Shown here one piece after another: positions 1-64,000 of a stretch of 64,000 nucleotides of DNA. The position numbers and the translations under genes are program-made. Source of the stretch: Chitinophagaceae bacterium (GTDB lineage Bacteria; Bacteroidota; Bacteroidia; Chitinophagales; Chitinophagaceae); the NCBI GenBank assembly GCA_022843585.1, contig JALHNJ010000001.1, positions 1,054,001 through 1,118,000 of the forward strand, in the 5' to 3' direction. The notes under the pieces were generated by a model. The model saw nothing but the letters and a program-made list of their open reading frames with translations, did not search any database and was not told where the DNA came from. Within the stretch, counting starts at the first letter, position 1, and every line of letters begins with the position of its first letter.

Positions 1-1
1 G

Positions 2-499
2 GATGGATATGAAAGAATAGTAGCTTTTTTTAGCAATGATTCTGTACGTGTAATAAGTGCAGGCGAAATAAAAGGATATTCAAGGCAGAAACATGGAAAA
101 AGGCTTTTGTGCGATGGATTTTTTGAGGCAAAGCAAATTATATTCTTAGGAACTAAAAAGCGAACACTTGTTGATGAAACTAAGAATACCGAAAAAAGTA
201 AGCCTTGGGTGTTTATGAACAGGTTAATAGATGGGAAATATGCAAATTTGTACATAGTCTATCAGCTTACGGGAGACGGTTATGAAGCTTCTTATTACCT
301 GAGCAGGCACGGTGTTGAGGCTTCAAATACTGTAATGCCATTTTTCAATAAAAAGAAAATGATAGAATTGATGAGCGATAGTGATATCGCCAGCGAAATG
401 AAAGCTTTTAGATATAAAAAATCCAATAAAGGATTTGCAGAAATAGTGAATGAATATAACCGACTGAAAGAAGCTGCTGCAAAAAAAGTGTATCCATAA
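2..499 (+). CDS. Hypothetical protein, 5'-truncated by the window edge
   Basis: The reading frame is open from the first bases of the window to a TAA at 497-499, so only the C-terminal 165 or so residues are visible and the true start lies outside. An internal TTG at 107 could be mistaken for a start, but coding continues upstream of it. The visible part is soluble, Lys-rich and mixed alpha/beta, with no membrane segment and no motif I recognise. It ends in a lysine/alanine-rich helix (NRLKEAAAKKVYP). In other Bacteroidota, proteins with this kind of tail are often small secreted or periplasmic proteins of unknown function, but that cannot be decided here. No function is assigned. Confidence 0.6.
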   Translation, partial: DGYERIVAFFSNDSVRVISAGEIKGYSRQKHGKRLLCDGFFEAKQIIFLGTKKRTLVDETKNTEKSKPWVFMNRLIDGKYANLYIVYQLTGDGYEASYYLSRHGVEASNTVMPFFNKKKMIELMSDSDIASEMKAFRYKKSNKGFAEIVNEYNRLKEAAAKKVYP

Positions 500-592
500 G
501 ATTTTAACTTTTTTACGTTCTAGCAAAGCAAATTATTTCCGGTTTAATACATTCTCCCAAGTTTTAAGTATAGTTTGGTATAATTTGCAGTT

Positions 593-1303
593 ATGTTCAT
601 GAAGGAATCACAAAAGAGGTATTCAGTATTTTTTATGGCAGCAGTCGTGTTGCTGGCTATGGGTTGTAGCGGTAAGGATAAGCCAGCCAGTAGTTTTAAT
701 GCCGATGATATTTTCTTTGATTATAAAATAAGTGGCCGGGAGACAGATGATAAGCTTACTGTTTTGCTACAATTTAGAGAAGGTGGGGAAAAAGGTGATG
801 CAATATCGATTGCCGGTTGGGGCAAAGTGACATTGGACGGAGAAGTGTTGCCCGGCGACAGTACAAAAAGAACAGGCTTTTTTTATGAAGCGCATAGGCC
901 AATAGCCGATTTTTCCGGCAAGCATAGTATCATTTTGTCTGGTGGTGATGAGGAGGAATACAAAGAGGATTTCGATTTTCAACGGGTGGAGTTGTTAAAT
1001 GAAATACCGGATACATTAGCCAGAGAGGAATTGGTCCTGGAATTTGGCGGGTTGGAGTCTGAAGATTACTTGCGGGTGTTAGTTGTTGATACTTCGGTAA
1101 TAAATGAAGGTATTAACCGGGTGGATACGCTTCAAAATGGTAGATTAGTTATATCTGCAGATGACTTTCAAAAGCTGGACAGTGGCCCGATTCAGTTGTT
1201 GTTTTTCCGGGAGTTTGAAAAGCCTGCACAAAATGGCACCAACCGGGGTGGCAGGATATTGATTACTTATAGTCTTGGCAGGGAATTTTACCTGAAAGAT
1301 TAA
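593..1303 (+). CDS. Putative lipoprotein, unknown function
   Basis: A 236-residue protein with a hydrophobic N-terminal segment (residues about 11-23) followed by a lipobox, LLAMGC, so it should be lipidated at Cys25 and anchored to a membrane. The mature part is acidic and looks beta-rich. No known domain is recognised. ATG codons at 593 and 599 are both possible starts; both keep the signal sequence. A near-consensus promoter box (TA-TAATTTG, 579-587, one base longer than the usual TAnnTTTG spacing) ends only 5 bases before the ATG. It stands alone, 121 bases upstream of atpG, which has its own promoter. The lipoprotein call is firm; the function is unknown. Confidence 0.75.
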   Translation: MFMKESQKRYSVFFMAAVVLLAMGCSGKDKPASSFNADDIFFDYKISGRETDDKLTVLLQFREGGEKGDAISIAGWGKVTLDGEVLPGDSTKRTGFFYEAHRPIADFSGKHSIILSGGDEEEYKEDFDFQRVELLNEIPDTLAREELVLEFGGLESEDYLRVLVVDTSVINEGINRVDTLQNGRLVISADDFQKLDSGPIQLLFFREFEKPAQNGTNRGGRILITYSLGREFYLKD

Positions 1304-1396
1304 GCTGAGAAAGAGAGATTTACACAACTAAATAACAACCTTCTCAAGTGAGGATTATTATTTTCATATCTCAATGGAATTTTAGCTTCTACGCCG

Positions 1397-1404
1397 TACT
1401 TTTG
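1397..1404 (+). promoter_or_regulatory. -7 promoter box for atpG
   Basis: TACTTTTG is a perfect match to the Bacteroidota sigma-A -7 consensus TAnnTTTG. It lies 20 bases upstream of the atpG ATG, giving an expected 5' leader of about 10-15 bases. No clear TTG -33 element was found at the usual distance. Confidence 0.6.
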
Positions 1405-1424
1405 CCGCCAATTAAGTAAGCATT

Positions 1425-2306
1425 ATGGCAGGCCAATTAAAAGAGGTAAGAAATCGCATTAAATCGGTACAAAGTACACAGCAGATCACTAAAGCCATGA
1501 AAATGGTGAGTGCAGCAAAACTCCGCCGTGCACAGGATGCAATCATACAGATGCGTCCGTATGCACAGAAATTGCAGGAAATGCTGAGCAATATTGTGAG
1601 CAATAGCGAAGGGGAAGCTGGAATGAGCCTTGCTGCTGAACGTCCCATCGAAAAAGTATTGTTTATTGTTATTACCAGCGACCGTGGATTGGCGGGTGCT
1701 TTTAATGCAAATACCATCAAGCTAACCAAAGCTACCATTGCAGAAAAATATTCGGAGCAATACAAAAAAGGCAATGTGACAATCTGGAACATTGGTAAAA
1801 AGGGCTACGAACATTTTGCTAAGAACAATTACAAAGCAGATGCTACCTATAAAGATATTTTCCTGAACCTGACATTTGAAAACGTACAGGCCGCATCTAA
1901 AGTAGTTATGACGGCATTTGAAGAAAAACAATTTGATGTAGTTGAAGTGGTGTACAGCCAGTTCAAAAATGCTGCTACGCAGAAATTTGAAGTAGAACGT
2001 TTTTTGCCTATTCCTAAAGTACAGAAAAAAGCCGGCGCCACTAAAGCGGATTTTATCTACGATCCGTCAAAAGAGTTGTTGATAGCAGAGCTGATGCCTA
2101 AAATTCTAAATACCCAATTATACAAAGCTGTATTAGATTCCAACGCTTCTGAACACGGAGCAAGAATGACAGCCATGGATAAAGCCAGCGAAAATGCGAA
2201 TGAAATGCTTCGCAGCCTGAAGATATCTTACAATAGGGCAAGACAAGCTGCCATTACTACCGAGCTGACGGAGATTGTAAGTGGGGCGGCAGCCTTAAAT
2301 GGGTAA
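1425..2306 (+). CDS. atpG: ATP synthase F1 subunit gamma
   Basis: Gamma subunit of the F1 rotor, the central stalk that couples proton flow through Fo to ATP synthesis in F1. The N-terminus (AGQLKEVRNRIKSVQSTQQI, then TKAMKMVSAAKLRRAQ) and the C-terminal helix (ASENANEMLRSLKISYNRAR, then QAAITTELTEIVSGAAAL) are the two conserved helices that form the antiparallel coiled coil. The central Rossmann-like region contains ITSDRGLAGAFNANT. At 293 residues it has the usual length. The neighbours are a lipoprotein and scpB; no other ATP synthase subunit lies within the window downstream, so the gene is transcribed on its own from the box at 1397-1404. Confidence 0.97.
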   Translation: MAGQLKEVRNRIKSVQSTQQITKAMKMVSAAKLRRAQDAIIQMRPYAQKLQEMLSNIVSNSEGEAGMSLAAERPIEKVLFIVITSDRGLAGAFNANTIKLTKATIAEKYSEQYKKGNVTIWNIGKKGYEHFAKNNYKADATYKDIFLNLTFENVQAASKVVMTAFEEKQFDVVEVVYSQFKNAATQKFEVERFLPIPKVQKKAGATKADFIYDPSKELLIAELMPKILNTQLYKAVLDSNASEHGARMTAMDKASENANEMLRSLKISYNRARQAAITTELTEIVSGAAALNG

Positions 2307-2309
2307 AAG

Positions 2310-2325
2310 CCCTTTACTCAAAGGG
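2310..2325 (+). terminator. Weak stem-loop after atpG
   Basis: CCCTTT-actc-AAAGGG forms a perfect 6-bp stem with a 4-base loop three bases after the atpG stop. It is followed by AAATAAATT rather than a T-run, so it is at best a weak intrinsic terminator or a 3'-end stabilising hairpin. Confidence 0.35.
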
Positions 2326-2443
2326 AAATAAATTCCATTATTTGCTTTCTTTCTAACAGTGGTGCAACACAATTGTTAATAAGTGTGTTTTCGTCTTCCT
2401 GTCAGTAATATTAATTTCGTTCAAATCGTTTTGAGATAACAAC

Positions 2444-3142
2444 ATGGAAATAACTAATCTGATACCGCACATAGAAGCCTTGATCTTTGCCAGTGATAAA
2501 GGATTGACCACTCTTGAGATCACAGAAATGGTGAATAATGCCCTTGGTTATATGGATGATAAAATTTCATTGGACCAGGTGGAAGCGGCGCTTGAAGGAA
2601 TTACGGAGAAATATAGCGCCGATTTTTACCCATTTGAAGTAAAGCAAAGCGGTGGTGGTTGGCAATTTTTGACCCGTAAAGAATTTCATAAAACAATTGC
2701 TCAATTAAATGGCGATAAGTTTTTGAAAAGATTGTCTGCAGCGGCACTGGAAACATTGGCCATTATTGCATACAAACAACCGGTTACAAAGGGAGAAATT
2801 GAAGCTATTCGTGGTGTGAGTTCTGACTATGCTGTTCAGAAGTTGCTGGAAAAAGAATTGATAATTATCAGTGGAAGAAATGAAAAAGCAGTTGGGCAGC
2901 CGTTGTTATATTCTACTTCCAAAAGTTTCATGGATTATTTTGGTATTAATTCTGCCGAAGAGTTACCAAAGATTAAAGAAGTGTTGGCCGAGCAATTAGT
3001 AGAGCCAACTGTAATGAAAGATGTACATACTGAAAATGCAAAACCAGAAGATGTGGATGAAAATGAAACAGAAGCATTGGTAGTTACTGATAGCGGCGAA
3101 TTGATTGTAAACAATGAACAAGGCGAAGGAGAAGAAAGCTAA
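2444..3142 (+). CDS. scpB: Segregation and condensation protein B
   Basis: ScpB is the winged-helix kleisin partner of ScpA in the SMC condensin complex that compacts and segregates the chromosome. The family signatures are clear: an N-terminal helix with IEALIFASDKGLTT, the middle LSAAALETLAIIAYKQPVTK followed by GEIEAIRGVSSDYAVQKLLEK, and GRNEKAVGQPLLYSTSKSFM, FFGI-like YFGINSAEELP. The core ends near residue 190 and is followed by an acidic, low-complexity tail of about 40 residues, which is common but poorly conserved in the family. The gene is single; the downstream lysA is in the same direction, with about 80 bases between its chosen start and the scpB stop. Confidence 0.95.
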   Translation: MEITNLIPHIEALIFASDKGLTTLEITEMVNNALGYMDDKISLDQVEAALEGITEKYSADFYPFEVKQSGGGWQFLTRKEFHKTIAQLNGDKFLKRLSAAALETLAIIAYKQPVTKGEIEAIRGVSSDYAVQKLLEKELIIISGRNEKAVGQPLLYSTSKSFMDYFGINSAEELPKIKEVLAEQLVEPTVMKDVHTENAKPEDVDENETEALVVTDSGELIVNNEQGEGEES

Positions 3143-3221
3143 TTCAACATATCTAGAATATAGTATGGTGCGGTTTTTTGCTGCACCATTTTTTTGCCCT
3201 TGCTTCAATATCTTCGCAGCT

Positions 3222-4436
3222 ATGCCAGCACATTTATCCAACGAGCAATTAATACAAACAGCGAAAGAATTTGGAACTCCTCTTTATGTATACCATGCGG
3301 AAAAAATAAAAGAACAGTATCAAAAACTGACTAACGGATTTTCTATTCTCAACACTAAGTTTTTCTATGCCAGCAAAGCATTAACCAATATCAATATCCT
3401 CCGCTATATAAAAGAGATCGGATGTAATGTGGATTGTAGTTCTATCAACGAAGTAAGACTGGCTTTACATGCAGGTTTTGAACCACAAAGCATTTTATAT
3501 ACTTCCAACGGAATTGCTTTTAGCGAAATTGAGGAAGCTGTAACAGCAGGCGTACATATTAATATCGACAGCCTTTCCAATTTAGAAAAGTTTGGAAAAA
3601 AATATGGGCATAGTTACCCGGTTGGTATAAGAATCCGACCGAATATTATGGCAGGTGGCAATCTTAAAATTTCAACGGGGCATGAAGGAAGTAAATTTGG
3701 AATACCTGTTGAGCAATTAAATAAGATCGAAGAAATAGTAAAGGCAAATAATATTTTCATACGCACCTTACATATACATACAGGAAGCGATATTAAAGAT
3801 GCGGATGTATTTGTAAAAGGCATTGAAGTATTGTTTGAATTGATTCCGCATTTCCCGGAGTTGGAAGTTATTGATTTGGGTGGTGGATTTAAAGTGCCGT
3901 ACATACCCGGCGAAAAAGAAACAGACATCAACTTACTGGCACAAAAAATAAAAGAGACTTTCGATAATCATCCAATAGCTGGCGGCAAAAAATTTCAATT
4001 GTGGTTTGAGCCGGGAAAATTTTTAGTAAGTGAATGTGGTTATTTAGTTGCACAGGTTACCGTATTGAAAGAAACAGCCGGAGCAATTTTTGCTGCGGTG
4101 GATAGTGGCCTTAATCATTTAATAAGACCGATGATGTATGATGCGTATCATCACATCAATAATATTTCTAACCCTACGGGAAAATTAAAATCATTTACGG
4201 TAACCGGTAATATTTGTGAAACAGACACTTTCGCTGCTAATAGGGAACTCACTGAAATAAGAGAGGGAGATTATCTTGCTTTTCTTAACGCAGGTGCTTA
4301 TGGTTTTGAAATGGCATCTAACTACAACTCAAGATTCAAACCTGCTGAAGTATTAATAAGAGATTCAAAAGCCAAGTTGATTCGCAGAAGAGATGATATG
4401 AATGACTTGTTAAAAAATCAGATTGAGCTGGGTTAA
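3222..4436 (+). CDS. lysA: Diaminopimelate decarboxylase
   Basis: PLP enzyme of fold type III that converts meso-diaminopimelate to L-lysine plus CO2, the last step of lysine synthesis. The PLP lysine is K52 in FYASKALTN. Further hallmarks are HIHTGSDIKD, the glycine loop DLGGGFKVPY, WFEPGKFLVSECGYL and ICETDTFA with the conserved Cys and Asp near the second active site. The open frame reaches back to 3114 inside scpB, but the first 36 residues there match nothing in the family; the ATG at 3222 gives 404 residues and a normal N-terminus. A box TATCTTCG (3209-3216), close to TAnnTTTG, sits 5 bases before this ATG. The stop overlaps the stop of the convergent gene by three bases. Confidence 0.95.
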   Translation: MPAHLSNEQLIQTAKEFGTPLYVYHAEKIKEQYQKLTNGFSILNTKFFYASKALTNINILRYIKEIGCNVDCSSINEVRLALHAGFEPQSILYTSNGIAFSEIEEAVTAGVHINIDSLSNLEKFGKKYGHSYPVGIRIRPNIMAGGNLKISTGHEGSKFGIPVEQLNKIEEIVKANNIFIRTLHIHTGSDIKDADVFVKGIEVLFELIPHFPELEVIDLGGGFKVPYIPGEKETDINLLAQKIKETFDNHPIAGGKKFQLWFEPGKFLVSECGYLVAQVTVLKETAGAIFAAVDSGLNHLIRPMMYDAYHHINNISNPTGKLKSFTVTGNICETDTFAANRELTEIREGDYLAFLNAGAYGFEMASNYNSRFKPAEVLIRDSKAKLIRRRDDMNDLLKNQIELG

Positions 4437-5308
4437 TTATTTATCGGCTTTACCGTAATCGTTACCGTAGTTTTTGAAGTAACAGGCAATGTTCCAAATG
4501 ACGCTTCTGTATTGCCATTTGATTCGGTCGTCATTGTTTTTTCCTTCATTATGCCTGTCAATCGGTCGATGATGATTTTGCCTGTTGATTTATTATTCAT
4601 GGTAGTAGTGGTCTCACTACCCATCATTTCTGCTTTGCTAACGGTAATAGAACTGGTAGCAAAATCAACAACGATCGTGGAATCATTAATATCGCTAATA
4701 GTGTATGCTTCATCAAACTTGCCACTTTGATTAACATAAGAATTGGTCCAGGGCTCACCTTTTCCTGTTTCAGTTTCGGGTAGTATTTTAAAGAAACTCG
4801 CAGCTCCTTTTTGTGGTGGTTGCACCAGGTCGGTTATATCTTTTAGCATGGTAGTAATAATCGCCATACGGCTATCTGTTTCTGCCAGTTGAATTTTTTC
4901 AGGAATCGCCATCATCACTTTTCCCGTTGGATCAATAACTATGTCATATTTTTTATCAAGCAGATCTTTCACGGGTTTGCCAAACTGGCCATTAAGATCT
5001 TTCTCATCTTTAGAGTCTACTTTTCTTTTTTGTCCCATGCCATCAAATGAAAAGCTTATTTGATCAATTAGATGTTTAAGGGTAGTGTTGTCAGCCGTAG
5101 AATTAGTTACAGTAAAAGAATGATTTGCATTAGCATCTACTTTAAAGTCGATTGCCTGACCCATTGCCTGCTGGGAAATAGTAGTATTGGTCTTCATTTC
5201 TATTTGAAAAACCTGTCCTTGTTCAAATTTTAAACTACTTGCTACTTTTTGACCAACTGCTTTGTCTGCAAATGCGAGAAATGTAAATGCTATAATGAAG
5301 GATTTCAT
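4433..5308 (-). CDS. DUF6263-like exported protein
   Basis: A 291-residue protein with an N-terminal signal peptide (MKSFIIAFTFLAFADKAVGQ). The body resembles the DUF6263 family of Bacteroidota: an N-terminal beta region with FEQGQVFQIEMKTN, a central DPTGKV motif (YDIVIDPTGKVMMAIPE), and a C-terminal part with a TGKIIIDRLTGIMKEKTM-type strand pair. Such proteins are thought to be periplasmic or outer-membrane-associated; their biochemical role is not known. It is convergent with lysA and the two stop codons share the palindrome TTAA. No cognate partner gene is visible next to it. The family assignment is from memory of its sequence pattern. Confidence 0.75.
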   Translation of the reverse strand: MKSFIIAFTFLAFADKAVGQKVASSLKFEQGQVFQIEMKTNTTISQQAMGQAIDFKVDANANHSFTVTNSTADNTTLKHLIDQISFSFDGMGQKRKVDSKDEKDLNGQFGKPVKDLLDKKYDIVIDPTGKVMMAIPEKIQLAETDSRMAIITTMLKDITDLVQPPQKGAASFFKILPETETGKGEPWTNSYVNQSGKFDEAYTISDINDSTIVVDFATSSITVSKAEMMGSETTTTMNNKSTGKIIIDRLTGIMKEKTMTTESNGNTEASFGTLPVTSKTTVTITVKPINN

Positions 5309-5447
5309 ACTGATTTTTAAGTTATGCTCAAAGTTGACGATTCCCTGCCATAATCGTTGCAGAAAGTGGAAAAATATTAATTGTAACTGTTTTTATAACT
5401 GCTTTTTATTCCTTTTAACTTACTACTTTTAATTACGTTTTAACCTT

Positions 5448-5463
5448 CCTGTCGGCGGACAGG
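5448..5463. repeat. Short GC-rich palindrome in the 5' region of the papain-like protease gene
   Basis: CCTGTC-GGCG-GACAGG is a perfect 6-bp inverted repeat in otherwise AT-rich DNA, 16 bases before the ATG at 5479. Palindromes of this CCTGTCGGC type are often scattered in Bacteroidota intergenic DNA. It could also act as a leader hairpin near the ribosome binding site. Confidence 0.45.
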
Positions 5464-5478
5464 CTAAAATTTTTTACT

Positions 5479-7056
5479 ATGCCAATAAGAATGACTGATG
5501 ACCCCGTAGATCCCAATCAACAAAACGATGATGGAGGAGGCGGTGGCGGAAGGCCAAATTTTCCGGGTGGTGGCGGCCTGATGTCGTTGCTGCCAATGTT
5601 ATTGGGTTTATTTAAAGGGAAAGGAATTTTCGTATTACTTATTCTCGGTGTTGGAGCATATTTCTTGCTTGGCAAAAGTGGTGGATGTAATATAGCTGAT
5701 GTGGTGAAGCAATTCTCACAAAGCGGTTACAATTTCAACCCGGCAGAATTTAACAAAGCATCTGTGTATGAAGGGTTGGAAGATGATGCAGGAAAAAACC
5801 CATTACCGGAGGCCGTATCATTATTGAAATATGCTCCTGATCGTGGCAATCAGGGTCAGCAGGGAAGTTGCGTGGCCTGGAGTTGTGCTTACAGTGCACA
5901 AACAATTTTAACAGCTGCTGCTACCGGACAAGATCCTAATCAAATTGTTTTTAGTCCTTCTTATTTATATAACCAGATTCGGTTGGAAGGATGCCAGGGT
6001 TCTTATATACAGAGAGCTATGGAAAGCATGAGCCGCAATGGTGGTGTTCCGCTTAGCCAATATCCCTATACTGACCAGGATTGTTCCAATGAACCAGGCT
6101 CTGCGGATTTACAGGCAGGCCGCAAAAATCTTATTCACGGATTTACCCGCATTACTAATGGTGATAATATTAATGAAATAAGTGTAAGAGGTATAAAAGA
6201 GCATTTAAACAAAAATGCACCGGTTGCCATTGGTATGATGGTGGGGCAGAGTTTTATGCAAGATATGATAGGGAAAGAATTATGGACTCCACAAGGTATG
6301 GATGGATCACAAATGGGAATGGGCGGCCATGCGATGACCGTAATTGGATATGATGATAGAAAATTTGGCGGTGCATTCCAGATCATGAATAGCTGGGGAC
6401 CGGAATGGGGTAAAGACGGCATTGGCTGGGTTCGCTATGGCGATTTTAAAACATATGTAAGAGAGGCGTATGGAATTGATCCCTTGCCAAAAAGAAGCGA
6501 GGTAGCGAATATTCCATTGGAATGTACTATTGGTTTAGTAAATAATGAAGGAGGAAAAAATATTCCATTGAGAGTTGCCGACGCAAATATTTTTCAAACT
6601 GTTTCACCAATTAAAATAGGTACCCGTTTCAAAATGTCGATCAATAATGTAACGGAATGTTACATCTATGTATTTGGAAGAGATACCAACAATACAAGTT
6701 TTGTTTTATTTCCTTATTTGAAAAATGGGGAAACTGTTTCTAAACATTCGCCCTACTGCGGTATAACCGGTTACCGGCTTTTCCCCAAAGCACAATCATT
6801 TGAAGCAGATAATATCGGCAATAGCGACCAGATAGCTATTGTTGTTAGTAAAGATGAGTTGGATTATAATGCATTGAATGCAGCTATAAGCAATAGTCGT
6901 CAAGGCGATTATCTGGGTAAAGTGAATGAAGCGTTACAAAGTATAATGATCCGCTCCGCCAGATTCAATAATACCCAAGATGGTACTATTTATTTTAAAG
7001 TAGATGCTAATAGTAATAAGGCTGTAGCTTGTGTGGTGGCTATTGATAAGCAATAG
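5479..7056 (+). CDS. Membrane-anchored papain-like (C1A) cysteine protease with DUF4384-like tail
   Basis: Architecture: Asp/Gly-rich N-terminus (residues 1-35), one membrane segment (about 49-66, FVLLILGVGAYFLLG), a C1A peptidase domain (about 85-340) and a beta-rich C-terminal domain (about 350-500). The catalytic set is complete: oxyanion Gln in NQGQQGSC, C131, H284 in GGHAMTVIGYDD and N304 in IMNSWGPEWG. With no pro-region recognisable, activation is unclear. The C-terminal part (IYVFGRDTNNTSFVLFPY and following) resembles the DUF4384-type domain at the end of the caspase encoded at 32871-35111. It heads a close run of genes: the thioredoxin gene follows after 23 bases. The N-terminus is cytoplasmic or periplasmic depending on topology; export of the protease domain is inferred from the disulfide-related neighbour. 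Confidence 0.9.
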   Translation: MPIRMTDDPVDPNQQNDDGGGGGGRPNFPGGGGLMSLLPMLLGLFKGKGIFVLLILGVGAYFLLGKSGGCNIADVVKQFSQSGYNFNPAEFNKASVYEGLEDDAGKNPLPEAVSLLKYAPDRGNQGQQGSCVAWSCAYSAQTILTAAATGQDPNQIVFSPSYLYNQIRLEGCQGSYIQRAMESMSRNGGVPLSQYPYTDQDCSNEPGSADLQAGRKNLIHGFTRITNGDNINEISVRGIKEHLNKNAPVAIGMMVGQSFMQDMIGKELWTPQGMDGSQMGMGGHAMTVIGYDDRKFGGAFQIMNSWGPEWGKDGIGWVRYGDFKTYVREAYGIDPLPKRSEVANIPLECTIGLVNNEGGKNIPLRVADANIFQTVSPIKIGTRFKMSINNVTECYIYVFGRDTNNTSFVLFPYLKNGETVSKHSPYCGITGYRLFPKAQSFEADNIGNSDQIAIVVSKDELDYNALNAAISNSRQGDYLGKVNEALQSIMIRSARFNNTQDGTIYFKVDANSNKAVACVVAIDKQ

Positions 7057-7079
7057 AGTTGATACTATAAATAAGAAAA

Positions 7080-7577
7080 ATGAGAAAACATATTATAGCA
7101 ATAGCAGGTTTGTTTTTAAGTTCAGTTTCCTTCTCTCAGGACATGACTAAATTCAAATTGTATAACCCTGACGCTAATGCCAAAAAGGAAATTGAAGCGG
7201 TAACAAAAGAAGCGAAAGATGCCGGTAAACATGTGTTGATACAAATTGGTGGTAACTGGTGTGTATGGTGTGCAAGATTCGATGATTTTGTAAAAAAGGA
7301 TGCATCGCTCGATTCTTTGGTAAGAGCCAACTATGTAGTGTATCATCTTAATTATAGCAAGGAAAATAAGAATCTTGAATTATTGTCGAAGTATGATTTT
7401 CCACAACGATTTGGCTTCCCGGTTTTTTTAGTATTGAATGAAAAAGATGAATTGTTGCATACACAAAGCTCCTGGTATCTGGAAGAAGGAAAAGGGTATG
7501 ACAAAGAAAAAGTAACGGCTTTCTTCAATGATTGGGGCAAGAAAGCATTTGACCCCGCACAATACAAAGAAAATTAA
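7080..7577 (+). CDS. Exported thioredoxin-fold protein (WCVWC)
   Basis: A 165-residue protein with a signal peptide (MRKHIIAIAGLFLSSVSFSQ) and a thioredoxin fold of the Thioredoxin_7/DUF255-like type. The redox motif is W60-C61-V-W-C64, in GGNWCVWCARFDDF, and the cis-Pro region is FGFPVFLVL. It should act in the periplasm as a disulfide reductase or isomerase. It lies 23 bases after the papain-like protease gene and abuts the DUF4442 gene (stop TAA directly followed by ATG), so the three are probably co-transcribed. The natural substrate could be the neighbouring Cys protease, but that is inference from position only. Confidence 0.9.
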   Translation: MRKHIIAIAGLFLSSVSFSQDMTKFKLYNPDANAKKEIEAVTKEAKDAGKHVLIQIGGNWCVWCARFDDFVKKDASLDSLVRANYVVYHLNYSKENKNLELLSKYDFPQRFGFPVFLVLNEKDELLHTQSSWYLEEGKGYDKEKVTAFFNDWGKKAFDPAQYKEN

Positions 7578-8069
7578 ATGAATCCTAATACATCAGCTTT
7601 CATCAAAACATTGAGGCATCCGGTTAAATTCAGGATGTTTCTTTTTACAAAACTTCCTGCTGCTTTTTTTGCTGGGGTACGGGTAAGAGAAATAGATGAG
7701 CAGCGATGCATGGTGACGGTTCCATATAAATGGCTATCTCAAAACCCTTTCCGATCTACTTATTTTGCCTGTCTTAGTATGGCAGCAGAAATGAGTACGG
7801 GTGCTTTAGCAATGGCTCATTTGTATAAAATCAATCCACCAGTTTCAATGTTAGTAGTAAAAGTGGAATCCGAGTATTTTAAAAAAGCAACTGGCAGAAC
7901 AAGCTTTGTATGTGAAGATGGCCAGCTTTTTGACAAAGCTATAGAAGAAACAATCGCAACAGGTGAAGCAAGAACTGTAAGAACAGGATCGGTTGGAAAA
8001 AATAAAGAAGGTGAGGTGGTTGCAGAATTTTTTATCACATGGTCACTTAAAGCAAAATCAAAAAAATGA
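7578..8069 (+). CDS. DUF4442 hotdog-fold thioesterase-like protein
   Basis: A 163-residue cytoplasmic protein matching the DUF4442 pattern: an N-terminal FLFTKLPAAFFAGVRVREID segment, VPYKWLSQNPFRSTYFACLS, then the helix AAEMSTGALAMAH and the strand VKVESEYFKKATGRTSFVCE. The family adopts the hotdog fold of acyl-CoA thioesterases, and the region NPFRSTYFACLSMAAEMSTG lies where the acyl-binding helix is expected. The substrate is unknown. The ATG immediately follows the stop of the upstream gene and the TGA overlaps the ATG of the next gene (ATGA), which indicates translational coupling. Confidence 0.88.
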   Translation: MNPNTSAFIKTLRHPVKFRMFLFTKLPAAFFAGVRVREIDEQRCMVTVPYKWLSQNPFRSTYFACLSMAAEMSTGALAMAHLYKINPPVSMLVVKVESEYFKKATGRTSFVCEDGQLFDKAIEETIATGEARTVRTGSVGKNKEGEVVAEFFITWSLKAKSKK

Positions 8070-9469
8070 AAATAGCATTTCACGGCGCAGCAAGAACAGT
8101 GACCGGTTCAAAGCATCTGTTAACGTTAAAGAATGGCAAGAAAGTTTTATTAGACTGTGGTATGTTCCAGGGATTGGGGCAAGAAACAGATGAACTGAAC
8201 AGAGACTTTGGCTTTGATGCAGCTGATGTTGATGTCATGATACTTTCACATGCACATATAGATCATAGCGGACTTATTCCCCGGCTGGTACAATTTGGAT
8301 TTAGAGGAAGAATATTTTGTACACCTGCTACTAAAGATCTTACGACCGTACTCTTAGAGGATTCAGCTGAAATTCAGGAGGGTGAAATTAAGTACAGTAA
8401 TAAGCGCAGAAAAGCAGAAGGGTTGCCTTTATTGCAACCACTATATACAATAGAAGATGCAAGACGGGCAGCTGATCGGTTTCATGTACAACATTATGGT
8501 AAGTGGTTTACAGCAATAGAAGGAGTAGAGGTAATGTTTACTGATGCAGGGCATATTATTGGAAGTGCCTGTGTACATTTAAAAATTACAGAGAATGGCA
8601 AACAAACCAGATTAACTTTTAGTGGCGATATTGGAAGATATAGAGATGCCATTTTAAAATCTCCAGATACCTTTCCACAAGCTGATTATATTTTAATTGA
8701 ATCTACCTATGGAAACAGTTTGCATGATACACATGTGACAACACCCGATATGGTGCTTGCATGGATAGAGAAAGCTTGCTTGCAGAAAAAAGGAAAATTA
8801 ATAATGCCGGCATTCAGCGTAGGCCGCACACAAGAATTACTATATGCCTTAAACCAACTTGAATTAGAAAACAGGTTGCCAGATTTAGATTATTACGTTG
8901 ACAGTCCTTTAAGCATTGAAGCTACCATGATAATTAAAAGTTATCCGGAATATTTCAACCGTACTATTCAAAAAATAATGCAAACAGATAAAGATCCCTT
9001 TGCATTTAAAGGACTTCGTTATGTACAGACTGTTGATCAGTCTAAGCAGCTTAATTTTCTAGATGGCCCTTATGTTATTATCTCTGCAAGCGGTATGGCA
9101 GATGGTGGCCGTGTAAAACATCATATCAGTAATAATGTTGAGAATAGCCGAAATACCATTTTGTTTACCGGCTATTGCGAGCCTCGTTCACTAGGTGGTA
9201 AGTTGTTAGCGGGCGACAAGGAAGTAGGTATTTACGGTGTGAAGCATGAAGTGCATGCTGATATCGGTTCTATCCGTAGCATGAGTGCACATGGGGATTA
9301 TGAAGATATGAGCCAGTGGCTTGCCTGCCAGGATCCGAGACAAGTAAAAAAGATTTTCCTTGTGCACGGTGAGTTTGAAGTACAGCAAGATTTTAAAAAA
9401 CGTCTTGTTAAAAAAGGCTTTCAGGATATTGATATTCCCGCACAGCATTATGAAATTGGTCTTACCTGA
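8066..9469 (+). CDS. MBL-fold beta-CASP RNA nuclease
   Basis: Metallo-beta-lactamase fold with a beta-CASP insertion, the family of prokaryotic CPSF73/Ysh1-like ribonucleases. Metal ligands are visible in SHAHIDHSG (about residues 61-69), TDAGHIIGS and FSGDIGR; the beta-CASP region carries PAFSVGRTQELLY, ISASGMADGGRVKHH, and the final His motifs HAEVHAD-like KHEVHADIGSIRSMSAHGDY and FLVHGE. At 467 residues it has the usual size. It would process or degrade RNA in the cytoplasm. The start overlaps the stop of the DUF4442 gene by four bases (ATGA). It is the last gene of the run that begins at 5479. Confidence 0.93.
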   Translation: MKIAFHGAARTVTGSKHLLTLKNGKKVLLDCGMFQGLGQETDELNRDFGFDAADVDVMILSHAHIDHSGLIPRLVQFGFRGRIFCTPATKDLTTVLLEDSAEIQEGEIKYSNKRRKAEGLPLLQPLYTIEDARRAADRFHVQHYGKWFTAIEGVEVMFTDAGHIIGSACVHLKITENGKQTRLTFSGDIGRYRDAILKSPDTFPQADYILIESTYGNSLHDTHVTTPDMVLAWIEKACLQKKGKLIMPAFSVGRTQELLYALNQLELENRLPDLDYYVDSPLSIEATMIIKSYPEYFNRTIQKIMQTDKDPFAFKGLRYVQTVDQSKQLNFLDGPYVIISASGMADGGRVKHHISNNVENSRNTILFTGYCEPRSLGGKLLAGDKEVGIYGVKHEVHADIGSIRSMSAHGDYEDMSQWLACQDPRQVKKIFLVHGEFEVQQDFKKRLVKKGFQDIDIPAQHYEIGLT

Positions 9470-9617
9470 TATTTTTCGGGCATTAATATACGCAAAGCCG
9501 GAATATTTTTCCACTACCATTGATGCGAAGAATATTTTCACATCTCCTTAATAAACGCTGCATAGTTTTTGTCGTTTATAGTACAGGTTTATAATTCACA
9601 TAAAAAAAGGAGAAACT

Positions 9618-10196
9618 ATGAAAATGAACCTGAAACAGTGGAGCGGATCACTAGCCTTCGTCTTCTTGCTTGCAAGTTGCGGCTCAACGGCTCACATTGA
9701 AAAAGACGACAACACAGACTTTTCCCGTTACAAAACTTTTGCGTGGGTTGATAATGATGGGAATAGCAAAAGAAGCAGCGACCTGACAGAACAGAAAATG
9801 AAGGATGCTGTTAATAAAGAACTGGAAAAATCGGCTGGTTGGAGGGAAGTAAAGAATCGTCCGGATGTATTACTCAGTTATGATGTATTGGTAGAAAGAA
9901 GTGTCAGGCAAGACAACAATCCTGTTTACTCTAATCCTACCACCCGGGTTTTCTTTAATCCAAGAACCCGTCGTTATGTAAGTGTGTATTACCCTTCTCA
10001 ATTTCTTGGCTACGATAGAGACCAGCGGGAAGTAAAAGAAGGAACTGTAACCATTTCTATGATTGATGCTAAATCAGATAAAACTGTTTGGCAGGGATGG
10101 ACAACTGATGAAGTAAGAAACAGAAATCTTACCAGTAAGGAAATTCAGAATAGTGTTAAATCGATTTTTAGAAAATTTGATATTGCGAAAAACTGA
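9618..10196 (+). CDS. DUF4136 lipoprotein
   Basis: A 192-residue lipoprotein: signal region followed by the lipobox LLASCG, then the DUF4136 pattern with DFSRYKTFAWVDND near the mature N-terminus, a central VLLSYDVLVERS strand and a C-terminal GTVTISMIDAKSDKTVWQGW, the usual last strands of this fold. DUF4136 proteins are anchored in the envelope and have no established activity. The sequence AAAAAAAGGAG just before the ATG at 9618 is unusually rich in Shine-Dalgarno-like bases for this phylum. It is followed by a strong terminator and then by the oppositely oriented caspase array. Confidence 0.9.
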   Translation: MKMNLKQWSGSLAFVFLLASCGSTAHIEKDDNTDFSRYKTFAWVDNDGNSKRSSDLTEQKMKDAVNKELEKSAGWREVKNRPDVLLSYDVLVERSVRQDNNPVYSNPTTRVFFNPRTRRYVSVYYPSQFLGYDRDQREVKEGTVTISMIDAKSDKTVWQGWTTDEVRNRNLTSKEIQNSVKSIFRKFDIAKN

Positions 10197-10224
10197 TTTT
10201 CGGTACGGACGGTTTCGGACAATG

Positions 10225-10251
10225 GCCCCTTTTCTGTTGAAGGGGCTTTTT
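10225..10251 (+). terminator. Intrinsic terminator after the DUF4136 gene
   Basis: GCCCCTT - 8-base loop - AAGGGGC followed by TTTTT. A 7-bp perfect GC-rich stem with a T-run, 28 bases after the stop. It also separates the forward genes from the convergent caspase array. Confidence 0.85.
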
Positions 10252-10253
10252 AA

Positions 10254-13200
10254 TTACCACACTACCCAATTAAATTCTATATTCTCTCTTCTGGATACAG
10301 GACGTTGTTTCCCCTTGGTTAATTCGCTAACTTTTTTACTGACATAATTTTTTAATTCAGCTACATCTACCCGTCTGTCTGCATTGCCCCCGTCTGTATC
10401 TGCCATATTTTCTTCTATTCCTTTGCGTATACAATAAGTAAATACTCCGTTGTTCCATTTTTCGGATTCAAAAGCATATTCCATTCCACCTGCGGCAGAA
10501 ATAACAACTGCGCCATTGCCAGTTGAAATGTCGGCAAATAAATTTTGCATTACTTCATAAGAGCTGTTCGCATCAACTGTTGCTTTTTTATCTTTAACAA
10601 TAAGTCCTCTTGATGCAAATCCTGATACTGATCCATTGTCTGTAGCTGTATCTTTTGTCGTTGTTATCTTGTTTTGTTGCGCCAGTATTTCTTCCTTATC
10701 TAATGCACCAGAATGGCAGGCATCGATGAGTAATAATTTCTTTCTGGCAGGTATCCCATCCAGTAAGGCTTCCAGGTCTTCATACTTTAAACCTTTTTGC
10801 GTTGGTTTTTTAAAATCAACATCATGTGTAGCATAGTAAAAATCAAGACTATCGCTTAGCAAACCATGTCCGTTTACAGAAATAATTACTTTGTCGTTTA
10901 CGGTTGTCTTCATTAATTTTTCCCGTAGGGCCAGTATATTTTCTTTAGTGGCACGGCTATCAATCAATGTATCTGCTTCAAAATTTGTTTTATATATTTT
11001 TCCAAAAGAAGTGGCAAGGTCCCGAACATCTTTAGCTGCAAACCGAAGATTCATTGATGTGTCTTTATAATTTGAAACAGCAATTCCGATGAAATAGGTT
11101 TTAGAAGGAGTAGCAGGGTTGTAACTACTACTAATTTCTATTGTTTCTGTTAGGGAGGTGGCCCCTTTGCTATTGGTACAATACACTTTAACCAGATTTT
11201 TATCCGTAGAAAGAGGCACTTTTACTTTCAGTGTAGTTCTATTTATATTACCCGAAATTATCTTTCCCGATGTTCCAAATACGGGGCTGTTATTCACTAA
11301 TACTTGCAGCGATTGCAGCGGATATTTTGCATCATAACATTCTATTTCCATTTCATATTCACTAAATGAGGTTGCTGGTTTTACTGTAAACCGGTCCTTT
11401 AATCTAACAACTGGCAGATGAACATCATCACCTAATGAGCTTTCAGTAATATTCAACTTCTTCAATCTTTTTTTATACGCAGCATAATAAGAAGTTATGA
11501 GGCTGCTATCAGCTCTGCCAAGTTGCTTCAATACCAGATCAGGCCTGTTAAAACGGGTGTCAAACTGTTCAAAACCGTAACTGTTGTTATTGAAATTGAA
11601 CGTCACCGCATCTAAAGTATTCTTAGGAGCCAGGTAATTGCCTTTGCTATCAGCAATCATAAAATCTTTACCTCTTGGTGTAAAAATGGTTGCTACTTTA
11701 TTACCAGTAGCTAAATCATACATATTTACTTTACAATCAAATCCACCAGTAGCTAATGTTTTATTATTATGGCTAATTGCAATCATGCCATTTTCATAAT
11801 CATGGTCATATTTTTCATAAAGTACTTTATCCGTATTTGTGTCTAGAGTTACAAACTTGTCTGCCACCTGAACAACGAGATAGCGATAATTACCTGACAT
11901 TACTGAATTATAACAAAGTGCATTTTCTTTATATACTTTAATTTTCTTCAGAAATTTTAATGTGACCGCATCGTATTTATATACTTCTCCATTGGCAGTA
12001 GGCACATAAATAAATTTTGGTGTTATTTCGAGTGTCATTGCACTTTCAATAATAATACTGTCCAGAATATTTCCATTATTTACATCAATAACTAATATCC
12101 TGTTCAACATTTCTCTTGCAAAAAGTCGTTGTCGGGTGCTGTCGTATCGTAATGCATTAAAACCTTTTAAAATTGAGCTGGTGCTGGTATTATAAACATT
12201 ACTGAATATCTTTTCATATGTTGCTAGTTCAAATCCTGCAATTGTTCCTTTATTGCCACCTAAAAAAACGTAGCGGTTGTCGGCTGACAATTCAAAATGA
12301 GTAAGCTTCTCTGTAGAGTCGGGTAAACTTACTTTTCCTGTAAACTCCTTTTTTGTATAATCGAAAAACTTAAGCGAAGAGAGTTCTGTGTCTGTGTAAA
12401 TTCCAATACTCTCATTGTTGAGCAATATATAATTGTTTTGGAATGATAAAGCACCAAAGTATAGGAACGAGGTACTTCCATTTTTTAAATTAACTTTTGA
12501 AATGCCATCATGTACAATGGCAAGTTCATTGTCATCTTTCGTAAATTGGATGCTTAACGGTAAAGTGTAATAAGTTTTTATATCCTTATGGCTTAGAGAA
12601 GAGTTAGATTCAAAATCCCAATCGGAAAAATTAAAAATACGAATGGGGCCACCATCAGCAAGTCGCCCCGCTAAATAGTTGCCATCCGGACTAAAGGTTA
12701 CATCAAAAAGCCCATAGTCTTTTGCAGAACTGAAGAGATAATTTCTTTCCGTTAGCGTTGCCAAATTAACAATGCAAAGAGTATCAGCCGCTAATGCTAA
12801 AGCAAGTGTTTTACTATCCGGACTAAATGCTGGTGCGGCATATGTACCCCAATATCCATTGCTTTTTGCATGTACTTTAATTCTAAAGTATCGTTTTTTG
12901 TTTTCCAGGTCCCATACATTCACCATGCTATCAGAAGACAGGCTGCACATGTATCTGCCATTATTACTTACCCATACTCCCAGTACTCTTCCTTTTTCCT
13001 TATACCAACGATCCCAGTCTCCGGTTTCAAGATCCCATTTATATAGCATACTGTCCGACCCGCTGGAAAAAAGAACAGAACTATTCGCAGGCGAAAAGGC
13101 TAGCCCTGTTACTGATGCTTTGTGTACCTGCTTTAATGTTTTTATAATAGCACCGGTACTGATATCATAAAATTTAACTACTGAATCTCTTCCTCCGGCT

Positions 13201-15008
13201 ACTAATTGTTTACTATCAGGAGTAAAAATTACAGCCAACTCAGGCCGTCTTGTATTTATTGTTTTGATCAATGAGTAGTCATATGCATTCCATATTTTAA
13301 TAGTTGAATCATAGGAAGAACTTACCAGGTAGCGTCCGTTTGGACTGTACTGTAAGGCATAAATATCACTTGTGTGTGCAGTAAAAGTTGAAATTTCTCT
13401 GCCCAGTGTTACATCCCATATCTTAATAAATTTATCATACATCCCTCCAGTAGCCATAAATCTTGAATTGGGCGAAATGGCAATGATATAGGGAAACAGA
13501 TGTCCAGTTTGCACGGAAACTTTTATTTGCTCACTGCTACGAAGATTGGCAATAGCACCGATAGCCCAGCCTTCACCTTCTTTATTACCCGATTGTTTAA
13601 ACTGTGCCCATGATTTTTTGAAAGAACTGTCAGCAGTTTTATAGGTGCCTAATTTTTTTTCAATAAAACCGCTAAGATAAGTTGCCCATCCTTCATTCGT
13701 TTTATCTTTTAAAGCAATACTTGCATCTTGAATTAGTTGAGCTATGTATTGCGCAGAGTCTATATTGTCTGCATTAGCCATCAGCATCCCTTCATTGAAC
13801 CATCTTACAATAAGTTCATTATCGATAATATCTTTTGAAAGATTATCGGCCATTTTTTTTCTGGCAAGAGAAGTTGGCTGTTTAATAAGAAAGGAACTAA
13901 CTACGCCAGGGTCCATCGGTGTATTATTAATAACCCAGGTGGCATATACTTCAGAAAATTTATAGGGAGTTCCCATATATTTTCGGGGGAAAGCATTTAC
14001 GAAATCCAAAAAGAGTTTTAAATGCTCATCCGTACTGTTTGCCATGGCTTTGATGATATTTTCCCCGGCAAAAATTCCTTTACTTCCTTTTACTTCTGCA
14101 TATCCACCCCCACCGACTGTATCCTCGGCAAGTGTGCTTACCACTTCATCCACCTGGCTTTTCATTATTCGGGCAATATCATTATTGGTAAGACTATCTG
14201 CATAGTAATACAAGTAGCGGGAATTATAAATCGGTTCCCGGTAATTGTTTTGAAAATAAATAGAACGATTTACAGAAACACTAATGGCAAGTTTTTTCCA
14301 GCTAACAGGTACTCTTGTTTTTAGTTCAACCAAATCACCGGGTAATACTTGCAGCAACGAATCGTTGGTGGCATGTGCGATAGTATAATTATTTCCCACT
14401 TCCCTTGGATAGCAATTCACAAGGCCATACGGCCGTTGTTTATCTTTCGTTTCATATTTTGAAATGATACCGCCTCTTTTCACCGAATCAGTAATTCCAT
14501 CATACTTTCCGGCTAGTATGGTAATGCGAATCGAATCGGTAGAAATTACCTCCACTTTAGTAACGGGATAGAACATAGATATTTCTTCAGTAGCCGTAAT
14601 GGCAGGATAATTAAATTGATGATTGTTGATACTGATGAAACGATGCAGGTCATTCAATTCTATAAATGCAGTTTCAATATCAATATCAATTCTGTTTGCA
14701 CGGGATTGGCGTAGCGCAAAACTTAAAAACCGATGAGCATTTTCAGGATCTTGTCTTTTTTTGTAACATTTTCCAATATTCAACATTACCTGTGCAGATA
14801 ATATATATATGTAATTGTCCTGTTTGCTATTGCGAATCCATTGTAATGCTTTCAGGTTACTAGCCAATGATGAATCGTAGTTTTTTGCAGAGTAAAAAGA
14901 ATCAGCTCTAGAAACTAATGAGTCCAGCTGCTTATATTCTTGTGCTGAAGTTGTTGGCAAGAAAGATGATAAAAACAATAAGAGTAGAATAGTTGCGCCA
15001 AATCGCAT
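10254..15008 (-). CDS. Exported WD40-caspase (peptidase C14) protein, 1584 residues
   Basis: Signal peptide (residues 1-22, ending TTSAQ); a TPR-like helical region (about 25-115); a linker domain to about 480; WD40-type propeller repeats (about 500-1130) with recurrent FSPDGK/IKIWD motifs such as GKFIKIWD-like KFIKIWDVTLGREI; an Ig-like spacer; and a caspase domain (about 1304-1584). The catalytic pair is H1381 in NGHGLL and C1431 in LLIDACHSGA, preceded by the conserved IPAR. Family knowledge: bacterial caspase homologues often cut after Arg or Lys. Export to the periplasm is predicted, which is unusual for a WD40 sensor. It is the last gene of a four-gene tandem array, 89 bases after the broken paralogue. 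The C-terminus ends in an aromatic motif (FNWVVW) like its paralogues. Confidence 0.93.
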   Translation of the reverse strand: MRFGATILLLLFLSSFLPTTSAQEYKQLDSLVSRADSFYSAKNYDSSLASNLKALQWIRNSKQDNYIYILSAQVMLNIGKCYKKRQDPENAHRFLSFALRQSRANRIDIDIETAFIELNDLHRFISINNHQFNYPAITATEEISMFYPVTKVEVISTDSIRITILAGKYDGITDSVKRGGIISKYETKDKQRPYGLVNCYPREVGNNYTIAHATNDSLLQVLPGDLVELKTRVPVSWKKLAISVSVNRSIYFQNNYREPIYNSRYLYYYADSLTNNDIARIMKSQVDEVVSTLAEDTVGGGGYAEVKGSKGIFAGENIIKAMANSTDEHLKLFLDFVNAFPRKYMGTPYKFSEVYATWVINNTPMDPGVVSSFLIKQPTSLARKKMADNLSKDIIDNELIVRWFNEGMLMANADNIDSAQYIAQLIQDASIALKDKTNEGWATYLSGFIEKKLGTYKTADSSFKKSWAQFKQSGNKEGEGWAIGAIANLRSSEQIKVSVQTGHLFPYIIAISPNSRFMATGGMYDKFIKIWDVTLGREISTFTAHTSDIYALQYSPNGRYLVSSSYDSTIKIWNAYDYSLIKTINTRRPELAVIFTPDSKQLVAGGRDSVVKFYDISTGAIIKTLKQVHKASVTGLAFSPANSSVLFSSGSDSMLYKWDLETGDWDRWYKEKGRVLGVWVSNNGRYMCSLSSDSMVNVWDLENKKRYFRIKVHAKSNGYWGTYAAPAFSPDSKTLALALAADTLCIVNLATLTERNYLFSSAKDYGLFDVTFSPDGNYLAGRLADGGPIRIFNFSDWDFESNSSLSHKDIKTYYTLPLSIQFTKDDNELAIVHDGISKVNLKNGSTSFLYFGALSFQNNYILLNNESIGIYTDTELSSLKFFDYTKKEFTGKVSLPDSTEKLTHFELSADNRYVFLGGNKGTIAGFELATYEKIFSNVYNTSTSSILKGFNALRYDSTRQRLFAREMLNRILVIDVNNGNILDSIIIESAMTLEITPKFIYVPTANGEVYKYDAVTLKFLKKIKVYKENALCYNSVMSGNYRYLVVQVADKFVTLDTNTDKVLYEKYDHDYENGMIAISHNNKTLATGGFDCKVNMYDLATGNKVATIFTPRGKDFMIADSKGNYLAPKNTLDAVTFNFNNNSYGFEQFDTRFNRPDLVLKQLGRADSSLITSYYAAYKKRLKKLNITESSLGDDVHLPVVRLKDRFTVKPATSFSEYEMEIECYDAKYPLQSLQVLVNNSPVFGTSGKIISGNINRTTLKVKVPLSTDKNLVKVYCTNSKGATSLTETIEISSSYNPATPSKTYFIGIAVSNYKDTSMNLRFAAKDVRDLATSFGKIYKTNFEADTLIDSRATKENILALREKLMKTTVNDKVIISVNGHGLLSDSLDFYYATHDVDFKKPTQKGLKYEDLEALLDGIPARKKLLLIDACHSGALDKEEILAQQNKITTTKDTATDNGSVSGFASRGLIVKDKKATVDANSSYEVMQNLFADISTGNGAVVISAAGGMEYAFESEKWNNGVFTYCIRKGIEENMADTDGGNADRRVDVAELKNYVSKKVSELTKGKQRPVSRRENIEFNWVVW

Positions 15009-15097
15009 CAGTTTTTGTTTTGAAAGTACGAATGTTGCCCGGTTTTGCCAATACCCGGAGGAGGGTAGAGATTGGCTTAGTTATATATATTGACTTT

Positions 15098-18000
15098 TTA
15101 CCAGATGCTCCAGTCAACTGCTATGGTTTCGTTGCGGGAGGTGGGCTTCTGCATTCCTTTTGTAAGCTGCTCCACTCTTTCACCTACTATTCTTTTCAGA
15201 TCACTAATTTTCATGGTGGGGTATTGTTTCATTGCTTCGAGTATACTGAAGGTGAACACACCATTTTTTAAATCGTTTCTCTCGAGGGCAAACTGCGTGC
15301 CTGAAGCCGCAGAAATAATCGTTGCTCCGGTACTCTTACCCACATTCACAAACAGGCTTTGCATTAATTCAAAACTATTTTTCAATCCTAATTGATTTTC
15401 TTTTTTGTAGGCTACAGGTTTTAATCCTTTAATAAGAGAGTCGGAAGTAGCATTTAAGGTAACTAAGTCTTCTTTATCTACTTCGCCACTGTGGCAGGCA
15501 TCAATCAGCATTAGTTTTTTTCGGGCAGGAATGCTGTCCAGTAAATTTTCCAGATCATCTTACGATAAGCCCCCTTCTTCCGGCTTTTCAAAATTTACAG
15601 CATAAGTAGAAAGATAATAATCATATTCTTTACTTAACAATCCATGTCCAGAATACGCCACAATCACTTTATGATTTTCTGTTGTTTGCTGAAGTCGTTG
15701 CTTGAGGGCTTTTACATTGTTGATCGTAACATTTTCATTGAACAACGTATCAATTACAATATCTGTTCCGTATTTTTCTTTTAGCTTAATAGATAAGTCA
15801 CGAATATCTTTTGCACTGTATTGAAGATTGTGTTCGCTTTGTGCAAACTTATCTATACCAATTCCGACGAATACGGCTTTTTCTTTTACTGGTTTTGCAG
15901 GGGCATAATTTACTACTAATGGTTCCCGAAAACTTTCTGCACCATTAATATTGATAAAAGATGTTTCAATCCTATTCTCTCCCTGTGTTAGTTTTACTTT
16001 AATGGTCGTATCAAGTGTATTTCGATTTAAGAAGCGAAGTCCCCGTTGTCCAAATAGAGGTACTTCATTTGCCCAAATATTAAATCTATCCAGTTTCCAC
16101 ACACTGTCAGACGCTTTAATGCGAAGGCTTATTTCCGACCTTGTTTGTGTGTAATTAATTGTATCGCTATTTACAAAATCAGCAGTTGGAACGGCGAATC
16201 CTTCTCGAAAAGAAGCGGTATCCAATCCCAGTTTTTTTACTCTCTTGTAATAGGCGTTTTTATACGACCTGATCAAAGCAGTATCGGAAGAGCCCAAGGC
16301 TTCCATTACTTTATCGGGTCGATTGTATTTTAAATCAAATTGTTCTGCCGGAAAAACTTTATGGCCCTGTCTAAAAGCTATGTAACGGGTTCCTTTTTTG
16401 GAAGCTGCATAATATTGGTCTTTGGTAATAGCTACATAATCCGTGGCTTCAAGTCCGATCAGTGTGGCAATTGTTGTATAATCAACAGCATCTTTAATAA
16501 TTATTTTACCATCTATACCTGCACTTATTATCCATTTGTTATCATCTGTAAATGATGTGTGCATAGAAGTAAAGTCGTGCCGGTAAGAATAAACAGGCTC
16601 TGGTTCACTTTTTTGGAAATCTTCATATGCCCAGATCTTTACAAACTTGTCATTACCTCCAGTTATCAGAAATTTTCCGTCCGGTGACCAGTTAATGGAT
16701 TGTACCGGATATATATGTGCAATTACCCAATGAAGCATTTTACCTGTTGCAACATCCCATACAATTACTAAGCCTCCATATGCAATAGGATCTGGAAAAT
16801 GAACCCCTGCGGCAAGATATTTTCCATCAGGGCTAAATTTGAAACAGTATATACCTGAGTTGGGAAGAGCCAGGTATTCATCTTCCTGATAGGTTCCATT
16901 TTTTCTTTCACTACTATCTTCATCAAGGTAGTTAAGATTTCTTAAGTACTCTTTAGTTTCCCGATTCCATATATATACATCAGGGCCGGCACCTCCGGCT
17001 GCAACCAGCTTTCCATCTTTGCTAAAATCAATTGCACTAACACTTTTGAGATACCTGTTAGTATCTAAATCAGGGTGAGGTGCAAAATGCTCCGGTAGTG
17101 TGTTGCCCTTTTTTATAATATAAAAAGAATCAGTTTTTCGATTTTGAAAAAATACATACTCCCCACCGGGAGCCATTGCTGCAGATCCCCAGAAAGGCAA
17201 AGGGGTATTTTGAATTTCTTTTCCTGTAACCGGATCGAAAATTATTAATGCAGAATCATGGGTAATTAGCAATTGCTCTCCGGCAGAATCCATACTTAAA
17301 AATTCATCACTTCTGATCTGGGGTTTTGTTATAAAAACATTTTTAATACCAATACCCTGGTCAAGTTCCCAGGTAACCGTTGTTTGATTTTTAAGTGTAT
17401 AAGAGGAGGTGGCAATTAACCGGTGCTTCTTTTCATAAGTAAGCCGGTCAATATTGGCGATCGTTTTTCGAAATTCTTTTATTGGTTTCCCTGTTGTGAT
17501 ATCCCATATTGTTATGTTATCATCATCACTACCACTTACCAGCCTTCGGCTATCATTACTAAAGGCAATACTGTTGATCCAACTGCTATGCGCTTCTATT
17601 GTTTTGATTACTTTGTTTGATATTAATGAAAAAATATCCAGAGAGCCCCTTAGTTTGCCATAGGCCAGGTATTTTCCATCAGGGCTTACTGCTAAACATT
17701 TTATTTTATCATACTTTGTATGCTTGTAAAAGAGTTGTTTGCCTGTAGCAATATCCCAAATTCGTAATCCTTCTTTCTCTGACATGTCATCATCACAGCT
17801 GATTATTTTTTTCCCATCGGGAGTAAGTGCAATATTTTCTAGTTTAAAAGTATTTTTAATCGTTCTGATCTTTTCACCCGTTTGGGCATCCCAGATAATG
17901 ATAGTGCGTCATCGCTGCTGGAAACAAGGTATTTATTGTCTTTGGTAATTGCAAGACCATTTATCTCTGCTGTATGGCCCTTAAAAAAAATAGCAGAAGA

Positions 18001-18540
18001 AGGTGGATTCAGATTTAGTATGGAATCTTCGCTCAAAGGGATACGGTCATATTTGTAAGTATATTTTGTAGGATTTATTATCTCTTCCATGTCCCAGCGC
18101 ATAATACTAAAATCCTCACGGCTACCGTAGCAGTACTTATTATTATAAGAAAAAATACCTTTCGTTAAAGCTCCTCCTTCTTCCAATTCTTCACTGTCAC
18201 CACTTGCAATAGTGGCTATGGCTTTCCCTGTTGCTACACTCCAGATTACGTTTATGTTAATTCCTGTGCCTAATAGATATTTTCCGTCATGGCTAAATGC
18301 AACATCATACCCATAGGTTTCATAATTATAGAAAGTAGAAATTTCAAACCCTATTTTGGTATCCCAGATCTTTACACTTCCATCATTGCAGGTGCTTGCT
18401 ATGTATTTTCCATCGGGGCTAAAGGCTACTCCAAAAACAGAAGAGCTATGCCCGGTTTGTACTACAAGGTCAATAGGTTGCGATGAACAGAATACAGCAT
18501 ATGTGATTGATATTGCTAATAGAATGTTTTTCTTAAACAT
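15098..18540 (-). pseudogene. Broken WD40-caspase paralogue (one frameshift, one in-frame stop)
   Basis: Read from 18540 this is a WD40-caspase of about 1147 codons like its neighbours: signal peptide (MFKKNILLAISITYAVFCSS), WD40 repeats, spacer and caspase domain. Two lesions break it. Near 17905 one base is missing: adding one A to the coding strand restores SSDDATIIIWDAQTG, the expected WD40 blade, and joins the two frames. At 15560-15562 an in-frame TAA replaces the Tyr of the conserved GGL-x-YDDLENLL (both paralogues have TAT). The stop falls between the catalytic His (codon 15644-15646) and Cys (codon 15494-15496), so no fragment holds an intact active site. The C-terminal 130 residues remain almost identical to the next paralogue. 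Recent decay or consensus sequence error are both possible. Confidence 0.85.
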
Positions 18541-18571
18541 AGTTAATCATGAATCTAAGCGGTACCAAAAA

Positions 18572-21500
18572 TTAATAGAGAGGCCAATCTATTGCAATCA
18601 TCTCGTTTCTTGTTGTTGGCTTTTGTAAGCCTTTTGTTATCTCATCTACTTTTTCGCCAACTATTTTTTTCAGAACACTGATTTTTATTGTTGGGTTTTG
18701 TTTTATTGCTTCGAGTATGCTATAAGTAAATACACCATTTTTCAAATCGTTTCTTTCCAGTGCAAACTGGGTGCCTGCTGCCGCAGAAATGATGGTAGCA
18801 CCCGTATTTTTTCCAACATTTACAAAAAGGCTTTGCATTAATTCAAAACTATTTTTCAATCCTAATTGATTTTCTTTTTTGTAAGCTACTGGTTTAAGTC
18901 CTTTAATAAGAGAGTCGGAAGTAGCGTTCAACGTAACTAAATCTTCTTTATCAACTTCTCCACTGTGACACGCATCAATCAGCATTAATTTTCTGCGGGC
19001 TGGAATGCTATCGAGTAAATTCTCTAAATCGTCATAGTGCAGACCTCCCTGTTCTGGTTTTTCAAAATTGATAGAGTAGGTTGAAAGGTAATAATCATAG
19101 TCTTTGCTTAGCAATCCGTGACCAGAATATGCAATTACTACTTTGTCATTTTCGGTTGTTTTATGGAGTTTTTGTTTTAATGCTTTTATTGAAGAAGCGC
19201 TTACATTTTCATTTAATAAAGTATCAATAATAATATTACTGCCATACTTTTCTTTTAGCTTTTTACTTAAATCCCGGATGTCTTTAGCGCTGAATTGCAA
19301 ATTATATTTACTATCGGCAAATTTGTCAATACCAATTCCAATAAAATGGAGTATTTCTTTTGGTTCATTATCCGGTGTAAAGTTTACTAAGATTGGAATG
19401 CGATAACTCTCAACACCAGCAACATTTGTTACAGAAGTTTCAATTTTATTATATCCTTTTGATAAAATCACACTGACTGTTGTATTTAGTTTTTTTGAAT
19501 TAAGTGATTTTATGCTTTTACCATTTTTTCCAAATAAAGGCACTTCATTCACCCAAATGTTGTATCGGTCCAAAGTGGAATTTTTGTCGGAAGCTATGAT
19601 GGATAGGGTTAGATTTTTGGATTTAGTTATACTGCTAATTTGATTCCTGTTACTGATATCGGCTTCAGGTAGTTCAAACTCTTCTTTAAATTGCAAAGTG
19701 TCAATTCCCGCTTTTTTAATTCTCTTTATATAAGCCATCCTGTAAGCTTCTATCAAAGCAGGTTCTGCAAGACCAATAGCTTTAAGCACTTTATCGGGCC
19801 GGTTGTACTTTAAATCAAATTGATCAAAAGGATATACTTGTATTCCGGAAACATAGCTAAGTGCCTTGGCTCCGTTTTTGGAAGCCATATAGTAATTGTT
19901 TTTTAATGTCATGATCCAGTCCAGCGAATCGATTTTAATAAGAGAAATTGAGTCATTTGTTTTCTTATTTATCAGTAATGTTACAGGGCTATTTAAATAA
20001 TCAGCAAACATTACCTTATAGTAAACACTATTCGGGTCTCTATATTTTTTTAGTTTATCTGCAGTTTCTTTGGAGATGCCTTCTACCGGTTGTTGCAGCA
20101 GTGTTATCATTTGGGGGTTACCTGTCCGGTTACCAGATTCAAACTTTTCATTTTCCAACTGATACTTTTTATCGTCACTTATTGTTTTGTGCCCGGTAGT
20201 AAAAGTATTAGCCTTAGAAACTGCAGCACCTCCATGAGTGAGGTCCCATAGCAGATTATAACCGTTGTAGGAATCAGCATTTGTGGGAGGAAATAGTTGC
20301 ATTCTTTGCTTAACCAGTTTTTCTTTTTCGGCTTTAGTAAGGTTTTTGCCTGCTTTGTAAGCTTCATATTCAACTCCAGCCTCTGTGGAAGACCATAAAA
20401 ATTCTGTCATATCGGGAAAGCCGTGATAGTTAATATAAACGTCCCGTCCATTAGGAGTAAAGCCATAATAGCCAGGGGAAGCGGAACGTCCTCTAAACTC
20501 TGCTGTACTGTCTCCGGCGTTATTGATTTTTATCAGGTTCCACATATTTGTAAGTAGGAAAGATTCACCTGATGGTTCGGCAGCAATTCGTCCGGTAAAA
20601 TATTTTAGGGGTAATTGTATCAGCGTCTCTTGTTGAAATGTAGTGGTGTTCCAGATTTCAATATACGTTTCAGGGTAAGTGGAGCTATAAGCATAAAGCT
20701 TGTTTCCATCTTTTGAAAATTCAGTTCCAATAAATGATTTACCTTTTATGCTAAATTCCTTTAAAAGAGCAGCTTCATTTATCTGCCATAAATGAATACT
20801 GGAATTTCTTCTCGAAAGTGTGGTAAAGAAACCTCTTGCTGGTGAGGTTGCAATGGAGTAAACCTGGGAACTTAAGGGTATCTTTTTTATTGGAGGGACT
20901 TTTGTGCTTTGAGATTTTGTCAATTTATCTAACTCCCAAATATTTATAGTATGTATCGTTTTCCTGGTGGAATAGTCTGTTTCTTTTTCCAGTGAAATGA
21001 AATATTCTGTATTGTTGTGTTTTATGTAGCCCGCATTTTCAAAATTTACAGAGAGCCTGCCTGTTGGCTTCAGTGTTTTGGGATCTAACTGAATATAATT
21101 TTTTTGTAGTGGGTTGAAAGCATTTACATTTTCCATTATCTCTTTCATCATGTTTTTCTGGAACTCTTCTACTGCTTTGGGATCGTTTATGTCAATACTG
21201 CCCATTTTTTTTACTAACTCTTCGCTTCTTTTCTCCGAAGCTTTTGCAATGGAATCATAATTAATTGTGGAAGTGTATTTATTTATATTAGATGGGTTAG
21301 CAAAATTTATATTCCCGGCAGCGGTTGCAATTTTTTGCATTTCTGCAGAGTTTTCAGCTATTAGGATATGGTCTGACGCAGGGATTATCAATTGTGTGGG
21401 TAATCCGGAATACTGATATTGGCTCAACATTTTCCCTGTTTTTGTATCCCAGTTTTTTACCTCTAATTTTTCGGATGTAAGCCCTGCAGTATTTTGTCCG

Positions 21501-21811
21501 CTTACTGTGGTAATAAACAAAGCATCTGATGAAAAAAATATTTGGTGTACAGGTTGTCCCACATTTACTTTTCTGATTTCAAAACTGGTCTTAGCATCCC
21601 ATATTATAAATGTATTGTCCGCACTGGCCGTCGCTATCAACTTTCCGTCATTTGAAAAAGAAATTGAATTGATAACCTGCTGATGCCCCACCGGTACTTT
21701 CAGAACCGGTTTTTTTTGCTGTGCGGAAACGTTTGTTCCTGAACTTAGCAAAAGGAGAGCAAAATTTGTGGTACAAATTTTAGTAAATGAAAAGAAATGG
21801 TTGGTGGGCAT
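18572..21811 (-). CDS. Exported WD40-caspase protein, 1079 residues
   Basis: Signal sequence (about residues 1-30, ending NVSAQ), WD40-type repeats (about 35-110 and 320-440, for example GHQQVINSISFSNDGKLIAT), a spacer, and a C-terminal caspase domain (about 820-1079). The catalytic dyad is H898 in YSGHGLLSKDYDYYLS and C948 in LMLIDACHSGE, with IPAR before the Cys strand. The middle contains a Glu/Lys-rich helical stretch and a segment typical of these proteins, VYPFDQFDLKYNRPDKVL, also present in the two downstream paralogues. It starts 33 bases after the upstream paralogue ends and is followed after 31 bases by the broken copy, so the array is probably one transcript. It is the best-preserved sister of the pseudogene. 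Confidence 0.93.
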   Translation of the reverse strand: MPTNHFFSFTKICTTNFALLLLSSGTNVSAQQKKPVLKVPVGHQQVINSISFSNDGKLIATASADNTFIIWDAKTSFEIRKVNVGQPVHQIFFSSDALFITTVSGQNTAGLTSEKLEVKNWDTKTGKMLSQYQYSGLPTQLIIPASDHILIAENSAEMQKIATAAGNINFANPSNINKYTSTINYDSIAKASEKRSEELVKKMGSIDINDPKAVEEFQKNMMKEIMENVNAFNPLQKNYIQLDPKTLKPTGRLSVNFENAGYIKHNNTEYFISLEKETDYSTRKTIHTINIWELDKLTKSQSTKVPPIKKIPLSSQVYSIATSPARGFFTTLSRRNSSIHLWQINEAALLKEFSIKGKSFIGTEFSKDGNKLYAYSSTYPETYIEIWNTTTFQQETLIQLPLKYFTGRIAAEPSGESFLLTNMWNLIKINNAGDSTAEFRGRSASPGYYGFTPNGRDVYINYHGFPDMTEFLWSSTEAGVEYEAYKAGKNLTKAEKEKLVKQRMQLFPPTNADSYNGYNLLWDLTHGGAAVSKANTFTTGHKTISDDKKYQLENEKFESGNRTGNPQMITLLQQPVEGISKETADKLKKYRDPNSVYYKVMFADYLNSPVTLLINKKTNDSISLIKIDSLDWIMTLKNNYYMASKNGAKALSYVSGIQVYPFDQFDLKYNRPDKVLKAIGLAEPALIEAYRMAYIKRIKKAGIDTLQFKEEFELPEADISNRNQISSITKSKNLTLSIIASDKNSTLDRYNIWVNEVPLFGKNGKSIKSLNSKKLNTTVSVILSKGYNKIETSVTNVAGVESYRIPILVNFTPDNEPKEILHFIGIGIDKFADSKYNLQFSAKDIRDLSKKLKEKYGSNIIIDTLLNENVSASSIKALKQKLHKTTENDKVVIAYSGHGLLSKDYDYYLSTYSINFEKPEQGGLHYDDLENLLDSIPARRKLMLIDACHSGEVDKEDLVTLNATSDSLIKGLKPVAYKKENQLGLKNSFELMQSLFVNVGKNTGATIISAAAGTQFALERNDLKNGVFTYSILEAIKQNPTIKISVLKKIVGEKVDEITKGLQKPTTRNEMIAIDWPLY

Positions 21812-21844
21812 TTTACTAAATTTTATTAAATATTCAGATTTGCC

Positions 21845-24800
21845 TTATTTCACTACTTCTGTTGCCTTCTCTACTACGGATTTAGTTAATTGATTCAATT
21901 TGTCTTTCGTACCGCTAATTTCGAACTTGGTTTTTATTGCCTTATTCTGCTTCACATTTACAGTTATTGTAATGGTATCTCCTTTTACAGTATAACGACC
22001 ACTTAATGAATAGGCATCAGGAGAATTAGTGGCTGTTACATATACGATTTTGCTGTCCGTGCCTCTGGTGGCCAACTCGTTTAATTGAAGATTTACCATA
22101 CGGCTGAGTTCTAAATCATCGTCAGCAATTGTTTCATCGCTATTTTGAAAATTGCTGGCTGCGAACAGTGGTTTTTCTTGCGGTAAAATAATTTTAGCCA
22201 TTACTTCTTCATCTACTATACCAATATTAAAATTGGTATTGGTAACAACTTGTGGCTCCTGTCTGGCGCCATTTTCTTTTGATAATTCACTCACTGTTTT
22301 TTCTGCAGCATTAAACCAGCGGCTTACATTCAGGTATTTCCCATCTTCTAAAATATCTGGTTGTTGTTTGATGGCTTTTAATAAAGAATAGGTAAGCAAT
22401 CCCTGCGAATATCTTCCCATTTCATAGGCACTTTGGTTGCTGGCTGAAGCGGAGAGTATAAATAAGCCCGATTTTTCATTTAGTTTATCTATTGCTTTTA
22501 CCTGCTGCGCAGCATCATCATCTCTTGCTGCCATATAGTTTTGCTCATCGGCACCCATTTTTACAAAATCTTTAATCGCCTGCCCGCTATTGCAGGCATC
22601 AAATATTAAAATACGTTTTTGCGCCTTAATATTTTGTGGTTTCATCCATTCGGTAAGTTCTGCGGTACTGATACCCACATCGGCAACAGCGCTACCGGCA
22701 GTTAAAGATGAAGCATCCGCCGTTAGAAAATAAAATTGTTTTTGCTCTCCTTCCATTACGCCATGACCAGCAAAGAATATCAATAATATATCATTGGCAC
22801 TTGCCTTTTTGCCAATTTCTTCCAGGGTTTTTTTGATGCTGTTCTTTTCGGGTAGCTGGTATCTTTCTTTAGCTGTGGTTAGGTTATACATAAATACATG
22901 TTCTTTGCCATCGGAGTTTAATAACTTTTTTGCAGCGTTAGAAACAGCCGTAGAAATATCGTTAGCATCTTTGGCCGCATATTTCAGATCCAGTTCATCC
23001 CCCTTATAATCACTTACACCAACCATTACTGCATACAAGTTAGGTGGAGTGGTGGCTTGATTGCTTTTGTCTTCTTTTACTTTAAATCCACGGGATGATA
23101 TAGTATTGTCTGCTGTAAATGCTTTTACTGTTACCTGGTTCTCTACGCCGGCAATAAAATAAGGACTGAGTTCCGCTTTTTTTATAATCAACTCATAGAT
23201 GTTACCGTTCTTTTTTAATTGTGCCGGCTTATATGTTTTGGTAGGATTTCCATTTATTGAAAGAATAGTTTCTCCCAATCCTCCCCGGCGGGGAATAATC
23301 TTAAAATAATATTCATCGGTTTTGCTGCTTGCATCTTCTATTTCGGGTGTAAGGCCGCAAATATTTAACTGTTCCAGGGTTTTTGCATTGATGCTATCAC
23401 CAGTTGTAATCCTCTCTACAAGATTAGGTACCCACAATTGATTTTTTGCCTGGTCCAGCTCTATCACTTCTTCACCACAAACAAAGTAGAGCATTTTTCG
23501 GGCAGATTCCGTTCCATCATACCGGCCGAAATTGTCTTGCACTAAAAAGTCTTTGTTGCTGGTAACAAAATGTTTGTAGGCCAGTTTTACTTGTGGCAAT
23601 ATGTACACTTCCATCGCATCATCCGTAAGCACATATAGATATTTGCCAGATTTTCCATATGTAATTTCATTGCCTTTAAGTTTTTGTACCGTTGCTCCTG
23701 ATAGTAAGTTATGTATTCTTATGTTTTCGCCAGAATGTACTACCAGAATTTCATCGCTTACAAAATGAAATTCTATTCCTTTTCCCGGTTCTTTCAGTTT
23801 TGTAAGTATAGTTTCATTCACATTCTCAACAGGTGTTGTTACTATTTTTCCATTAGCATAAATAAGTTTTAGTTCGTTTTTATTTGGTACAAAACCTGCA
23901 TAATTTATATCATTTAGCGATGTTATCAATTTTCCTGAAGCTGTTTCCCAAACCTGCAAGAGTGATTCGTTGTTATCAAAACATAAAAAATATTTAGAGT
24001 CAAAGCTCATTTCTATGGTATGCGGGTAAGCTGTTCCAACGGTAACGGATTGTATGAGTTCTTGTGTGGCTAATGACCAAATCTTTACCTTGTTGCTTCC
24101 TCCCGTAATGATGTAGGCCCCATCCGGACTAAACCGTTGTTCTGTAAACATACTAATGCTATCTATAGTTAGCAATCGTTTATTGTCCGATAATCTAATT
24201 ACTTGTACTGAAAAATTATCATCATGCAATACATATTTACTGTTTGGGCTAAACTTGCTGAATGACTCATATGATCCTGATGCATCGCTTAGTGTTGTTT
24301 CATCACCACCTTCTGCATTAAAAACAACACTGCTTTCTCTTCCACCTGCTACTACAAAGAGGCTATCGTTAGCATTAAAATCTACACTAGTTGCCCATTG
24401 ATTATTAAATATTTTTTTATGAAAAACAATTTTGCCGGTAGCTGCTTCTATTTTTCTTACTACACCATCCCTGGAAGTAGTCAATATGTATTTTTCATCT
24501 TTAGACAGTTGTAAAGCGGTGAACCGTTCATTATGCGAACCATAGGTCATTTCTTTTTTTCCGGTTGTTGCGTTCCACCGGCTTAAAACAGGATCGTAGT
24601 TTCCAGCAAGTATGCTATTACTTTTTTTAAGATAGTTCAGGAAATAAAGAGCTTCTTTTCCGGATTGAAAATAAAATGTCAACTTATAAGTTGCAATATC
24701 CCAAACGCTGCAAAACCCACTTTTATCGCCGAGAGCAAATGTTTTTTTATCAGGAGATACTTTTATTCTATATATCCAGTCATTATGATTTTCAATTGCG

Positions 24801-25630
24801 CCAACAAAGTTGCCAGATAGTTTATTCCATATCCTGGCAGAATTATCGCTGGATGAAGTAATTATATTTCCGTCAGGAAGAAATTTTGCATTCCAAACCG
24901 TATTTGTATGACCGCTGTAAACCATTAGTTGTTTACCGGTTGCAGTTTCCCAAAGTCTTGCTGTTGAATCATCCGAAGCGGTGAGTAGTTGAGCGTCATT
25001 TTCAGAAAATTCTACATCAATAATCCGGCTTTGATGGCCTTCGAAGGATGCAGTAAATTTGCGTTGGTCGATGTCCCAAAGCTTCAAAGTAGCACCTCCA
25101 TACAAAGCAAGCATTTTGCTATTGTTGCTAAACTTTAGCTCTTCGTTAAAAAAGGTTTGCGCAATTGTATCGGCCAGGTGAAAAGTTGCGGCATTATAAA
25201 TTCGTATGCTGGAACCTCCTTTTTCACCATAATATTGTCCGCTAACGGCAATCCATTTGCCATCTGTGCTAATAGCCAATCCTGGAGAAAAATCGTAGCT
25301 TCCTAATAATATTGATTTGCCAGTTTGAATATTATACGCTTCTGCAGGAGTAAAACCTGTAATAATAAGGTAGTTGTTATCTGTTGTAAAAGCCATTTCG
25401 GTTGGATGTCCCCGGTTAAGGCTGGCTAATAATTTGCCGGTTGAAGCTTCCCATATTTTGATCTTACCATCCAGATCTCCTGATGCATATAATTTTTCAT
25501 TTGGACTAATGGCCACTGCTTTCATCTCATTACTATTCGCACTAGGTAATACCAGTTCGGGCTGCTGGGCCAATAATTGGGACACACATAGTAAGCAATA
25601 AGTCAGGCCAATCAATTTCAGAGTTTGCAT
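21845..25630 (-). CDS. Exported WD40-caspase protein with extra C-terminal domain, 1261 residues
   Basis: First gene of the tandem array. The ATG at 25630 is chosen over one 45 bases upstream because it begins a good signal peptide (MQTLKLIGLTYCLLCVSQLL, then AQQ). WD40 repeats fill about residues 30-560, followed by further propeller-like sequence to about 720. The caspase domain spans about 864-1120, with H956 in FFAGHGVME and C1013 in ILIFDACNSGQ. Unlike its paralogues it has a further C-terminal region of about 100 residues (from about 1160) whose final part (YSLSGRYTVKGDTITITVNV) resembles the accessory domain found in TolB-like or adenylate-cyclase-associated proteins; this is a weak inference. 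It is the most divergent array member. Confidence 0.93.
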   Translation of the reverse strand: MQTLKLIGLTYCLLCVSQLLAQQPELVLPSANSNEMKAVAISPNEKLYASGDLDGKIKIWEASTGKLLASLNRGHPTEMAFTTDNNYLIITGFTPAEAYNIQTGKSILLGSYDFSPGLAISTDGKWIAVSGQYYGEKGGSSIRIYNAATFHLADTIAQTFFNEELKFSNNSKMLALYGGATLKLWDIDQRKFTASFEGHQSRIIDVEFSENDAQLLTASDDSTARLWETATGKQLMVYSGHTNTVWNAKFLPDGNIITSSSDNSARIWNKLSGNFVGAIENHNDWIYRIKVSPDKKTFALGDKSGFCSVWDIATYKLTFYFQSGKEALYFLNYLKKSNSILAGNYDPVLSRWNATTGKKEMTYGSHNERFTALQLSKDEKYILTTSRDGVVRKIEAATGKIVFHKKIFNNQWATSVDFNANDSLFVVAGGRESSVVFNAEGGDETTLSDASGSYESFSKFSPNSKYVLHDDNFSVQVIRLSDNKRLLTIDSISMFTEQRFSPDGAYIITGGSNKVKIWSLATQELIQSVTVGTAYPHTIEMSFDSKYFLCFDNNESLLQVWETASGKLITSLNDINYAGFVPNKNELKLIYANGKIVTTPVENVNETILTKLKEPGKGIEFHFVSDEILVVHSGENIRIHNLLSGATVQKLKGNEITYGKSGKYLYVLTDDAMEVYILPQVKLAYKHFVTSNKDFLVQDNFGRYDGTESARKMLYFVCGEEVIELDQAKNQLWVPNLVERITTGDSINAKTLEQLNICGLTPEIEDASSKTDEYYFKIIPRRGGLGETILSINGNPTKTYKPAQLKKNGNIYELIIKKAELSPYFIAGVENQVTVKAFTADNTISSRGFKVKEDKSNQATTPPNLYAVMVGVSDYKGDELDLKYAAKDANDISTAVSNAAKKLLNSDGKEHVFMYNLTTAKERYQLPEKNSIKKTLEEIGKKASANDILLIFFAGHGVMEGEQKQFYFLTADASSLTAGSAVADVGISTAELTEWMKPQNIKAQKRILIFDACNSGQAIKDFVKMGADEQNYMAARDDDAAQQVKAIDKLNEKSGLFILSASASNQSAYEMGRYSQGLLTYSLLKAIKQQPDILEDGKYLNVSRWFNAAEKTVSELSKENGARQEPQVVTNTNFNIGIVDEEVMAKIILPQEKPLFAASNFQNSDETIADDDLELSRMVNLQLNELATRGTDSKIVYVTATNSPDAYSLSGRYTVKGDTITITVNVKQNKAIKTKFEISGTKDKLNQLTKSVVEKATEVVK

Positions 25631-25720
25631 CAACAAATTTTCTGAAAAATTACCACTATTAGCAGGCTTTTCCAATACCGTTCACAGGGTAGTTTGGATT
25701 TGAGGATCATTGCTAAGCAT

Positions 25721-25746
25721 AAAAAAACCGGCTCGAAAGCCGGTTT
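25721..25746 (-). terminator. Intrinsic terminator of the Tyr/Trp/Cys-rich small protein gene
   Basis: AAACCGGCT-cgaa-AGCCGGTTT, a perfect 9-bp stem with a 4-base loop. On the minus strand it is followed by seven Ts (A-run at 25721-25727 on the plus strand). It insulates the small gene from the WD40-caspase array downstream. Confidence 0.88.
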
Positions 25747-25760
25747 GTATGGTAATTCGA

Positions 25761-26144
25761 TTAACAGTAGTACCAATATTTGTACCAATAGCAATAGCCA
25801 TAACCATCGCAATAGTAGTACCAATAGTAGCAAAGTCCGGCACGGGATGCTTCCGGAGCTTTATACGTTTTTTGGAAAGCTTTTACTGCTGCGGCAAGAG
25901 ATTTTGCATTAGCAGCTGTAAGCGTTTGACCAGCTTTGTAAGTTGTTCCGCCTACAGTAGCTTCAGGAGAACCGCCACGGTTAGCGTCAAGGCTGGCATT
26001 GGATACCATGCTTAAAAAGCCGATATCGCTGTCTGTTAAAGTAGTGCCTGCCTTCATGGGAGACACTGTTTTTTCTGTTTGCCCAAATACTACTGATGCC
26101 ATCAGCAGAAGAGAAGCCGAGAATAAGATTTTAATCTTTTTCAT
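25761..26144 (-). CDS. Small exported protein with an extreme Tyr/Trp/Cys tail
   Basis: A 127-residue protein with a signal peptide (MKKIKILFSASLLLMASVVF, then GQ). A spacer carries two similar segments (KAGTTLTDSD near 31 and KAGQTLTAANAKSL near 71) and then R101 followed by AGLC. The last 23 residues (105-127) hold 4 Cys, 12 Tyr and 3 Trp, with Cys at 105, 112, 118 and 127. I know of no family with this tail. Possible roles are a disulfide-linked peptide, a modified peptide precursor or an envelope adhesive; release by an Arg-specific caspase from the island at S100-R101 is a hypothesis. It has its own terminator and lies between two caspase loci on the same strand. Confidence 0.8.
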   Translation of the reverse strand: MKKIKILFSASLLLMASVVFGQTEKTVSPMKAGTTLTDSDIGFLSMVSNASLDANRGGSPEATVGGTTYKAGQTLTAANAKSLAAAVKAFQKTYKAPEASRAGLCYYWYYYCDGYGYCYWYKYWYYC

Positions 26145-26408
26145 TGTTGTTTTTTGTAGGTGATAAAATTTGATGGTTTTTAAATATATGCTTTTAGCAG
26201 ATAAAAATTTGCACTGTTTGTAAATATTTCAGTAAATATATTTTTGTTATTAATTTTTTCCAATACTCTATTTTAAGTAGTCGTTCCTATTGCCTTTTTC
26301 TTGTTTTATTATCTCAATTTCTCCAGTCCCGTATTCTTAAGTAAAGTTAGTAGTGTGCCAACCTGGTTTCAATACCCAATAGGAGGTATTTATTACAGGC
26401 AATTTAAA

Positions 26409-28613
26409 TTATTTGTCTTTTAAAGGAATGAAAATAAACTCACTAAATGCGTCGGTATTGCCAAAATCGGCCATATGGGGCGATATTTTTAGAGTAGCAG
26501 TTTCATTGAGGCTGGCGGTTTGTAATACAGCATTAATATCGCCTAGTGTAACAATGCCGTTAGAGCCCTCACCTTTTGCCCGTAGCACCTGTAACAGAAG
26601 ATTCGCAAACGGAGAATGACGGCCTGCTTTTCCATCAAAAGCAGGCTCAGTACCGACGGAGGACAAAAATTTTCGGGTACGGAGCGGTAATTTATCTTTT
26701 AAAAACTGGAGCACATTTTTATTACTTATACCGGTAGTACTTGTTTCCCTTTTTACATTCTCAAAAGCTTTTGCATCAAAGGTGCCGCCGTGGCAAACAT
26801 CCAGCAATACCAGTACCTGTCTTGCCGGTATATTATTTAGCATTTTTTGCAGCTTGGCATAGGGGATGTAAGTGTTGCGTACAGGGTCGTCGTTAATTGA
26901 CCGGGAGTCCGTACAAACAATAAAACCATCATCCAGCAATTCATTATCTACATCGCCATGCCCCGCAAAATAAACCACCAGCTGGTCGTTAGGTTGTGCT
27001 ATACGATAGTACTCTCTAATGGCTTTATAAATACTGTCCATCGGCTTATCTTCTAATAATTGCACTTCAAACCCGTAGGAGTTGGATAATTCATCCGCTA
27101 CTGCACGGGCATCTTTTATAGGGTTACTGAGTTTGTTCCAACCTTTGCCTTTATAATTATCAGTACCTACGATCAGGGCATATTTTTTTGAAGTTAAATC
27201 GCTGATAGCCTGTTGTAATTCTTTGGGTCTTATTTTTAAACCACGGGTTGCTTCTTCGGTATCGCCAAATATATCACGGTACAATTTCAGGAATTCTTTT
27301 TCAAAGAAAATGTCAAAGTACTTCCAATTCTCTTTATTGTTTTCGATGGCATAAGTCACTTCATCCTGCTTAGCATCCTCGGAAAAAATATTGTATATGT
27401 TTATCGAAGTGTCAATTGAAGTAATGAAATGGTTAATGTATCCTTTTATTTTTTCATTGAATCTTTTTTCTAATCCTATTTTGTTTGGTACCATTATTAT
27501 CCTGTTTTTATTAAGAAGACTGGCTACCAATGGGGAACTTTGCATTAGCGTCCTGATAAATTCAGGTCTGAATTTATCAGAGGGACCTGCTTCAGTAATA
27601 AAAAGTTGATTACGGGCTGGTATAAGCTGGATGTATTCCTGTAATGTTTTCAACGAGACTAATTTATTAACTGTTCCTTTTGCTAAACTATTTTTTTGTT
27701 GTAATGCCTCTTTTGAATACCCCTCACTATCATAAGGGAAGAAATAGGTTGAAAAATTAGCAGAGTCTATAGAAAATACATCACTATAGCCGCTAAAGTT
27801 GAAAATGAAGTAATCATTTGCAGAAGCTTTAAGCGAAATATCTTTTAGTGCATTAAGTATGGCATCTTTTGTGGCATTGGCACCTGTTAACAAATATCCA
27901 TGATAGGAGCTAACTTTTTCATTCATTCCAAGATACCTGGAGTATTGATTGCTAAAAAAGCTATTATATGATATAGCATCAGACTCACAAGCGTCAAACT
28001 GTAGCGAATTGTTTCCTATGTACTTGTCAATTCCAACTGAAAGAGCCCATACTGCTTTTACAGAATACTTGTTTCTGTCAGTTTGGTCGTAGACCGCATA
28101 TTGTCTCAATAGTATTGGTAGTACCTTCTTTGCTCTTGTTCTTTCAGATATGGAGAACTTACGGAGGTAGTCAAATACAAATTCGTCAACAACCCTCCCC
28201 GCCTCGTTATAGGCCATTATTCTTAATAGCCCTTCGCCGGTATTATAGGCTTTGTCTGTAACTATATATTTATTATCAGTTTGCCATACACTGTCGATCT
28301 TATCATTGCTGCCAAAAATCAATCTGAAGCCTTTTTGTGTATGGCCTAATGAATCCGTAAATTTTTTGTAATTGGTAATAGTATCACCCCGAAAAAAAAA
28401 TCCTTGAAATTTGGAAAAAAATGGCGTTCCATAATATAAAACATAAACAACTGTAGGGTTAAGTTTCTTTATTTCTTGCGGATACTGACTTTTATGAAGT
28501 ACAAATGTCATTTCTTCTACTATCCCCGGATTCGCTATTGACATTTTGCTTAACAATAAACCGGCAACTATTAAAATAGCAACAATGTTTCTTTTTTTTA
28601 AACAATAGTTCAT
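26409..28613 (-). CDS. Double caspase-type protein: dead N-terminal domain, active C-terminal domain
   Basis: A 734-residue protein with an N-terminal signal/anchor segment (about 8-28). Two caspase-type domains follow. The second (about 475-734) is complete: H552 in YFAGHGDVD and C607 in LVLLDVCHGG after IPAR. The first (about 185-385) has the same layout, starting VWALSVGIDKY, but the His position is Tyr276 (FNFSGYSD) and the Cys position aligns with Gly343: IPARNQLFITEAG against IPARQVLVLLDVC. The first domain is therefore a pseudo-caspase, possibly regulatory as in animal c-FLIP; that parallel is inference. No WD40 or TPR is present. It is divergent from the caspase-TPR gene across a 160-base region. 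Confidence 0.9.
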   Translation of the reverse strand: MNYCLKKRNIVAILIVAGLLLSKMSIANPGIVEEMTFVLHKSQYPQEIKKLNPTVVYVLYYGTPFFSKFQGFFFRGDTITNYKKFTDSLGHTQKGFRLIFGSNDKIDSVWQTDNKYIVTDKAYNTGEGLLRIMAYNEAGRVVDEFVFDYLRKFSISERTRAKKVLPILLRQYAVYDQTDRNKYSVKAVWALSVGIDKYIGNNSLQFDACESDAISYNSFFSNQYSRYLGMNEKVSSYHGYLLTGANATKDAILNALKDISLKASANDYFIFNFSGYSDVFSIDSANFSTYFFPYDSEGYSKEALQQKNSLAKGTVNKLVSLKTLQEYIQLIPARNQLFITEAGPSDKFRPEFIRTLMQSSPLVASLLNKNRIIMVPNKIGLEKRFNEKIKGYINHFITSIDTSINIYNIFSEDAKQDEVTYAIENNKENWKYFDIFFEKEFLKLYRDIFGDTEEATRGLKIRPKELQQAISDLTSKKYALIVGTDNYKGKGWNKLSNPIKDARAVADELSNSYGFEVQLLEDKPMDSIYKAIREYYRIAQPNDQLVVYFAGHGDVDNELLDDGFIVCTDSRSINDDPVRNTYIPYAKLQKMLNNIPARQVLVLLDVCHGGTFDAKAFENVKRETSTTGISNKNVLQFLKDKLPLRTRKFLSSVGTEPAFDGKAGRHSPFANLLLQVLRAKGEGSNGIVTLGDINAVLQTASLNETATLKISPHMADFGNTDAFSEFIFIPLKDK

Positions 28614-28773
28614 GGTGGGTTTATTTATTCCGAAAAGGTATAATTATTAATTATAGGCACAATACCGTGCAGCGGGTACTTTATCTTCTCTAAACTATAT
28701 TATCTTTAGCTATAATAAGAGAATTCAGGCAACTTCTTTTACTCATATAATGTCTGAAAAAGGTATTTGGACC

Positions 28774-31236
28774 ATGAAACGGAAAAGCAATTTCATATTA
28801 CTCTTCTTTGTAGGCTGTGTTTTGCAGGTAATGGCACAGCCGGATGAACGGGGGATTAAAAAAGCTGGCGATACCGCAACAGCAAAGGGTAATGTATATG
28901 CCATTATTGTCGGCATCAGCGATTATAAATTAGTGCCGGATCTACAATATGCTCATAAAGATGCACAATCATTTGAAAGTTTTTTACTGAGTGAAGGCGG
29001 AGGTAAAGTGCCCGCCACCAATATTGAAACTTTCTTAAATGAGAATGCTACCCGTACCAATGTGGGAGATGCTATTTCTGTATTAGCCCGTAAGGCAAAA
29101 CCAGGCGACAGGGTGTATTTCTTTTTTGCAGGGCATGGTGATATGGAAGACCTTACTCAAATTGAAAATGGATTGCTTTTATTACACAACAGCCCTAATG
29201 GAAATTATTTTGGAATGAATGATGATGTGCTGGAAATTTTAGATCTAAAAAGATATTTATCTCCATTGGCACAGCGGGGAATTGAAATGATATTTATTGT
29301 GGATGCCTGCCATTCCGGAAATTTAAAAGGTGGAGTAGAAGGAGTGTCACAGACAGCATCTGCTCTTACGGCTGCATGGGGCAAAGAGTATAAAATACTT
29401 TCTTGTCAACCCAATCAGCTTTCTCTGGAGAGTTCCGAGTGGGGTGGGGGCAGAGGGCTCTTTTCGTTGCAACTGGAAGAAGGCTTGAAAGGCCTTGCAG
29501 ATATGGATAATAATGGAACGGTTAGCATGTTTGAGTTACAGAGTTATATTCAATCGAATGTGGCTAAGTATAGTGAGGGAAAACAAATTCCATTGGTAAC
29601 CGGCGATTTAAGTAAACCAATTAGTAAAGTGAACCCTACGATACTGGCAGCCTTAAAATTGGAAAAAGCCAAAAACTATCCCATACTTGCATCTGCTAAT
29701 ACAAAAGGAAACGATGATAAATATGTTGATTCGCTGGATCCAGCTGGAAAGAAATTATATAACTCTTTTAAAAATAATATTGCTGAAAAAAGGTTGGTCG
29801 TACCAAAAGATACTAATGCATTCAGGGATTATCGTTTGTTTGAAAAGAATTATCCTGGCAGTCCGCTTGTAGTACTGATGCGGCGCAACCTCGCTGCCGT
29901 ATTAAATGAAAAATTTAATGGCATTGTATCTCCCTTATTAAAAGGACAAAGAAGCTATTCTTCAAGGGAAGAATGCGGATTGGTGGCAATAGAACTGGAT
30001 AGTTCGATGCAATTACTCGGCAGCCAACATTATATGTACACCAACATTAAGGCCCGCAAATTATTCATGGATGCGATGGCACTTACCTGGGCATTATCGG
30101 AGAATGAATATAATGTGTACATGAAGCCTGCTCTTGAAACGTCAGTTAAACTATTGGAGCAATCTGAAAAATTGGAACCGAATGCAGCGTATACATTGGA
30201 TGCATTAGGCGTTCGTTATATATTCTTGTATGAGAATGATAAAGCAACAAATGCTTTTCAAAAATACCTTGACCTGCGGCCTAATGATTTAATGGCTCGT
30301 TATACCTTGGGTATTACTTATTCCAATCTAAAAATGTATGATAAGGCAGAAAAAATATTTGAGGAATTGCTAAAGGAGAATCCGGGTTGGCTGGAGGTTG
30401 GAGTGAAATTATCGGATGTTTATCTTAATAACAAAAAGTCTAAAAACGCCTTAGCTATTATCAATACAATTATCGACACCTCTACTTTGTATAAGGGGAA
30501 TGCATATTTTTTTAAAGGGGTGTATTATTCAAGGAACAGTATGACTGACAGTGCCATTTACTATTATAATCTTGCAAAAAAAGAAATGGGGGCTTGTGAT
30601 ATTTGTGATAATAACATTGGTCATAACTATTTTGTGAACAACCAGCTTGATTCTGCAAAAAAATATTTCAAGAGATTATTGGAGGCTGATAGTCTGAATG
30701 TATTTGCCAATTTCAATATGGGAACCATTGAAGTATTGGAAGGGGACATAGGGAGGGCATTTCAGTCATTTGTTAAATCGGCGGTGTATGCTCCTGCGTT
30801 TATGGAAGGGTATGTAAACAATCTTCAGCTATATTTTGGTAAAACATATACAGCAACAGATGTAAAAGAGTTTAAGCAGTTTAAAGAAACGCAGTATATT
30901 TTTAATATGCAGTATTTATCTTATTTATCGATCTTGTATGGATATATGAGGGATTCTGCCATGTTGAATAAAGGAACAGGGGTGCAATATTTTTTTGATC
31001 AGGCTTTTGTTTACAAACAGCATGATGTGTACACCTGGTATCACCATGCTTGTTACAAATCACTAATAAAAGACAAGCAGGCTGCTTTAGCAAGTCTGGA
31101 AAATGCGTTACGACTTGGCTATGGCAATTACTTTACACTACTATATGATGGAGACCTGGCTTTTGTTCGTACTGCTCCAGAATTTAAAAATCTCCTGAAG
31201 AAATATTTCCCTAAAGAATCTGCCGCCATCAATTAG
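28774..31236 (+). CDS. Exported caspase-TPR protein
   Basis: The ATG at 28774 is preferred over one 24 bases upstream because it starts a clear signal peptide (MKRKSNFILLFFVGCVLQVM, then AQ), giving 820 residues. The caspase domain (about 40-290) comes first, with H121 in FFFAGHGDME and C179 in FIVDACHSGN. A helical linker (about 290-440) leads to TPR repeats (about 440-820) such as ATNAFQKYLDLRPNDLMARY and AEKIFEELLKENPGWLE. The order, protease then TPR, is the reverse of the WD40 proteins. A near-consensus box, TATCTTTA (28701-28708), is a possible promoter. TPR arms usually bind partner proteins, so this could be an adaptor protease in the periplasm. Confidence 0.92.
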   Translation: MKRKSNFILLFFVGCVLQVMAQPDERGIKKAGDTATAKGNVYAIIVGISDYKLVPDLQYAHKDAQSFESFLLSEGGGKVPATNIETFLNENATRTNVGDAISVLARKAKPGDRVYFFFAGHGDMEDLTQIENGLLLLHNSPNGNYFGMNDDVLEILDLKRYLSPLAQRGIEMIFIVDACHSGNLKGGVEGVSQTASALTAAWGKEYKILSCQPNQLSLESSEWGGGRGLFSLQLEEGLKGLADMDNNGTVSMFELQSYIQSNVAKYSEGKQIPLVTGDLSKPISKVNPTILAALKLEKAKNYPILASANTKGNDDKYVDSLDPAGKKLYNSFKNNIAEKRLVVPKDTNAFRDYRLFEKNYPGSPLVVLMRRNLAAVLNEKFNGIVSPLLKGQRSYSSREECGLVAIELDSSMQLLGSQHYMYTNIKARKLFMDAMALTWALSENEYNVYMKPALETSVKLLEQSEKLEPNAAYTLDALGVRYIFLYENDKATNAFQKYLDLRPNDLMARYTLGITYSNLKMYDKAEKIFEELLKENPGWLEVGVKLSDVYLNNKKSKNALAIINTIIDTSTLYKGNAYFFKGVYYSRNSMTDSAIYYYNLAKKEMGACDICDNNIGHNYFVNNQLDSAKKYFKRLLEADSLNVFANFNMGTIEVLEGDIGRAFQSFVKSAVYAPAFMEGYVNNLQLYFGKTYTATDVKEFKQFKETQYIFNMQYLSYLSILYGYMRDSAMLNKGTGVQYFFDQAFVYKQHDVYTWYHHACYKSLIKDKQAALASLENALRLGYGNYFTLLYDGDLAFVRTAPEFKNLLKKYFPKESAAIN

Positions 31237-31352
31237 GAACGGTGTAAAATATCTCTATTAATTTTCATTAAGGTTTATTTAACTGCATCGCAAGTGTAAT
31301 TATGCTGGCAACGGTATCTTTTATTAAAATAATGCACACCAAAAATACTGTT

Positions 31353-32546
31353 ATGAAACCTCATACTTCACTTCTTATAATATTTTTACTTTCTTACTCG
31401 ATTAGCTTTGCCGGTGAAATTGCCTTTGAAAAAAATGCCAGCTGGGCAGACGTAAAAGCAAAGGCCAAACGGGAGAACAAGATGATATTTTTTGATGCCT
31501 ACACCGTCTGGTGCGGACCTTGTAAATATCTGGAGAAAAATGTGTATACCGATGCAGGTGTAGCTGCTTATTACAACCAGTACTACATTAGCGTAAAGTT
31601 TGATATGGAAAAGGGAGAAGGTGTTGAGCTGGCTAAAGAATTTTCAATAAACTCCTATCCTACCTTATTGTTTTTTTCTCCTGATGGCAAACTGGTACAT
31701 AAATACATTGGGGCAACAGATGTGTCAGGTTTTATCAGTCTTGGCGAAAATGCGGCAGATCCGTCAAAGCAATATATATTGATGAAGGAGCAAGCCGCCA
31801 GTTTATCATTAACTGATGCTGCATTTACAAAATGGGCATTTCAGGCAGAAAGGTTACAAGACGGAGATATAGGAGCAATCATTAGGTCATACTTAGCAGG
31901 AAAGGATGATATTCTTGCCAATAGAGATGTAGCCATTACCGCATTGTTGCAGGCGCCAGAACTTACCGACAAATAATTGAATTATTTAATAAATAACTCT
32001 GCCCAAATCGGGGACTTGTTGAAGCTCGATGCCGTGCAAACTTCTTCTTTGCTATACAAAAGAATTTTTAACCAGGCAATGGCTGCATATCATAAAGGCG
32101 GTCAGCAAAAAGATTCTTTTATTAACGTTGTGAAAAAATATATTCCAGCCAAACTTGATTATGCTTTGAAAGACCTGCTGTTGAAAGAAGCTTTACGGGC
32201 AGATAAAGATATAAGTAAGGCTACAAGTTTATTATTACAATACCTTGATGATAATAAAAGCCCGGTAAGTATTGCTTCAATAGCTGGTTGGTTTGAAGAA
32301 TTTTCAGTGATTATTGATAAAGAAAATTCGCAGCGGTTAATTAATAAACTTTCCAATTTTGTATTGCAGGAAAGCGATAAAGGAAAAGAACACTATCTGT
32401 ACCTTATTCAAATGCGTTGCTATAATACTATGGGCGACAATGCCCGTGCAAAAATGTATGCTTTTAAAGCTTACAATGCTGCAGAATTACCAGCGGAGTA
32501 TAAGGATATGCTGAGGGAAACATGGGATTTTACTGCATCTCAATAA
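31353..32546 (+). pseudogene. Exported thioredoxin-domain protein split by an in-frame TAA
   Basis: The frame from 31353 encodes a signal peptide (MKPHTSLLIIFLLSYSISFA), a thioredoxin domain with W53-C54-G-P-C57 and a helical extension, then meets TAA at 31974-31976 and continues in the same frame to 32546 with no gap. The joined product would be about 397 residues, a usual size for Bacteroidota proteins with a thioredoxin domain plus helical C-terminal half, so one nonsense change is the likely explanation. The first half (to 31976) keeps the active site and may still be made. A TTG directly after the stop could restart translation of the second half, but it has no separate signal. ATG codons at 31302 and 31332 are other possible starts. 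Readthrough and sequence error are not excluded. Confidence 0.7.
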
Positions 32547-32585
32547 ACGGGAAAATCATGTATTGCTCATAACCAAGAGTATTAA

Positions 32586-32603
32586 ATACCCATAAATGGG
32601 TAT
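32586..32603. promoter_or_regulatory. 18-bp palindrome, possible operator, in the 325-base gap before the DUF4384 caspase
   Basis: ATACCCAT-AA-ATGGGTAT is a perfect 8-bp inverted repeat with a 2-base centre, the form of a dimer binding site. The centre is too short for a hairpin loop and there is no T-run. Nothing else stands out in 32547-32870: I see no exact TAnnTTTG box, and the open frame at 32632-32865 lacks coding character. Confidence 0.4.
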
Positions 32604-32870
32604 AGTTTACAGTTTATTAAGCAGCTAAATTGTGTACATAATGAGACCTTCAAAAACATCTGCCTTATTTAATATGAAAAAGAAAGTATTTTTTTTAGGG
32701 CATACAACTTTTTTGACTTTGATCAAATCAATGCTTACGGCTAGCAGGATTATGTCGGTTGTTGTCCCAAAAACACTTTATATTAGTAGTCAACCAGCCA
32801 GTCAGATCGATTTTTGTAATAATTACTTTAAAATCTACAGAACGCACCACCAAACCAAAAATTAAAGGTT

Positions 32871-35111
32871 ATGTCCAAGCATTTGTTAATCACCGTATGT
32901 ACTCTAATTATTACCAGCCTTGTCATAGCACAGGAAAAAAGAGCACTTATTATTGCTATCGATCAATATGAGCCACCAGCCACCTATAAACCGGCGAGTA
33001 CGGCCCGATCTAATTTCAGAAATTTAGATGGTTGTGTAAATGATGGCCGTTCCATTCAATCTATTGTAATATCTAAATTCCAGTTTGATGCAGCCAAAGT
33101 AGACACTTTGTATAATGATGCTGCCAATAGGGCGGCTATCCTTAAATCAATGAACGATTTATTGGATAAAAGCAAAGCCAATGATATTGCCTTTATCTAT
33201 TACGCCGGACACGGAAGCCAGGTGCCAAACAGTCTTGCAAAGGAAGCAGACAAAAAAGATGAATCAATGGTGCCCAGTGATACGTATAAGGAAGGAGTGG
33301 AGGACATACGGGATAAGGAGCTGGCAAAAATTTTTAATGCCTTTATAGATAAGGGTGTAAAACTAACGGTGATAATGGATTGCTGTCATAGCGGATCACT
33401 TTCCCGTGGACCCAATGCCCCTGGCAAATCAAGATTTATTGCCGATGCCAATTACGATGCAAAAGATGCCTCACAACCAGTGCCGCCAGAAACAAGATCA
33501 GAAGGAAATTTTCTTATAATTTCTGCTGCACAGGATAATGAATTTGCACAGGAGCAGCGGGATGAAAATAATATTCCCCGTGGCGCCTTTACCATCGCTT
33601 TAACCCAGGCTTTGGAACAACAATCTGTAAATGCGTCTGTAATAAATTTATTTACAAGTTTGCGTGCCATTTTAAAGAGCAATGGGAAGAAACAAGAACC
33701 TGTATTGGCGGGTAAGCCTGAAAGGCAACAACAAACTTTGTTTGGTATTGAGAAAGGAACTCTCCCTGATAAATCATTAATTGCTATTTCCGGTTTTGAA
33801 AATGGAAAAGTTTTTTTACAGGGTGGTTTTGCATTAGGATTGAATAAAGAAAATGAGTTAGTGAAATTTAATGGAAAAGATACACTGGTAAAAGTGGAAA
33901 TCGATTCTGTAATGGGCGTTAATAAATCAAGAGCCAAGGTGGTGAAAGGCAACATTAAAGATTTGAAGGCCGGCAACTTGCTGGAAGTAACTAATTGGGT
34001 GTCTTCTGCAGCACCGTTATTAAAAGTATATGTTCCAGCTGTAAATATGCTATATGAGGATATTGCAAAGCTGGCGGCGGTTAACAATGAGTTGCGGCAA
34101 TCCAAAAAAATAAATTGGGTAAATAAATTGGAAAAAGCAGATCCATATACGACTGTTTTTTATGATGGTAATAAATACAAAGTGAATGTAGATGGTAAGG
34201 ATGTGCCAGCACCAGCAAGTCTTACTGCGGCTAATCTTTTACAGTTGGGCAAACAGGATTCATCTTTCTATTTTGAATTACCTCCATCCAAAGCATTGGC
34301 TGATGCAGTGAAAGGAAAATTACGTTCCAACAGGAGTATTATGATTGTTGATAATTCTTCTGATGCACATTATGTTTTATATGGAACTATTGATGAGAAT
34401 GGAAAACCGGCTTATGGATTTCGCCGGGCACAAACATCATCGAGAGATAGCCTGGAATCAATGCCGGTACAAACAAAAAGTTTTGTGCTGGAAGATGGCG
34501 GTAATGAAGCCAGCACTGCTGTAACTGATAACTTGTATGAGTATGCGATGCGGCTTTCTAAAATAAGAGGGTGGGTGCAGCTATCAGGACCAAAGGATGG
34601 GGAGAGCAATTTTCCTTTTCACCTGGAAATTGTAAATAAGGCAACGGGTGAAACAATAAATAACCAGGAATATAAAGTGGGTGAGAATGTTGCTTTTAAT
34701 TTGGTAGCTAACGATGGATACACCGGTGCCAACAGGGTAAAAAGATTTGTATATGTTTTCCTGATTGATAAGGATGGAAATATGACATTGGTTTATCCAA
34801 GCGAAAGTGATGGTAATGTGGGCAACCAGTTTCCTAAGTATGAAAACTTTAACCTTGTAAAGAAAGTATTTCTTTTTGAAGGAGAAGTAGCAGAACCAAT
34901 TGGAACAGATAATTATTATGTATTAGCTGCTGATGAAGCTATTCCTAATTATGCTATGGTATTTAACCAGGAAGGAGTAAGAGCGGCTGGGGGTGTTGAA
35001 AATCCATTGGGTAATTTGTTGAACATGGGAAATGAAGGCGGAACCCGTTCATTTAAAAAATCAGTATCTAACTGGAATCTTATTAAACTGCCGGTAAAAT
35101 CAAAATACTAA
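32871..35111 (+). CDS. Exported caspase with DUF4384-like C-terminal domain
   Basis: A 746-residue protein: signal peptide (MSKHLLITVCTLIITSLVIA, then Q), metacaspase-type domain (about 23-290) and a beta-rich C-terminal region (about 590-720) of DUF4384 type (FVYVFLIDKDGNMTLVYPSE). The catalytic residues are H114 in YYAGHGSQVP and C172 in IMDCCHSGS, the classic metacaspase DCCHSG; in metacaspases the Asp before the Cys contributes to a pocket for Arg or Lys. The middle region (about 300-590) has repeated beta segments of no known family. It is followed after 113 bases by a small exported protein gene on the same strand, a pairing that resembles the other small gene near the double caspase. 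Confidence 0.92.
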   Translation: MSKHLLITVCTLIITSLVIAQEKRALIIAIDQYEPPATYKPASTARSNFRNLDGCVNDGRSIQSIVISKFQFDAAKVDTLYNDAANRAAILKSMNDLLDKSKANDIAFIYYAGHGSQVPNSLAKEADKKDESMVPSDTYKEGVEDIRDKELAKIFNAFIDKGVKLTVIMDCCHSGSLSRGPNAPGKSRFIADANYDAKDASQPVPPETRSEGNFLIISAAQDNEFAQEQRDENNIPRGAFTIALTQALEQQSVNASVINLFTSLRAILKSNGKKQEPVLAGKPERQQQTLFGIEKGTLPDKSLIAISGFENGKVFLQGGFALGLNKENELVKFNGKDTLVKVEIDSVMGVNKSRAKVVKGNIKDLKAGNLLEVTNWVSSAAPLLKVYVPAVNMLYEDIAKLAAVNNELRQSKKINWVNKLEKADPYTTVFYDGNKYKVNVDGKDVPAPASLTAANLLQLGKQDSSFYFELPPSKALADAVKGKLRSNRSIMIVDNSSDAHYVLYGTIDENGKPAYGFRRAQTSSRDSLESMPVQTKSFVLEDGGNEASTAVTDNLYEYAMRLSKIRGWVQLSGPKDGESNFPFHLEIVNKATGETINNQEYKVGENVAFNLVANDGYTGANRVKRFVYVFLIDKDGNMTLVYPSESDGNVGNQFPKYENFNLVKKVFLFEGEVAEPIGTDNYYVLAADEAIPNYAMVFNQEGVRAAGGVENPLGNLLNMGNEGGTRSFKKSVSNWNLIKLPVKSKY

Positions 35112-35224
35112 AATAACTTTCAATAGGTATTGCAGCTGGTAGTTATTAAAATAACCCGGCTTCAATAAAAGAATAAAAATTTTAAACAGTTATTCGTATT
35201 ACATTTAAACAAAAAAAATAAAAC

Positions 35225-35620
35225 ATGAAAAAAACACTGATTGGAATGTTTGCTATCACTTGTATGATGCTTGCATTTACCACCACCGCCTCCGCACAGA
35301 AAAAAATTGCTGTAAAATTGCAGTCAAGTGCTGTAGAAGCCAACCGCAGCGCCTCTAAAATTAAAGGAGAAGCTCCTACAACGGATGTTGTTGAGACAAA
35401 ATCAAGGGGCACATGCAGTGTTTTCTTTGATAACTATTCTGGCTTATATGTAAAAGTATATGTGGATGGTTATTATCGCGGCACTTTGTCTCCTTACGGT
35501 TCATTTACTGTAAACGTAGCGGATGGTTACACTGAAATCTATTGTATTTCTACCGGCGGTACAAGAGATTGGACAGCGACGGGTAACTGTACGGGACGAT
35601 ATACTTATTCCTTGTATTAA
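35225..35620 (+). CDS. Small exported Cys-containing protein, candidate caspase partner
   Basis: A 131-residue protein with a signal peptide (MKKTLIGMFAITCMMLAFTT, then TASAQ), a basic linker (26-63) and a compact beta-rich C-terminal domain (64-131) with Cys at 64, 107 and 122 and a VYVDGYYRGTLSPYGSFTV segment like small PEGA-type beta modules. The linker holds EANR (38-41) and S60-R61-G-T-C64; the Tyr/Trp/Cys-rich protein at 25761-26144 has DANR and S-R-A-G-L-C at the matching places. A near-consensus box TACATTTA (35200-35207) lies 17 bases before the ATG, and a strong terminator follows. No function is known. Confidence 0.82.
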   Translation: MKKTLIGMFAITCMMLAFTTTASAQKKIAVKLQSSAVEANRSASKIKGEAPTTDVVETKSRGTCSVFFDNYSGLYVKVYVDGYYRGTLSPYGSFTVNVADGYTEIYCISTGGTRDWTATGNCTGRYTYSLY

Positions 35621-35640
35621 ACTAAATCGTTCGATTTATA

Positions 35641-35676
35641 AAAAAGCAGGCTGAAAAAGCTTGCTTTTTCTTTTTT
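35641..35676 (+). terminator. Intrinsic terminator after the small exported protein gene
   Basis: AAAAAGCAGGC - 7-base loop - GCTTGCTTTTT, an 11-bp stem with one G-U pair, then C and six Ts. It lies 21 bases after the stop and marks the end of the caspase island. Confidence 0.85.
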
Positions 35677-35733
35677 AGGAATAATTAGTTGTAAAATGGT
35701 CAAAATTCGTTTTACTCTTTTGCCTAAAATGGC

Positions 35734-35741
35734 TATTTTTG
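35734..35741 (+). promoter_or_regulatory. -7 promoter box for tRNA-Met
   Basis: TATTTTTG matches TAnnTTTG exactly and lies 10 bases before the first base of the tRNA, so transcription would start only a few bases upstream of the mature 5' end. Confidence 0.6.
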
Positions 35742-35751
35742 CCGCCCAATT

Positions 35752-35825
35752 GCGGGGGTAGCTCAGCTGGTTAGAGCATCGGATTCATAACCCGAAGGTC
35801 GGCAGTTCAAGTCTGCTCTCCCGTA
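35752..35825 (+). tRNA. tRNA-Met (anticodon CAT)
   Basis: All four arms fold. Acceptor GCGGGGG (35752-35758) pairs with CTCCCGT (35818-35824) with two G-U pairs; D-arm GCTC/GAGC; anticodon arm TCGGA-TTCATAA-CCCGA with an A-C mismatch next to the loop and CAT at 35786-35788; T-arm GGCAG-TTCAAGT-CTGCT. The discriminator A at 35825 is followed by CTA, so CCA is not encoded and must be added after transcription. The first pair is G-U and not a C-A mismatch, which favours elongator Met over initiator; a tRNA-Ile with modified CAT anticodon cannot be ruled out. Confidence 0.93.
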
Positions 35826-35827
35826 CT

Positions 35828-35853
35828 AGAAAACCCACAAAAGTGGGTTTTCT
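35828..35853 (+). terminator. Terminator-like hairpin after tRNA-Met
   Basis: AGAAAACCCAC-aaaa-GTGGGTTTTCT, a perfect 11-bp stem with a 4-base loop starting 3 bases after the tRNA. The 3' arm itself supplies the TTTTCT. It ends only 11 bases before the ATG of the acetyltransferase gene, so it may also shape that gene's leader. Confidence 0.75.
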
Positions 35854-35863
35854 GCTTTCTGTA

Positions 35864-36454
35864 ATGCTTACTATCAGACTTGCAACCCCTGCAGATGCCG
35901 AAGGCATACTCAATATATATGCACCATATATTGAAACCACCTCGCTTACATTTGAAACAGCAGTTCCAACAGTTAAAGAGTTTGCACAAAGAATCAATCA
36001 CTATCTTGAAAACTGGCCCTGGTTAGTTTGTGAAGCCGATGGAAAAATTGCTGGCTATGCCTATGCTTCCCGCTACCGGGAACGGGTGGCCTATCAATGG
36101 AGTGTGGAATGCTCGGTGTATATCCATGAGGATTTTCAAAAAGCTGGTGTGGGCAGAGCTTTGTACACAGCATTGTTTGCTATTCTACAAAAGCAAGGAT
36201 TTAATAATGTGTATGCAGTAATTAATTTACCAAACGATAAGAGTGTGGCCTTTCATGAAAGTTTGGGCTTTACTTATTTTGCTACTTACGAAAAAGTAGG
36301 CTATAAACTAGGGCAATGGAAAAATGTAGGCTGGTGGCAGTTGCAACTTAATGACTATGGCGATGAGCCGGCTGCACCCACAAAATTTTCGGAGCTAAAT
36401 AAACATTTTCTTCCTGTACTGTTCGCCGAACAATCAAAATTGCTGAAACAGTAA
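35864..36454 (+). CDS. GNAT acetyltransferase, phosphinothricin acetyltransferase-like
   Basis: A 196-residue protein of the GNAT fold, close to the PAT/Bar subfamily: N-terminal IRLATPADAEGILNIYAPYI, then TSLTFETAVPT, the acetyl-CoA loop VYIHEDFQKAGVGRALYTAL and the C-terminal SVAFHESLGFTYFATYEKVGYKLG (shown in part). Members acetylate phosphinothricin, methionine sulfoximine or other small amines; the real substrate here is unknown. A GTG at 35843 is in frame but lies in the terminator hairpin of the tRNA; the ATG at 35864 begins right at the conserved strand. It is convergent with the aminotransferase, 21 bases apart. Confidence 0.88.
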   Translation: MLTIRLATPADAEGILNIYAPYIETTSLTFETAVPTVKEFAQRINHYLENWPWLVCEADGKIAGYAYASRYRERVAYQWSVECSVYIHEDFQKAGVGRALYTALFAILQKQGFNNVYAVINLPNDKSVAFHESLGFTYFATYEKVGYKLGQWKNVGWWQLQLNDYGDEPAAPTKFSELNKHFLPVLFAEQSKLLKQ

Positions 36455-36475
36455 AAGGGGGCGGCGATACTTTAT

Positions 36476-37702
36476 TTATTTTGCTTCCGCAGCAGCCAAA
36501 TTTCCAGTAGCTACTCTTCCCGGATATACTTCCAATGCTTTTTCCAAACAATCCATCGCTGCATTTAACGCATCCAGGTTTAATACATAAGCCAACCGCA
36601 CTTCATTCGTACCTAAACCGGCCGTACCATAAAAACCGGTAGCTGGTGCCAGCATTACTGTTTGATTGTTGTACGAAAATTCTTCCAGCAACCATTGGCA
36701 AAATTTGTCGCTATTATCGATCGGCAATTTTGCTATTGCATAAAATGCACCACCGGGATTCGGACAATACACTCCGTCCATTGCATTCAACCGGCTTACT
36801 AATAAATTTCTTCTGGATAAATATTCCGCTTTTGGTGCATCAAAATAACTGGCTGGTAAATCAACCGCAGCTTCTCCCATTATTTGTGCAAGACCCGGTG
36901 GACTTAATCTTGCCTGTGCAAATTTCATTGCTGCATCATACACCTCTTTATTTTTGGTCACCAATGCCCCAATTCTTGCACCGCAGGCACTGTATCTTTT
37001 TGAAATAGTATCCATCAATACCACATGCTGATCCAAACCTTCCAGATGCATGGCACTTACATATTCACCATCATAGCAAAACTCACGGTAGGCTTCATCA
37101 CTAAAAAGATATAAATTATATTGTACACAAATTTTCTTCAATGCTTCCATTTCTTCTTTACTGTACAAATAACCAGTAGGGTTATTCGGGCTGCAAATGA
37201 TGATGGCCTTTGTTCTATGGGTAATTACTTTTTCAAAATCTGAAATAGGAGGCAATGCAAAACCGGTTTCAATACGGGAAGTGATCGGCACCACCGTTAC
37301 ACCTGCCGCACAGGCAAACCCATTATAGTTGGCATAAAAAGGCTCAGGAATAATTACTTCATCACCGGGATTTAAACAGGCAAAAAAACCAAACATAATT
37401 GCTTCGCTTCCGCCAGTCGTTATTAAAATCTGGTCGTGGCTTACATCAATTCCCACTGATTTATAATACTGTACCAATTTGCGACGATAACTTTCATTAC
37501 CGGCACTATGGCTATACTCCAGCACTTTAATATCTGCATTCCGTACCGCATCCATAATTGCAGGAGGCGTTTCAATATCCGGCTGCCCTATGTTCAGGTG
37601 ATAAACTTTTAGTCCTTTTTTCTTAGCCGCCTCAGCATAAGGCACTAATTTTCTGATCGGCGAAGGTGGCATCTGCTGGCCACGGTTTGAGATTGTAAGC
37701 AT
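36476..37702 (-). CDS. Pyridoxal-phosphate-dependent aminotransferase (class I/II)
   Basis: A 408-residue fold type I aminotransferase of the aspartate aminotransferase superfamily. Hallmarks: HLNIGQPDIETP, TTGGSEAIMFGFFA, IICSPNNPTGYLYSKEEM, SDEAYREFCYD, the PLP lysine K235 in DTISKRYSACGARIG, and a C-terminal NEVRLAYVLN with the substrate-binding Arg. It would move amino groups between an amino acid and a 2-oxo acid in the cytoplasm; which pair cannot be read from the sequence. It is transcribed from a well-formed promoter directly upstream and appears to be a single gene. Confidence 0.92.
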   Translation of the reverse strand: MLTISNRGQQMPPSPIRKLVPYAEAAKKKGLKVYHLNIGQPDIETPPAIMDAVRNADIKVLEYSHSAGNESYRRKLVQYYKSVGIDVSHDQILITTGGSEAIMFGFFACLNPGDEVIIPEPFYANYNGFACAAGVTVVPITSRIETGFALPPISDFEKVITHRTKAIIICSPNNPTGYLYSKEEMEALKKICVQYNLYLFSDEAYREFCYDGEYVSAMHLEGLDQHVVLMDTISKRYSACGARIGALVTKNKEVYDAAMKFAQARLSPPGLAQIMGEAAVDLPASYFDAPKAEYLSRRNLLVSRLNAMDGVYCPNPGGAFYAIAKLPIDNSDKFCQWLLEEFSYNNQTVMLAPATGFYGTAGLGTNEVRLAYVLNLDALNAAMDCLEKALEVYPGRVATGNLAAAEAK

Positions 37703-37707
37703 AGAGG

Positions 37708-37738
37708 CAAAGGTAAAAGGCTAAAGGTAGAAGGCAAA
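37708..37738 (-). promoter_or_regulatory. Complete promoter for the aminotransferase gene
   Basis: On the minus strand TTTG (37738-37735), 19 bases, then TACCTTTG (37715-37708) match both the -33 and -7 consensus of Bacteroidota sigma-A. The -7 box ends 5 bases before the ATG, so the mRNA is expected to begin at or next to the start codon. The DNA here is a run of related AAGGYAAAGG-type motifs. Confidence 0.65.
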
Positions 37739-37781
37739 GGAAATTTTTGTTTACCAGCTACAGTTTTTCATGGCATCGTCT

Positions 37782-37801
37782 GTTGCGTCGCACACTTGTA
37801 C
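37782..37801 (+). repeat. Short dispersed repeat, copy 1
   Basis: GTTGCGTCGCACACTTGTAC, matching the sequence at 62826-62845 at 18 of 20 bases. Both copies are in non-coding DNA near gene starts and are GC-richer than their surroundings. Confidence 0.4.
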
Positions 37802-37882
37802 TGCAGGAATTCTATTTGGCAAGTTGCAACCTACCCATTTTTTATTTGGAAAGGCAGTAGCAAGGTTTAATATTTTGTTAGC

Positions 37883-38584
37883 TCACAAAATTCTCACTTC
37901 AGTTCTTCTATTCAATTGGCGTCCTTCGTCTGTACTATTATCTGCTATTGGTTGAGTATCTCCATAGCCTTTTACTGTAAGACGAATTCCTTTTACTCCC
38001 TTATTAGTAAGATAATTACGGATGGTTGTTGCTCTTTCGTGGGAAAGTTTAAGATTGTGTGAGGCCGTACCTATATTATCGGTATGCCCTGCAATTTCAA
38101 TTTTTATTTCCTCATGACGTTCTAAATACTCAAGCAATTCGTTCAATTGTGTGTATGAATTCTTACGTAATGTGGCTTTGTCTGTATCAAAATGCACATT
38201 ATCGAGGCGGTAGGTACGGGCTGGGTCATATTTTACTCTTACCCAATACGGTTCGGTAAAAAATTCATCTTCTGCAAGAGTTGGCACAGTGATAGCAGCA
38301 TATTGAGTAGTGTCTGAAACACTTTTCAAACTTACATTATAGGTATCGCCTGGCGGTAACAATTGTTTTAGTTTGCCAGCAACGTCAGAAACTCCTTTGA
38401 TTATTTTACCGGTTGTTTGCCCATGAAATATAATCAATTCTCCTTTTCTTGGTTTGCCGTTCATGCTGGTTACAGTCACATTCACTGTTGCCATTTTTAA
38501 TATGGAATCAGTAGTCGCCTGGGTCTGTTGTGCATGGATAACAATGTTGTTGGAAAATAGCAGCAGAAGTGTGGCTCTTATCAT
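37883..38584 (-). CDS. OmpA-family outer-membrane protein
   Basis: A 233-residue protein from the ATG at 38584, chosen because it starts a signal peptide (MIRATLLLLFSNNIVIHAQQ); an upstream ATG at 38659 gives an unlikely N-terminus. Residues about 25-120 are a beta domain with a carboxypeptidase-regulatory-like pattern (VNVTVTSMNGKPRKGELIIF). The C-terminal OmpA domain (about 125-233) has the peptidoglycan-binding motifs VHFDTDKATLRKNSYTQLNE, EIAGHTDNIGTASHNLKLSH and LNRRTEVRIL. It should tie the outer membrane to peptidoglycan. It is single and convergent with nothing; the next gene downstream on this strand is the aminotransferase. Confidence 0.92.
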   Translation of the reverse strand: MIRATLLLLFSNNIVIHAQQTQATTDSILKMATVNVTVTSMNGKPRKGELIIFHGQTTGKIIKGVSDVAGKLKQLLPPGDTYNVSLKSVSDTTQYAAITVPTLAEDEFFTEPYWVRVKYDPARTYRLDNVHFDTDKATLRKNSYTQLNELLEYLERHEEIKIEIAGHTDNIGTASHNLKLSHERATTIRNYLTNKGVKGIRLTVKGYGDTQPIADNSTDEGRQLNRRTEVRIL

Positions 38585-38871
38585 CAGGGGCAATTTGGTT
38601 TTACAGTCAACGATAGTGCAAAGGAAATATTGTAAATATGAGCTGCTCAATTTTCGCAATTTTCATTTTAGTATAAATACCACTCTAATTTTTTGTTTAC
38701 AAAATCATAATACTTTCAATTTTTCATAAAGTATTGTTGTAAGGGCTACTGGGTATATGTTGGTATGCGTTGACAACGTAATTTTTCACTTCATTTTAAA
38801 AACACACTAAGCCTATTTGATGCTTCTCTACACTTAACCAACAACTATAACACTGGTTACACCGCCCGACA

Positions 38872-39711
38872 ATGAATAAAATGTTGTTTACTGACGGAAC
38901 AAATGGCGTAAGAGACGTACAGTCGCAGGAAGAACTAGAATTGCTGATAACATCCTCAAGAGATAAGGATAAGATAAGGATATGGGTATTCAGCAGCAAC
39001 GAATGGATTGGCCTCGCTGCATTTTCCAAACAATTTCCTGATGCTTTTAGGAAAGCAAAGAATATTTCTACAGAGAATAATCAAAAGAATATAGAAGCAA
39101 CTGTCAATACTAATAAGTCAGGCAGCTCTCGCTGGCTTAAGAAATCCTTATATACGCTAGGTGTTGCCATCATTACTTTTCTAGTTTTCAACTTTACAAA
39201 AATAAAATGGAAAGAAGCTGAACAATTAACCACATCAGCTATCAGGCCGGCCAATGTGCCGCCAATGGATATGGACTCTTTGATAGTAGATATTGAAACG
39301 GCGAGGGGACAAGCAATAGATAAGCATACAAAAGCAAATCTACGGATGCGCAATACCTGGCCGGAAAGAATTTTATTACAATTAAAATCAGACAAAGAAT
39401 CAACTAATGGAGACTCCCGTTTCTTTAACATTGACGTTATGCTTGATAATACTACTGGCTTTACCATTGATAAGGCGATAGTTAAAATATCTGTATGGAA
39501 TAGTAATAAGGTGACCTTTACTGATACACTTGCTTTTAACAACATCAAATATGATAAACCTATTAAACGAGAATTGGATTACAAGTATAAAGGTGATAGC
39601 CTTTCTGTTTCCTTTGAATCAATAAAAGCAAAAGCATTCAACTTCTGTTATTCGGCAGCTACAAAAAATAATTCAGGCAACTATAATGATCGCTGGTTCT
39701 GTAGAGAATGA
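38872..39711 (+). CDS. Single-pass membrane protein, first gene of the SEDS-transpeptidase cluster
   Basis: A 279-residue protein. The N-terminal 60 residues are cytoplasmic and loosely resemble a GYF_2-like module (QSQEELELLITS and IRIWVFSSNEWIGLAAF); this is a weak inference. One membrane segment lies at about 94-110 (YTLGVAIITFLVFNF). The C-terminal 165 residues would be periplasmic, beta-rich, and hold FFNIDVMLDNTTGFTID and a region with SVSFESIKAKAFNFCY. No known family is recognised. It is followed after 34 bases by the ATPase gene, in the same direction, so it is likely part of the same unit; there is no promoter box I can see exactly. Confidence 0.75.
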   Translation: MNKMLFTDGTNGVRDVQSQEELELLITSSRDKDKIRIWVFSSNEWIGLAAFSKQFPDAFRKAKNISTENNQKNIEATVNTNKSGSSRWLKKSLYTLGVAIITFLVFNFTKIKWKEAEQLTTSAIRPANVPPMDMDSLIVDIETARGQAIDKHTKANLRMRNTWPERILLQLKSDKESTNGDSRFFNIDVMLDNTTGFTIDKAIVKISVWNSNKVTFTDTLAFNNIKYDKPIKRELDYKYKGDSLSVSFESIKAKAFNFCYSAATKNNSGNYNDRWFCRE

Positions 39712-39745
39712 CAACAAACTATAAACAAAAACTACAAACTTTTAT

Positions 39746-42121
39746 ATGGCGCTATACTATCTCCCCGTTCTAATTCGCAGTGACAGGTATTTTGTTACAC
39801 GACTTGAGCATACAATAAAATCTGTACAGGAAACCGATTTTAATTTTGTAGTATATGCAGAAGACAGGGTACTTACACCGCTGCTTACAATCGAAGACCC
39901 GGCAAAAATTGTACTGAACCAGATGGCGCCATCGTATAAACAAGATATTCCATTGCGGGAATGTCATATTTCATTACAAAAGAATGGGGATGATTTTGAA
40001 CTGATCATTAAAAAGAGCAGTTCCTTTTCAGTAGAACCATTTCAGGATGAAGAAACCGGTTTACGGCTTGATTATTCTGCCGATCAAAAAAGAGTCACCA
40101 TAGGAATTTATAAATACCGGGTAGAGAAAACAGCTTTTAATCTCCGGGTTACTTTGCAGCAGGATGCGAATGAAAATTACTCTGGCGAATTTCAGTTTGC
40201 CATCGTTCAGTCGAAAGATTGTCAGCGGGTAGTTATAGACTTTGGTAGTGAAGCCAGCCAGGTAGGATATAGGAACTGCGGGCCGCAGTCAGCTATTGTT
40301 TCTTATGATATATTAGAGAATGTTATCAGCCAGTTGAATATTACAGATAATAGCAAGAACTGGAAACGGGATGATTTTTTGAATAATGAGGCCGGACAAA
40401 ATATGCTCTATCGTTCTTTCTATGCGGTTAAAAAAAGGATAACCACCACAGAAAGAAAGACATTCCCTTTCAACTTCACTGATAATTTATTGAATGACGA
40501 AATGAGGTTATTTATAACGAGGAAGGAAGTAGCTGCTACAGAATTTTCTTTCCGGGATGATTATGAGATCATACCCAACCTGAAATTAGGTATTGAAAAA
40601 AGCCTGCAACTTTCAATGGGGAATTATACAGAAGATTACAGCATCCGAACACATAAGAAAGAATTGATCAGTGCAGTATTGTTACGTTTACTCCGATTGA
40701 TGATAAACACCAAGCCATCTTTTCAAAAAGGAGGCATGATCGTAACATTGCTGGTGCCCAATATTTATACTCAGCATGATGTTTTTGAGATGCTGAACGA
40801 ATTAAGAGCACAAACAGCTAATTTATTATCATCATTGCAAATTAGTAATGATGATCTGTATATCGAGTACGAAACGATCTCTGAAAGCGATGCGGCTTTT
40901 ATGGGTTACCAGCAAACACATGCCGATGAAGTAAACTTATCGAATGGAGAAATTGCATTGGTGATCGATTGTGGTAAAGGTACTACCGATATTTCGATGG
41001 TACTGGCAGATGATAATGAAAATTATTCCAGCTTTTTCAGGACTGGTTTTGCCGGTGCTGGAAATGTATTACTCTATGGCTTTGCAGAAGATTTTCTTAC
41101 ACAAGTGCTTCGGGCTATTCCGGGCAGCAATGATATTTCTGTAAAAGATTTTATCAACCGCCATATCCTCGACCAAAACCTTACAGCAGATGTGCTGAAT
41201 TTTATCCAGCTGATGGAAGAGCAAAAGAAAAAGTTCAGCAAACTACAACCGATAAGTGTTACAGCATTTTCTCAGTTAGCAGAAAACTCTTTTAGTACAG
41301 AAAGAACGATTGGTAACCTGCATAAAGACCAGTCTACATTGCTGCAATATGCCGATGTGATCCTTAAGGACAGAAGCATCCGCTGGGATGAGGAAGTAAC
41401 GGGTATTATTGATAAGGCCACTGATTGTATTGTGCATTGCATTATTGCCAGTATTAGCGACGTAATTACCAAAGACATTAAGAAAAGAATAAAAGCCGTA
41501 ATGCTTAGCGGCAGGGCTTTTTATTTTGATGCATTGAAAATAAAACTGGAACGGGAACTGAAAGAATTATTGGGCACAGCAATTAAAATAAATACAATTC
41601 CACCGGGCCGGGCATTGAACAATAAAAATGTAGCCATACATGGTGCCTTTAGTGGTGCATATAAGATTACTGATTTTACCGGCATTCCTATTGATAAGAA
41701 AGAAGGTTTGTCGAAGAACAATGATGTGCTGAATAATAATATCTACCTCTACCGGGGTATTAAGATTGAACCCGGCAATGATATTTTGTATAATGCGGCT
41801 GTTGTACGGCGTAATAACCAGGAATTAAAATCCTTTAAGAATAAAACGGTTGATATCTATTTTACCCGTGACAATATTTATCTCCGCCTGATGGAAAATC
41901 AACGGGTAAAGGATGTTCGGTCATTATACAGTGTACTTACTTCAGTAGCAGAAACTTATTCGCCAATACAGGATATGAAAGCTATCTCCATGTTCCCAGG
42001 ATATACAGGTGAACTTGCTTCGATAAATGCAGTTTATTATGATATGATAAAGGAGAAAAAAACAGCGAATGAAAAACCAGTTAAGAAAAGGCAAGGCATT
42101 CTTCAGTTCTTTCAATTTTAA
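39746..42121 (+). CDS. Actin/Hsp70-fold (ASKHA) ATPase
   Basis: A 791-residue cytoplasmic protein. After a beta-rich N-terminal region of about 150 residues come the three nucleotide-binding signatures of the actin/Hsp70/sugar-kinase superfamily: phosphate 1 VVIDFGSEASQVGY (about 161-174), phosphate 2 LVIDCGKGTTDISM (about 405-420) and an adenosine-type motif AVMLSGRAFYFDAL (about 584). The substrate domain of Hsp70 is absent. The family link is firm; the specific role is not. Its place before a membrane coiled-coil protein and a SEDS-transpeptidase fusion suggests a role like that of FtsA or MreB, an inner-face filament or switch guiding wall synthesis. SrfB-like proteins are another possible relation. 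Confidence 0.85.
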   Translation: MALYYLPVLIRSDRYFVTRLEHTIKSVQETDFNFVVYAEDRVLTPLLTIEDPAKIVLNQMAPSYKQDIPLRECHISLQKNGDDFELIIKKSSSFSVEPFQDEETGLRLDYSADQKRVTIGIYKYRVEKTAFNLRVTLQQDANENYSGEFQFAIVQSKDCQRVVIDFGSEASQVGYRNCGPQSAIVSYDILENVISQLNITDNSKNWKRDDFLNNEAGQNMLYRSFYAVKKRITTTERKTFPFNFTDNLLNDEMRLFITRKEVAATEFSFRDDYEIIPNLKLGIEKSLQLSMGNYTEDYSIRTHKKELISAVLLRLLRLMINTKPSFQKGGMIVTLLVPNIYTQHDVFEMLNELRAQTANLLSSLQISNDDLYIEYETISESDAAFMGYQQTHADEVNLSNGEIALVIDCGKGTTDISMVLADDNENYSSFFRTGFAGAGNVLLYGFAEDFLTQVLRAIPGSNDISVKDFINRHILDQNLTADVLNFIQLMEEQKKKFSKLQPISVTAFSQLAENSFSTERTIGNLHKDQSTLLQYADVILKDRSIRWDEEVTGIIDKATDCIVHCIIASISDVITKDIKKRIKAVMLSGRAFYFDALKIKLERELKELLGTAIKINTIPPGRALNNKNVAIHGAFSGAYKITDFTGIPIDKKEGLSKNNDVLNNNIYLYRGIKIEPGNDILYNAAVVRRNNQELKSFKNKTVDIYFTRDNIYLRLMENQRVKDVRSLYSVLTSVAETYSPIQDMKAISMFPGYTGELASINAVYYDMIKEKKTANEKPVKKRQGILQFFQF

Positions 42122-42131
42122 TAGTAACAAC

Positions 42132-43151
42132 ATGATTATGCGAAATAAAATATATCTCACTTTGATGTTAGTGCTACTATCAGCAAGTTTGTATGCACAA
42201 ACGGATACTAAATCGATCAGGATAGTGGATACATTATCAGCAGCGGAAAAAAGCAGCCGGAATCCGGTCATCCTTCGTTCGGAACTGGACTCGCTGATAA
42301 AATTAAACCTTGTCACTCTGCCCCAGCAAGAAGTTAAGGAGCCTGAAAAAGTTGAAACAACCGATTCCCAGCAATATATATTGGCTGGCCTGGTTGCTAT
42401 TATAGTTTTATTGATCATTGTGATTTATTTGTTGTTCCGTCACCAGCGAAAAATAAATAGAACCATTGCCGGTTTTCAGGAAGAAGCAAAGCTATTATCC
42501 GCAAGAACGGATAATGGCCTTTCTGCCCTAGCTAAAGACAAGAAGAGAAAACTATCTCCTCAGGCAATGGAGAATAAGATCAACGATCTGAATGCGGAAT
42601 TACTGAAGCTATCCAAAGAAAATGAAGGGTTAAGCCTTGTAATAAAAGAGTACAATGGTATACAGCATGAGTATGATTCGCTAAAGCACGGCATTCAAAA
42701 GGCATACAAAGTAAAAAACTATCCGGGCTATGATAAGACCAAGGATGAAAAAGTAGCTATGCAAACTGTGTTGGAAACGGAGAATGCAGTAGTTGGATTC
42801 GCTTATGAAAAGTTTTTAAAGCCCATTCTAACTATAACGGACGCTAATAAGAATAATCCTGCTAAACTTAGTGAGGCTGATAATGAAAAGTTGTTAGACC
42901 TGCTGATTTCACTCTCCCTTTTATACATAGAATATTTATACCTGCGGGTAAATGATTTGGCAATCGGCGGACGCATTGCAGAACGAATAAAAGAATTTTC
43001 CAAAGGAAAAGGTCCTGATACATCGTTGCTTAAAAAAATGAATACAGAATTTGGCAGCAGAGCATTGGTAGTAAGGATAGCCTTGAACAAAGCAGGTTTG
43101 CCCCGTTTATCTTATCCTGTTTTTGATGAAACAAATCTAAATAATCAATAA
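42132..43151 (+). CDS. Exported/membrane coiled-coil protein
   Basis: The ATG at 42132 is chosen because it starts a signal peptide (MIMRNKIYLTLMLVLLSASL, then YAQ); an earlier ATG at 42069 lies inside the ATPase gene. The 339-residue product has a periplasmic segment (about 24-80), a membrane segment (about 82-104, ILAGLVAIIVLLIIVIYLLF) and a cytoplasmic or inward helical part with coiled-coil character (about 105-200, including ENKINDLNAELLKLSKENEG). The rest is helical, ending in LPRLSYPVFDETNLNN. No family is recognised. The position between ATPase and SEDS-transpeptidase, and the layout, recall linkers such as MreC or EzrA, but this is inference. Confidence 0.8.
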   Translation: MIMRNKIYLTLMLVLLSASLYAQTDTKSIRIVDTLSAAEKSSRNPVILRSELDSLIKLNLVTLPQQEVKEPEKVETTDSQQYILAGLVAIIVLLIIVIYLLFRHQRKINRTIAGFQEEAKLLSARTDNGLSALAKDKKRKLSPQAMENKINDLNAELLKLSKENEGLSLVIKEYNGIQHEYDSLKHGIQKAYKVKNYPGYDKTKDEKVAMQTVLETENAVVGFAYEKFLKPILTITDANKNNPAKLSEADNEKLLDLLISLSLLYIEYLYLRVNDLAIGGRIAERIKEFSKGKGPDTSLLKKMNTEFGSRALVVRIALNKAGLPRLSYPVFDETNLNNQ

Positions 43152-43159
43152 GCCGATTC

Positions 43160-46100
43160 ATGCTGAAATTCTTCACCAGCCTTAGTTTTTTATATGCATT
43201 CACTATTGTGGTGCTGCTGTTGTATGGATTTTTCTTTTACAAGGGGTTTATTAAGAATGGTTACCAGAAAAGAAGATTCCCGGCTATTTTTTTGTTGATC
43301 GGTGCTGCCTGTTTTTCATTTTTGTATTTTAATATTCATGCGCCGCTGTCGCTAAAAGCATTTAGCAATCTCGATCATCATTTTATCCGGCATGATGGGT
43401 TTAAAGTAGCAGGTAAAATAGAATTGGGAAGAACGGATACCGTTAATTACAAAACCAACTCCTATAATAGCTTTGTGCTGCAAAAAAAGGAAAGTAGCTT
43501 AAACCTGGTCTCTTCTTATTCTGAAGAACCATTTTATACGGCAACAGCCAATTCTTATAAACTTCTTTCAGTTAACTATCCTGCTAATGGACATAAGCTT
43601 TCTTTCCAATTAGATTCGACTATTTTAAATATAAGATCGGTGGCCGATACAAGCTTTGAATTAAGTATTGGCAATACGCTTATTACAAAAACAGGAAAGA
43701 CCATCCGCAAAGGACTGAGTGGCTGGAATGTTTTCAAAGACGATATACAATTTATAAACTCTTCGTGGTATACTAATGAGCAAGTTGTAAATGTGCTTCA
43801 TAGTATACTTTTGCTGCGGGATGATGTTTCAAGAAACAGGGGCGGAGAACTAAAATATTTTTTATCAGGTAAGCTGTTTGCGTATTGCCGGGCAGTAAAG
43901 TATGATGAAAACTTTGTTGCCGTTGCAAATCTTGCTTTTAATAAGCCAATCGAAGATAAAAGTACCGTGGCCTGGGGAATCAGCTTTCTGGACAATAATA
44001 AAAACCAGTTTCGGGTACAGTATCTCGGGGCTGATAGTTTCGCTTTGTTCAACCGTTACCCGGTATCCTATCCTTTAACAGAGGAGGAGAAAAGCAACTG
44101 GACAAAACACAGTGTCAACAAATTCCTGGTGGCAGAGGCAAAAGATATGGAACAGATGCCGGCTGTTTTTAATGAAGGGTTTATGTTCGCCCCTTTTGAT
44201 GGTGATGCTACAATTGATTTTTCACCTGTATTACTCACCTATCAAAAAGCAAAAGCCAATACTCCGCTGGAGTTACAGGCCAAATTTATGAATGGAAGGG
44301 GAATACCGGTCATAAGTGCTGGTAATAAATTACTCTTGCCTGCAAAGTCAGCAGATTTTAGCTGGATGTTTTCGGTAGAAAATTCTTTTAATTGGAATTT
44401 AGGGTCTACAAATTTATCAGCAGGCAACTGGCAATTACTTTTATTTGGAACATTACTGCTCTTTTTCCTGCTTGTTTTTTGTAGTTCGTTAATTAAGCCA
44501 GTGTACCAGCTAAGCTGGATATGGCAATTGCTATCATGTGTTACTATTGTATTACTAACTACCCGCTTCTTTTTATATTGGCGATACAAAACATTTCCTC
44601 CTTATGAAGGATTAGACCTGCCATCTGTACAGCAATTGAATAGTCCCTGGAATTTTGGAATTATAGTTTTAACCGGAATTATTCTGGCAATTATTTTTGG
44701 ATTTAATTTTCTGAAGTATTTGTATAACCGCATCCGTAAGCAGGCAGCTTCCATTTTAAAACTATCGTACCAGCAACCCAGCAGTAGCAAAATCTTTTTT
44801 ACAGAGGATAACATTTCTTCTGTAATGAATAAGAATGCGTTGGTAAAGTGGAAAGGTGTAAGAGTTATTTTCTTTGCAGCATGGATATTTATTTTATTGG
44901 CGGCGGGTGGTTTAGCTGCCTTCAATAATTTTGATCCAACAACCTGCCGCCACCTTGCTATTGGACTAATGCTGTGCTATTTTCTTTTTATTTATATTTC
45001 CTATCGCCATTCTCCGTTGGTCGTATCCTCAGAGAAAAGCTGGTGGGGACTTAATACTGCCAAATCATTTGATATTATTATTAACAACCCGGTAAAGGTT
45101 TTGTTATCTGTGAGTTTGTTAGGTTTATTTGCATTTGTTGATATTGGCTTTGCAATTATCTTTCTCAATTTCTTATTATTTAATGAAGCATTTCTCTGTA
45201 TCAACTATGCCATCGCTGGTTTATCAGCAGGTAGTAAGAAGAATGCTTCCTTATTTGGAATGCTGGGATTTATTTATTTACTGTCATTTGCCATCAATCT
45301 TGTTTACGGCTCTTATATATTCAAATACCTGCTGGAATTACCCCAACTGCTTTATTTAGCAGGTTATGTTTTATTTGCTATTGCCATTTCTTATGCGGTG
45401 GTAAGATTATTACACAAGTCCAGCGAACGAAAACGAATACTGTCGGGTTTATCTTCAGCCATCTTACTTTTTGCCATAGCATTCCTGTTTTTTCCCAAGG
45501 AAAGAATTTTAAGCAAAGCTGCCGTTACAAAATACCGGATTGATGTAATGACAATGCCGGTTGATAAAGCCATTGAAATAGCATACGAAGATGGTAAAAC
45601 ATATGAACCTGTTATCAGGGCGGCACAAAACCAATGGTTCATCAATACCTTTATCTATGAAAAAAATAACCCGGGTGTAAACAATGCAGGATTTAATCTA
45701 TTGCCACATGCACCGCAGAATAAAGGAGCAAAATATAATGCACAGGCCACTGACCTTGTAGCCAGTCGTTTCTTTATTGCTGAACATGGTAAATGGTCAG
45801 TTCTATTATATGTGTTGTTATTGTTAGTTCCCACTACTTTATTAGCTTCATTTTATAAACTCTATCCTGATTTTACGAATCGTATCAATAGCAACTATCC
45901 AACGATTACAGCTGGATTTTCCTTACTGAATTATTTATTGATAACTGCACTATTAGTAATATTGGCAGCTACGGGCCGGTATATTTTCTTTGGACAGGAT
46001 TTGCCGTTTGGAAGTATTCTCAGCAAGCAATCAATTTTATTTCCTTCTATTTTAATCATACTGATTGTCTATTTATTCAAACGTATTCCACTTGAGCAAT

Positions 46101-48436
46101 ATCCGAATAGAAAAAAATTAATTCCTGGCTCTATAGTATTTATTGGATTGGCTTTGCTTTTATTCTTAGTAACTCCGGTATTTAATAAAGGGAAAGAATT
46201 TGGTGTGGCAGATCTCGCTAAAGAAATGGATTCGCATGTGCAATTTCGTTTGCAGCCTTTGTTTGATTATTTTGATTCTTCAAAAGCTACACGCAAATTA
46301 TCAATGATCAAAAAAGATAAGTTGTTTACTGATTCCTTGCGAAAATTACTGGCTATTGGTTTTATTGATGATGCAGGTGAGTATTTCAGAAAGGAAGTTG
46401 AAGCCTATATAAAAACTGATTTCTCCCGCCATCTTGATCAGCGAAGAATGCTCTACCTTGATCTCTATTCAGGAAAACCCCAATTAGCGGTGAACGATAA
46501 TTATTTTCGGATAGAACCACCACCACATTTGCAACAATATTGGGCAGGGAATGTGTTTGGGGATAGCAGTAATTATAATATTAGTTTATGGTCTGCTGCA
46601 GATGGCACCGTTTCTTACAAAAGAATTACTGGCAGCTCAGCAGCTGAAAATACTAGCCTGGGAGATGGGCTGCAACTTTTATTTACAAAAGTCGCAGCAA
46701 AAAATTCTGAAAATAAAATTTACCTGGTAAATAGTTCAGCATCGTCGTATACAATTGCAACGAAGGAAGGCAATAGCATGTTGTCACAGAATGATACGAT
46801 TCAGATTCGTAATCCTGACAGAATACGGGTTGTCAATGCTAAAGGAGTGGATATGATTTTGGTAATACAGCCAGATGCATTTATGAAAAATTATTATGTA
46901 AATGGAAGCCGGTTTTATGTTTACCCACTAGCAGAAGATTTTATTTGGGCAAGAAATTTTGCGGAGAGTATCTCATCTGAGTACACTGCTAATGGGCAAC
47001 CTAAAAAAAATGCTTTCGTATCATTAGACGCAATACTGATGGATTCTTTATCTGTAAAGATTAAAACAATGCTCAATGCAGATACATCTTATAAAAAAGG
47101 AGCCGAGTATGGGATTTGTATTGCTGATGGTAATGGAAGGCTGATTGCTATGTCCGATTTTATTAAAGAAATGAACAGGCCTGATCCAAATGATAAAGCA
47201 GCTTTTAGTAAAGTAATAAGAAGTGACAATGGTTATGTCTCCCAATCACTATTAAGAAAACAAATCGGTAATATAAATTTATTGCGAATGAACCCAGGTC
47301 CGGGGTCTACTTTAAAACCTATTATATTTTCTGCTATCGCTTCGCAATTAAATCTCGACTGGGATAAATTTGCTGCTGAAGGTTTTTCGCAGAAACAAGC
47401 ATTTTTTGGTGGAGAAAAAGTGGCTGAGTATGACTTTGAAAAAAACAATGGTCGTATTAGTTCTGTAGTAGATTATCTCAGGTATTCTGATAATTATTAC
47501 CACTCTAACTTATTGTTGCTCGGCTCTTATTCACGACAAGGGTTGAGAGATTTATTGACCAAACATTTCGCCACCAAAAATCCTGAATCAAATTTTCATT
47601 GGCCCTACTTTAGTTATAATGGAAAACAATACTGGCTTAATGGATTTGAAAACTGGCCGGGTTATTCAAATGGTAAAGCCAATTTTGGCTCAGATAGTTC
47701 ATTTGTATCAACAGGATTGTTTAATAATTATGGCATATACACCTTTCATGCAAGAAAGGGATATGATAAGTTCTCCTCGGTATATGATTCTTCACTTTTT
47801 CAAACAGCCTATAAAAAATCAGGATTTATTTTGCCGGAGTATGCCTTGTTCGACCAGAAAGGAACGGGCATGGATAATGGTAAGCCCAATGAAGTGTTCA
47901 TGTCTTCTTTCAGAGGACATGTAAAAGGTAGCAGTCAGGTAATGGTGCCGCCGGTAAAAATGCTTGACGCTTTTGGTAAATTGGTAAGCCAGAATAAAAA
48001 CTACTCATTGACACTAAACCCTTATGCAGCTGAGCCATCTTTTAATGCTTTTGACGTAGACAACTCAGTTAGTTACAGTAATTATCTATCCATAACAAAA
48101 GAAAAAGTTTTTGAAGGACTCAAACAAGCATTATTGCGGGGAACAGCAGCAAGACTGGGGACGATGCTAAAAAATGGAACTCCCTATTATTACTATGTAA
48201 AAACCGGAACAACTGGTGATGATGCTGCAAAAGTAAAATCGAAACTATTCGTTATTATTATTTCTGAAAAGGATGTTACGAATCCGGACTTTAATTTCCG
48301 GGAGAATAAATTTTTCACCATCTATTTTACTTCACAGAATGGCCCGGCTAAGCAAAATGAAGAATTTCAGGCAATGATCATTAAATATGTGCAGGAATCA
48401 GATGTGTTCAAAAAATATATGAAGGGGAAAAATTAA
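43160..48436 (+). CDS. Putative SEDS (FtsW/RodA-like) and penicillin-binding transpeptidase fusion, 1758 residues
   Basis: N-terminal membrane segments (to about 60), a long extracytoplasmic part (about 65-420), a cluster of membrane segments (about 425-1015) and a long C-terminal periplasmic part. The C-terminal half has the three transpeptidase motifs in order: SxxK at S1383-K1386 (GPGSTLKP), SxN at S1443-D-N1445 and KTG at K1681-T-G1683 (YVKTGTTG). The membrane core ends like FtsW/RodA: D865 in ATDLVASRFFIAEHGKW aligns with the catalytic Asp of HTDFIFAV, followed by TGRYIFFGQDLPFGS. So glycan polymerisation and crosslinking may be joined in one chain. The SEDS part is diverged and less certain than the transpeptidase part. 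It is the last gene of the cluster; its stop overlaps the convergent gene. Confidence 0.8.
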   Translation: MLKFFTSLSFLYAFTIVVLLLYGFFFYKGFIKNGYQKRRFPAIFLLIGAACFSFLYFNIHAPLSLKAFSNLDHHFIRHDGFKVAGKIELGRTDTVNYKTNSYNSFVLQKKESSLNLVSSYSEEPFYTATANSYKLLSVNYPANGHKLSFQLDSTILNIRSVADTSFELSIGNTLITKTGKTIRKGLSGWNVFKDDIQFINSSWYTNEQVVNVLHSILLLRDDVSRNRGGELKYFLSGKLFAYCRAVKYDENFVAVANLAFNKPIEDKSTVAWGISFLDNNKNQFRVQYLGADSFALFNRYPVSYPLTEEEKSNWTKHSVNKFLVAEAKDMEQMPAVFNEGFMFAPFDGDATIDFSPVLLTYQKAKANTPLELQAKFMNGRGIPVISAGNKLLLPAKSADFSWMFSVENSFNWNLGSTNLSAGNWQLLLFGTLLLFFLLVFCSSLIKPVYQLSWIWQLLSCVTIVLLTTRFFLYWRYKTFPPYEGLDLPSVQQLNSPWNFGIIVLTGIILAIIFGFNFLKYLYNRIRKQAASILKLSYQQPSSSKIFFTEDNISSVMNKNALVKWKGVRVIFFAAWIFILLAAGGLAAFNNFDPTTCRHLAIGLMLCYFLFIYISYRHSPLVVSSEKSWWGLNTAKSFDIIINNPVKVLLSVSLLGLFAFVDIGFAIIFLNFLLFNEAFLCINYAIAGLSAGSKKNASLFGMLGFIYLLSFAINLVYGSYIFKYLLELPQLLYLAGYVLFAIAISYAVVRLLHKSSERKRILSGLSSAILLFAIAFLFFPKERILSKAAVTKYRIDVMTMPVDKAIEIAYEDGKTYEPVIRAAQNQWFINTFIYEKNNPGVNNAGFNLLPHAPQNKGAKYNAQATDLVASRFFIAEHGKWSVLLYVLLLLVPTTLLASFYKLYPDFTNRINSNYPTITAGFSLLNYLLITALLVILAATGRYIFFGQDLPFGSILSKQSILFPSILIILIVYLFKRIPLEQYPNRKKLIPGSIVFIGLALLLFLVTPVFNKGKEFGVADLAKEMDSHVQFRLQPLFDYFDSSKATRKLSMIKKDKLFTDSLRKLLAIGFIDDAGEYFRKEVEAYIKTDFSRHLDQRRMLYLDLYSGKPQLAVNDNYFRIEPPPHLQQYWAGNVFGDSSNYNISLWSAADGTVSYKRITGSSAAENTSLGDGLQLLFTKVAAKNSENKIYLVNSSASSYTIATKEGNSMLSQNDTIQIRNPDRIRVVNAKGVDMILVIQPDAFMKNYYVNGSRFYVYPLAEDFIWARNFAESISSEYTANGQPKKNAFVSLDAILMDSLSVKIKTMLNADTSYKKGAEYGICIADGNGRLIAMSDFIKEMNRPDPNDKAAFSKVIRSDNGYVSQSLLRKQIGNINLLRMNPGPGSTLKPIIFSAIASQLNLDWDKFAAEGFSQKQAFFGGEKVAEYDFEKNNGRISSVVDYLRYSDNYYHSNLLLLGSYSRQGLRDLLTKHFATKNPESNFHWPYFSYNGKQYWLNGFENWPGYSNGKANFGSDSSFVSTGLFNNYGIYTFHARKGYDKFSSVYDSSLFQTAYKKSGFILPEYALFDQKGTGMDNGKPNEVFMSSFRGHVKGSSQVMVPPVKMLDAFGKLVSQNKNYSLTLNPYAAEPSFNAFDVDNSVSYSNYLSITKEKVFEGLKQALLRGTAARLGTMLKNGTPYYYYVKTGTTGDDAAKVKSKLFVIIISEKDVTNPDFNFRENKFFTIYFTSQNGPAKQNEEFQAMIIKYVQESDVFKKYMKGKN

Positions 48437-48774
48437 TAGTTTTCTTCCATCGGTTGTGTTATAAGCACTACTTCGGCAGGTACCATTTGCCCGTCTATAC
48501 ATAAGCAATGAGTAGTTTCTTTCGAAAGCTCCTGTTGAAGTTCGTTTTCTATATCGCTTATATCTTTAAGAAAATTATTAACTGGCATCATCATTCTGTT
48601 AATATAGCATGTGCTTTTGTCATGTATAGAAAACAATTCATCTTTTAAGTACGACACACCTTCTTGAAGATGAAGTTTTGCATGTTGATACGAGTCGCTG
48701 AGAAAGTCATGTATTGTCAACCTGTTTTGAGTCAGTACATTATTATTATGCAAACTATTAGATGACTTTTCCAT
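48433..48774 (-). CDS. Hypothetical small soluble protein
   Basis: A 113-residue protein from the ATG at 48774 (an in-frame ATG at 48801 adds nine residues and is also possible). It is helical, His/Glu-rich and has no signal or membrane segment. A C-terminal CLCIDGQMVPAEVVLITQP is the only distinctive stretch. No family is recognised. Its stop overlaps that of the SEDS-transpeptidase gene by four bases, tail to tail, sharing TTAA. Confidence 0.6.
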   Translation of the reverse strand: MEKSSNSLHNNNVLTQNRLTIHDFLSDSYQHAKLHLQEGVSYLKDELFSIHDKSTCYINRMMMPVNNFLKDISDIENELQQELSKETTHCLCIDGQMVPAEVVLITQPMEENY

Positions 48775-49043
48775 AATAATTGTTTTTAGTACAGCAGACA
48801 CTCAAAGATTCATGCCAGAAAGATTCCGCTTGGTTCAGGGCTAATGAAAATCAATTTCTTTGATTGTAAATGTGGAAAAATGCTGTACTATGGCTCTCAA
48901 CCGAAGATTTATTTCTATGAAATATTCAGAACAAAATTTGTTTCAAGGCACGGAGTTGGGAATTTTTTCCCCGATTTGATTTTGCAATCAACACTTGTTT
49001 TTCCATATTGTTTACAATCCCGAAAGAAAGGCTGCTAAAATCA
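48775..49043. other. Intergenic stretch, no supported gene
   Basis: Between the small helical protein and the DUF1573 terminator. A plus-strand open frame of 64 codons (48844-49038) has no recognisable content and is rich in Phe and Cys, so it is not called. A minus-strand box AATCTTTG (48810-48803) is one base off the -7 consensus and could serve the gene at 48433-48774. Confidence 0.4.
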
Positions 49044-49076
49044 AAAGCCCCTCATAAATTATTTATGAAGGGCTTT
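49044..49076 (-). terminator. Intrinsic terminator of the DUF1573 gene pair
   Basis: Inverted repeat of 16 bases per arm with one mismatch, from AAAGCCC to GGGCTTT. The lower stem is GC-rich and the flanks give TTTTGATTTT on the minus strand. The stem is symmetric enough to work in both directions. Confidence 0.75.
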
Positions 49077-49095
49077 ACTCGGCTAAAAGCAATTA

Positions 49096-49524
49096 TTAAT
49101 TTTTTGGTTTGTTTCCTTTTTCTTTTAAGTATGCTTCATATGCTTCAGGTGTTAAAACCTCTCCGCTTATCTGAACAGATTTAGGCTGGTCAATGCCAGC
49201 AAATTTTACAAACACATCTTTATGAAATGTTGCCAATGCAGCAGCATTATAATCTACTTTCAACTTCACAGATGCACCCGGCATAATTGGATCAACAATT
49301 TTTTCCGGCGTAGTGCAGCCGCAGCTTGCGTAAGAGTTTTCAACAACAATTGGTTTGTTGCTGATATTCTTTATTTCAAAATAATAACTAACTGGTACAC
49401 CTTGTTTGATTTTGCCAAAATCATGTTTTTCCACAGTAAATTTTGCAATATCATCAGCTTTAGGCTGAGCCATTGCAGCAAGGGTAAAAACAAAGGCAGA
49501 TGCGAGTAAAAGGATCTTCTTCAT
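49096..49524 (-). CDS. DUF1573 periplasmic protein, copy 2
   Basis: A 142-residue protein with a signal peptide (MKKILLLASAFVFTLAAMAQ) and a DUF1573 domain: EKHDFGKIKQGVPVSYYFEI, the Cys pair in SYASCGCTTPE, then the strand PGASVKLKVDYNA. The fold is an Ig-like ASH/MSP domain, probably a protein-binding module in the envelope. It lies 12 bases after its paralogue on the same strand, so the two are co-transcribed and probably arose by duplication. The mature C-terminus is Lys-rich. No enzyme activity is expected. Confidence 0.9.
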   Translation of the reverse strand: MKKILLLASAFVFTLAAMAQPKADDIAKFTVEKHDFGKIKQGVPVSYYFEIKNISNKPIVVENSYASCGCTTPEKIVDPIMPGASVKLKVDYNAAALATFHKDVFVKFAGIDQPKSVQISGEVLTPEAYEAYLKEKGNKPKN

Positions 49525-49536
49525 GATTGTCTAAAT

Positions 49537-50025
49537 TTAAAAGGATTGTTTTTTTAATAAATCTATAGAAGCATTGGCAGGTGCGGGGCCTTCGGGGGCT
49601 TTCCAAACTGTGCCTTTGATCTTGATTTGTTTTGTTTGATTAGTATTGTAAGTAATGGTAATGAATTTTTCGAATACTCCTTCTGCTGCTGCATTGTAAC
49701 CTACTTTGATTTTTGCTGTAGCGCCTGGCGCAATTTCGTCACGGCTCCACTCTGGTGTTGTACATCCACAGGTGGCAGTTACATTATCCAACTTTAGAGC
49801 AGTTTTACCGGTATTTACAATTTCGAATGTATGGTAAACTGGTTTGCCTTGAGGAATCTTTGCAAAGTCAAACTCTGTTTCTTTCAATTTTACTACATCT
49901 TCATTAGATGATGGTGCAGTTACCACAGTACCATGGTTATGACCATCATTAGGTGAATGACCGGTTTGTGCATTTAAACCAGATATTTCTAATAAACTAA
50001 TGGCTAATAATGCTAATGTCTTCAT
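49537..50025 (-). CDS. DUF1573 periplasmic protein, copy 1
   Basis: A 162-residue protein with a signal peptide (MKTLALLAISLLEISGLNAQ), a His-rich linker (GHSPNDGHNHGT, which could bind metal) and a DUF1573 domain: ETEFDFAKIPQGKPVYHTFE, the Cys pair in TATCGCTTPEWS, and PGATAKIKVGYNAAAEGVF. It precedes its paralogue by 12 bases. A perfect -7 box lies 18 bases upstream (50051-50044 on the minus strand). The His-rich linker is absent from the second copy, so the two have begun to differ. Confidence 0.9.
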   Translation of the reverse strand: MKTLALLAISLLEISGLNAQTGHSPNDGHNHGTVVTAPSSNEDVVKLKETEFDFAKIPQGKPVYHTFEIVNTGKTALKLDNVTATCGCTTPEWSRDEIAPGATAKIKVGYNAAAEGVFEKFITITYNTNQTKQIKIKGTVWKAPEGPAPANASIDLLKKQSF

Positions 50026-50043
50026 GCTAATGGATTAAGATGC

Positions 50044-50051
50044 CAAATTTA
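50044..50051 (-). promoter_or_regulatory. -7 promoter box for the DUF1573 pair
   Basis: TAAATTTG on the minus strand matches TAnnTTTG exactly, 18 bases before the ATG at 50025, giving a leader of roughly 10-15 bases. Confidence 0.55.
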
Positions 50052-50133
50052 GAAAAAAGATGGCATATATTATAGAACAGTTGCAGCCTGGCGGGTATTT
50101 TTTAACATGCCTCTGCCGGGTATTTAATCTTCT

Positions 50134-50141
50134 TATTTTTG
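50134..50141 (+). promoter_or_regulatory. -7 promoter box for the 2-oxoacid dehydrogenase gene
   Basis: TATTTTTG matches TAnnTTTG exactly and ends only 4 bases before the ATG at 50146, so the transcript is expected to start at or near the start codon. Confidence 0.6.
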
Positions 50142-50145
50142 CCCC

Positions 50146-52539
50146 ATGGATAATACAAATCTGGAAACATATAAAGATGCCGAAAAGCTTTCTTTTGATA
50201 AGTTCAGGGATGAAGTGCTATTGGACTATACGATGGTTTGTATAAGCCGGGAAACCAGCTTATTAGGCCGTAAAGAAGTGCTTGGAGGGAAGGCAAAATT
50301 TGGGATTTTTGGAGATGGGAAAGAGGTAGCCCAGGTAGCTATGGCCAAATTTTTCCATACCGGGGATTTCCGCAGCGGGTATTACCGGGATCAAACTTTT
50401 ATGCTTGCGGCCGGACTTACCAACACAGAGCAAATTTTTGCACAATTATATGCAGATCCTAATATAAAGAACGAACCATTCAGCGGTGGTCGGCAAATGA
50501 ACTGTCATTTCGCAACTAAAATGGTGAATGAAAATGGGGATTGGCTTAATCTTTCGGGGCTTAAAAATATTTCCTCCGACATAGCGCCTACTGCCGGGCA
50601 AATGCCACGGGCATTGGGATTGGCCTATGCTTCAAAAGCATTCCGCAGTATCAGCCAGCTTCAATCGTTCACTAATTTATCTAATAACGGAAACGAAGTT
50701 TGCTTTGCCACTATCGGTGATGCATCCACCAGCGAAGGTCATTTTTGGGAAACGATAAATGCTGCCGGTGTGTTACAAGTGCCTTTGGCTGTTTTTGTGT
50801 GGGATGATGGGTATGGAATTTCGGTACCCAAAAAATACCAGACTACCAAGGCCTCTGTTTCCGATGCATTGAGCGGTATGCAAAAAACGGAAAATACAAA
50901 TGGGTTTAATATTTATAAAGTGAAGGGCTGGGATTATGCCGGCATGTGTGAAGTTTTTGAAGAAGGAATTCGTTTTGCAAGGGAAACTCATACTCCCGTT
51001 TTATTTCATGTGGAAGAAATAACGCAACCCCAGGGACATTCCACTTCTGGTAGTCATGAAAGATATAAAACGCAGGAACGATTAGAGTGGGAAAGAGAGT
51101 GGGACGGAATTAGAAAAATGAAAGAGTGGATCATTGCAAATGCATTGGCCAAAGAAGAAGAGCTGGACGGCATTGCAGAAAGAGCTAAAGAACATGTTCG
51201 GGAAAGTAAAGCATCTGCATGGGCAAAATTTATAACACCCGTAAAAAAACAAGTAAGCAGGGCTACAGATTTGATCCATGCCATGGCGAATGCACTACCG
51301 GAACAAACATCGGCTTTACAAAAATTAGCCGTTGAGTTATCTGCCAACCGTGAGCCACTAAGGAGAGATGTGATGAAGTCATTGAACAATGCTCTTACAT
51401 TAGCGGGTAATGCAGATGCTGCTTATTGGACAAAAGATTATTACAAAGAATTACAGGCAGAAAATAAGAAGCTATATAATACGCATTTATATAATGATGG
51501 ACCGAAGAGTGCATTAAAAGTAACGGAGGTGAAAGCAGTGTTTGGCAATGATGCGCCAATGCTTAATGGCTTTGAAGTATTGAATAAATTCTTTGATGAA
51601 TTATTTACAGCCAATCCTAAGGTAGTGGCATTTGGAGAAGATCTCGGTTATATTGGTGATGTGAACCAGGGCTTTAGCGGTTTACAGCAAAAACATGGCA
51701 ATGACAGAATTTTTGATACTGGCATCCGTGAGTTGACCATCATGGGACAGGGTATAGGTTTAGCCATGCGTGGATTAAGACCTATTGCTGAAATTCAGTA
51801 TCTCGATTACCTGCTTTATGGATTACAACCATTGAGTGATGATGTATCAACATTGCATTACAGAACAGCTGGGCAGCAAAGTTGCCCGGTTATTGTTCGT
51901 ACCAGGGGTCATCGGCTCGAAGGTATCTGGCATAGCGGTTCGCCGATGGGCATGGTTATAAATGCACTTCGTGGAATGTATGTATGTGTGCCAAGAAATA
52001 TGACACAGGCTGCGGGTATGTATAATACTTTATTACGAAGCAATGATCCTGGATTAGTAGTGGAATGTTTGAATGGCTATCGACTGAAGGAAAAATTACC
52101 TTCCAACTTGCTTGATTTTACCGTGCCGTTAGGCGTTCCGGAAGTCATTAAGGAGGGTTCTGATGTAACAATTGTTTCTTATGGCTCTACCTTACGTATA
52201 ATACAAGATGCTGTTAATACATTGGAAGCACAGGGCATAAGTTGTGAAATTGTAGATGTACAAACATTGCTTCCTTTCGACATCAATCATAAGATTTTAG
52301 AGTCGCTTAAGAAAACCAACCGCATTGTTTTTGTAGACGAAGATGTGCCGGGCGGTGCTGCTGCATTTATGTTCAACAAAGTGATGGAAGAGCAAGGCGG
52401 ATATAAATATTTAGATGTTGCACCAAGAACCATCACCGGTAAAGCTCATCGTCCTGCTTACGGAAGCGATGGCGATTATTTCAGCAAACCGAATGCCGAG
52501 GAAATTGCTACTATTATTAGAGAAATGATGAGTGAGTAA
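50146..52539 (+). CDS. Fused alpha/beta 2-oxoisovalerate (branched-chain 2-oxoacid) dehydrogenase E1
   Basis: Thiamine-diphosphate enzyme that decarboxylates branched-chain 2-oxoacids and passes the acyl group to the lipoyl E2. The alpha half (about 1-400) has GYYRDQTFMLAAGL, the ThDP motif IGDASTSEGHFWETINAAGV and DDGYGISVPKKYQT; the beta half (about 460-797) has FGEDLGYIGDVNQGFSGLQ, DTGIRELTIMGQGIGLAMRG and the C-terminal EDVPGGAAAFMFNKVMEEQG. In many bacteria these are two proteins; a single chain of about 800 residues is usual in Bacteroidota. No E2 or E3 gene is in the window. It is followed by dodecin after 56 bases, on the same strand. Confidence 0.93.
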   Translation: MDNTNLETYKDAEKLSFDKFRDEVLLDYTMVCISRETSLLGRKEVLGGKAKFGIFGDGKEVAQVAMAKFFHTGDFRSGYYRDQTFMLAAGLTNTEQIFAQLYADPNIKNEPFSGGRQMNCHFATKMVNENGDWLNLSGLKNISSDIAPTAGQMPRALGLAYASKAFRSISQLQSFTNLSNNGNEVCFATIGDASTSEGHFWETINAAGVLQVPLAVFVWDDGYGISVPKKYQTTKASVSDALSGMQKTENTNGFNIYKVKGWDYAGMCEVFEEGIRFARETHTPVLFHVEEITQPQGHSTSGSHERYKTQERLEWEREWDGIRKMKEWIIANALAKEEELDGIAERAKEHVRESKASAWAKFITPVKKQVSRATDLIHAMANALPEQTSALQKLAVELSANREPLRRDVMKSLNNALTLAGNADAAYWTKDYYKELQAENKKLYNTHLYNDGPKSALKVTEVKAVFGNDAPMLNGFEVLNKFFDELFTANPKVVAFGEDLGYIGDVNQGFSGLQQKHGNDRIFDTGIRELTIMGQGIGLAMRGLRPIAEIQYLDYLLYGLQPLSDDVSTLHYRTAGQQSCPVIVRTRGHRLEGIWHSGSPMGMVINALRGMYVCVPRNMTQAAGMYNTLLRSNDPGLVVECLNGYRLKEKLPSNLLDFTVPLGVPEVIKEGSDVTIVSYGSTLRIIQDAVNTLEAQGISCEIVDVQTLLPFDINHKILESLKKTNRIVFVDEDVPGGAAAFMFNKVMEEQGGYKYLDVAPRTITGKAHRPAYGSDGDYFSKPNAEEIATIIREMMSE

Positions 52540-52595
52540 TGATAAATTGTCGTATCTTATATGACTAAATTATTATTAACTATAAATCTTTTTCT

Positions 52596-52811
52596 ATGTC
52601 TATTGTAAAAGTTATTGAGCTGATTGCTTCCTCCGATAAGAGTTTTGACGATGCCGTAAAACAAGCGGTTAAAGAAGCATCAAAAACTATTCGTAATGTG
52701 GATTCCGTATGGGTAAAGGATATGAAAGTGCATGTAAAGGACGGGAAGATAAAATCCTATGGTGTAATCTGCAAAGTTTCGTTCCGCTTAGATAGTGACG
52801 ATAAGGATTAA
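52596..52811 (+). CDS. Dodecin
   Basis: A 71-residue flavin-binding dodecin. The family pattern is clear: VKVIELIASSDKSFDDAVKQ, the helix AVKEASKTIRNVDSVWVKDM and the strand KIKSYGVICKVSFRLD. Dodecins assemble as dodecamers that store and protect FMN, riboflavin or CoA-linked ligands. It lies 56 bases after the dehydrogenase gene and ends with a strong terminator. The Trp that stacks on the flavin is W39. Confidence 0.93.
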   Translation: MSIVKVIELIASSDKSFDDAVKQAVKEASKTIRNVDSVWVKDMKVHVKDGKIKSYGVICKVSFRLDSDDKD

Positions 52812-52833
52812 TTCAACTCTTGTAAATTAATAT

Positions 52834-52865
52834 TCCCGTTTTGCATTTTGTGAAACGGGATTTTT
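52834..52865 (+). terminator. Intrinsic terminator after dodecin
   Basis: TCCCGTTT - 11-base loop - AAACGGGA followed by TTTTTG and TTTT. An 8-bp perfect stem, 22 bases after the stop. Confidence 0.85.
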
Positions 52866-52881
52866 GTTTTTATTGAATTAG

Positions 52882-52889
52882 TACATTTG
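52882..52889 (+). promoter_or_regulatory. -7 promoter box for the TRIC-type channel gene
   Basis: TACATTTG matches TAnnTTTG exactly, 7 bases before the ATG at 52897. A TTTG 15 bases upstream (52863-52866), inside the terminator tail, is a possible but short-spaced -33 element. Confidence 0.6.
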
Positions 52890-52896
52890 ATTATCC

Positions 52897-53529
52897 ATGC
52901 CAACTAACTTCTTATATATTATCGATATTCTCGGCACCTTTTCATTCGCTGTTTCAGGGGCATTTTTGGCGATGGAGAAAAAACTGGATCCATTTGGAGT
53001 ATTAGTATTGGCTTTTGTTACGGCTATTGGCGGCGGTACCTTACGGGATATGATGATCGGCAATTTGCCAGTAAGCTGGCTGACGAATTCAACTGCTACG
53101 ATTGTAATTTTTGCTTCCGCTGTTGTTACTATGTTTTTTGGCCGTTATCTTAAACATTTAACTACTACATTGTTTTTGTTTGATGCATTAGGTTTGGGTT
53201 TGTTTACTGTGGTTGGTATTAAACTGGGCATAGCAAAAGATTTTAGTGCCGGGGTATGTATAACATTAGGAACTATTACCGCTTGCTTTGGTGGTGTGGT
53301 ACGGGATGTCTTGTTGAATAACATTCCCCTGTTATTTCGTAAGGAAATTTACGCAATGGCTTGTATTTTGGGCGGCCTCTTGTATTTTCTATTGCGTTAT
53401 TTTAAAATAGATGCAGATCTGGTGACTATTATTTGCATTCTTGTGATATTTTTAATCCGGGTAGTAGCCGTTCGTTATAATCTTTCACTGCCTGCTTTTT
53501 ATAGATCAAAACTAACAGAAAAGGAATGA
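52897..53529 (+). CDS. TRIC-type (UPF0126/YicG) membrane channel
   Basis: A 210-residue protein of seven membrane segments in two similar halves, the trimeric intracellular cation channel family. The repeated motif is FAVSGAFLAMEKKLDPFGVL plus AIGGGTLRDMMIGNLP in the first half and FDALGLGLFTVVGIKLG plus ACFGGVVRDVLLNNIPLLFR in the second, with the glycine-rich kinks of the pore. Bacterial members conduct K+ or Na+; the physiological role is not settled. The TGA overlaps the next ATG (ATGA), so it is translationally coupled to the PhzF gene. Confidence 0.93.
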   Translation: MPTNFLYIIDILGTFSFAVSGAFLAMEKKLDPFGVLVLAFVTAIGGGTLRDMMIGNLPVSWLTNSTATIVIFASAVVTMFFGRYLKHLTTTLFLFDALGLGLFTVVGIKLGIAKDFSAGVCITLGTITACFGGVVRDVLLNNIPLLFRKEIYAMACILGGLLYFLLRYFKIDADLVTIICILVIFLIRVVAVRYNLSLPAFYRSKLTEKE

Positions 53530-54308
53530 ATCTTACTATTTACCAGGTTGATGCGTTTACAAACAAGCTTTTCTGCGGAAACCCCGCTGCAGTAATTCCA
53601 TTAGAGCAATGGGTTGGTGATGAACTGATGCAGCAAATTGCAATGGAAAATAACTTAGCTGAAACTGCCTTTTTTGTTCCGAAGGAGAATGATTACGAAA
53701 TAAGATGGTTTACACCGGAGCTGGAAATTAACCTTTGTGGCCATGCCACCCTTGCTGCTGCTCATGTCTTATATAAAATGCTGGGATGTGTAAATCCGGT
53801 TATTACATTTCATTCCAAAAGTGGTCCTTTGTATATTTCGCAGAATGGCGATACGATTAATCTTGATTTTCCTTCGTGGATGCCAGAGCGGATAACCGAA
53901 TATCCCGAAGAGTTATTGGCATCCCTCGGTAACCCGGAAATAGCAGGTGTGTATAAGAACCGGGATTATTTGGTTGAATTGATCAATGAAGATGCAGTAA
54001 TAAAACTTCGGCCTGACTTTACATTGATGAAAAAAGCAGGTGCCATGGTGATTGTAACTGCACCCGGAAAGGAAGTAGATTTTGTATCCCGTTTTTTTGC
54101 CCCTACTGTCGGTATTGATGAAGATCCGGTTACTGGCTCTGCACATTCTCAATTGATTCCATTCTGGAATTATAAATTGGGAAAGGATAAAATGTATGCA
54201 AAACAGCTCTCAAAAAGGGGCGGTGATATTTATTGCGAACAGAAAGGTGACCGGGTAATTATGGGTGGGCAATGTGTATTTTATATGAAAGGCGAAATTG
54301 AAGTATAA
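53526..54308 (+). CDS. PhzF-family isomerase
   Basis: A 260-residue protein of the PhzF/diaminopimelate epimerase fold, built of two similar halves. Hallmarks: YQVDAFTNKLFCGNPAAVIP, the catalytic Glu in MENNLAETAFFV, EIRWFTPELEINLCGHATLA, and in the second half FAPTVGIDEDPVTGSAHSQL and GDRVIMGGQCVFYMKGEI. The family catalyses proton shifts on cyclic or amino acid substrates; no phenazine genes are near, so the substrate is unknown. The start overlaps the channel gene. A small membrane protein gene follows after 9 bases. Confidence 0.93.
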   Translation: MNLTIYQVDAFTNKLFCGNPAAVIPLEQWVGDELMQQIAMENNLAETAFFVPKENDYEIRWFTPELEINLCGHATLAAAHVLYKMLGCVNPVITFHSKSGPLYISQNGDTINLDFPSWMPERITEYPEELLASLGNPEIAGVYKNRDYLVELINEDAVIKLRPDFTLMKKAGAMVIVTAPGKEVDFVSRFFAPTVGIDEDPVTGSAHSQLIPFWNYKLGKDKMYAKQLSKRGGDIYCEQKGDRVIMGGQCVFYMKGEIEV

Positions 54309-54317
54309 AGTAAATAT

Positions 54318-54743
54318 ATGTCAACAGGCAAGAAAATATTTATAACAATCCTCTGTTTTATTGGAGCAATTATAGCTGTTGGCATTGCTAATTATGTATT
54401 GCAAATTGCAGTTATTTTTCTTGATGTCGTTACCAGACTTTCTTCTACTTCAGCTTTTGTAATTGTTTTATGGATCGTTACAGGAGTTTTTGGTGCTGTA
54501 TTCACCGGTAGTGGGGCAGAGCAATTTTTAGGGAAAGAAAATTTTTCTTACAAGTTTACGGGTAACACAATCATAGTTATTTCATTGCTATCAATCTTAT
54601 TTGCAATAATCATGCTATCAAAAGGTGAATTTAAAAGAAGCCCATCCGAGTTCTCCTTGTTGTTAAGCAACGGCTATGTCTTCTTATCTTTTTTTGTAGG
54701 ATCGGCTGCTATGGGGGCGATATTGAGAAACCTTGATTCATAA
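54318..54743 (+). CDS. Small four-segment membrane protein
   Basis: A 141-residue protein with four predicted membrane segments (about 7-27, 45-65, 82-101 and 115-135), for example FVIVLWIVTGVFGAVFTGSG. There is no signal peptide cleavage site and no recognised domain. It lies 9 bases after the PhzF gene and is probably the last gene of that three-gene unit. It is convergent with the DCC gene, whose stop is 6 bases away. Confidence 0.75.
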   Translation: MSTGKKIFITILCFIGAIIAVGIANYVLQIAVIFLDVVTRLSSTSAFVIVLWIVTGVFGAVFTGSGAEQFLGKENFSYKFTGNTIIVISLLSILFAIIMLSKGEFKRSPSEFSLLLSNGYVFLSFFVGSAAMGAILRNLDS

Positions 54744-54749
54744 CAACAA

Positions 54750-55151
54750 TTACTTTAAAAAACGTTCCTGAACTTCTGCTGTGGGTATCATACATACTTC
54801 TTTTTTGCCAAACCATTTATAACGCCGTTTGGCAAACCATTTATAAAAAGGTTGGCTTATAAAGGGAGGAATAATAATAAAAGCATATAACATTTTAGCA
54901 GGCCAGTTTAAATATTTGCTGATCCGGATAGCTGCATTGGCATAAGTATGGGCTTTACCTTTATCAATAAACACTATGGTGTCGGCGGAAGGCAAGACCT
55001 TAAATTCTTCCAGTAATTTTTTTCCAGTTGCTGATTGCAAAGGAGCAAATTTCAACCTGCCTTTTTTATCATTACGGATGGCAAAGTTTACCATGGTATT
55101 ACAGAAATTGCATACACCATCAAAAAGTACAATAGGCTGCTCCAAATCCAT
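54750..55151 (-). CDS. DCC-family thiol-disulfide oxidoreductase-like protein
   Basis: A 133-residue protein of the DUF393/DCC family, with the DGVCNFCN motif near the start (C14 and C17) and the typical YANAAIRISKYLNWPAKMLY and KWFAKRRYKWFGKKEVCMIP further on. The fold is thioredoxin-like with CxxC. The role is thought to be redox but no substrate is established. It has its own well-formed promoter and is convergent with the membrane protein gene. Confidence 0.9.
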   Translation of the reverse strand: MDLEQPIVLFDGVCNFCNTMVNFAIRNDKKGRLKFAPLQSATGKKLLEEFKVLPSADTIVFIDKGKAHTYANAAIRISKYLNWPAKMLYAFIIIPPFISQPFYKWFAKRRYKWFGKKEVCMIPTAEVQERFLK

Positions 55152-55155
55152 CCTG

Positions 55156-55184
55156 CAAAGTTAACCCACATTATGTTTCGGCAA
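55156..55184 (-). promoter_or_regulatory. Promoter for the DCC gene
   Basis: On the minus strand TTG (55184-55182), 18 bases, then TAACTTTG (55163-55156). The -7 box is perfect and ends 4 bases before the ATG, again predicting a transcript that begins at the start codon. Confidence 0.6.
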
Positions 55185-55221
55185 TTATTTGTAATTTTTC
55201 AGTGTGAAGTATAACCGTAAT

Positions 55222-57429
55222 ATGAGAATTGCTTCTTTACTGCTACTTGTTTCTCTTTTTGGAAAAGCATATGCACAGTCATCCTACACCAAAGCTGATT
55301 CCGCCACTGTCTTTTCATTAATTGATAAGGCAGAGTACTTTTTTACTGATGGAATTTATGACTCCGCACTTTTCTATTGCGATAAGGCTGAAGCACTCAG
55401 TATGCAAAAGAATTTTAAAAAAGGCCAGGCCTATGCATTAATAGAAGTAACAGATATTTATATTGATAAAGATGATTTGAACAAAGCTGATGCAACTGCT
55501 CAAGTGGTAAATAAAATTGGAATGCAGCTAAAAGATTCTCTCATTACTGCAATCACCTTGCTGCAAATGGCTCAGGTAAAAATGTACAAAAATGAGTTGG
55601 ATGCGGCTATTTCCGGATTCGATAAAAGTCTTCTGCATTATTTAGCCAAACACCCAACAAGATGGACAGCATTAGCCTACAACGATATGGGCTATACATG
55701 GGGAAGAAAGGGGGAAATTGCAAAGCAGGCTGACTATCTCATTAAATCTATTAATATTTATGAAAATTATTTTCCTGACAAATACGGAGAATTGGGTGTT
55801 GCGTATAATAATCTTTCAACTGTTTATTATGGGTTGAACGACCGGGTAAAAGCAATTGAGTATGCAAAAAAATCCTTAAGCTATCGGGAAAAAACAGGAG
55901 ATATTTCCCGGTTGTCATTAGGTTGCTGCAATATCAGCCAGTTTTACATGGGGATTGATAATGCAGAAGCGGAAAAATATTTACAGCTCTGCGTAAATTA
56001 TGCCTTACAAAGTAAGTTGGAGCCAAGAATAATACACTCCTATGTAACTGCATCCAATTTGTATAGTACAAATGGTAAAAAAGAGGAAGCACTTGGGTTT
56101 GAGCTGAAAGCCATTGAACTCCTGGAAAAAAATAAGAAAGACCCTTACATGCTTGCACGACGTTATATGGCAGCAGGTACGCTGAACCAACAATTAAAAA
56201 AAGATTCAACGGCAGTGCTTTCTTATTATAGTAAATCGCTTGCTTTATTACAAGCCAATAATGACAGAGCAAACCTCAGGGACTATTATGTGCAATTAGC
56301 TAACTATTACAGCGAAACAAAAAATTATGCAGCAGCATTTGAAAACTATAAGAAGTATATTTTATACAGAGACAGTATTGTATCAGATAAAACACAAACA
56401 TCTATTACGGAAATAACAACCCGCTTCGAAACTGAAAAAAAGGATAAGGAAATAATCCGTTTAAACACAGCACAGCAAATCCGTCAATTAGAAATTGAAA
56501 AACAGCAAGCTGTTATTGATGGTAATGCAGCGGTTGCTTTGCAAAAGCAAAACGAAATCGATTTGTTATCAAAATCGCAGGAATTGCAAAATGCAAGATT
56601 ATTAGAGCAGGAAAGAGAATTGGAAAAAAAGGAACTTATCGCTACGGCCAATCAACAGCAATTGCAATTAGCCGAAACAGAAAAGCAATTGCAAGAAAGA
56701 ACAATCAAGAATCAAAAAACATTTCGTAATCTTTTATTGGGAGTGGTTGGGCTTATAGTGCTACTTGGTTACGCTTATTTCAACCGCTATCAACTAAAGA
56801 AGAAACTGGAGCAGCAAAAAAGCCTGCTGGCTATGCGGAATAATATCAGCCAGGATTTACATGATGATATTGGAGCTTCGCTAAGTAATATTAATATTCT
56901 CAATGAACTTGCTCGCAGAAATATCAGTCAGCCTGAAAAGTCTCAAGAATATTTATCCAAAGCTTCAGAAGATATTCAACGTATCAGCGAGTCGCTGTCA
57001 GATATTGTCTGGAATATCAATCCAAAATACGACGATATGCAAAATCTTTTTGTGCGAATGAAAAGATATGCAGCCGATATGCTGGATGGAAAAAATATTA
57101 ATGGACATTTCGATTTTCCGGCAGATGAAAATAGTGTTCAATTAAGTATGACACAACGTAGAGATTTGTACTTGATTTTTAAAGAAGCCATTAATAATCT
57201 CGTCAAATATTCCGGTGCAAAGGAAGCAGCTGTTTTAATTCAGGCAGAAAAACATAAAATAGTAATGCAGGTAAAAGATGACGGGATAGGTTTTGATCGC
57301 CAAAATATAAATGCCGGTAACGGTTTATATAATATGGAGCAACGGGCAAAAGCTTCTGGAGGGTTTTTAATTATTCATTCATCACCCGGCAAGGGAACTG
57401 TTTTGAGTTTGGAAATGGAAGTTTCCTGA
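55222..57429 (+). CDS. TPR-containing sensor histidine kinase (NarL-partner type)
   Basis: From the ATG at 55222 (a GTG at 55204 is also in frame but gives a poorer signal): signal peptide MRIASLLLLVSLFGKAYAQ, periplasmic TPR repeats (about 25-400, for example EKYLQLCVNYALQSKLEPRI and LGVAYNNLSTVYYGLNDRVK), a coiled coil (about 410-500), one membrane segment (about 505-522, LLLGVVGLIVLLGYAYF) and a kinase module. The phospho-accepting His is H547 in QDLHDDIGASLSNINILNEL. ATP-binding motifs are the N-box EAINNLVKYSGA, the G1 box VKDDGIGFD and the GNGLYNMEQRA. The next gene is its response regulator. The signal that the TPR arm senses is unknown. Confidence 0.93.
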   Translation: MRIASLLLLVSLFGKAYAQSSYTKADSATVFSLIDKAEYFFTDGIYDSALFYCDKAEALSMQKNFKKGQAYALIEVTDIYIDKDDLNKADATAQVVNKIGMQLKDSLITAITLLQMAQVKMYKNELDAAISGFDKSLLHYLAKHPTRWTALAYNDMGYTWGRKGEIAKQADYLIKSINIYENYFPDKYGELGVAYNNLSTVYYGLNDRVKAIEYAKKSLSYREKTGDISRLSLGCCNISQFYMGIDNAEAEKYLQLCVNYALQSKLEPRIIHSYVTASNLYSTNGKKEEALGFELKAIELLEKNKKDPYMLARRYMAAGTLNQQLKKDSTAVLSYYSKSLALLQANNDRANLRDYYVQLANYYSETKNYAAAFENYKKYILYRDSIVSDKTQTSITEITTRFETEKKDKEIIRLNTAQQIRQLEIEKQQAVIDGNAAVALQKQNEIDLLSKSQELQNARLLEQERELEKKELIATANQQQLQLAETEKQLQERTIKNQKTFRNLLLGVVGLIVLLGYAYFNRYQLKKKLEQQKSLLAMRNNISQDLHDDIGASLSNINILNELARRNISQPEKSQEYLSKASEDIQRISESLSDIVWNINPKYDDMQNLFVRMKRYAADMLDGKNINGHFDFPADENSVQLSMTQRRDLYLIFKEAINNLVKYSGAKEAAVLIQAEKHKIVMQVKDDGIGFDRQNINAGNGLYNMEQRAKASGGFLIIHSSPGKGTVLSLEMEVS

Positions 57430-57495
57430 AATGTTGTTTTTGATTACCCGAAAGTGTAATAGATTATTTCCCTTTAGCATTGTATTTTTAATCAT

Positions 57496-58137
57496 ATGGC
57501 TTACCAGCTTTTAATATTTGAAGATAATGCCCGGTTGCGGCAGTCACTGGAACTATTATTGAATGATGAACAGAATTTTCATGTGGCAGGTGCATTTCCA
57601 GATTGCGATAAAGCAGATAAGCAGGTTGTAAAATTAGAAGCTGACCTGGTAATAATGGATATTGATATGCCTGGTATTGGTGGGGTAGAAGGCGTAAAAC
57701 GAATTAAAAATGTGAGCCCCGAAGTAAAGATCGTAATGCACACCATGTTTGATGATGACAATAGAATTTTTGATTCTATTTGTGCCGGTGCAGATGGGTA
57801 CTTGTTGAAAAACACTTCTCCGTTACAACTAATAAGTGCTTTACAGGATGTAATGAGTGGTGGAGCACCCATGAGTCCTTTTGTAGCACAGAAAGTTTTC
57901 CAGCATTTTAGAAAGGTTAATGCAGTCAATGAAGACTTCAATCTTACAGCAAGAGAAAAAGAAATGCTTGAATTGTTAGTAAAAGGCAATTCCTATAAAA
58001 TGATTGCGGATAAAAGCGAAATAACCATTGATACAGTGAAGAAGCATCTTCAAAATATCTACCACAAACTACATGTAAGCTGCGGTACTGAAGCTGTAGC
58101 CAAAGCCCTGCAACATAAAATCATTAAACTGGACTGA
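57496..58137 (+). CDS. LuxR/NarL-type response regulator
   Basis: A 213-residue protein with an N-terminal receiver domain (1-120) and a C-terminal GerE/LuxR helix-turn-helix domain (about 145-213). The phospho-acceptor is D55 in LVIMDIDMPGIGG; the acidic pair is FEDN near residue 8 and the conserved Lys lies in DGYLLKNTSP. The DNA-binding part has NLTAREKEMLELLVKGNSYK and TIDTVKKHLQNIYHKLHV. It lies 66 bases after the kinase gene and probably controls genes nearby, perhaps the run of exported proteins that follows. Confidence 0.94.
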   Translation: MAYQLLIFEDNARLRQSLELLLNDEQNFHVAGAFPDCDKADKQVVKLEADLVIMDIDMPGIGGVEGVKRIKNVSPEVKIVMHTMFDDDNRIFDSICAGADGYLLKNTSPLQLISALQDVMSGGAPMSPFVAQKVFQHFRKVNAVNEDFNLTAREKEMLELLVKGNSYKMIADKSEITIDTVKKHLQNIYHKLHVSCGTEAVAKALQHKIIKLD

Positions 58138-58188
58138 TTACACAAAAGGGGTATTTTCAAAGAGCATTCTCCATCGTTACTTTGGGAA

Positions 58189-58668
58189 ATGAAAAATGCA
58201 ATTGTATTAATAGCTCTATTTTTTTGTGCCGGAAGTATTGCAGCTCAAAATCAGCCATTGCCTGCACCTAAAAATCTAAAACCTCTTACTCCACCAGATT
58301 TACGGGTTGAAGAATTTAGTCTTGTGTCGGTAATACGAGATGCCGCAAATAAGAAAGTAAATATCCAGGTATTAGTAAGAATCAAAAATTTTGGAGGATT
58401 TCGTTCGGGTTCTTCTACAACAGTGGCATATATAAAAAGCCCATCGGGTACTGCTACTACCAAAACTCTAACAGCAACATTACCTGTGCCGGATATTAAT
58501 CCCGGGGCATCATTTGTAAAAGTGTATACATTCCGTGAGCCGGAAGGGAGTTTTAGGCCTGGCAACTTTGATTTTTGGGTAAAAGCCGATGGAAGAAATA
58601 CGGTTGCGGAATCCGATGAAAACAATAATCTTTCAACTATTATCTCAATAGCCTTGCCGGTGAGATGA
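58189..58668 (+). CDS. Exported CARDB-domain protein
   Basis: A 159-residue protein with a signal peptide (MKNAIVLIALFFCAGSIAAQ), a Pro-rich linker and a CARDB-type Ig-like domain (about 40-155): PDLRVEEFSLVSVIRDA, VNIQVLVRIKNFGGFRSG, GNFDFWVKADGRNTVAESDE and ENNNLSTIISI. CARDB modules are found in cell-surface and adhesion proteins. A box TTACTTTG (58177-58184), one base off the -7 consensus, lies just before the ATG. It is the first of five successive exported proteins after the two-component pair. Confidence 0.85.
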   Translation: MKNAIVLIALFFCAGSIAAQNQPLPAPKNLKPLTPPDLRVEEFSLVSVIRDAANKKVNIQVLVRIKNFGGFRSGSSTTVAYIKSPSGTATTKTLTATLPVPDINPGASFVKVYTFREPEGSFRPGNFDFWVKADGRNTVAESDENNNLSTIISIALPVR

Positions 58669-58685
58669 TATTAAAACCAACAAAA

Positions 58686-59474
58686 ATGAATAAATTTATT
58701 TTGATTGGCTCAGCATTTTTTACTTTGGCTTGCAACAATTCTGCATCTACAGCCGAGGGTAATAAAAATGAAAGTAGTGTACAAACAAATTCAAATCCCA
58801 GCCCTGCTAAGGCAAGTGCTTGCAGCAAAATGGTTTTCTTTCAACAAGGTGCTGAGGTGGAAGCCACTAGTTATAATGAATCAGGCGAAGCAACAACAAA
58901 GCAATACACCAAAATACTTTCAGTGACTGAAGCAGGAGGATTAACAACCGCAATTGTAGAAGGAGCTACTATGGAAGCAAACGGAGAAAAGAAGAAAACT
59001 GTAACCTACGAATATAAATGTGACGGCAATAAAATTTATTTTGATATTGCTTCTATGTTTCGCACCGATTCTAAAAACCAGGATGCGACTTTCAAATCAT
59101 CCATGATAGAATATCCTATTAATTTAACCGATGGAGAAACATTGCCGGATGCAACAGGTGACATGACTTCTGAAAGAGCTGGCAAAAAAATGGAAATGAA
59201 ATACCATTATCGCAATAGAAAGGTGGAAGGAAAAGAAGAAGTGACAACTGCGGCTGGAACCTTTAACTGTTTCAAAATCAGTAATTCAGTTGAAGTGGAA
59301 ATGGATATTCCGGGTATGGATGAAAAAACAAAAGAAATGATGAGAAAAATGCAGGGCGATATGAAGACAACCACCACTACCTGGTATGCACCTAATTTTG
59401 GAATTGTGAAAATGGAAATGTACATGAATGGTAAACTTCAGTCGAGAAATGAAGTAACTTCAGTAAAACGATAG
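58686..59474 (+). CDS. Lipoprotein of DUF3108-like type
   Basis: The ATG at 58686 is chosen because it starts a clean lipoprotein signal (MNKFILIGSAFFTLACN, lipobox TLAC); an ATG at 58665 overlaps the upstream stop and adds seven residues. The 262-residue product has a Ser/Asn-rich spacer and then a beta-rich domain containing ATSYNESGEATTKQYTKILS and YHYRNRKVEGKEEVTTAAGT, then FNCFKISN and TWYAPNFGIVKMEMY, the layout of DUF3108/TapB-like proteins. It would sit in the envelope. Role unknown. It lies just after the CARDB gene and 1 base before the next gene. Confidence 0.75.
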   Translation: MNKFILIGSAFFTLACNNSASTAEGNKNESSVQTNSNPSPAKASACSKMVFFQQGAEVEATSYNESGEATTKQYTKILSVTEAGGLTTAIVEGATMEANGEKKKTVTYEYKCDGNKIYFDIASMFRTDSKNQDATFKSSMIEYPINLTDGETLPDATGDMTSERAGKKMEMKYHYRNRKVEGKEEVTTAAGTFNCFKISNSVEVEMDIPGMDEKTKEMMRKMQGDMKTTTTTWYAPNFGIVKMEMYMNGKLQSRNEVTSVKR

Positions 59475-59475
59475 T

Positions 59476-59976
59476 ATGAGAAAATTTATTTTTCTTTTTG
59501 TTTGTCAACTTATCATGATAGCAGTTTTTGCACAGGCTGGAAAATATGCCGGCACTAAAAAATCAATGATCGGTAAAGTGTTTATTGAAACAACAGAGTT
59601 ATCTCAATTGAAGGGGTGGACACAATTTGAAGGCGGTGTTGTAAGCAAACTTGATGAACCGGAAATGATATTAGTACATGTGTTTAAGAAAGGAACTACA
59701 GTGCTTGTATTCTTTAGCATAAAAGAAGATACAGCTTCTGATAAATTACTTATTTGTGATGTGCTTGAAGTAACTGGTGTACAAAAAGGGTGGGAGATAC
59801 GAAGTAGCTTTTGCCGCCAGAATAAAGTGGAGAATAGTTTTATTGTAGTGTGGGGTAAAATAACAACCAACGAGTTTATGAATATCATAAAAAAGGCCTG
59901 GATATTTAACAGGGATAAACGAAGAATAGAAATAATACCGGTAAAAGGAATTGATTGTGAGAATATCGGTTGCTGA
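59476..59976 (+). CDS. Exported protein, unknown function
   Basis: A 166-residue protein with a signal peptide (MRKFIFLFVCQLIMIAVFAQ). The mature part is beta-rich, with VFIETTELSQLKGWTQFEGG and MILVHVFKKGTTVLVFFSIK, and ends in a pair of cysteines (CENIGC). No domain is recognised. It starts one base after the lipoprotein stop, so the two are co-transcribed. The next gene begins 48 bases later. Confidence 0.75.
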   Translation: MRKFIFLFVCQLIMIAVFAQAGKYAGTKKSMIGKVFIETTELSQLKGWTQFEGGVVSKLDEPEMILVHVFKKGTTVLVFFSIKEDTASDKLLICDVLEVTGVQKGWEIRSSFCRQNKVENSFIVVWGKITTNEFMNIIKKAWIFNRDKRRIEIIPVKGIDCENIGC

Positions 59977-60024
59977 CATTTTTATTAAGATAAAAATATT
60001 TATTCAATACCAAAACCAACCAAC

Positions 60025-60633
60025 ATGAAAATAAAAATCTCATTTTTCTTACTGTGTGTCACTTTGCTGGTATTGCAGAATAGCGGGTTGGCGCAGCCTT
60101 TTAGTCTCGACGATAGGATCAATCCCAGGGAATTGATCTTCGAAGAATATAAAAAAGAAGGGGCAGAAAAAGCCAATGGTCGCATTAGCATGAATCAACT
60201 TACCCAGGATAATGATACGGCATATTATTTTATCAAGGGACTAAGCATGTATTCACCAACTTACTTTAGTCTAAACTCATCAGACCCTTCAGCCAATATT
60301 AAAGTGCTTTTGTGTAAAGAAAATTGGAAGACCTTTCATCATACTGGCGAAGTAAAAGGTAAAGGCATTTATAAAAATAATTTTAAAACGGAAGGTGATT
60401 TTGGAATAATGGTCGTAGCTAATAAAAAGCCTGCTCATTATGTATTGATGGTGTGGACAGGTAATGAAATGAAAATGGAATTGCCATCCGTATTCAAAGA
60501 AGCAAACGATGCAACGAGTAGTAGCGGCAGCGGCGGATGGTTCAAAAAAAATATGGCATTGGTTATTGTTGCAGCCGCAGCATTGCTTATCATATCATTC
60601 TTATTAATTAAACTTAAAAAGAAAAAATCATGA
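60025..60633 (+). CDS. Exported protein with C-terminal membrane anchor
   Basis: A 202-residue protein: signal peptide (MKIKISFFLLCVTLLVLQNS, then GLAQ), a beta-rich exported domain (about 25-165, with YYFIKGLSMYSPTYFSLN and FGIMVVANKKPAHYVLMVWT), a Ser/Gly linker and a C-terminal membrane segment (about 178-196, MALVIVAAAALLIISFLLI) followed by KLKKKKS, which places the C-terminus inside. No family is recognised. The TGA overlaps the next ATG (ATGA). Confidence 0.78.
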   Translation: MKIKISFFLLCVTLLVLQNSGLAQPFSLDDRINPRELIFEEYKKEGAEKANGRISMNQLTQDNDTAYYFIKGLSMYSPTYFSLNSSDPSANIKVLLCKENWKTFHHTGEVKGKGIYKNNFKTEGDFGIMVVANKKPAHYVLMVWTGNEMKMELPSVFKEANDATSSSGSGGWFKKNMALVIVAAAALLIISFLLIKLKKKKS

Positions 60634-61277
60634 GCATAATTATTAAAAATTTCGTTCTGATTGTATCAGTCATGTTTTTTTCCATTACTATTCAGGCACA
60701 GGATGACGATCTAGACCTGGGAGGTGAAAATGATCCCGCCGAAGCAGTGAATGAGGCCTACGAAAATTTACAGGGCTACCTCGATTGGCTTGAAGAAAGA
60801 AGAGATGAATGGAACGAAATTCAAAATTTTGAGCCTGGCGCCTGTGCCCCTGACTTTAGTGCCAGTAGCGGAGCAATGATGGCTTCTACCTGTATTGGAA
60901 ATGCAGCTTGTAGCGAATGTTACGAAAGAGCGGTGGGAGAATTAAATTTTATTCGTCGTCAATTGGGCAGGTTGAGTTGTATTTACAGCAATACAAAGCA
61001 CTTTAAGGAGAGTGCATTGGCCTTTGGCGACAATATGAGTGGTATTCATGCAGTAACCGGTATCGCATGGCAAAATGAAAGAGGAGGAATTGTGGCAGAG
61101 TTCGAAAAATTCAAGCAAACCTACGATAGAAAGTATACCGATATGATGGGTGCTTTGCAACGGGCACTACAGGGAATTGGAACTTGCGAGGCACAATATG
61201 GCCTGCCAGATTGGTACCAGCGTTTCGGTTTTGTTTATTTTGAATTTATGAAGGATAAGTATAAGCGAATTGACTAA
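60630..61277 (+). CDS. Exported Cys-containing helical protein
   Basis: A 215-residue protein with a signal peptide (MSIIIKNFVLIVSVMFFSIT, then IQAQ), an acidic N-terminus (DDDLDLGGENDP) and a mostly helical body with six cysteines, including the CIGNAACSECYERA cluster, and a C-terminal YQRFGFVYFEFMKDKYKRID. No family is recognised. It is coupled to the anchored protein upstream by a four-base overlap, so they probably act together. It ends the run and is followed by a terminator. Confidence 0.78.
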   Translation: MSIIIKNFVLIVSVMFFSITIQAQDDDLDLGGENDPAEAVNEAYENLQGYLDWLEERRDEWNEIQNFEPGACAPDFSASSGAMMASTCIGNAACSECYERAVGELNFIRRQLGRLSCIYSNTKHFKESALAFGDNMSGIHAVTGIAWQNERGGIVAEFEKFKQTYDRKYTDMMGALQRALQGIGTCEAQYGLPDWYQRFGFVYFEFMKDKYKRID

Positions 61278-61300
61278 TATTCAACTATAAATCTTTGCAA

Positions 61301-61327
61301 GCAGCTTTCAGGGAAAGCGGCTTTTTT
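61301..61327 (+). terminator. Intrinsic terminator of the exported-protein run
   Basis: GCAGCTTTC-agg-GAAAGCGGC then six Ts. A 9-bp stem with one mismatch and a 3-base loop, 24 bases after the stop. Confidence 0.78.
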
Positions 61328-61399
61328 ATTGGTTAATCCCATAGTGTGAAATACTTTCTCCATTTTTCTTTTTTGGATATATTTTGATGAATGATTTTT

Positions 61400-61439
61400 A
61401 TGCCGGGTACTTTAAACAATTAAACAATTTGCCCGGCAT
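61400..61439. repeat. Inverted repeat upstream of the pyridoxamine-oxidase-fold gene
   Basis: ATGCCGGG and CCCGGCAT, perfect 8-base arms separated by 24 AT-rich bases, ending 49 bases before the ATG at 61488. It could form a leader hairpin or be a regulator site. There is no T-run after it. Confidence 0.4.
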
Positions 61440-61487
61440 GGGGTTTGAGTTTATTGAGTGAATAAATTATTCAATAAAAATTTATCT

Positions 61488-61994
61488 ATGAGCAGCGAAA
61501 TAAAAGATATCCATCGGGATGAAGCAAATAAAAAAATAAAGCAAATGGTTGATGATGCTGATATTGGTTTGTTCACGACAGACCTTACCAGTCTGCCATT
61601 AAAGACAAGACCCATGTCAAGGCAAAAAGTTGATGCTGATGGTACCATCTGGTTTTTTAGTCATAAGGATAGCGACAAGAATCAGGACATTAAAAAGGAC
61701 AATAGAATACAGCTCTTTTATTCCAACAAAGGCAGTATGGAATTTCTCAGTCTTTATGGCACGGCTGAAATAATGCAGGATGCTGCAAAAGCAAAAGAAC
61801 TATGGTCTACAATGGCTAAAATATGGTTTAAAGATCATGACGATCCTAATCTTACCCTTATTAAGGTAACACCAGAAGATGGGTATTATTGGGATACAAA
61901 AGATGGAAAAATCGTCTCCTTATTTAAAATGGCAGTAGGTCTTATTACCGGAAAAGAAATAGATGGAAGTGTAGAAGGCAAAGTAAAGTCTTAA
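61488..61994 (+). CDS. Pyridoxamine 5'-phosphate oxidase-fold (general stress protein-like) protein
   Basis: From the ATG at 61488 a 168-residue protein with the split-barrel flavin-binding fold of the general stress protein 26 group: IKQMVDDADIGLFTTDL, LKTRPMSRQKVDADGTIWFF, SDKNQDIKKDNRIQLFY and the C-terminal TLIKVTPEDGYYWDTKDG. A GTG at 61458 is in frame but adds ten residues that do not fit. Members bind FMN or FAD and are linked to stress; the reaction is not established. It has a bidirectional terminator directly after it, shared with YebC. Confidence 0.9.
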   Translation: MSSEIKDIHRDEANKKIKQMVDDADIGLFTTDLTSLPLKTRPMSRQKVDADGTIWFFSHKDSDKNQDIKKDNRIQLFYSNKGSMEFLSLYGTAEIMQDAAKAKELWSTMAKIWFKDHDDPNLTLIKVTPEDGYYWDTKDGKIVSLFKMAVGLITGKEIDGSVEGKVKS

Positions 61995-62000
61995 AAGAAA

Positions 62001-62040
62001 AAAATCCCAAACTCCAGCAATTGGAATTTGGGATTTTTTA
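62001..62040. terminator. Bidirectional terminator
   Basis: AAAAATCCCAAA ... TTTGGGATTTTT, perfect 12-base arms with a shorter inner stem, flanked by an A-run and a T-run. It lies between the convergent oxidase-fold gene and YebC and can serve both. Confidence 0.82.
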
Positions 62041-62053
62041 TTTGGAATTTGTG

Positions 62054-62776
62054 TTATCCCATGTTATGAAATACCTTCTGCACATCTTCATCCTGCTCTA
62101 ATTTATCGATTAGTTTACTTACATCAGCTTCTTGTTCATCGGTTACAGGTACCGTCACAGTAGGTATCCATTCTAACTCTGCAGTAATCGGAATTATCTT
62201 TTTATCTTCTAATGCTTTTTGCATATTACCAAAATCAGTAAAGCCACAACGAACTACTAATATTTCCTCACCATTTTCACCTGTACTTTCGCCCAACTCT
62301 TCCAAACCAAAATCAATCAGCTCTAATTCCATTTCTTCTGCATTCAATCCTTCGGGTTTTAATTTGAAAACCCCCATTTTCTTAAATTGAAAAGCTACAC
62401 TACCACTATTGCCCAAAGCACCATGTCCTTTTGTAAAACAAGATTTTACATTCGCCACTGTTCTTACATGGTTATCGGTAGCCGTCTCCACTAATATAGC
62501 AACGCCATGCGGCGCATAACCTTCATATAATATCTCATCATAGTTCACCAGTTCTTTTCCCTGTGCTCTTTTAATAGCAGCCTCCACCCGATCCTTCGGC
62601 ATGCCTACACTGCGGGCATTTTGAAAACAACGACGCAGCGCAGCATTTGAATTAGGATCAGGCCCACCGGCTTTTACAGCAATTACGATCTCTTTACCAA
62701 TTCGGGTAAAGTTTTTTGCCATTTTATCCCAACGGGCAAACATCGATGATTTACGTACTTCAAAAATTCTTCCCAT
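62054..62776 (-). CDS. YebC/PmpR-family protein
   Basis: A 240-residue protein of the YebC family, known as transcription regulators and, more recently, as factors that help ribosomes at proline stretches. The start is set at 62776 because it begins with the family N-terminus ([20 protein letters not shown]), although the frame is open to 62920. Further motifs: [60 protein letters not shown] and [14 protein letters not shown]. It is transcribed with a leader of about 100 bases from the box at 62881-62888. The gene is single, between two terminators. Confidence 0.94.
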
Positions 62777-62825
62777 GATAGATTTTATTTTTTTTGTAGC
62801 CAGCTTCAGTTCCCTGAGCGTCTTC

Positions 62826-62845
62826 GTTGCGTCGCACTCTTGTGC
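62826..62845 (+). repeat. Short dispersed repeat, copy 2
   Basis: GTTGCGTCGCACTCTTGTGC, matching 37782-37801 at 18 of 20 bases. It lies in the long leader of the YebC gene. Confidence 0.4.
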
Positions 62846-62880
62846 GTTCTGTCCGCTACTCAACAATTCCAGCCGGGTTG

Positions 62881-62888
62881 CAAATCTA
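62881..62888 (-). promoter_or_regulatory. -7 promoter box for YebC
   Basis: TAGATTTG on the minus strand matches TAnnTTTG exactly, 104 bases upstream of the chosen start. It supports a start at 62776, not 62920, because the box lies downstream of the latter. Confidence 0.5.
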
Positions 62889-62908
62889 AGGCAATAGCCG
62901 GAAATGAA

Positions 62909-62936
62909 AAACCGTCTCACTAAAGCGAGACGGTTT
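62909..62936 (-). terminator. Intrinsic terminator of the amino acid permease gene
   Basis: AAACCGTCTC - 8-base loop - GAGACGGTTT, a perfect 10-bp stem, with a T-run on the minus strand (A-run 62907-62911 on the plus strand). Confidence 0.83.
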
Positions 62937-62963
62937 AACCAAATATTTAATGAATTAAATCAA

Positions 62964-64000
62964 TTATTTATCCTCAGCTCTGCCCAATTTACTTGCATAC
63001 AATGCAGCATGTACAACGGCAAAACCAATAGAGATATAGAATAATGTTCTATCGGCATCCCATCCAACAGAATTTTGATGCAGGTAGCCAACAATTGCTA
63101 ACAATAATGCTAATACGATACCTGTATAGCGGGCCATTCTCATTCCTTTTCTCTTATCTGTTCCATTACCTAAATGGCTATTCTTCGCACCGTACACCAG
63201 GTAAATATCAAGACCGATCAGCATCCAGAGCAACAAACGGATCCAGGTATCCATGGGCAGGAATATCATCATAAATAAACAGGTTGCTACTCCTAAAATT
63301 GGAACTAAGGGAACCATTGGTGTTTTGAAAGCTCTTGGTAATTCAGGCATTTTCCTACGCATCACCCACACACCAATACAAACAAGAATGAAAGCAAACA
63401 ATGTTCCGATGCTTGTCATTTCGCCAACTACATCTGCAGGAATAAATGCTGCAAAAGCACTTACGAAAATCATAAAGAACATATTGTTTTTTGCCGGAGT
63501 CCTTGTCTTAGGATTTACACTAGAGAAAATTTTAGGAATAAGACCATCTTTACTCATACTGAAGAACACACGACTTTGCCCCATCAACATCACTAATATT
63601 ACCGATGCATAACCAAACAGGATGGCTACTACAATAGCCCTGTTCAACCAGGGGTAATCCGGTTTTATAACACCAGCGGCATCGGGACTGCCCATGTTTT
63701 CAATCGCCACGGCAACGGGTGCAATTCCATCTTTACCAGCAAATGCGGTATAGCTGGTAACACCTGTCATTACGTGGGCAAATAAAATGTAGAGAATTGT
63801 ACAAATCAATAAAGAACCTAAAATACCAATCGGCATATCTTTTTTGGGATTCTTAGCCTCCTGTGCGGCTGTACTCACCGCATCAAATCCGATATAGGCA
63901 AAGAATACAATGGCAGCGGCCCGAATAATACCACTAAAACCAAAGTCGCCAAATTTTCCTGTGTTATCAGGGATATAAGGATTGTAATTATCGTTGTTAA
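62964..64000 (-). CDS. Amino acid permease (APC superfamily), 5'-truncated by the window edge
   Basis: The frame runs off the window; the visible 345 residues are the C-terminal two thirds or so. Membrane segments alternate with the APC landmarks FFAYIGFDAVSTAAQEAKNP, then KKDMPIGILGS, a GQSRVFFSMSKDGLIPKIFS loop and NPKTRTPAKN, typical of the cationic amino acid transporter (YfnA/CAT) group. It moves amino acids across the inner membrane with protons. A GTG at 63876-63878 is an internal Val of GFDAVSTAAQ, not a start. The upstream part begins in NNDNYNPYIPDNTGKFGDFG. A terminator follows the stop. Confidence 0.92.
   Translation of the reverse strand, partial: NNDNYNPYIPDNTGKFGDFGFSGIIRAAAIVFFAYIGFDAVSTAAQEAKNPKKDMPIGILGSLLICTILYILFAHVMTGVTSYTAFAGKDGIAPVAVAIENMGSPDAAGVIKPDYPWLNRAIVVAILFGYASVILVMLMGQSRVFFSMSKDGLIPKIFSSVNPKTRTPAKNNMFFMIFVSAFAAFIPADVVGEMTSIGTLFAFILVCIGVWVMRRKMPELPRAFKTPMVPLVPILGVATCLFMMIFLPMDTWIRLLLWMLIGLDIYLVYGAKNSHLGNGTDKRKGMRMARYTGIVLALLLAIVGYLHQNSVGWDADRTLFYISIGFAVVHAALYASKLGRAEDK

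Follow-up and report, generated by a model that had tools for sequence, protein, structure and literature searches.

Does a single polypeptide, encoded beside an actin-like ATPase in a Chitinophagaceae genome, carry both the polymerase and the cross-linker of a wall-building machine? The polymerase role of SEDS proteins was recognised in 2016, and sequence models are the usual means of finding these proteins. The window (the whole 64,000-nucleotide stretch analysed) holds four plus-strand ORFs at 38872-48436, as the original prediction had it, with gaps of 34 (P1-P2) and 8 (P3-P4) nucleotides in the ORF listing. The gap of 10 that it also gave holds if translation of P3 begins at the internal ATG at 42132 (residue 22 of the longest P3 ORF, with a signal-peptide-like stretch downstream); the longest ORF, which begins at 42069, overlaps P2. 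The G+C content of the operon (0.370) is near that of the window (0.376). The features are as follows.

38872-39711, +: P1, 279 aa (ORF listing)
39746-42121, +: P2, 791 aa (ORF listing)
40238-40261, +: P2 phosphate-1 motif DFGSEASQ (D165-Q172); D165, G167 and Q172 invariant in 30/30 rows
40880-40990, +: P2 SESDA (379-383) and phosphate-2 motif DCGKGTTD (408-415), aligned with the EPTAA...DLGGGTFD region of the DnaK set
41510-41515, +: P2 G589-R590, putative adenosine-motif position, invariant in 30/30 rows
42132-43151 (longest ORF from 42069), +: P3; signal-like segment, short stretch, one TM, coiled-coil-like C-terminal region
43160-48436, +: P4, 1758 aa, SEDS-class B PBP fusion
43160-44431, +: P4 1-424, two N-terminal hydrophobic segments (hydropathy) and a further, probably extracytoplasmic domain
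44507-46099, +: P4 ~450-980, SEDS domain with ten TM helices (structure model, fold comparison)
45536-45538, +: P4 R793, just after SEDS TM7; conserved in 45/46, register from hhalign
45623-45790, +: P4 822-877, ECL4/TM8 motif AAQNQWFIN...Q862..D865..R870..E875HG (family alignment)
45752-45754, +: P4 Asp865, candidate catalytic residue, identical in 46/46
45971-46024, +: P4 938-955, ECL5 motif TGRYIFFGQDLPFGSILS (family alignment)
46112-46192, +: P4 985-1011, PBP transmembrane anchor (hydropathy, structure model)
46517-47011, +: P4 ~1120-1284, PBP pedestal (VIA-align matches begin at model residues 559-568)
47012-48433, +: P4 ~1285-1758, transpeptidase domain (profile and structure comparison)
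47306-47317, +: SxxK, S1383 (nucleophile)-T-L-K1386, 46/46
47486-47494, +: SxN, S1443-D-N1445, 46/46
48200-48211, +: KTGT, K1681-T1684, 46/46

The two halves of P4

The transpeptidase motifs lie in the predicted order and positions (SxxK at S1383, SDN at S1443, KTG at K1681), and the predicted structure, together with fold comparison, supports a class B PBP: a transpeptidase fold with a pedestal and without a GT51 domain. Profile searching for this domain divided the family: PF00905 did not match the window's P4 but, at E <= 0.1, hit 17 of the 40 family members searched (best 8.7e-8). All 46 complete copies (the window's and 45 of 51 relatives, six incomplete copies having been dropped) agree at S1383, K1386, S1443, N1445, K1681-T1684 and D865.

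In the SEDS half, the membrane segments containing ATDLVASRFFIAEHG and TGRYIFFGQDLPFGS are present as described, and the predicted structure and fold comparison bear out a core with the ten-segment SEDS fold, in which we read two additional helices between TM6 and TM7 of the model. Foldseek matched the model to SEDS structures at E 7e-3 or worse, with TM scores of 0.2-0.34 in the top five. The joint model has a pTM of 0.59, which does not fix the relative placement of the two halves. D865 lies at the ECL4/TM8 boundary (the helix begins at model residue 446, directly after D865 at 445), and the loop preceding it (model residues 431-443), on which its placement between the two lipid cavities turns, has a pLDDT below 50.

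Sequence comparison gave far less. The SEDS profile search suggested by the original prediction returned no PF01098 match above cut-off, either for P4 or for 40 members of its family; Pfam, NCBIfam and phmmer against the PDB found nothing for this half, and hmmsearch of the PDB with the P4 membrane profile retrieved cytochrome fragments only. Protocadherin, RIFIN and phage tail terminator matches in the Pfam search were rejected as coiled-coil or low-score noise. With hhalign, similarity to an FtsW/RodA profile was not significant (0.7%), and it is in this weak alignment that D865 is paired with the SEDS Asp; a combined profile gave 5.0% (P 0.008), again not significant. Against 40 block-permuted nulls, the fusion-only SEDS profile gave 24.8, below the null maximum of 27.6, and the combined profile 30.2, above the null maximum of 25.2. 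The P4 membrane HMM reported two of 31 SEDS sequences (19 FtsW/RodA, 11 fusions and one FtsW) at E <= 100, of which only the FtsW named last matched well.

Within the family, in which identity falls to about 20%, D865, R870, E875 and the ECL5 motif are invariant, as are W826, Q862 and FFGQDxP, and R793 is a candidate equivalent of RodA Arg210, an equivalence suggested by the hhalign register. Pro-Glu five and four residues ahead of the Asp is absent as a conserved feature in the 46 copies, where position 860 is occupied by N (26 copies), S (8), I (4), P (3) or T (2) and position 861 by T or A. RodA Pro257, a change of which abolished activity in E. coli (PMC10449877), has no conserved counterpart in P4, and inspection by eye showed no QPSE-like motif.

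The P2 ATPase, the membrane partners and their conservation

The actin/Hsp70-type nature ascribed to P2 is backed by motifs and profiles, which support an ASKHA (Hsp70/FtsA/actin superfamily) ATPase in a family of its own. Phosphate-1, phosphate-2 and adenosine motifs, the last at what we take to be G589-R590, were found across 30 sequences and are common to FtsA, MreB and DnaK; unlike these, P2 has its own N-terminal part of about 155 aa and family-specific SESDA and GKGT motifs, and no Hsp70 substrate-binding domain was recognised in it. With small profiles, hhalign gave 81.4% for FtsA, 80.7% for DnaK-type proteins, 90.6% for another Hsp70-like protein and 46.5% for MreB; since the P2 profile matched only weakly in the PDB and Pfam (Hsp70, actin, MreB, DDR), we leave P2 without a class assignment. 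PF06723 matched 6 of 30 family members weakly (best 0.0072), and P2 is not among its four matches in genome G000, which include an MreB and a 464-aa FtsA-like frame near ftsW. P2 is thus neither a PF06723 member nor identical with the dcw FtsA, and does not count as MreB or FtsA proper.

P1 has the single hydrophobic segment expected of it (residues 92-111 by hydropathy), preceded by a small, presumably cytoplasmic N-terminal part and followed by a C-terminal part; no known family matched. P3 has two such segments, 27-44 (signal-like) and 99-127. Like linkers of the RodZ/FtsN/MreC type, P3 and P1 would each have one TM with parts on either side, an analogy only, with no sequence similarity reported.

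P2 is linked to P4 at every testable locus, and a profile of close P3 sequences (n=18) matched that of the gene between P2 and P4 at 13 distant loci (hhalign 97.5%, E 7.1e-12). The predicted conservation of the gene set is supported. P1 occurs in 17 of 20 close relatives (contig ends cut the other three) but was seen only in the window's close clade, which leaves P2-P3-P4 as the wider core. A FastTree tree of the 46 P4 copies separates this close clade from a broad one containing Taibaiella, Edaphocola, Emticicia, Saprospiraceae, Bacteroidales and others. P4-type fusions were found in 8 of 298 genomes. Another search, which scored at most three candidates per genome, also gave 11 weaker matches (E 0.002-0.08).

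Proposed mechanism, alternatives and known fusions

We consider it probable that the cluster encodes an additional envelope synthase, in which P4 is a bifunctional one-chain peptidoglycan synthase that P2 is proposed to switch or position. Activity, substrate and topology of P4, and its control by the ATPase, are what we infer, and a functional P2-P4 link is proposed from gene order. At D865 the SEDS domain is predicted to polymerise a precursor carried on a lipid, lipid II being the likeliest. The PBP helix (985-1011), being fused, would stand in for the non-covalent docking usual between SEDS and PBP proteins, and the strands would be cross-linked through S1383 by the pedestal-borne transpeptidase domain. 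P2 may act on the synthase via P3, through one helix and a coiled-coil-like region, with P1 joining this link in the window's own clade. In FtsWI and RodA-PBP2 such roles are served by FtsA or MreB and by RodZ/FtsN-type linkers, to which we liken P2, P3 and P1.

P4 shares with RodA-PBP2 and FtsW-FtsI (PDB 8tj3, 6pl5, 8bh1, 8p1u) both folds, the order of elements (ten-TM SEDS, PBP TM, pedestal, transpeptidase), the candidate catalytic Asp and the transpeptidase motifs. It differs in being one chain, with an extra N-terminal domain and preceding TM and, in our reading of the model, two extra TM6-TM7 helices, and in lacking Pfam-level SEDS similarity, the Pro-Glu ahead of the Asp and a visible QPSE-like motif. 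The original claim, that such fusions are rare and that no described system of this make-up is known in the phylum, has to be narrowed: P4 is not unique in being fused, as at least 4 of 41 genomes of the phylum and 8 of 296 of the order carry canonical SEDS-PBP fusions. Natural SEDS-PBP fusions have been mentioned in print (PMC10449877). In the open-licence PMC literature we found neither the P4 family nor FHA-linked Bacteroidota fusions described. The canonical Bacteroidota fusions compared (L132, L151-L157) are linked to FHA, PP2C and Ser/Thr kinase genes, confirmed by Pfam for L132, whereas P4 has P2 and P3 as neighbours. They have the same domain order, and the five fusions measured within the window's bacterial family have a TM6-TM7 stretch about 50 residues longer, so that, by hydropathy and spacing only, the two-helix insertion is common to both. 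They are shorter (about 1210-1425 aa against 1758), and L132, unlike the window's P4, matches PF01098 (E 2.5e-44) and PF00905 (E 6.1e-21). P4 seems to be a rapidly evolving branch of the SEDS-class B PBP fusions, whose canonical FHA/PP2C/kinase-linked form occurs in the window's own bacterial family.

These likenesses, including domain order and the insertion, could mean that the P4 system is such a fusion whose partners have been exchanged while its job stayed the same, the ATPase being incidental. At locus L057 an FHA gene (PF00498, E 4.3e-7) stands second after P4, and the two fusion types share no genome, but at frequencies this low chance alone would keep them apart. P2 is moreover tied to P4 wherever this can be tested, and no PP2C or kinase gene was seen by eye beside P4 among the neighbours listed, including 15 loci; in the window, neither FHA, PP2C nor kinase was found by Pfam among the four neighbours or by eye among the remaining ORFs. 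We hold this explanation to be unlikely. That the membrane core has a glycosyltransferase-C type fold (WaaL/AftA-like), resembling SEDS only as a helical bundle, is highly improbable. The absence of other fold types from structural match lists is no argument against those folds.

The rewritten surroundings of the active site in a retained SEDS fold (invariant W826, Q862, R870 and FFGQDxP, with Pro-Glu lost) and the patchy occurrence of P4 alongside FtsW, RodA, MreB and PBPs would suit a substrate that is lipid-linked but is not lipid II, or an unusual glycan, whose product the transpeptidase attaches or cross-links in a special layer. We judge this rather improbable, as the canonical transpeptidase motifs and class B PBP fold, all retained, point to peptidoglycan stem peptides. 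It is doubtful, too, that the cluster is a third, self-contained envelope machine in which P2 drives P4 with a non-lipid-II precursor, independently of the Rod complex and divisome, to build a specialised layer or structure. The extreme divergence, missing Pfam match and loss of the Pro257 equivalent could instead indicate that the SEDS half is inactive as a polymerase, a membrane scaffold or regulator, leaving P4 in effect a transpeptidase on glycan strands from other enzymes; invariance of D865, R870, E875 and ECL5, and of R793 in all but one copy, at about 20% identity is hard to explain without an active site, and we give this little credence.

On the preferred reading, a one-chain synthase, P4 is a SEDS branch wholly missed by the Pfam model; it joins polymerase to cross-linker in a single chain and has a genetic tie to an ATPase. 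Should it be active, structural and coupling work would gain a SEDS-PBP fused by nature, the loss of the Pro ahead of the catalytic Asp would make P4 a natural test of the SEDS residues that are needed, and a possible third wall machine could be compared with FtsA-FtsWI and MreB-RodA-PBP2. Replacement of MreB or RodA by the system was rejected because genome G000 retains both; the P4 system accompanies the normal wall-building enzymes of its Bacteroidota host.

Layout and conserved residues of the cluster

The ORF listing of the window bears out the coordinates and strand originally predicted for the four genes:

38872-39711, + strand: P1, predicted membrane protein
39746-42121, + strand: P2, predicted ASKHA ATPase
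42132 (or 42069)-43151, + strand: P3, predicted membrane protein
43160-48436, + strand: P4, 1758-aa candidate SEDS-class B PBP fusion

Spacings of 34 (P1-P2) and 8 bases (P3-P4) are read off directly, while the claimed P2-P3 spacing of 10 depends on P3 beginning at the internal ATG at 42132. The P4 translation likewise contains the transpeptidase motifs and both membrane stretches quoted in the original prediction. Folds, motifs and gene linkage of the cluster are established by computation, and we infer the activity, substrate, topology and control of the P4 machine: most likely, wall strands would be polymerised and cross-linked by one chain, P4, which P2 would switch or place by acting through P3/P1.

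Across 46 complete P4 copies, the SxxK, SxN and KTGT motifs are invariant, as are D865 (the candidate catalytic Asp), Q862, R870, E875, W826, G856, R469, W474, R475, P481, T938, F943, F944, G945, Q946, D947, P949 and S952; R793, D661 and G663 are kept in 45 of the 46. According to one paper (PMC10449877), Asp262 is the catalytic residue of RodA, Arg210 and Arg48 contact lipid in simulations, and a change of Pro257 abolished activity in E. coli. By sequence, D865 and R793 plausibly have counterparts among these key residues, whereas RodA Pro257-Glu258 lacks a plausible one in P4. We hold the main reading to be probable, with a confidence lowered very slightly because the match of the P4 membrane HMM to FtsW stops short of D865 and most SEDS sequences compared went unmatched by this HMM.

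Searches of Pfam, NCBIfam and PDB sequences gave nothing significant for P4, no match for P1 and only coiled-coil noise for P3; P2 drew a weak Actin match (E 0.023). In 30 P2 sequences the motifs DFGSE..Q, SESD, D.GKGT.D.S and GR show little or no variation, the P2 profile reached Hsp70 in the PDB at E 0.003, and hhalign gave 90.6% for an Hsp70-like protein, 81.4% for FtsA, 80.7% for a DnaK-type protein and 46.5% for MreB, a pattern that marks P2 as a predicted ASKHA ATPase but does not single out a class. It has one copy in the genome, which also encodes separate, Pfam-recognised FtsW and RodA, five PF00905 matches (two of them beside RodA and in the FtsW region), MreB and further ASKHA proteins, including a 464-aa FtsA-like frame close to ftsW; the P1-P4 cluster is thus additional equipment.

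Near the cluster lies a Caspase-domain (Peptidase_C14) protein (32871-35111) whose start resembles a signal peptide and which matches DUF4384 weakly, and at 10254-25675 large minus-strand genes form a run, some with WD40-like stretches by eye.

Relatives of P4 and their neighbours

Within the order, P4 relatives turned up in 8 of 298 genomes, a count that includes the one holding the window, and in 5 of 140 genera; three other genomes surveyed from the same genus as the window lack them. A scan of genome_contigs, which covers 84,980 species, used two peptide patterns and yielded 51 loci, 50 titled as Bacteroidota taxa and one as 'uncultured bacterium'; as the patterns came from the P4 family itself, more distant relatives elsewhere may escape. 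Twenty loci (L021-L040) form a close group (49-92% identity where the copy is complete), and the rest stand at about 20-23%.

The expectation that the four genes stay together held for P2, which adjoins P4 in 46 of 51 loci, whereas P1 was found in close loci only (17/20, the other three being cut, vs 0/31 distant). Where P2 is missing (L024, L041, L055, L056, L063), the contig starts inside P4 or at most 112 bases before it. In 45 of the 46 loci with both genes, P2 precedes P4 in the same orientation, separated from it by one or more genes of that strand; L060 is the exception, with P2 divergent and no gene intervening. The middle ORF of L045 overlaps P2. P3 is homologous to the pooled middle genes of 13 representative distant loci (hhalign 97.5%, E 7.1e-12), a profile that the four Bacteroidales middle genes, also compared, join at 75.0% (E 2.5e-5); directly against P3 these four reached only 3.3%.

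Many distant loci carry two further genes after P4, of about 148 aa (by eye, single-pass) and 390 aa (by eye, an N-terminal helical part, a TM and an SH3-like stretch), e.g. L043:14749-15195 and 15209-16339; neither follows P4 in the window. In L070, two P2-type ATPase frames precede P4, at 2-2266 (cut by the locus end) and 3464-6151, with a 350-aa frame between them. In four distant loci the second or third gene after P4 encodes a membrane protein with an HExxH motif:

HExxH membrane proteins downstream of P4
L060:16991-17662
L065:14180-14908
L070:14019-14672, weak Peptidase_M50B match (E 2.2e-4, under that family's cut-off)
L071:14855-15553

Canonical SEDS-PBP fusions and the origin of P4

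At least 4 of the 41 phylum genomes hold canonical fusions, sought as both domains within one frame, with frame lengths of 1222-1357 aa. A search with the N-terminal third of the L132 fusion located them in 8 of 296 order genomes, where seven full frames besides that of L132 were read. The fusions at L132:9040-13104 and in L151-L157 belong to the window's own bacterial family. Next to the L132 fusion lie genes for PP2C, FHA and Ser/Thr kinase proteins (Pfam), with similar neighbours by eye in L151-L157, an arrangement resembling the actinobacterial one; no description of such FHA/PP2C/kinase-linked Bacteroidota fusions was found in the literature searched. In L057, from a gut Bacteroidaceae MAG, the second gene past P4 (L057:13759-14535) encodes an FHA domain (PF00498, E 4.3e-7), a possible link to these clusters.

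The canonical fusions share their layout with P4. Their DLGPA-to-HTDM distance is 148-151 residues in five fusions measured from the window's family and 96-98 in two from elsewhere in the phylum, and by our own matching the longer stretch may correspond to a pair of additional helices modelled in P4 (model residues 273-305 and 309-330). Against 11 canonical fusions P4 scored 97.0% (E 9.6e-11, hhalign), which we take as a joint path over both domains, since on its own the SEDS region gave P 0.011, and the transpeptidase region E 4.7e-7. P4 is probably a fast-evolving relative of these fusions. Nothing on the P4 family was found in the open-licence PMC papers searched. Of two papers that mention SEDS-PBP fusions, one states that they occur naturally, for which it cites the Rhodococcus RHA1 genome, and that artificial fusions are functional (PMC10449877); the other reports a RodA-PBP2 fusion that works (PMC6207328).
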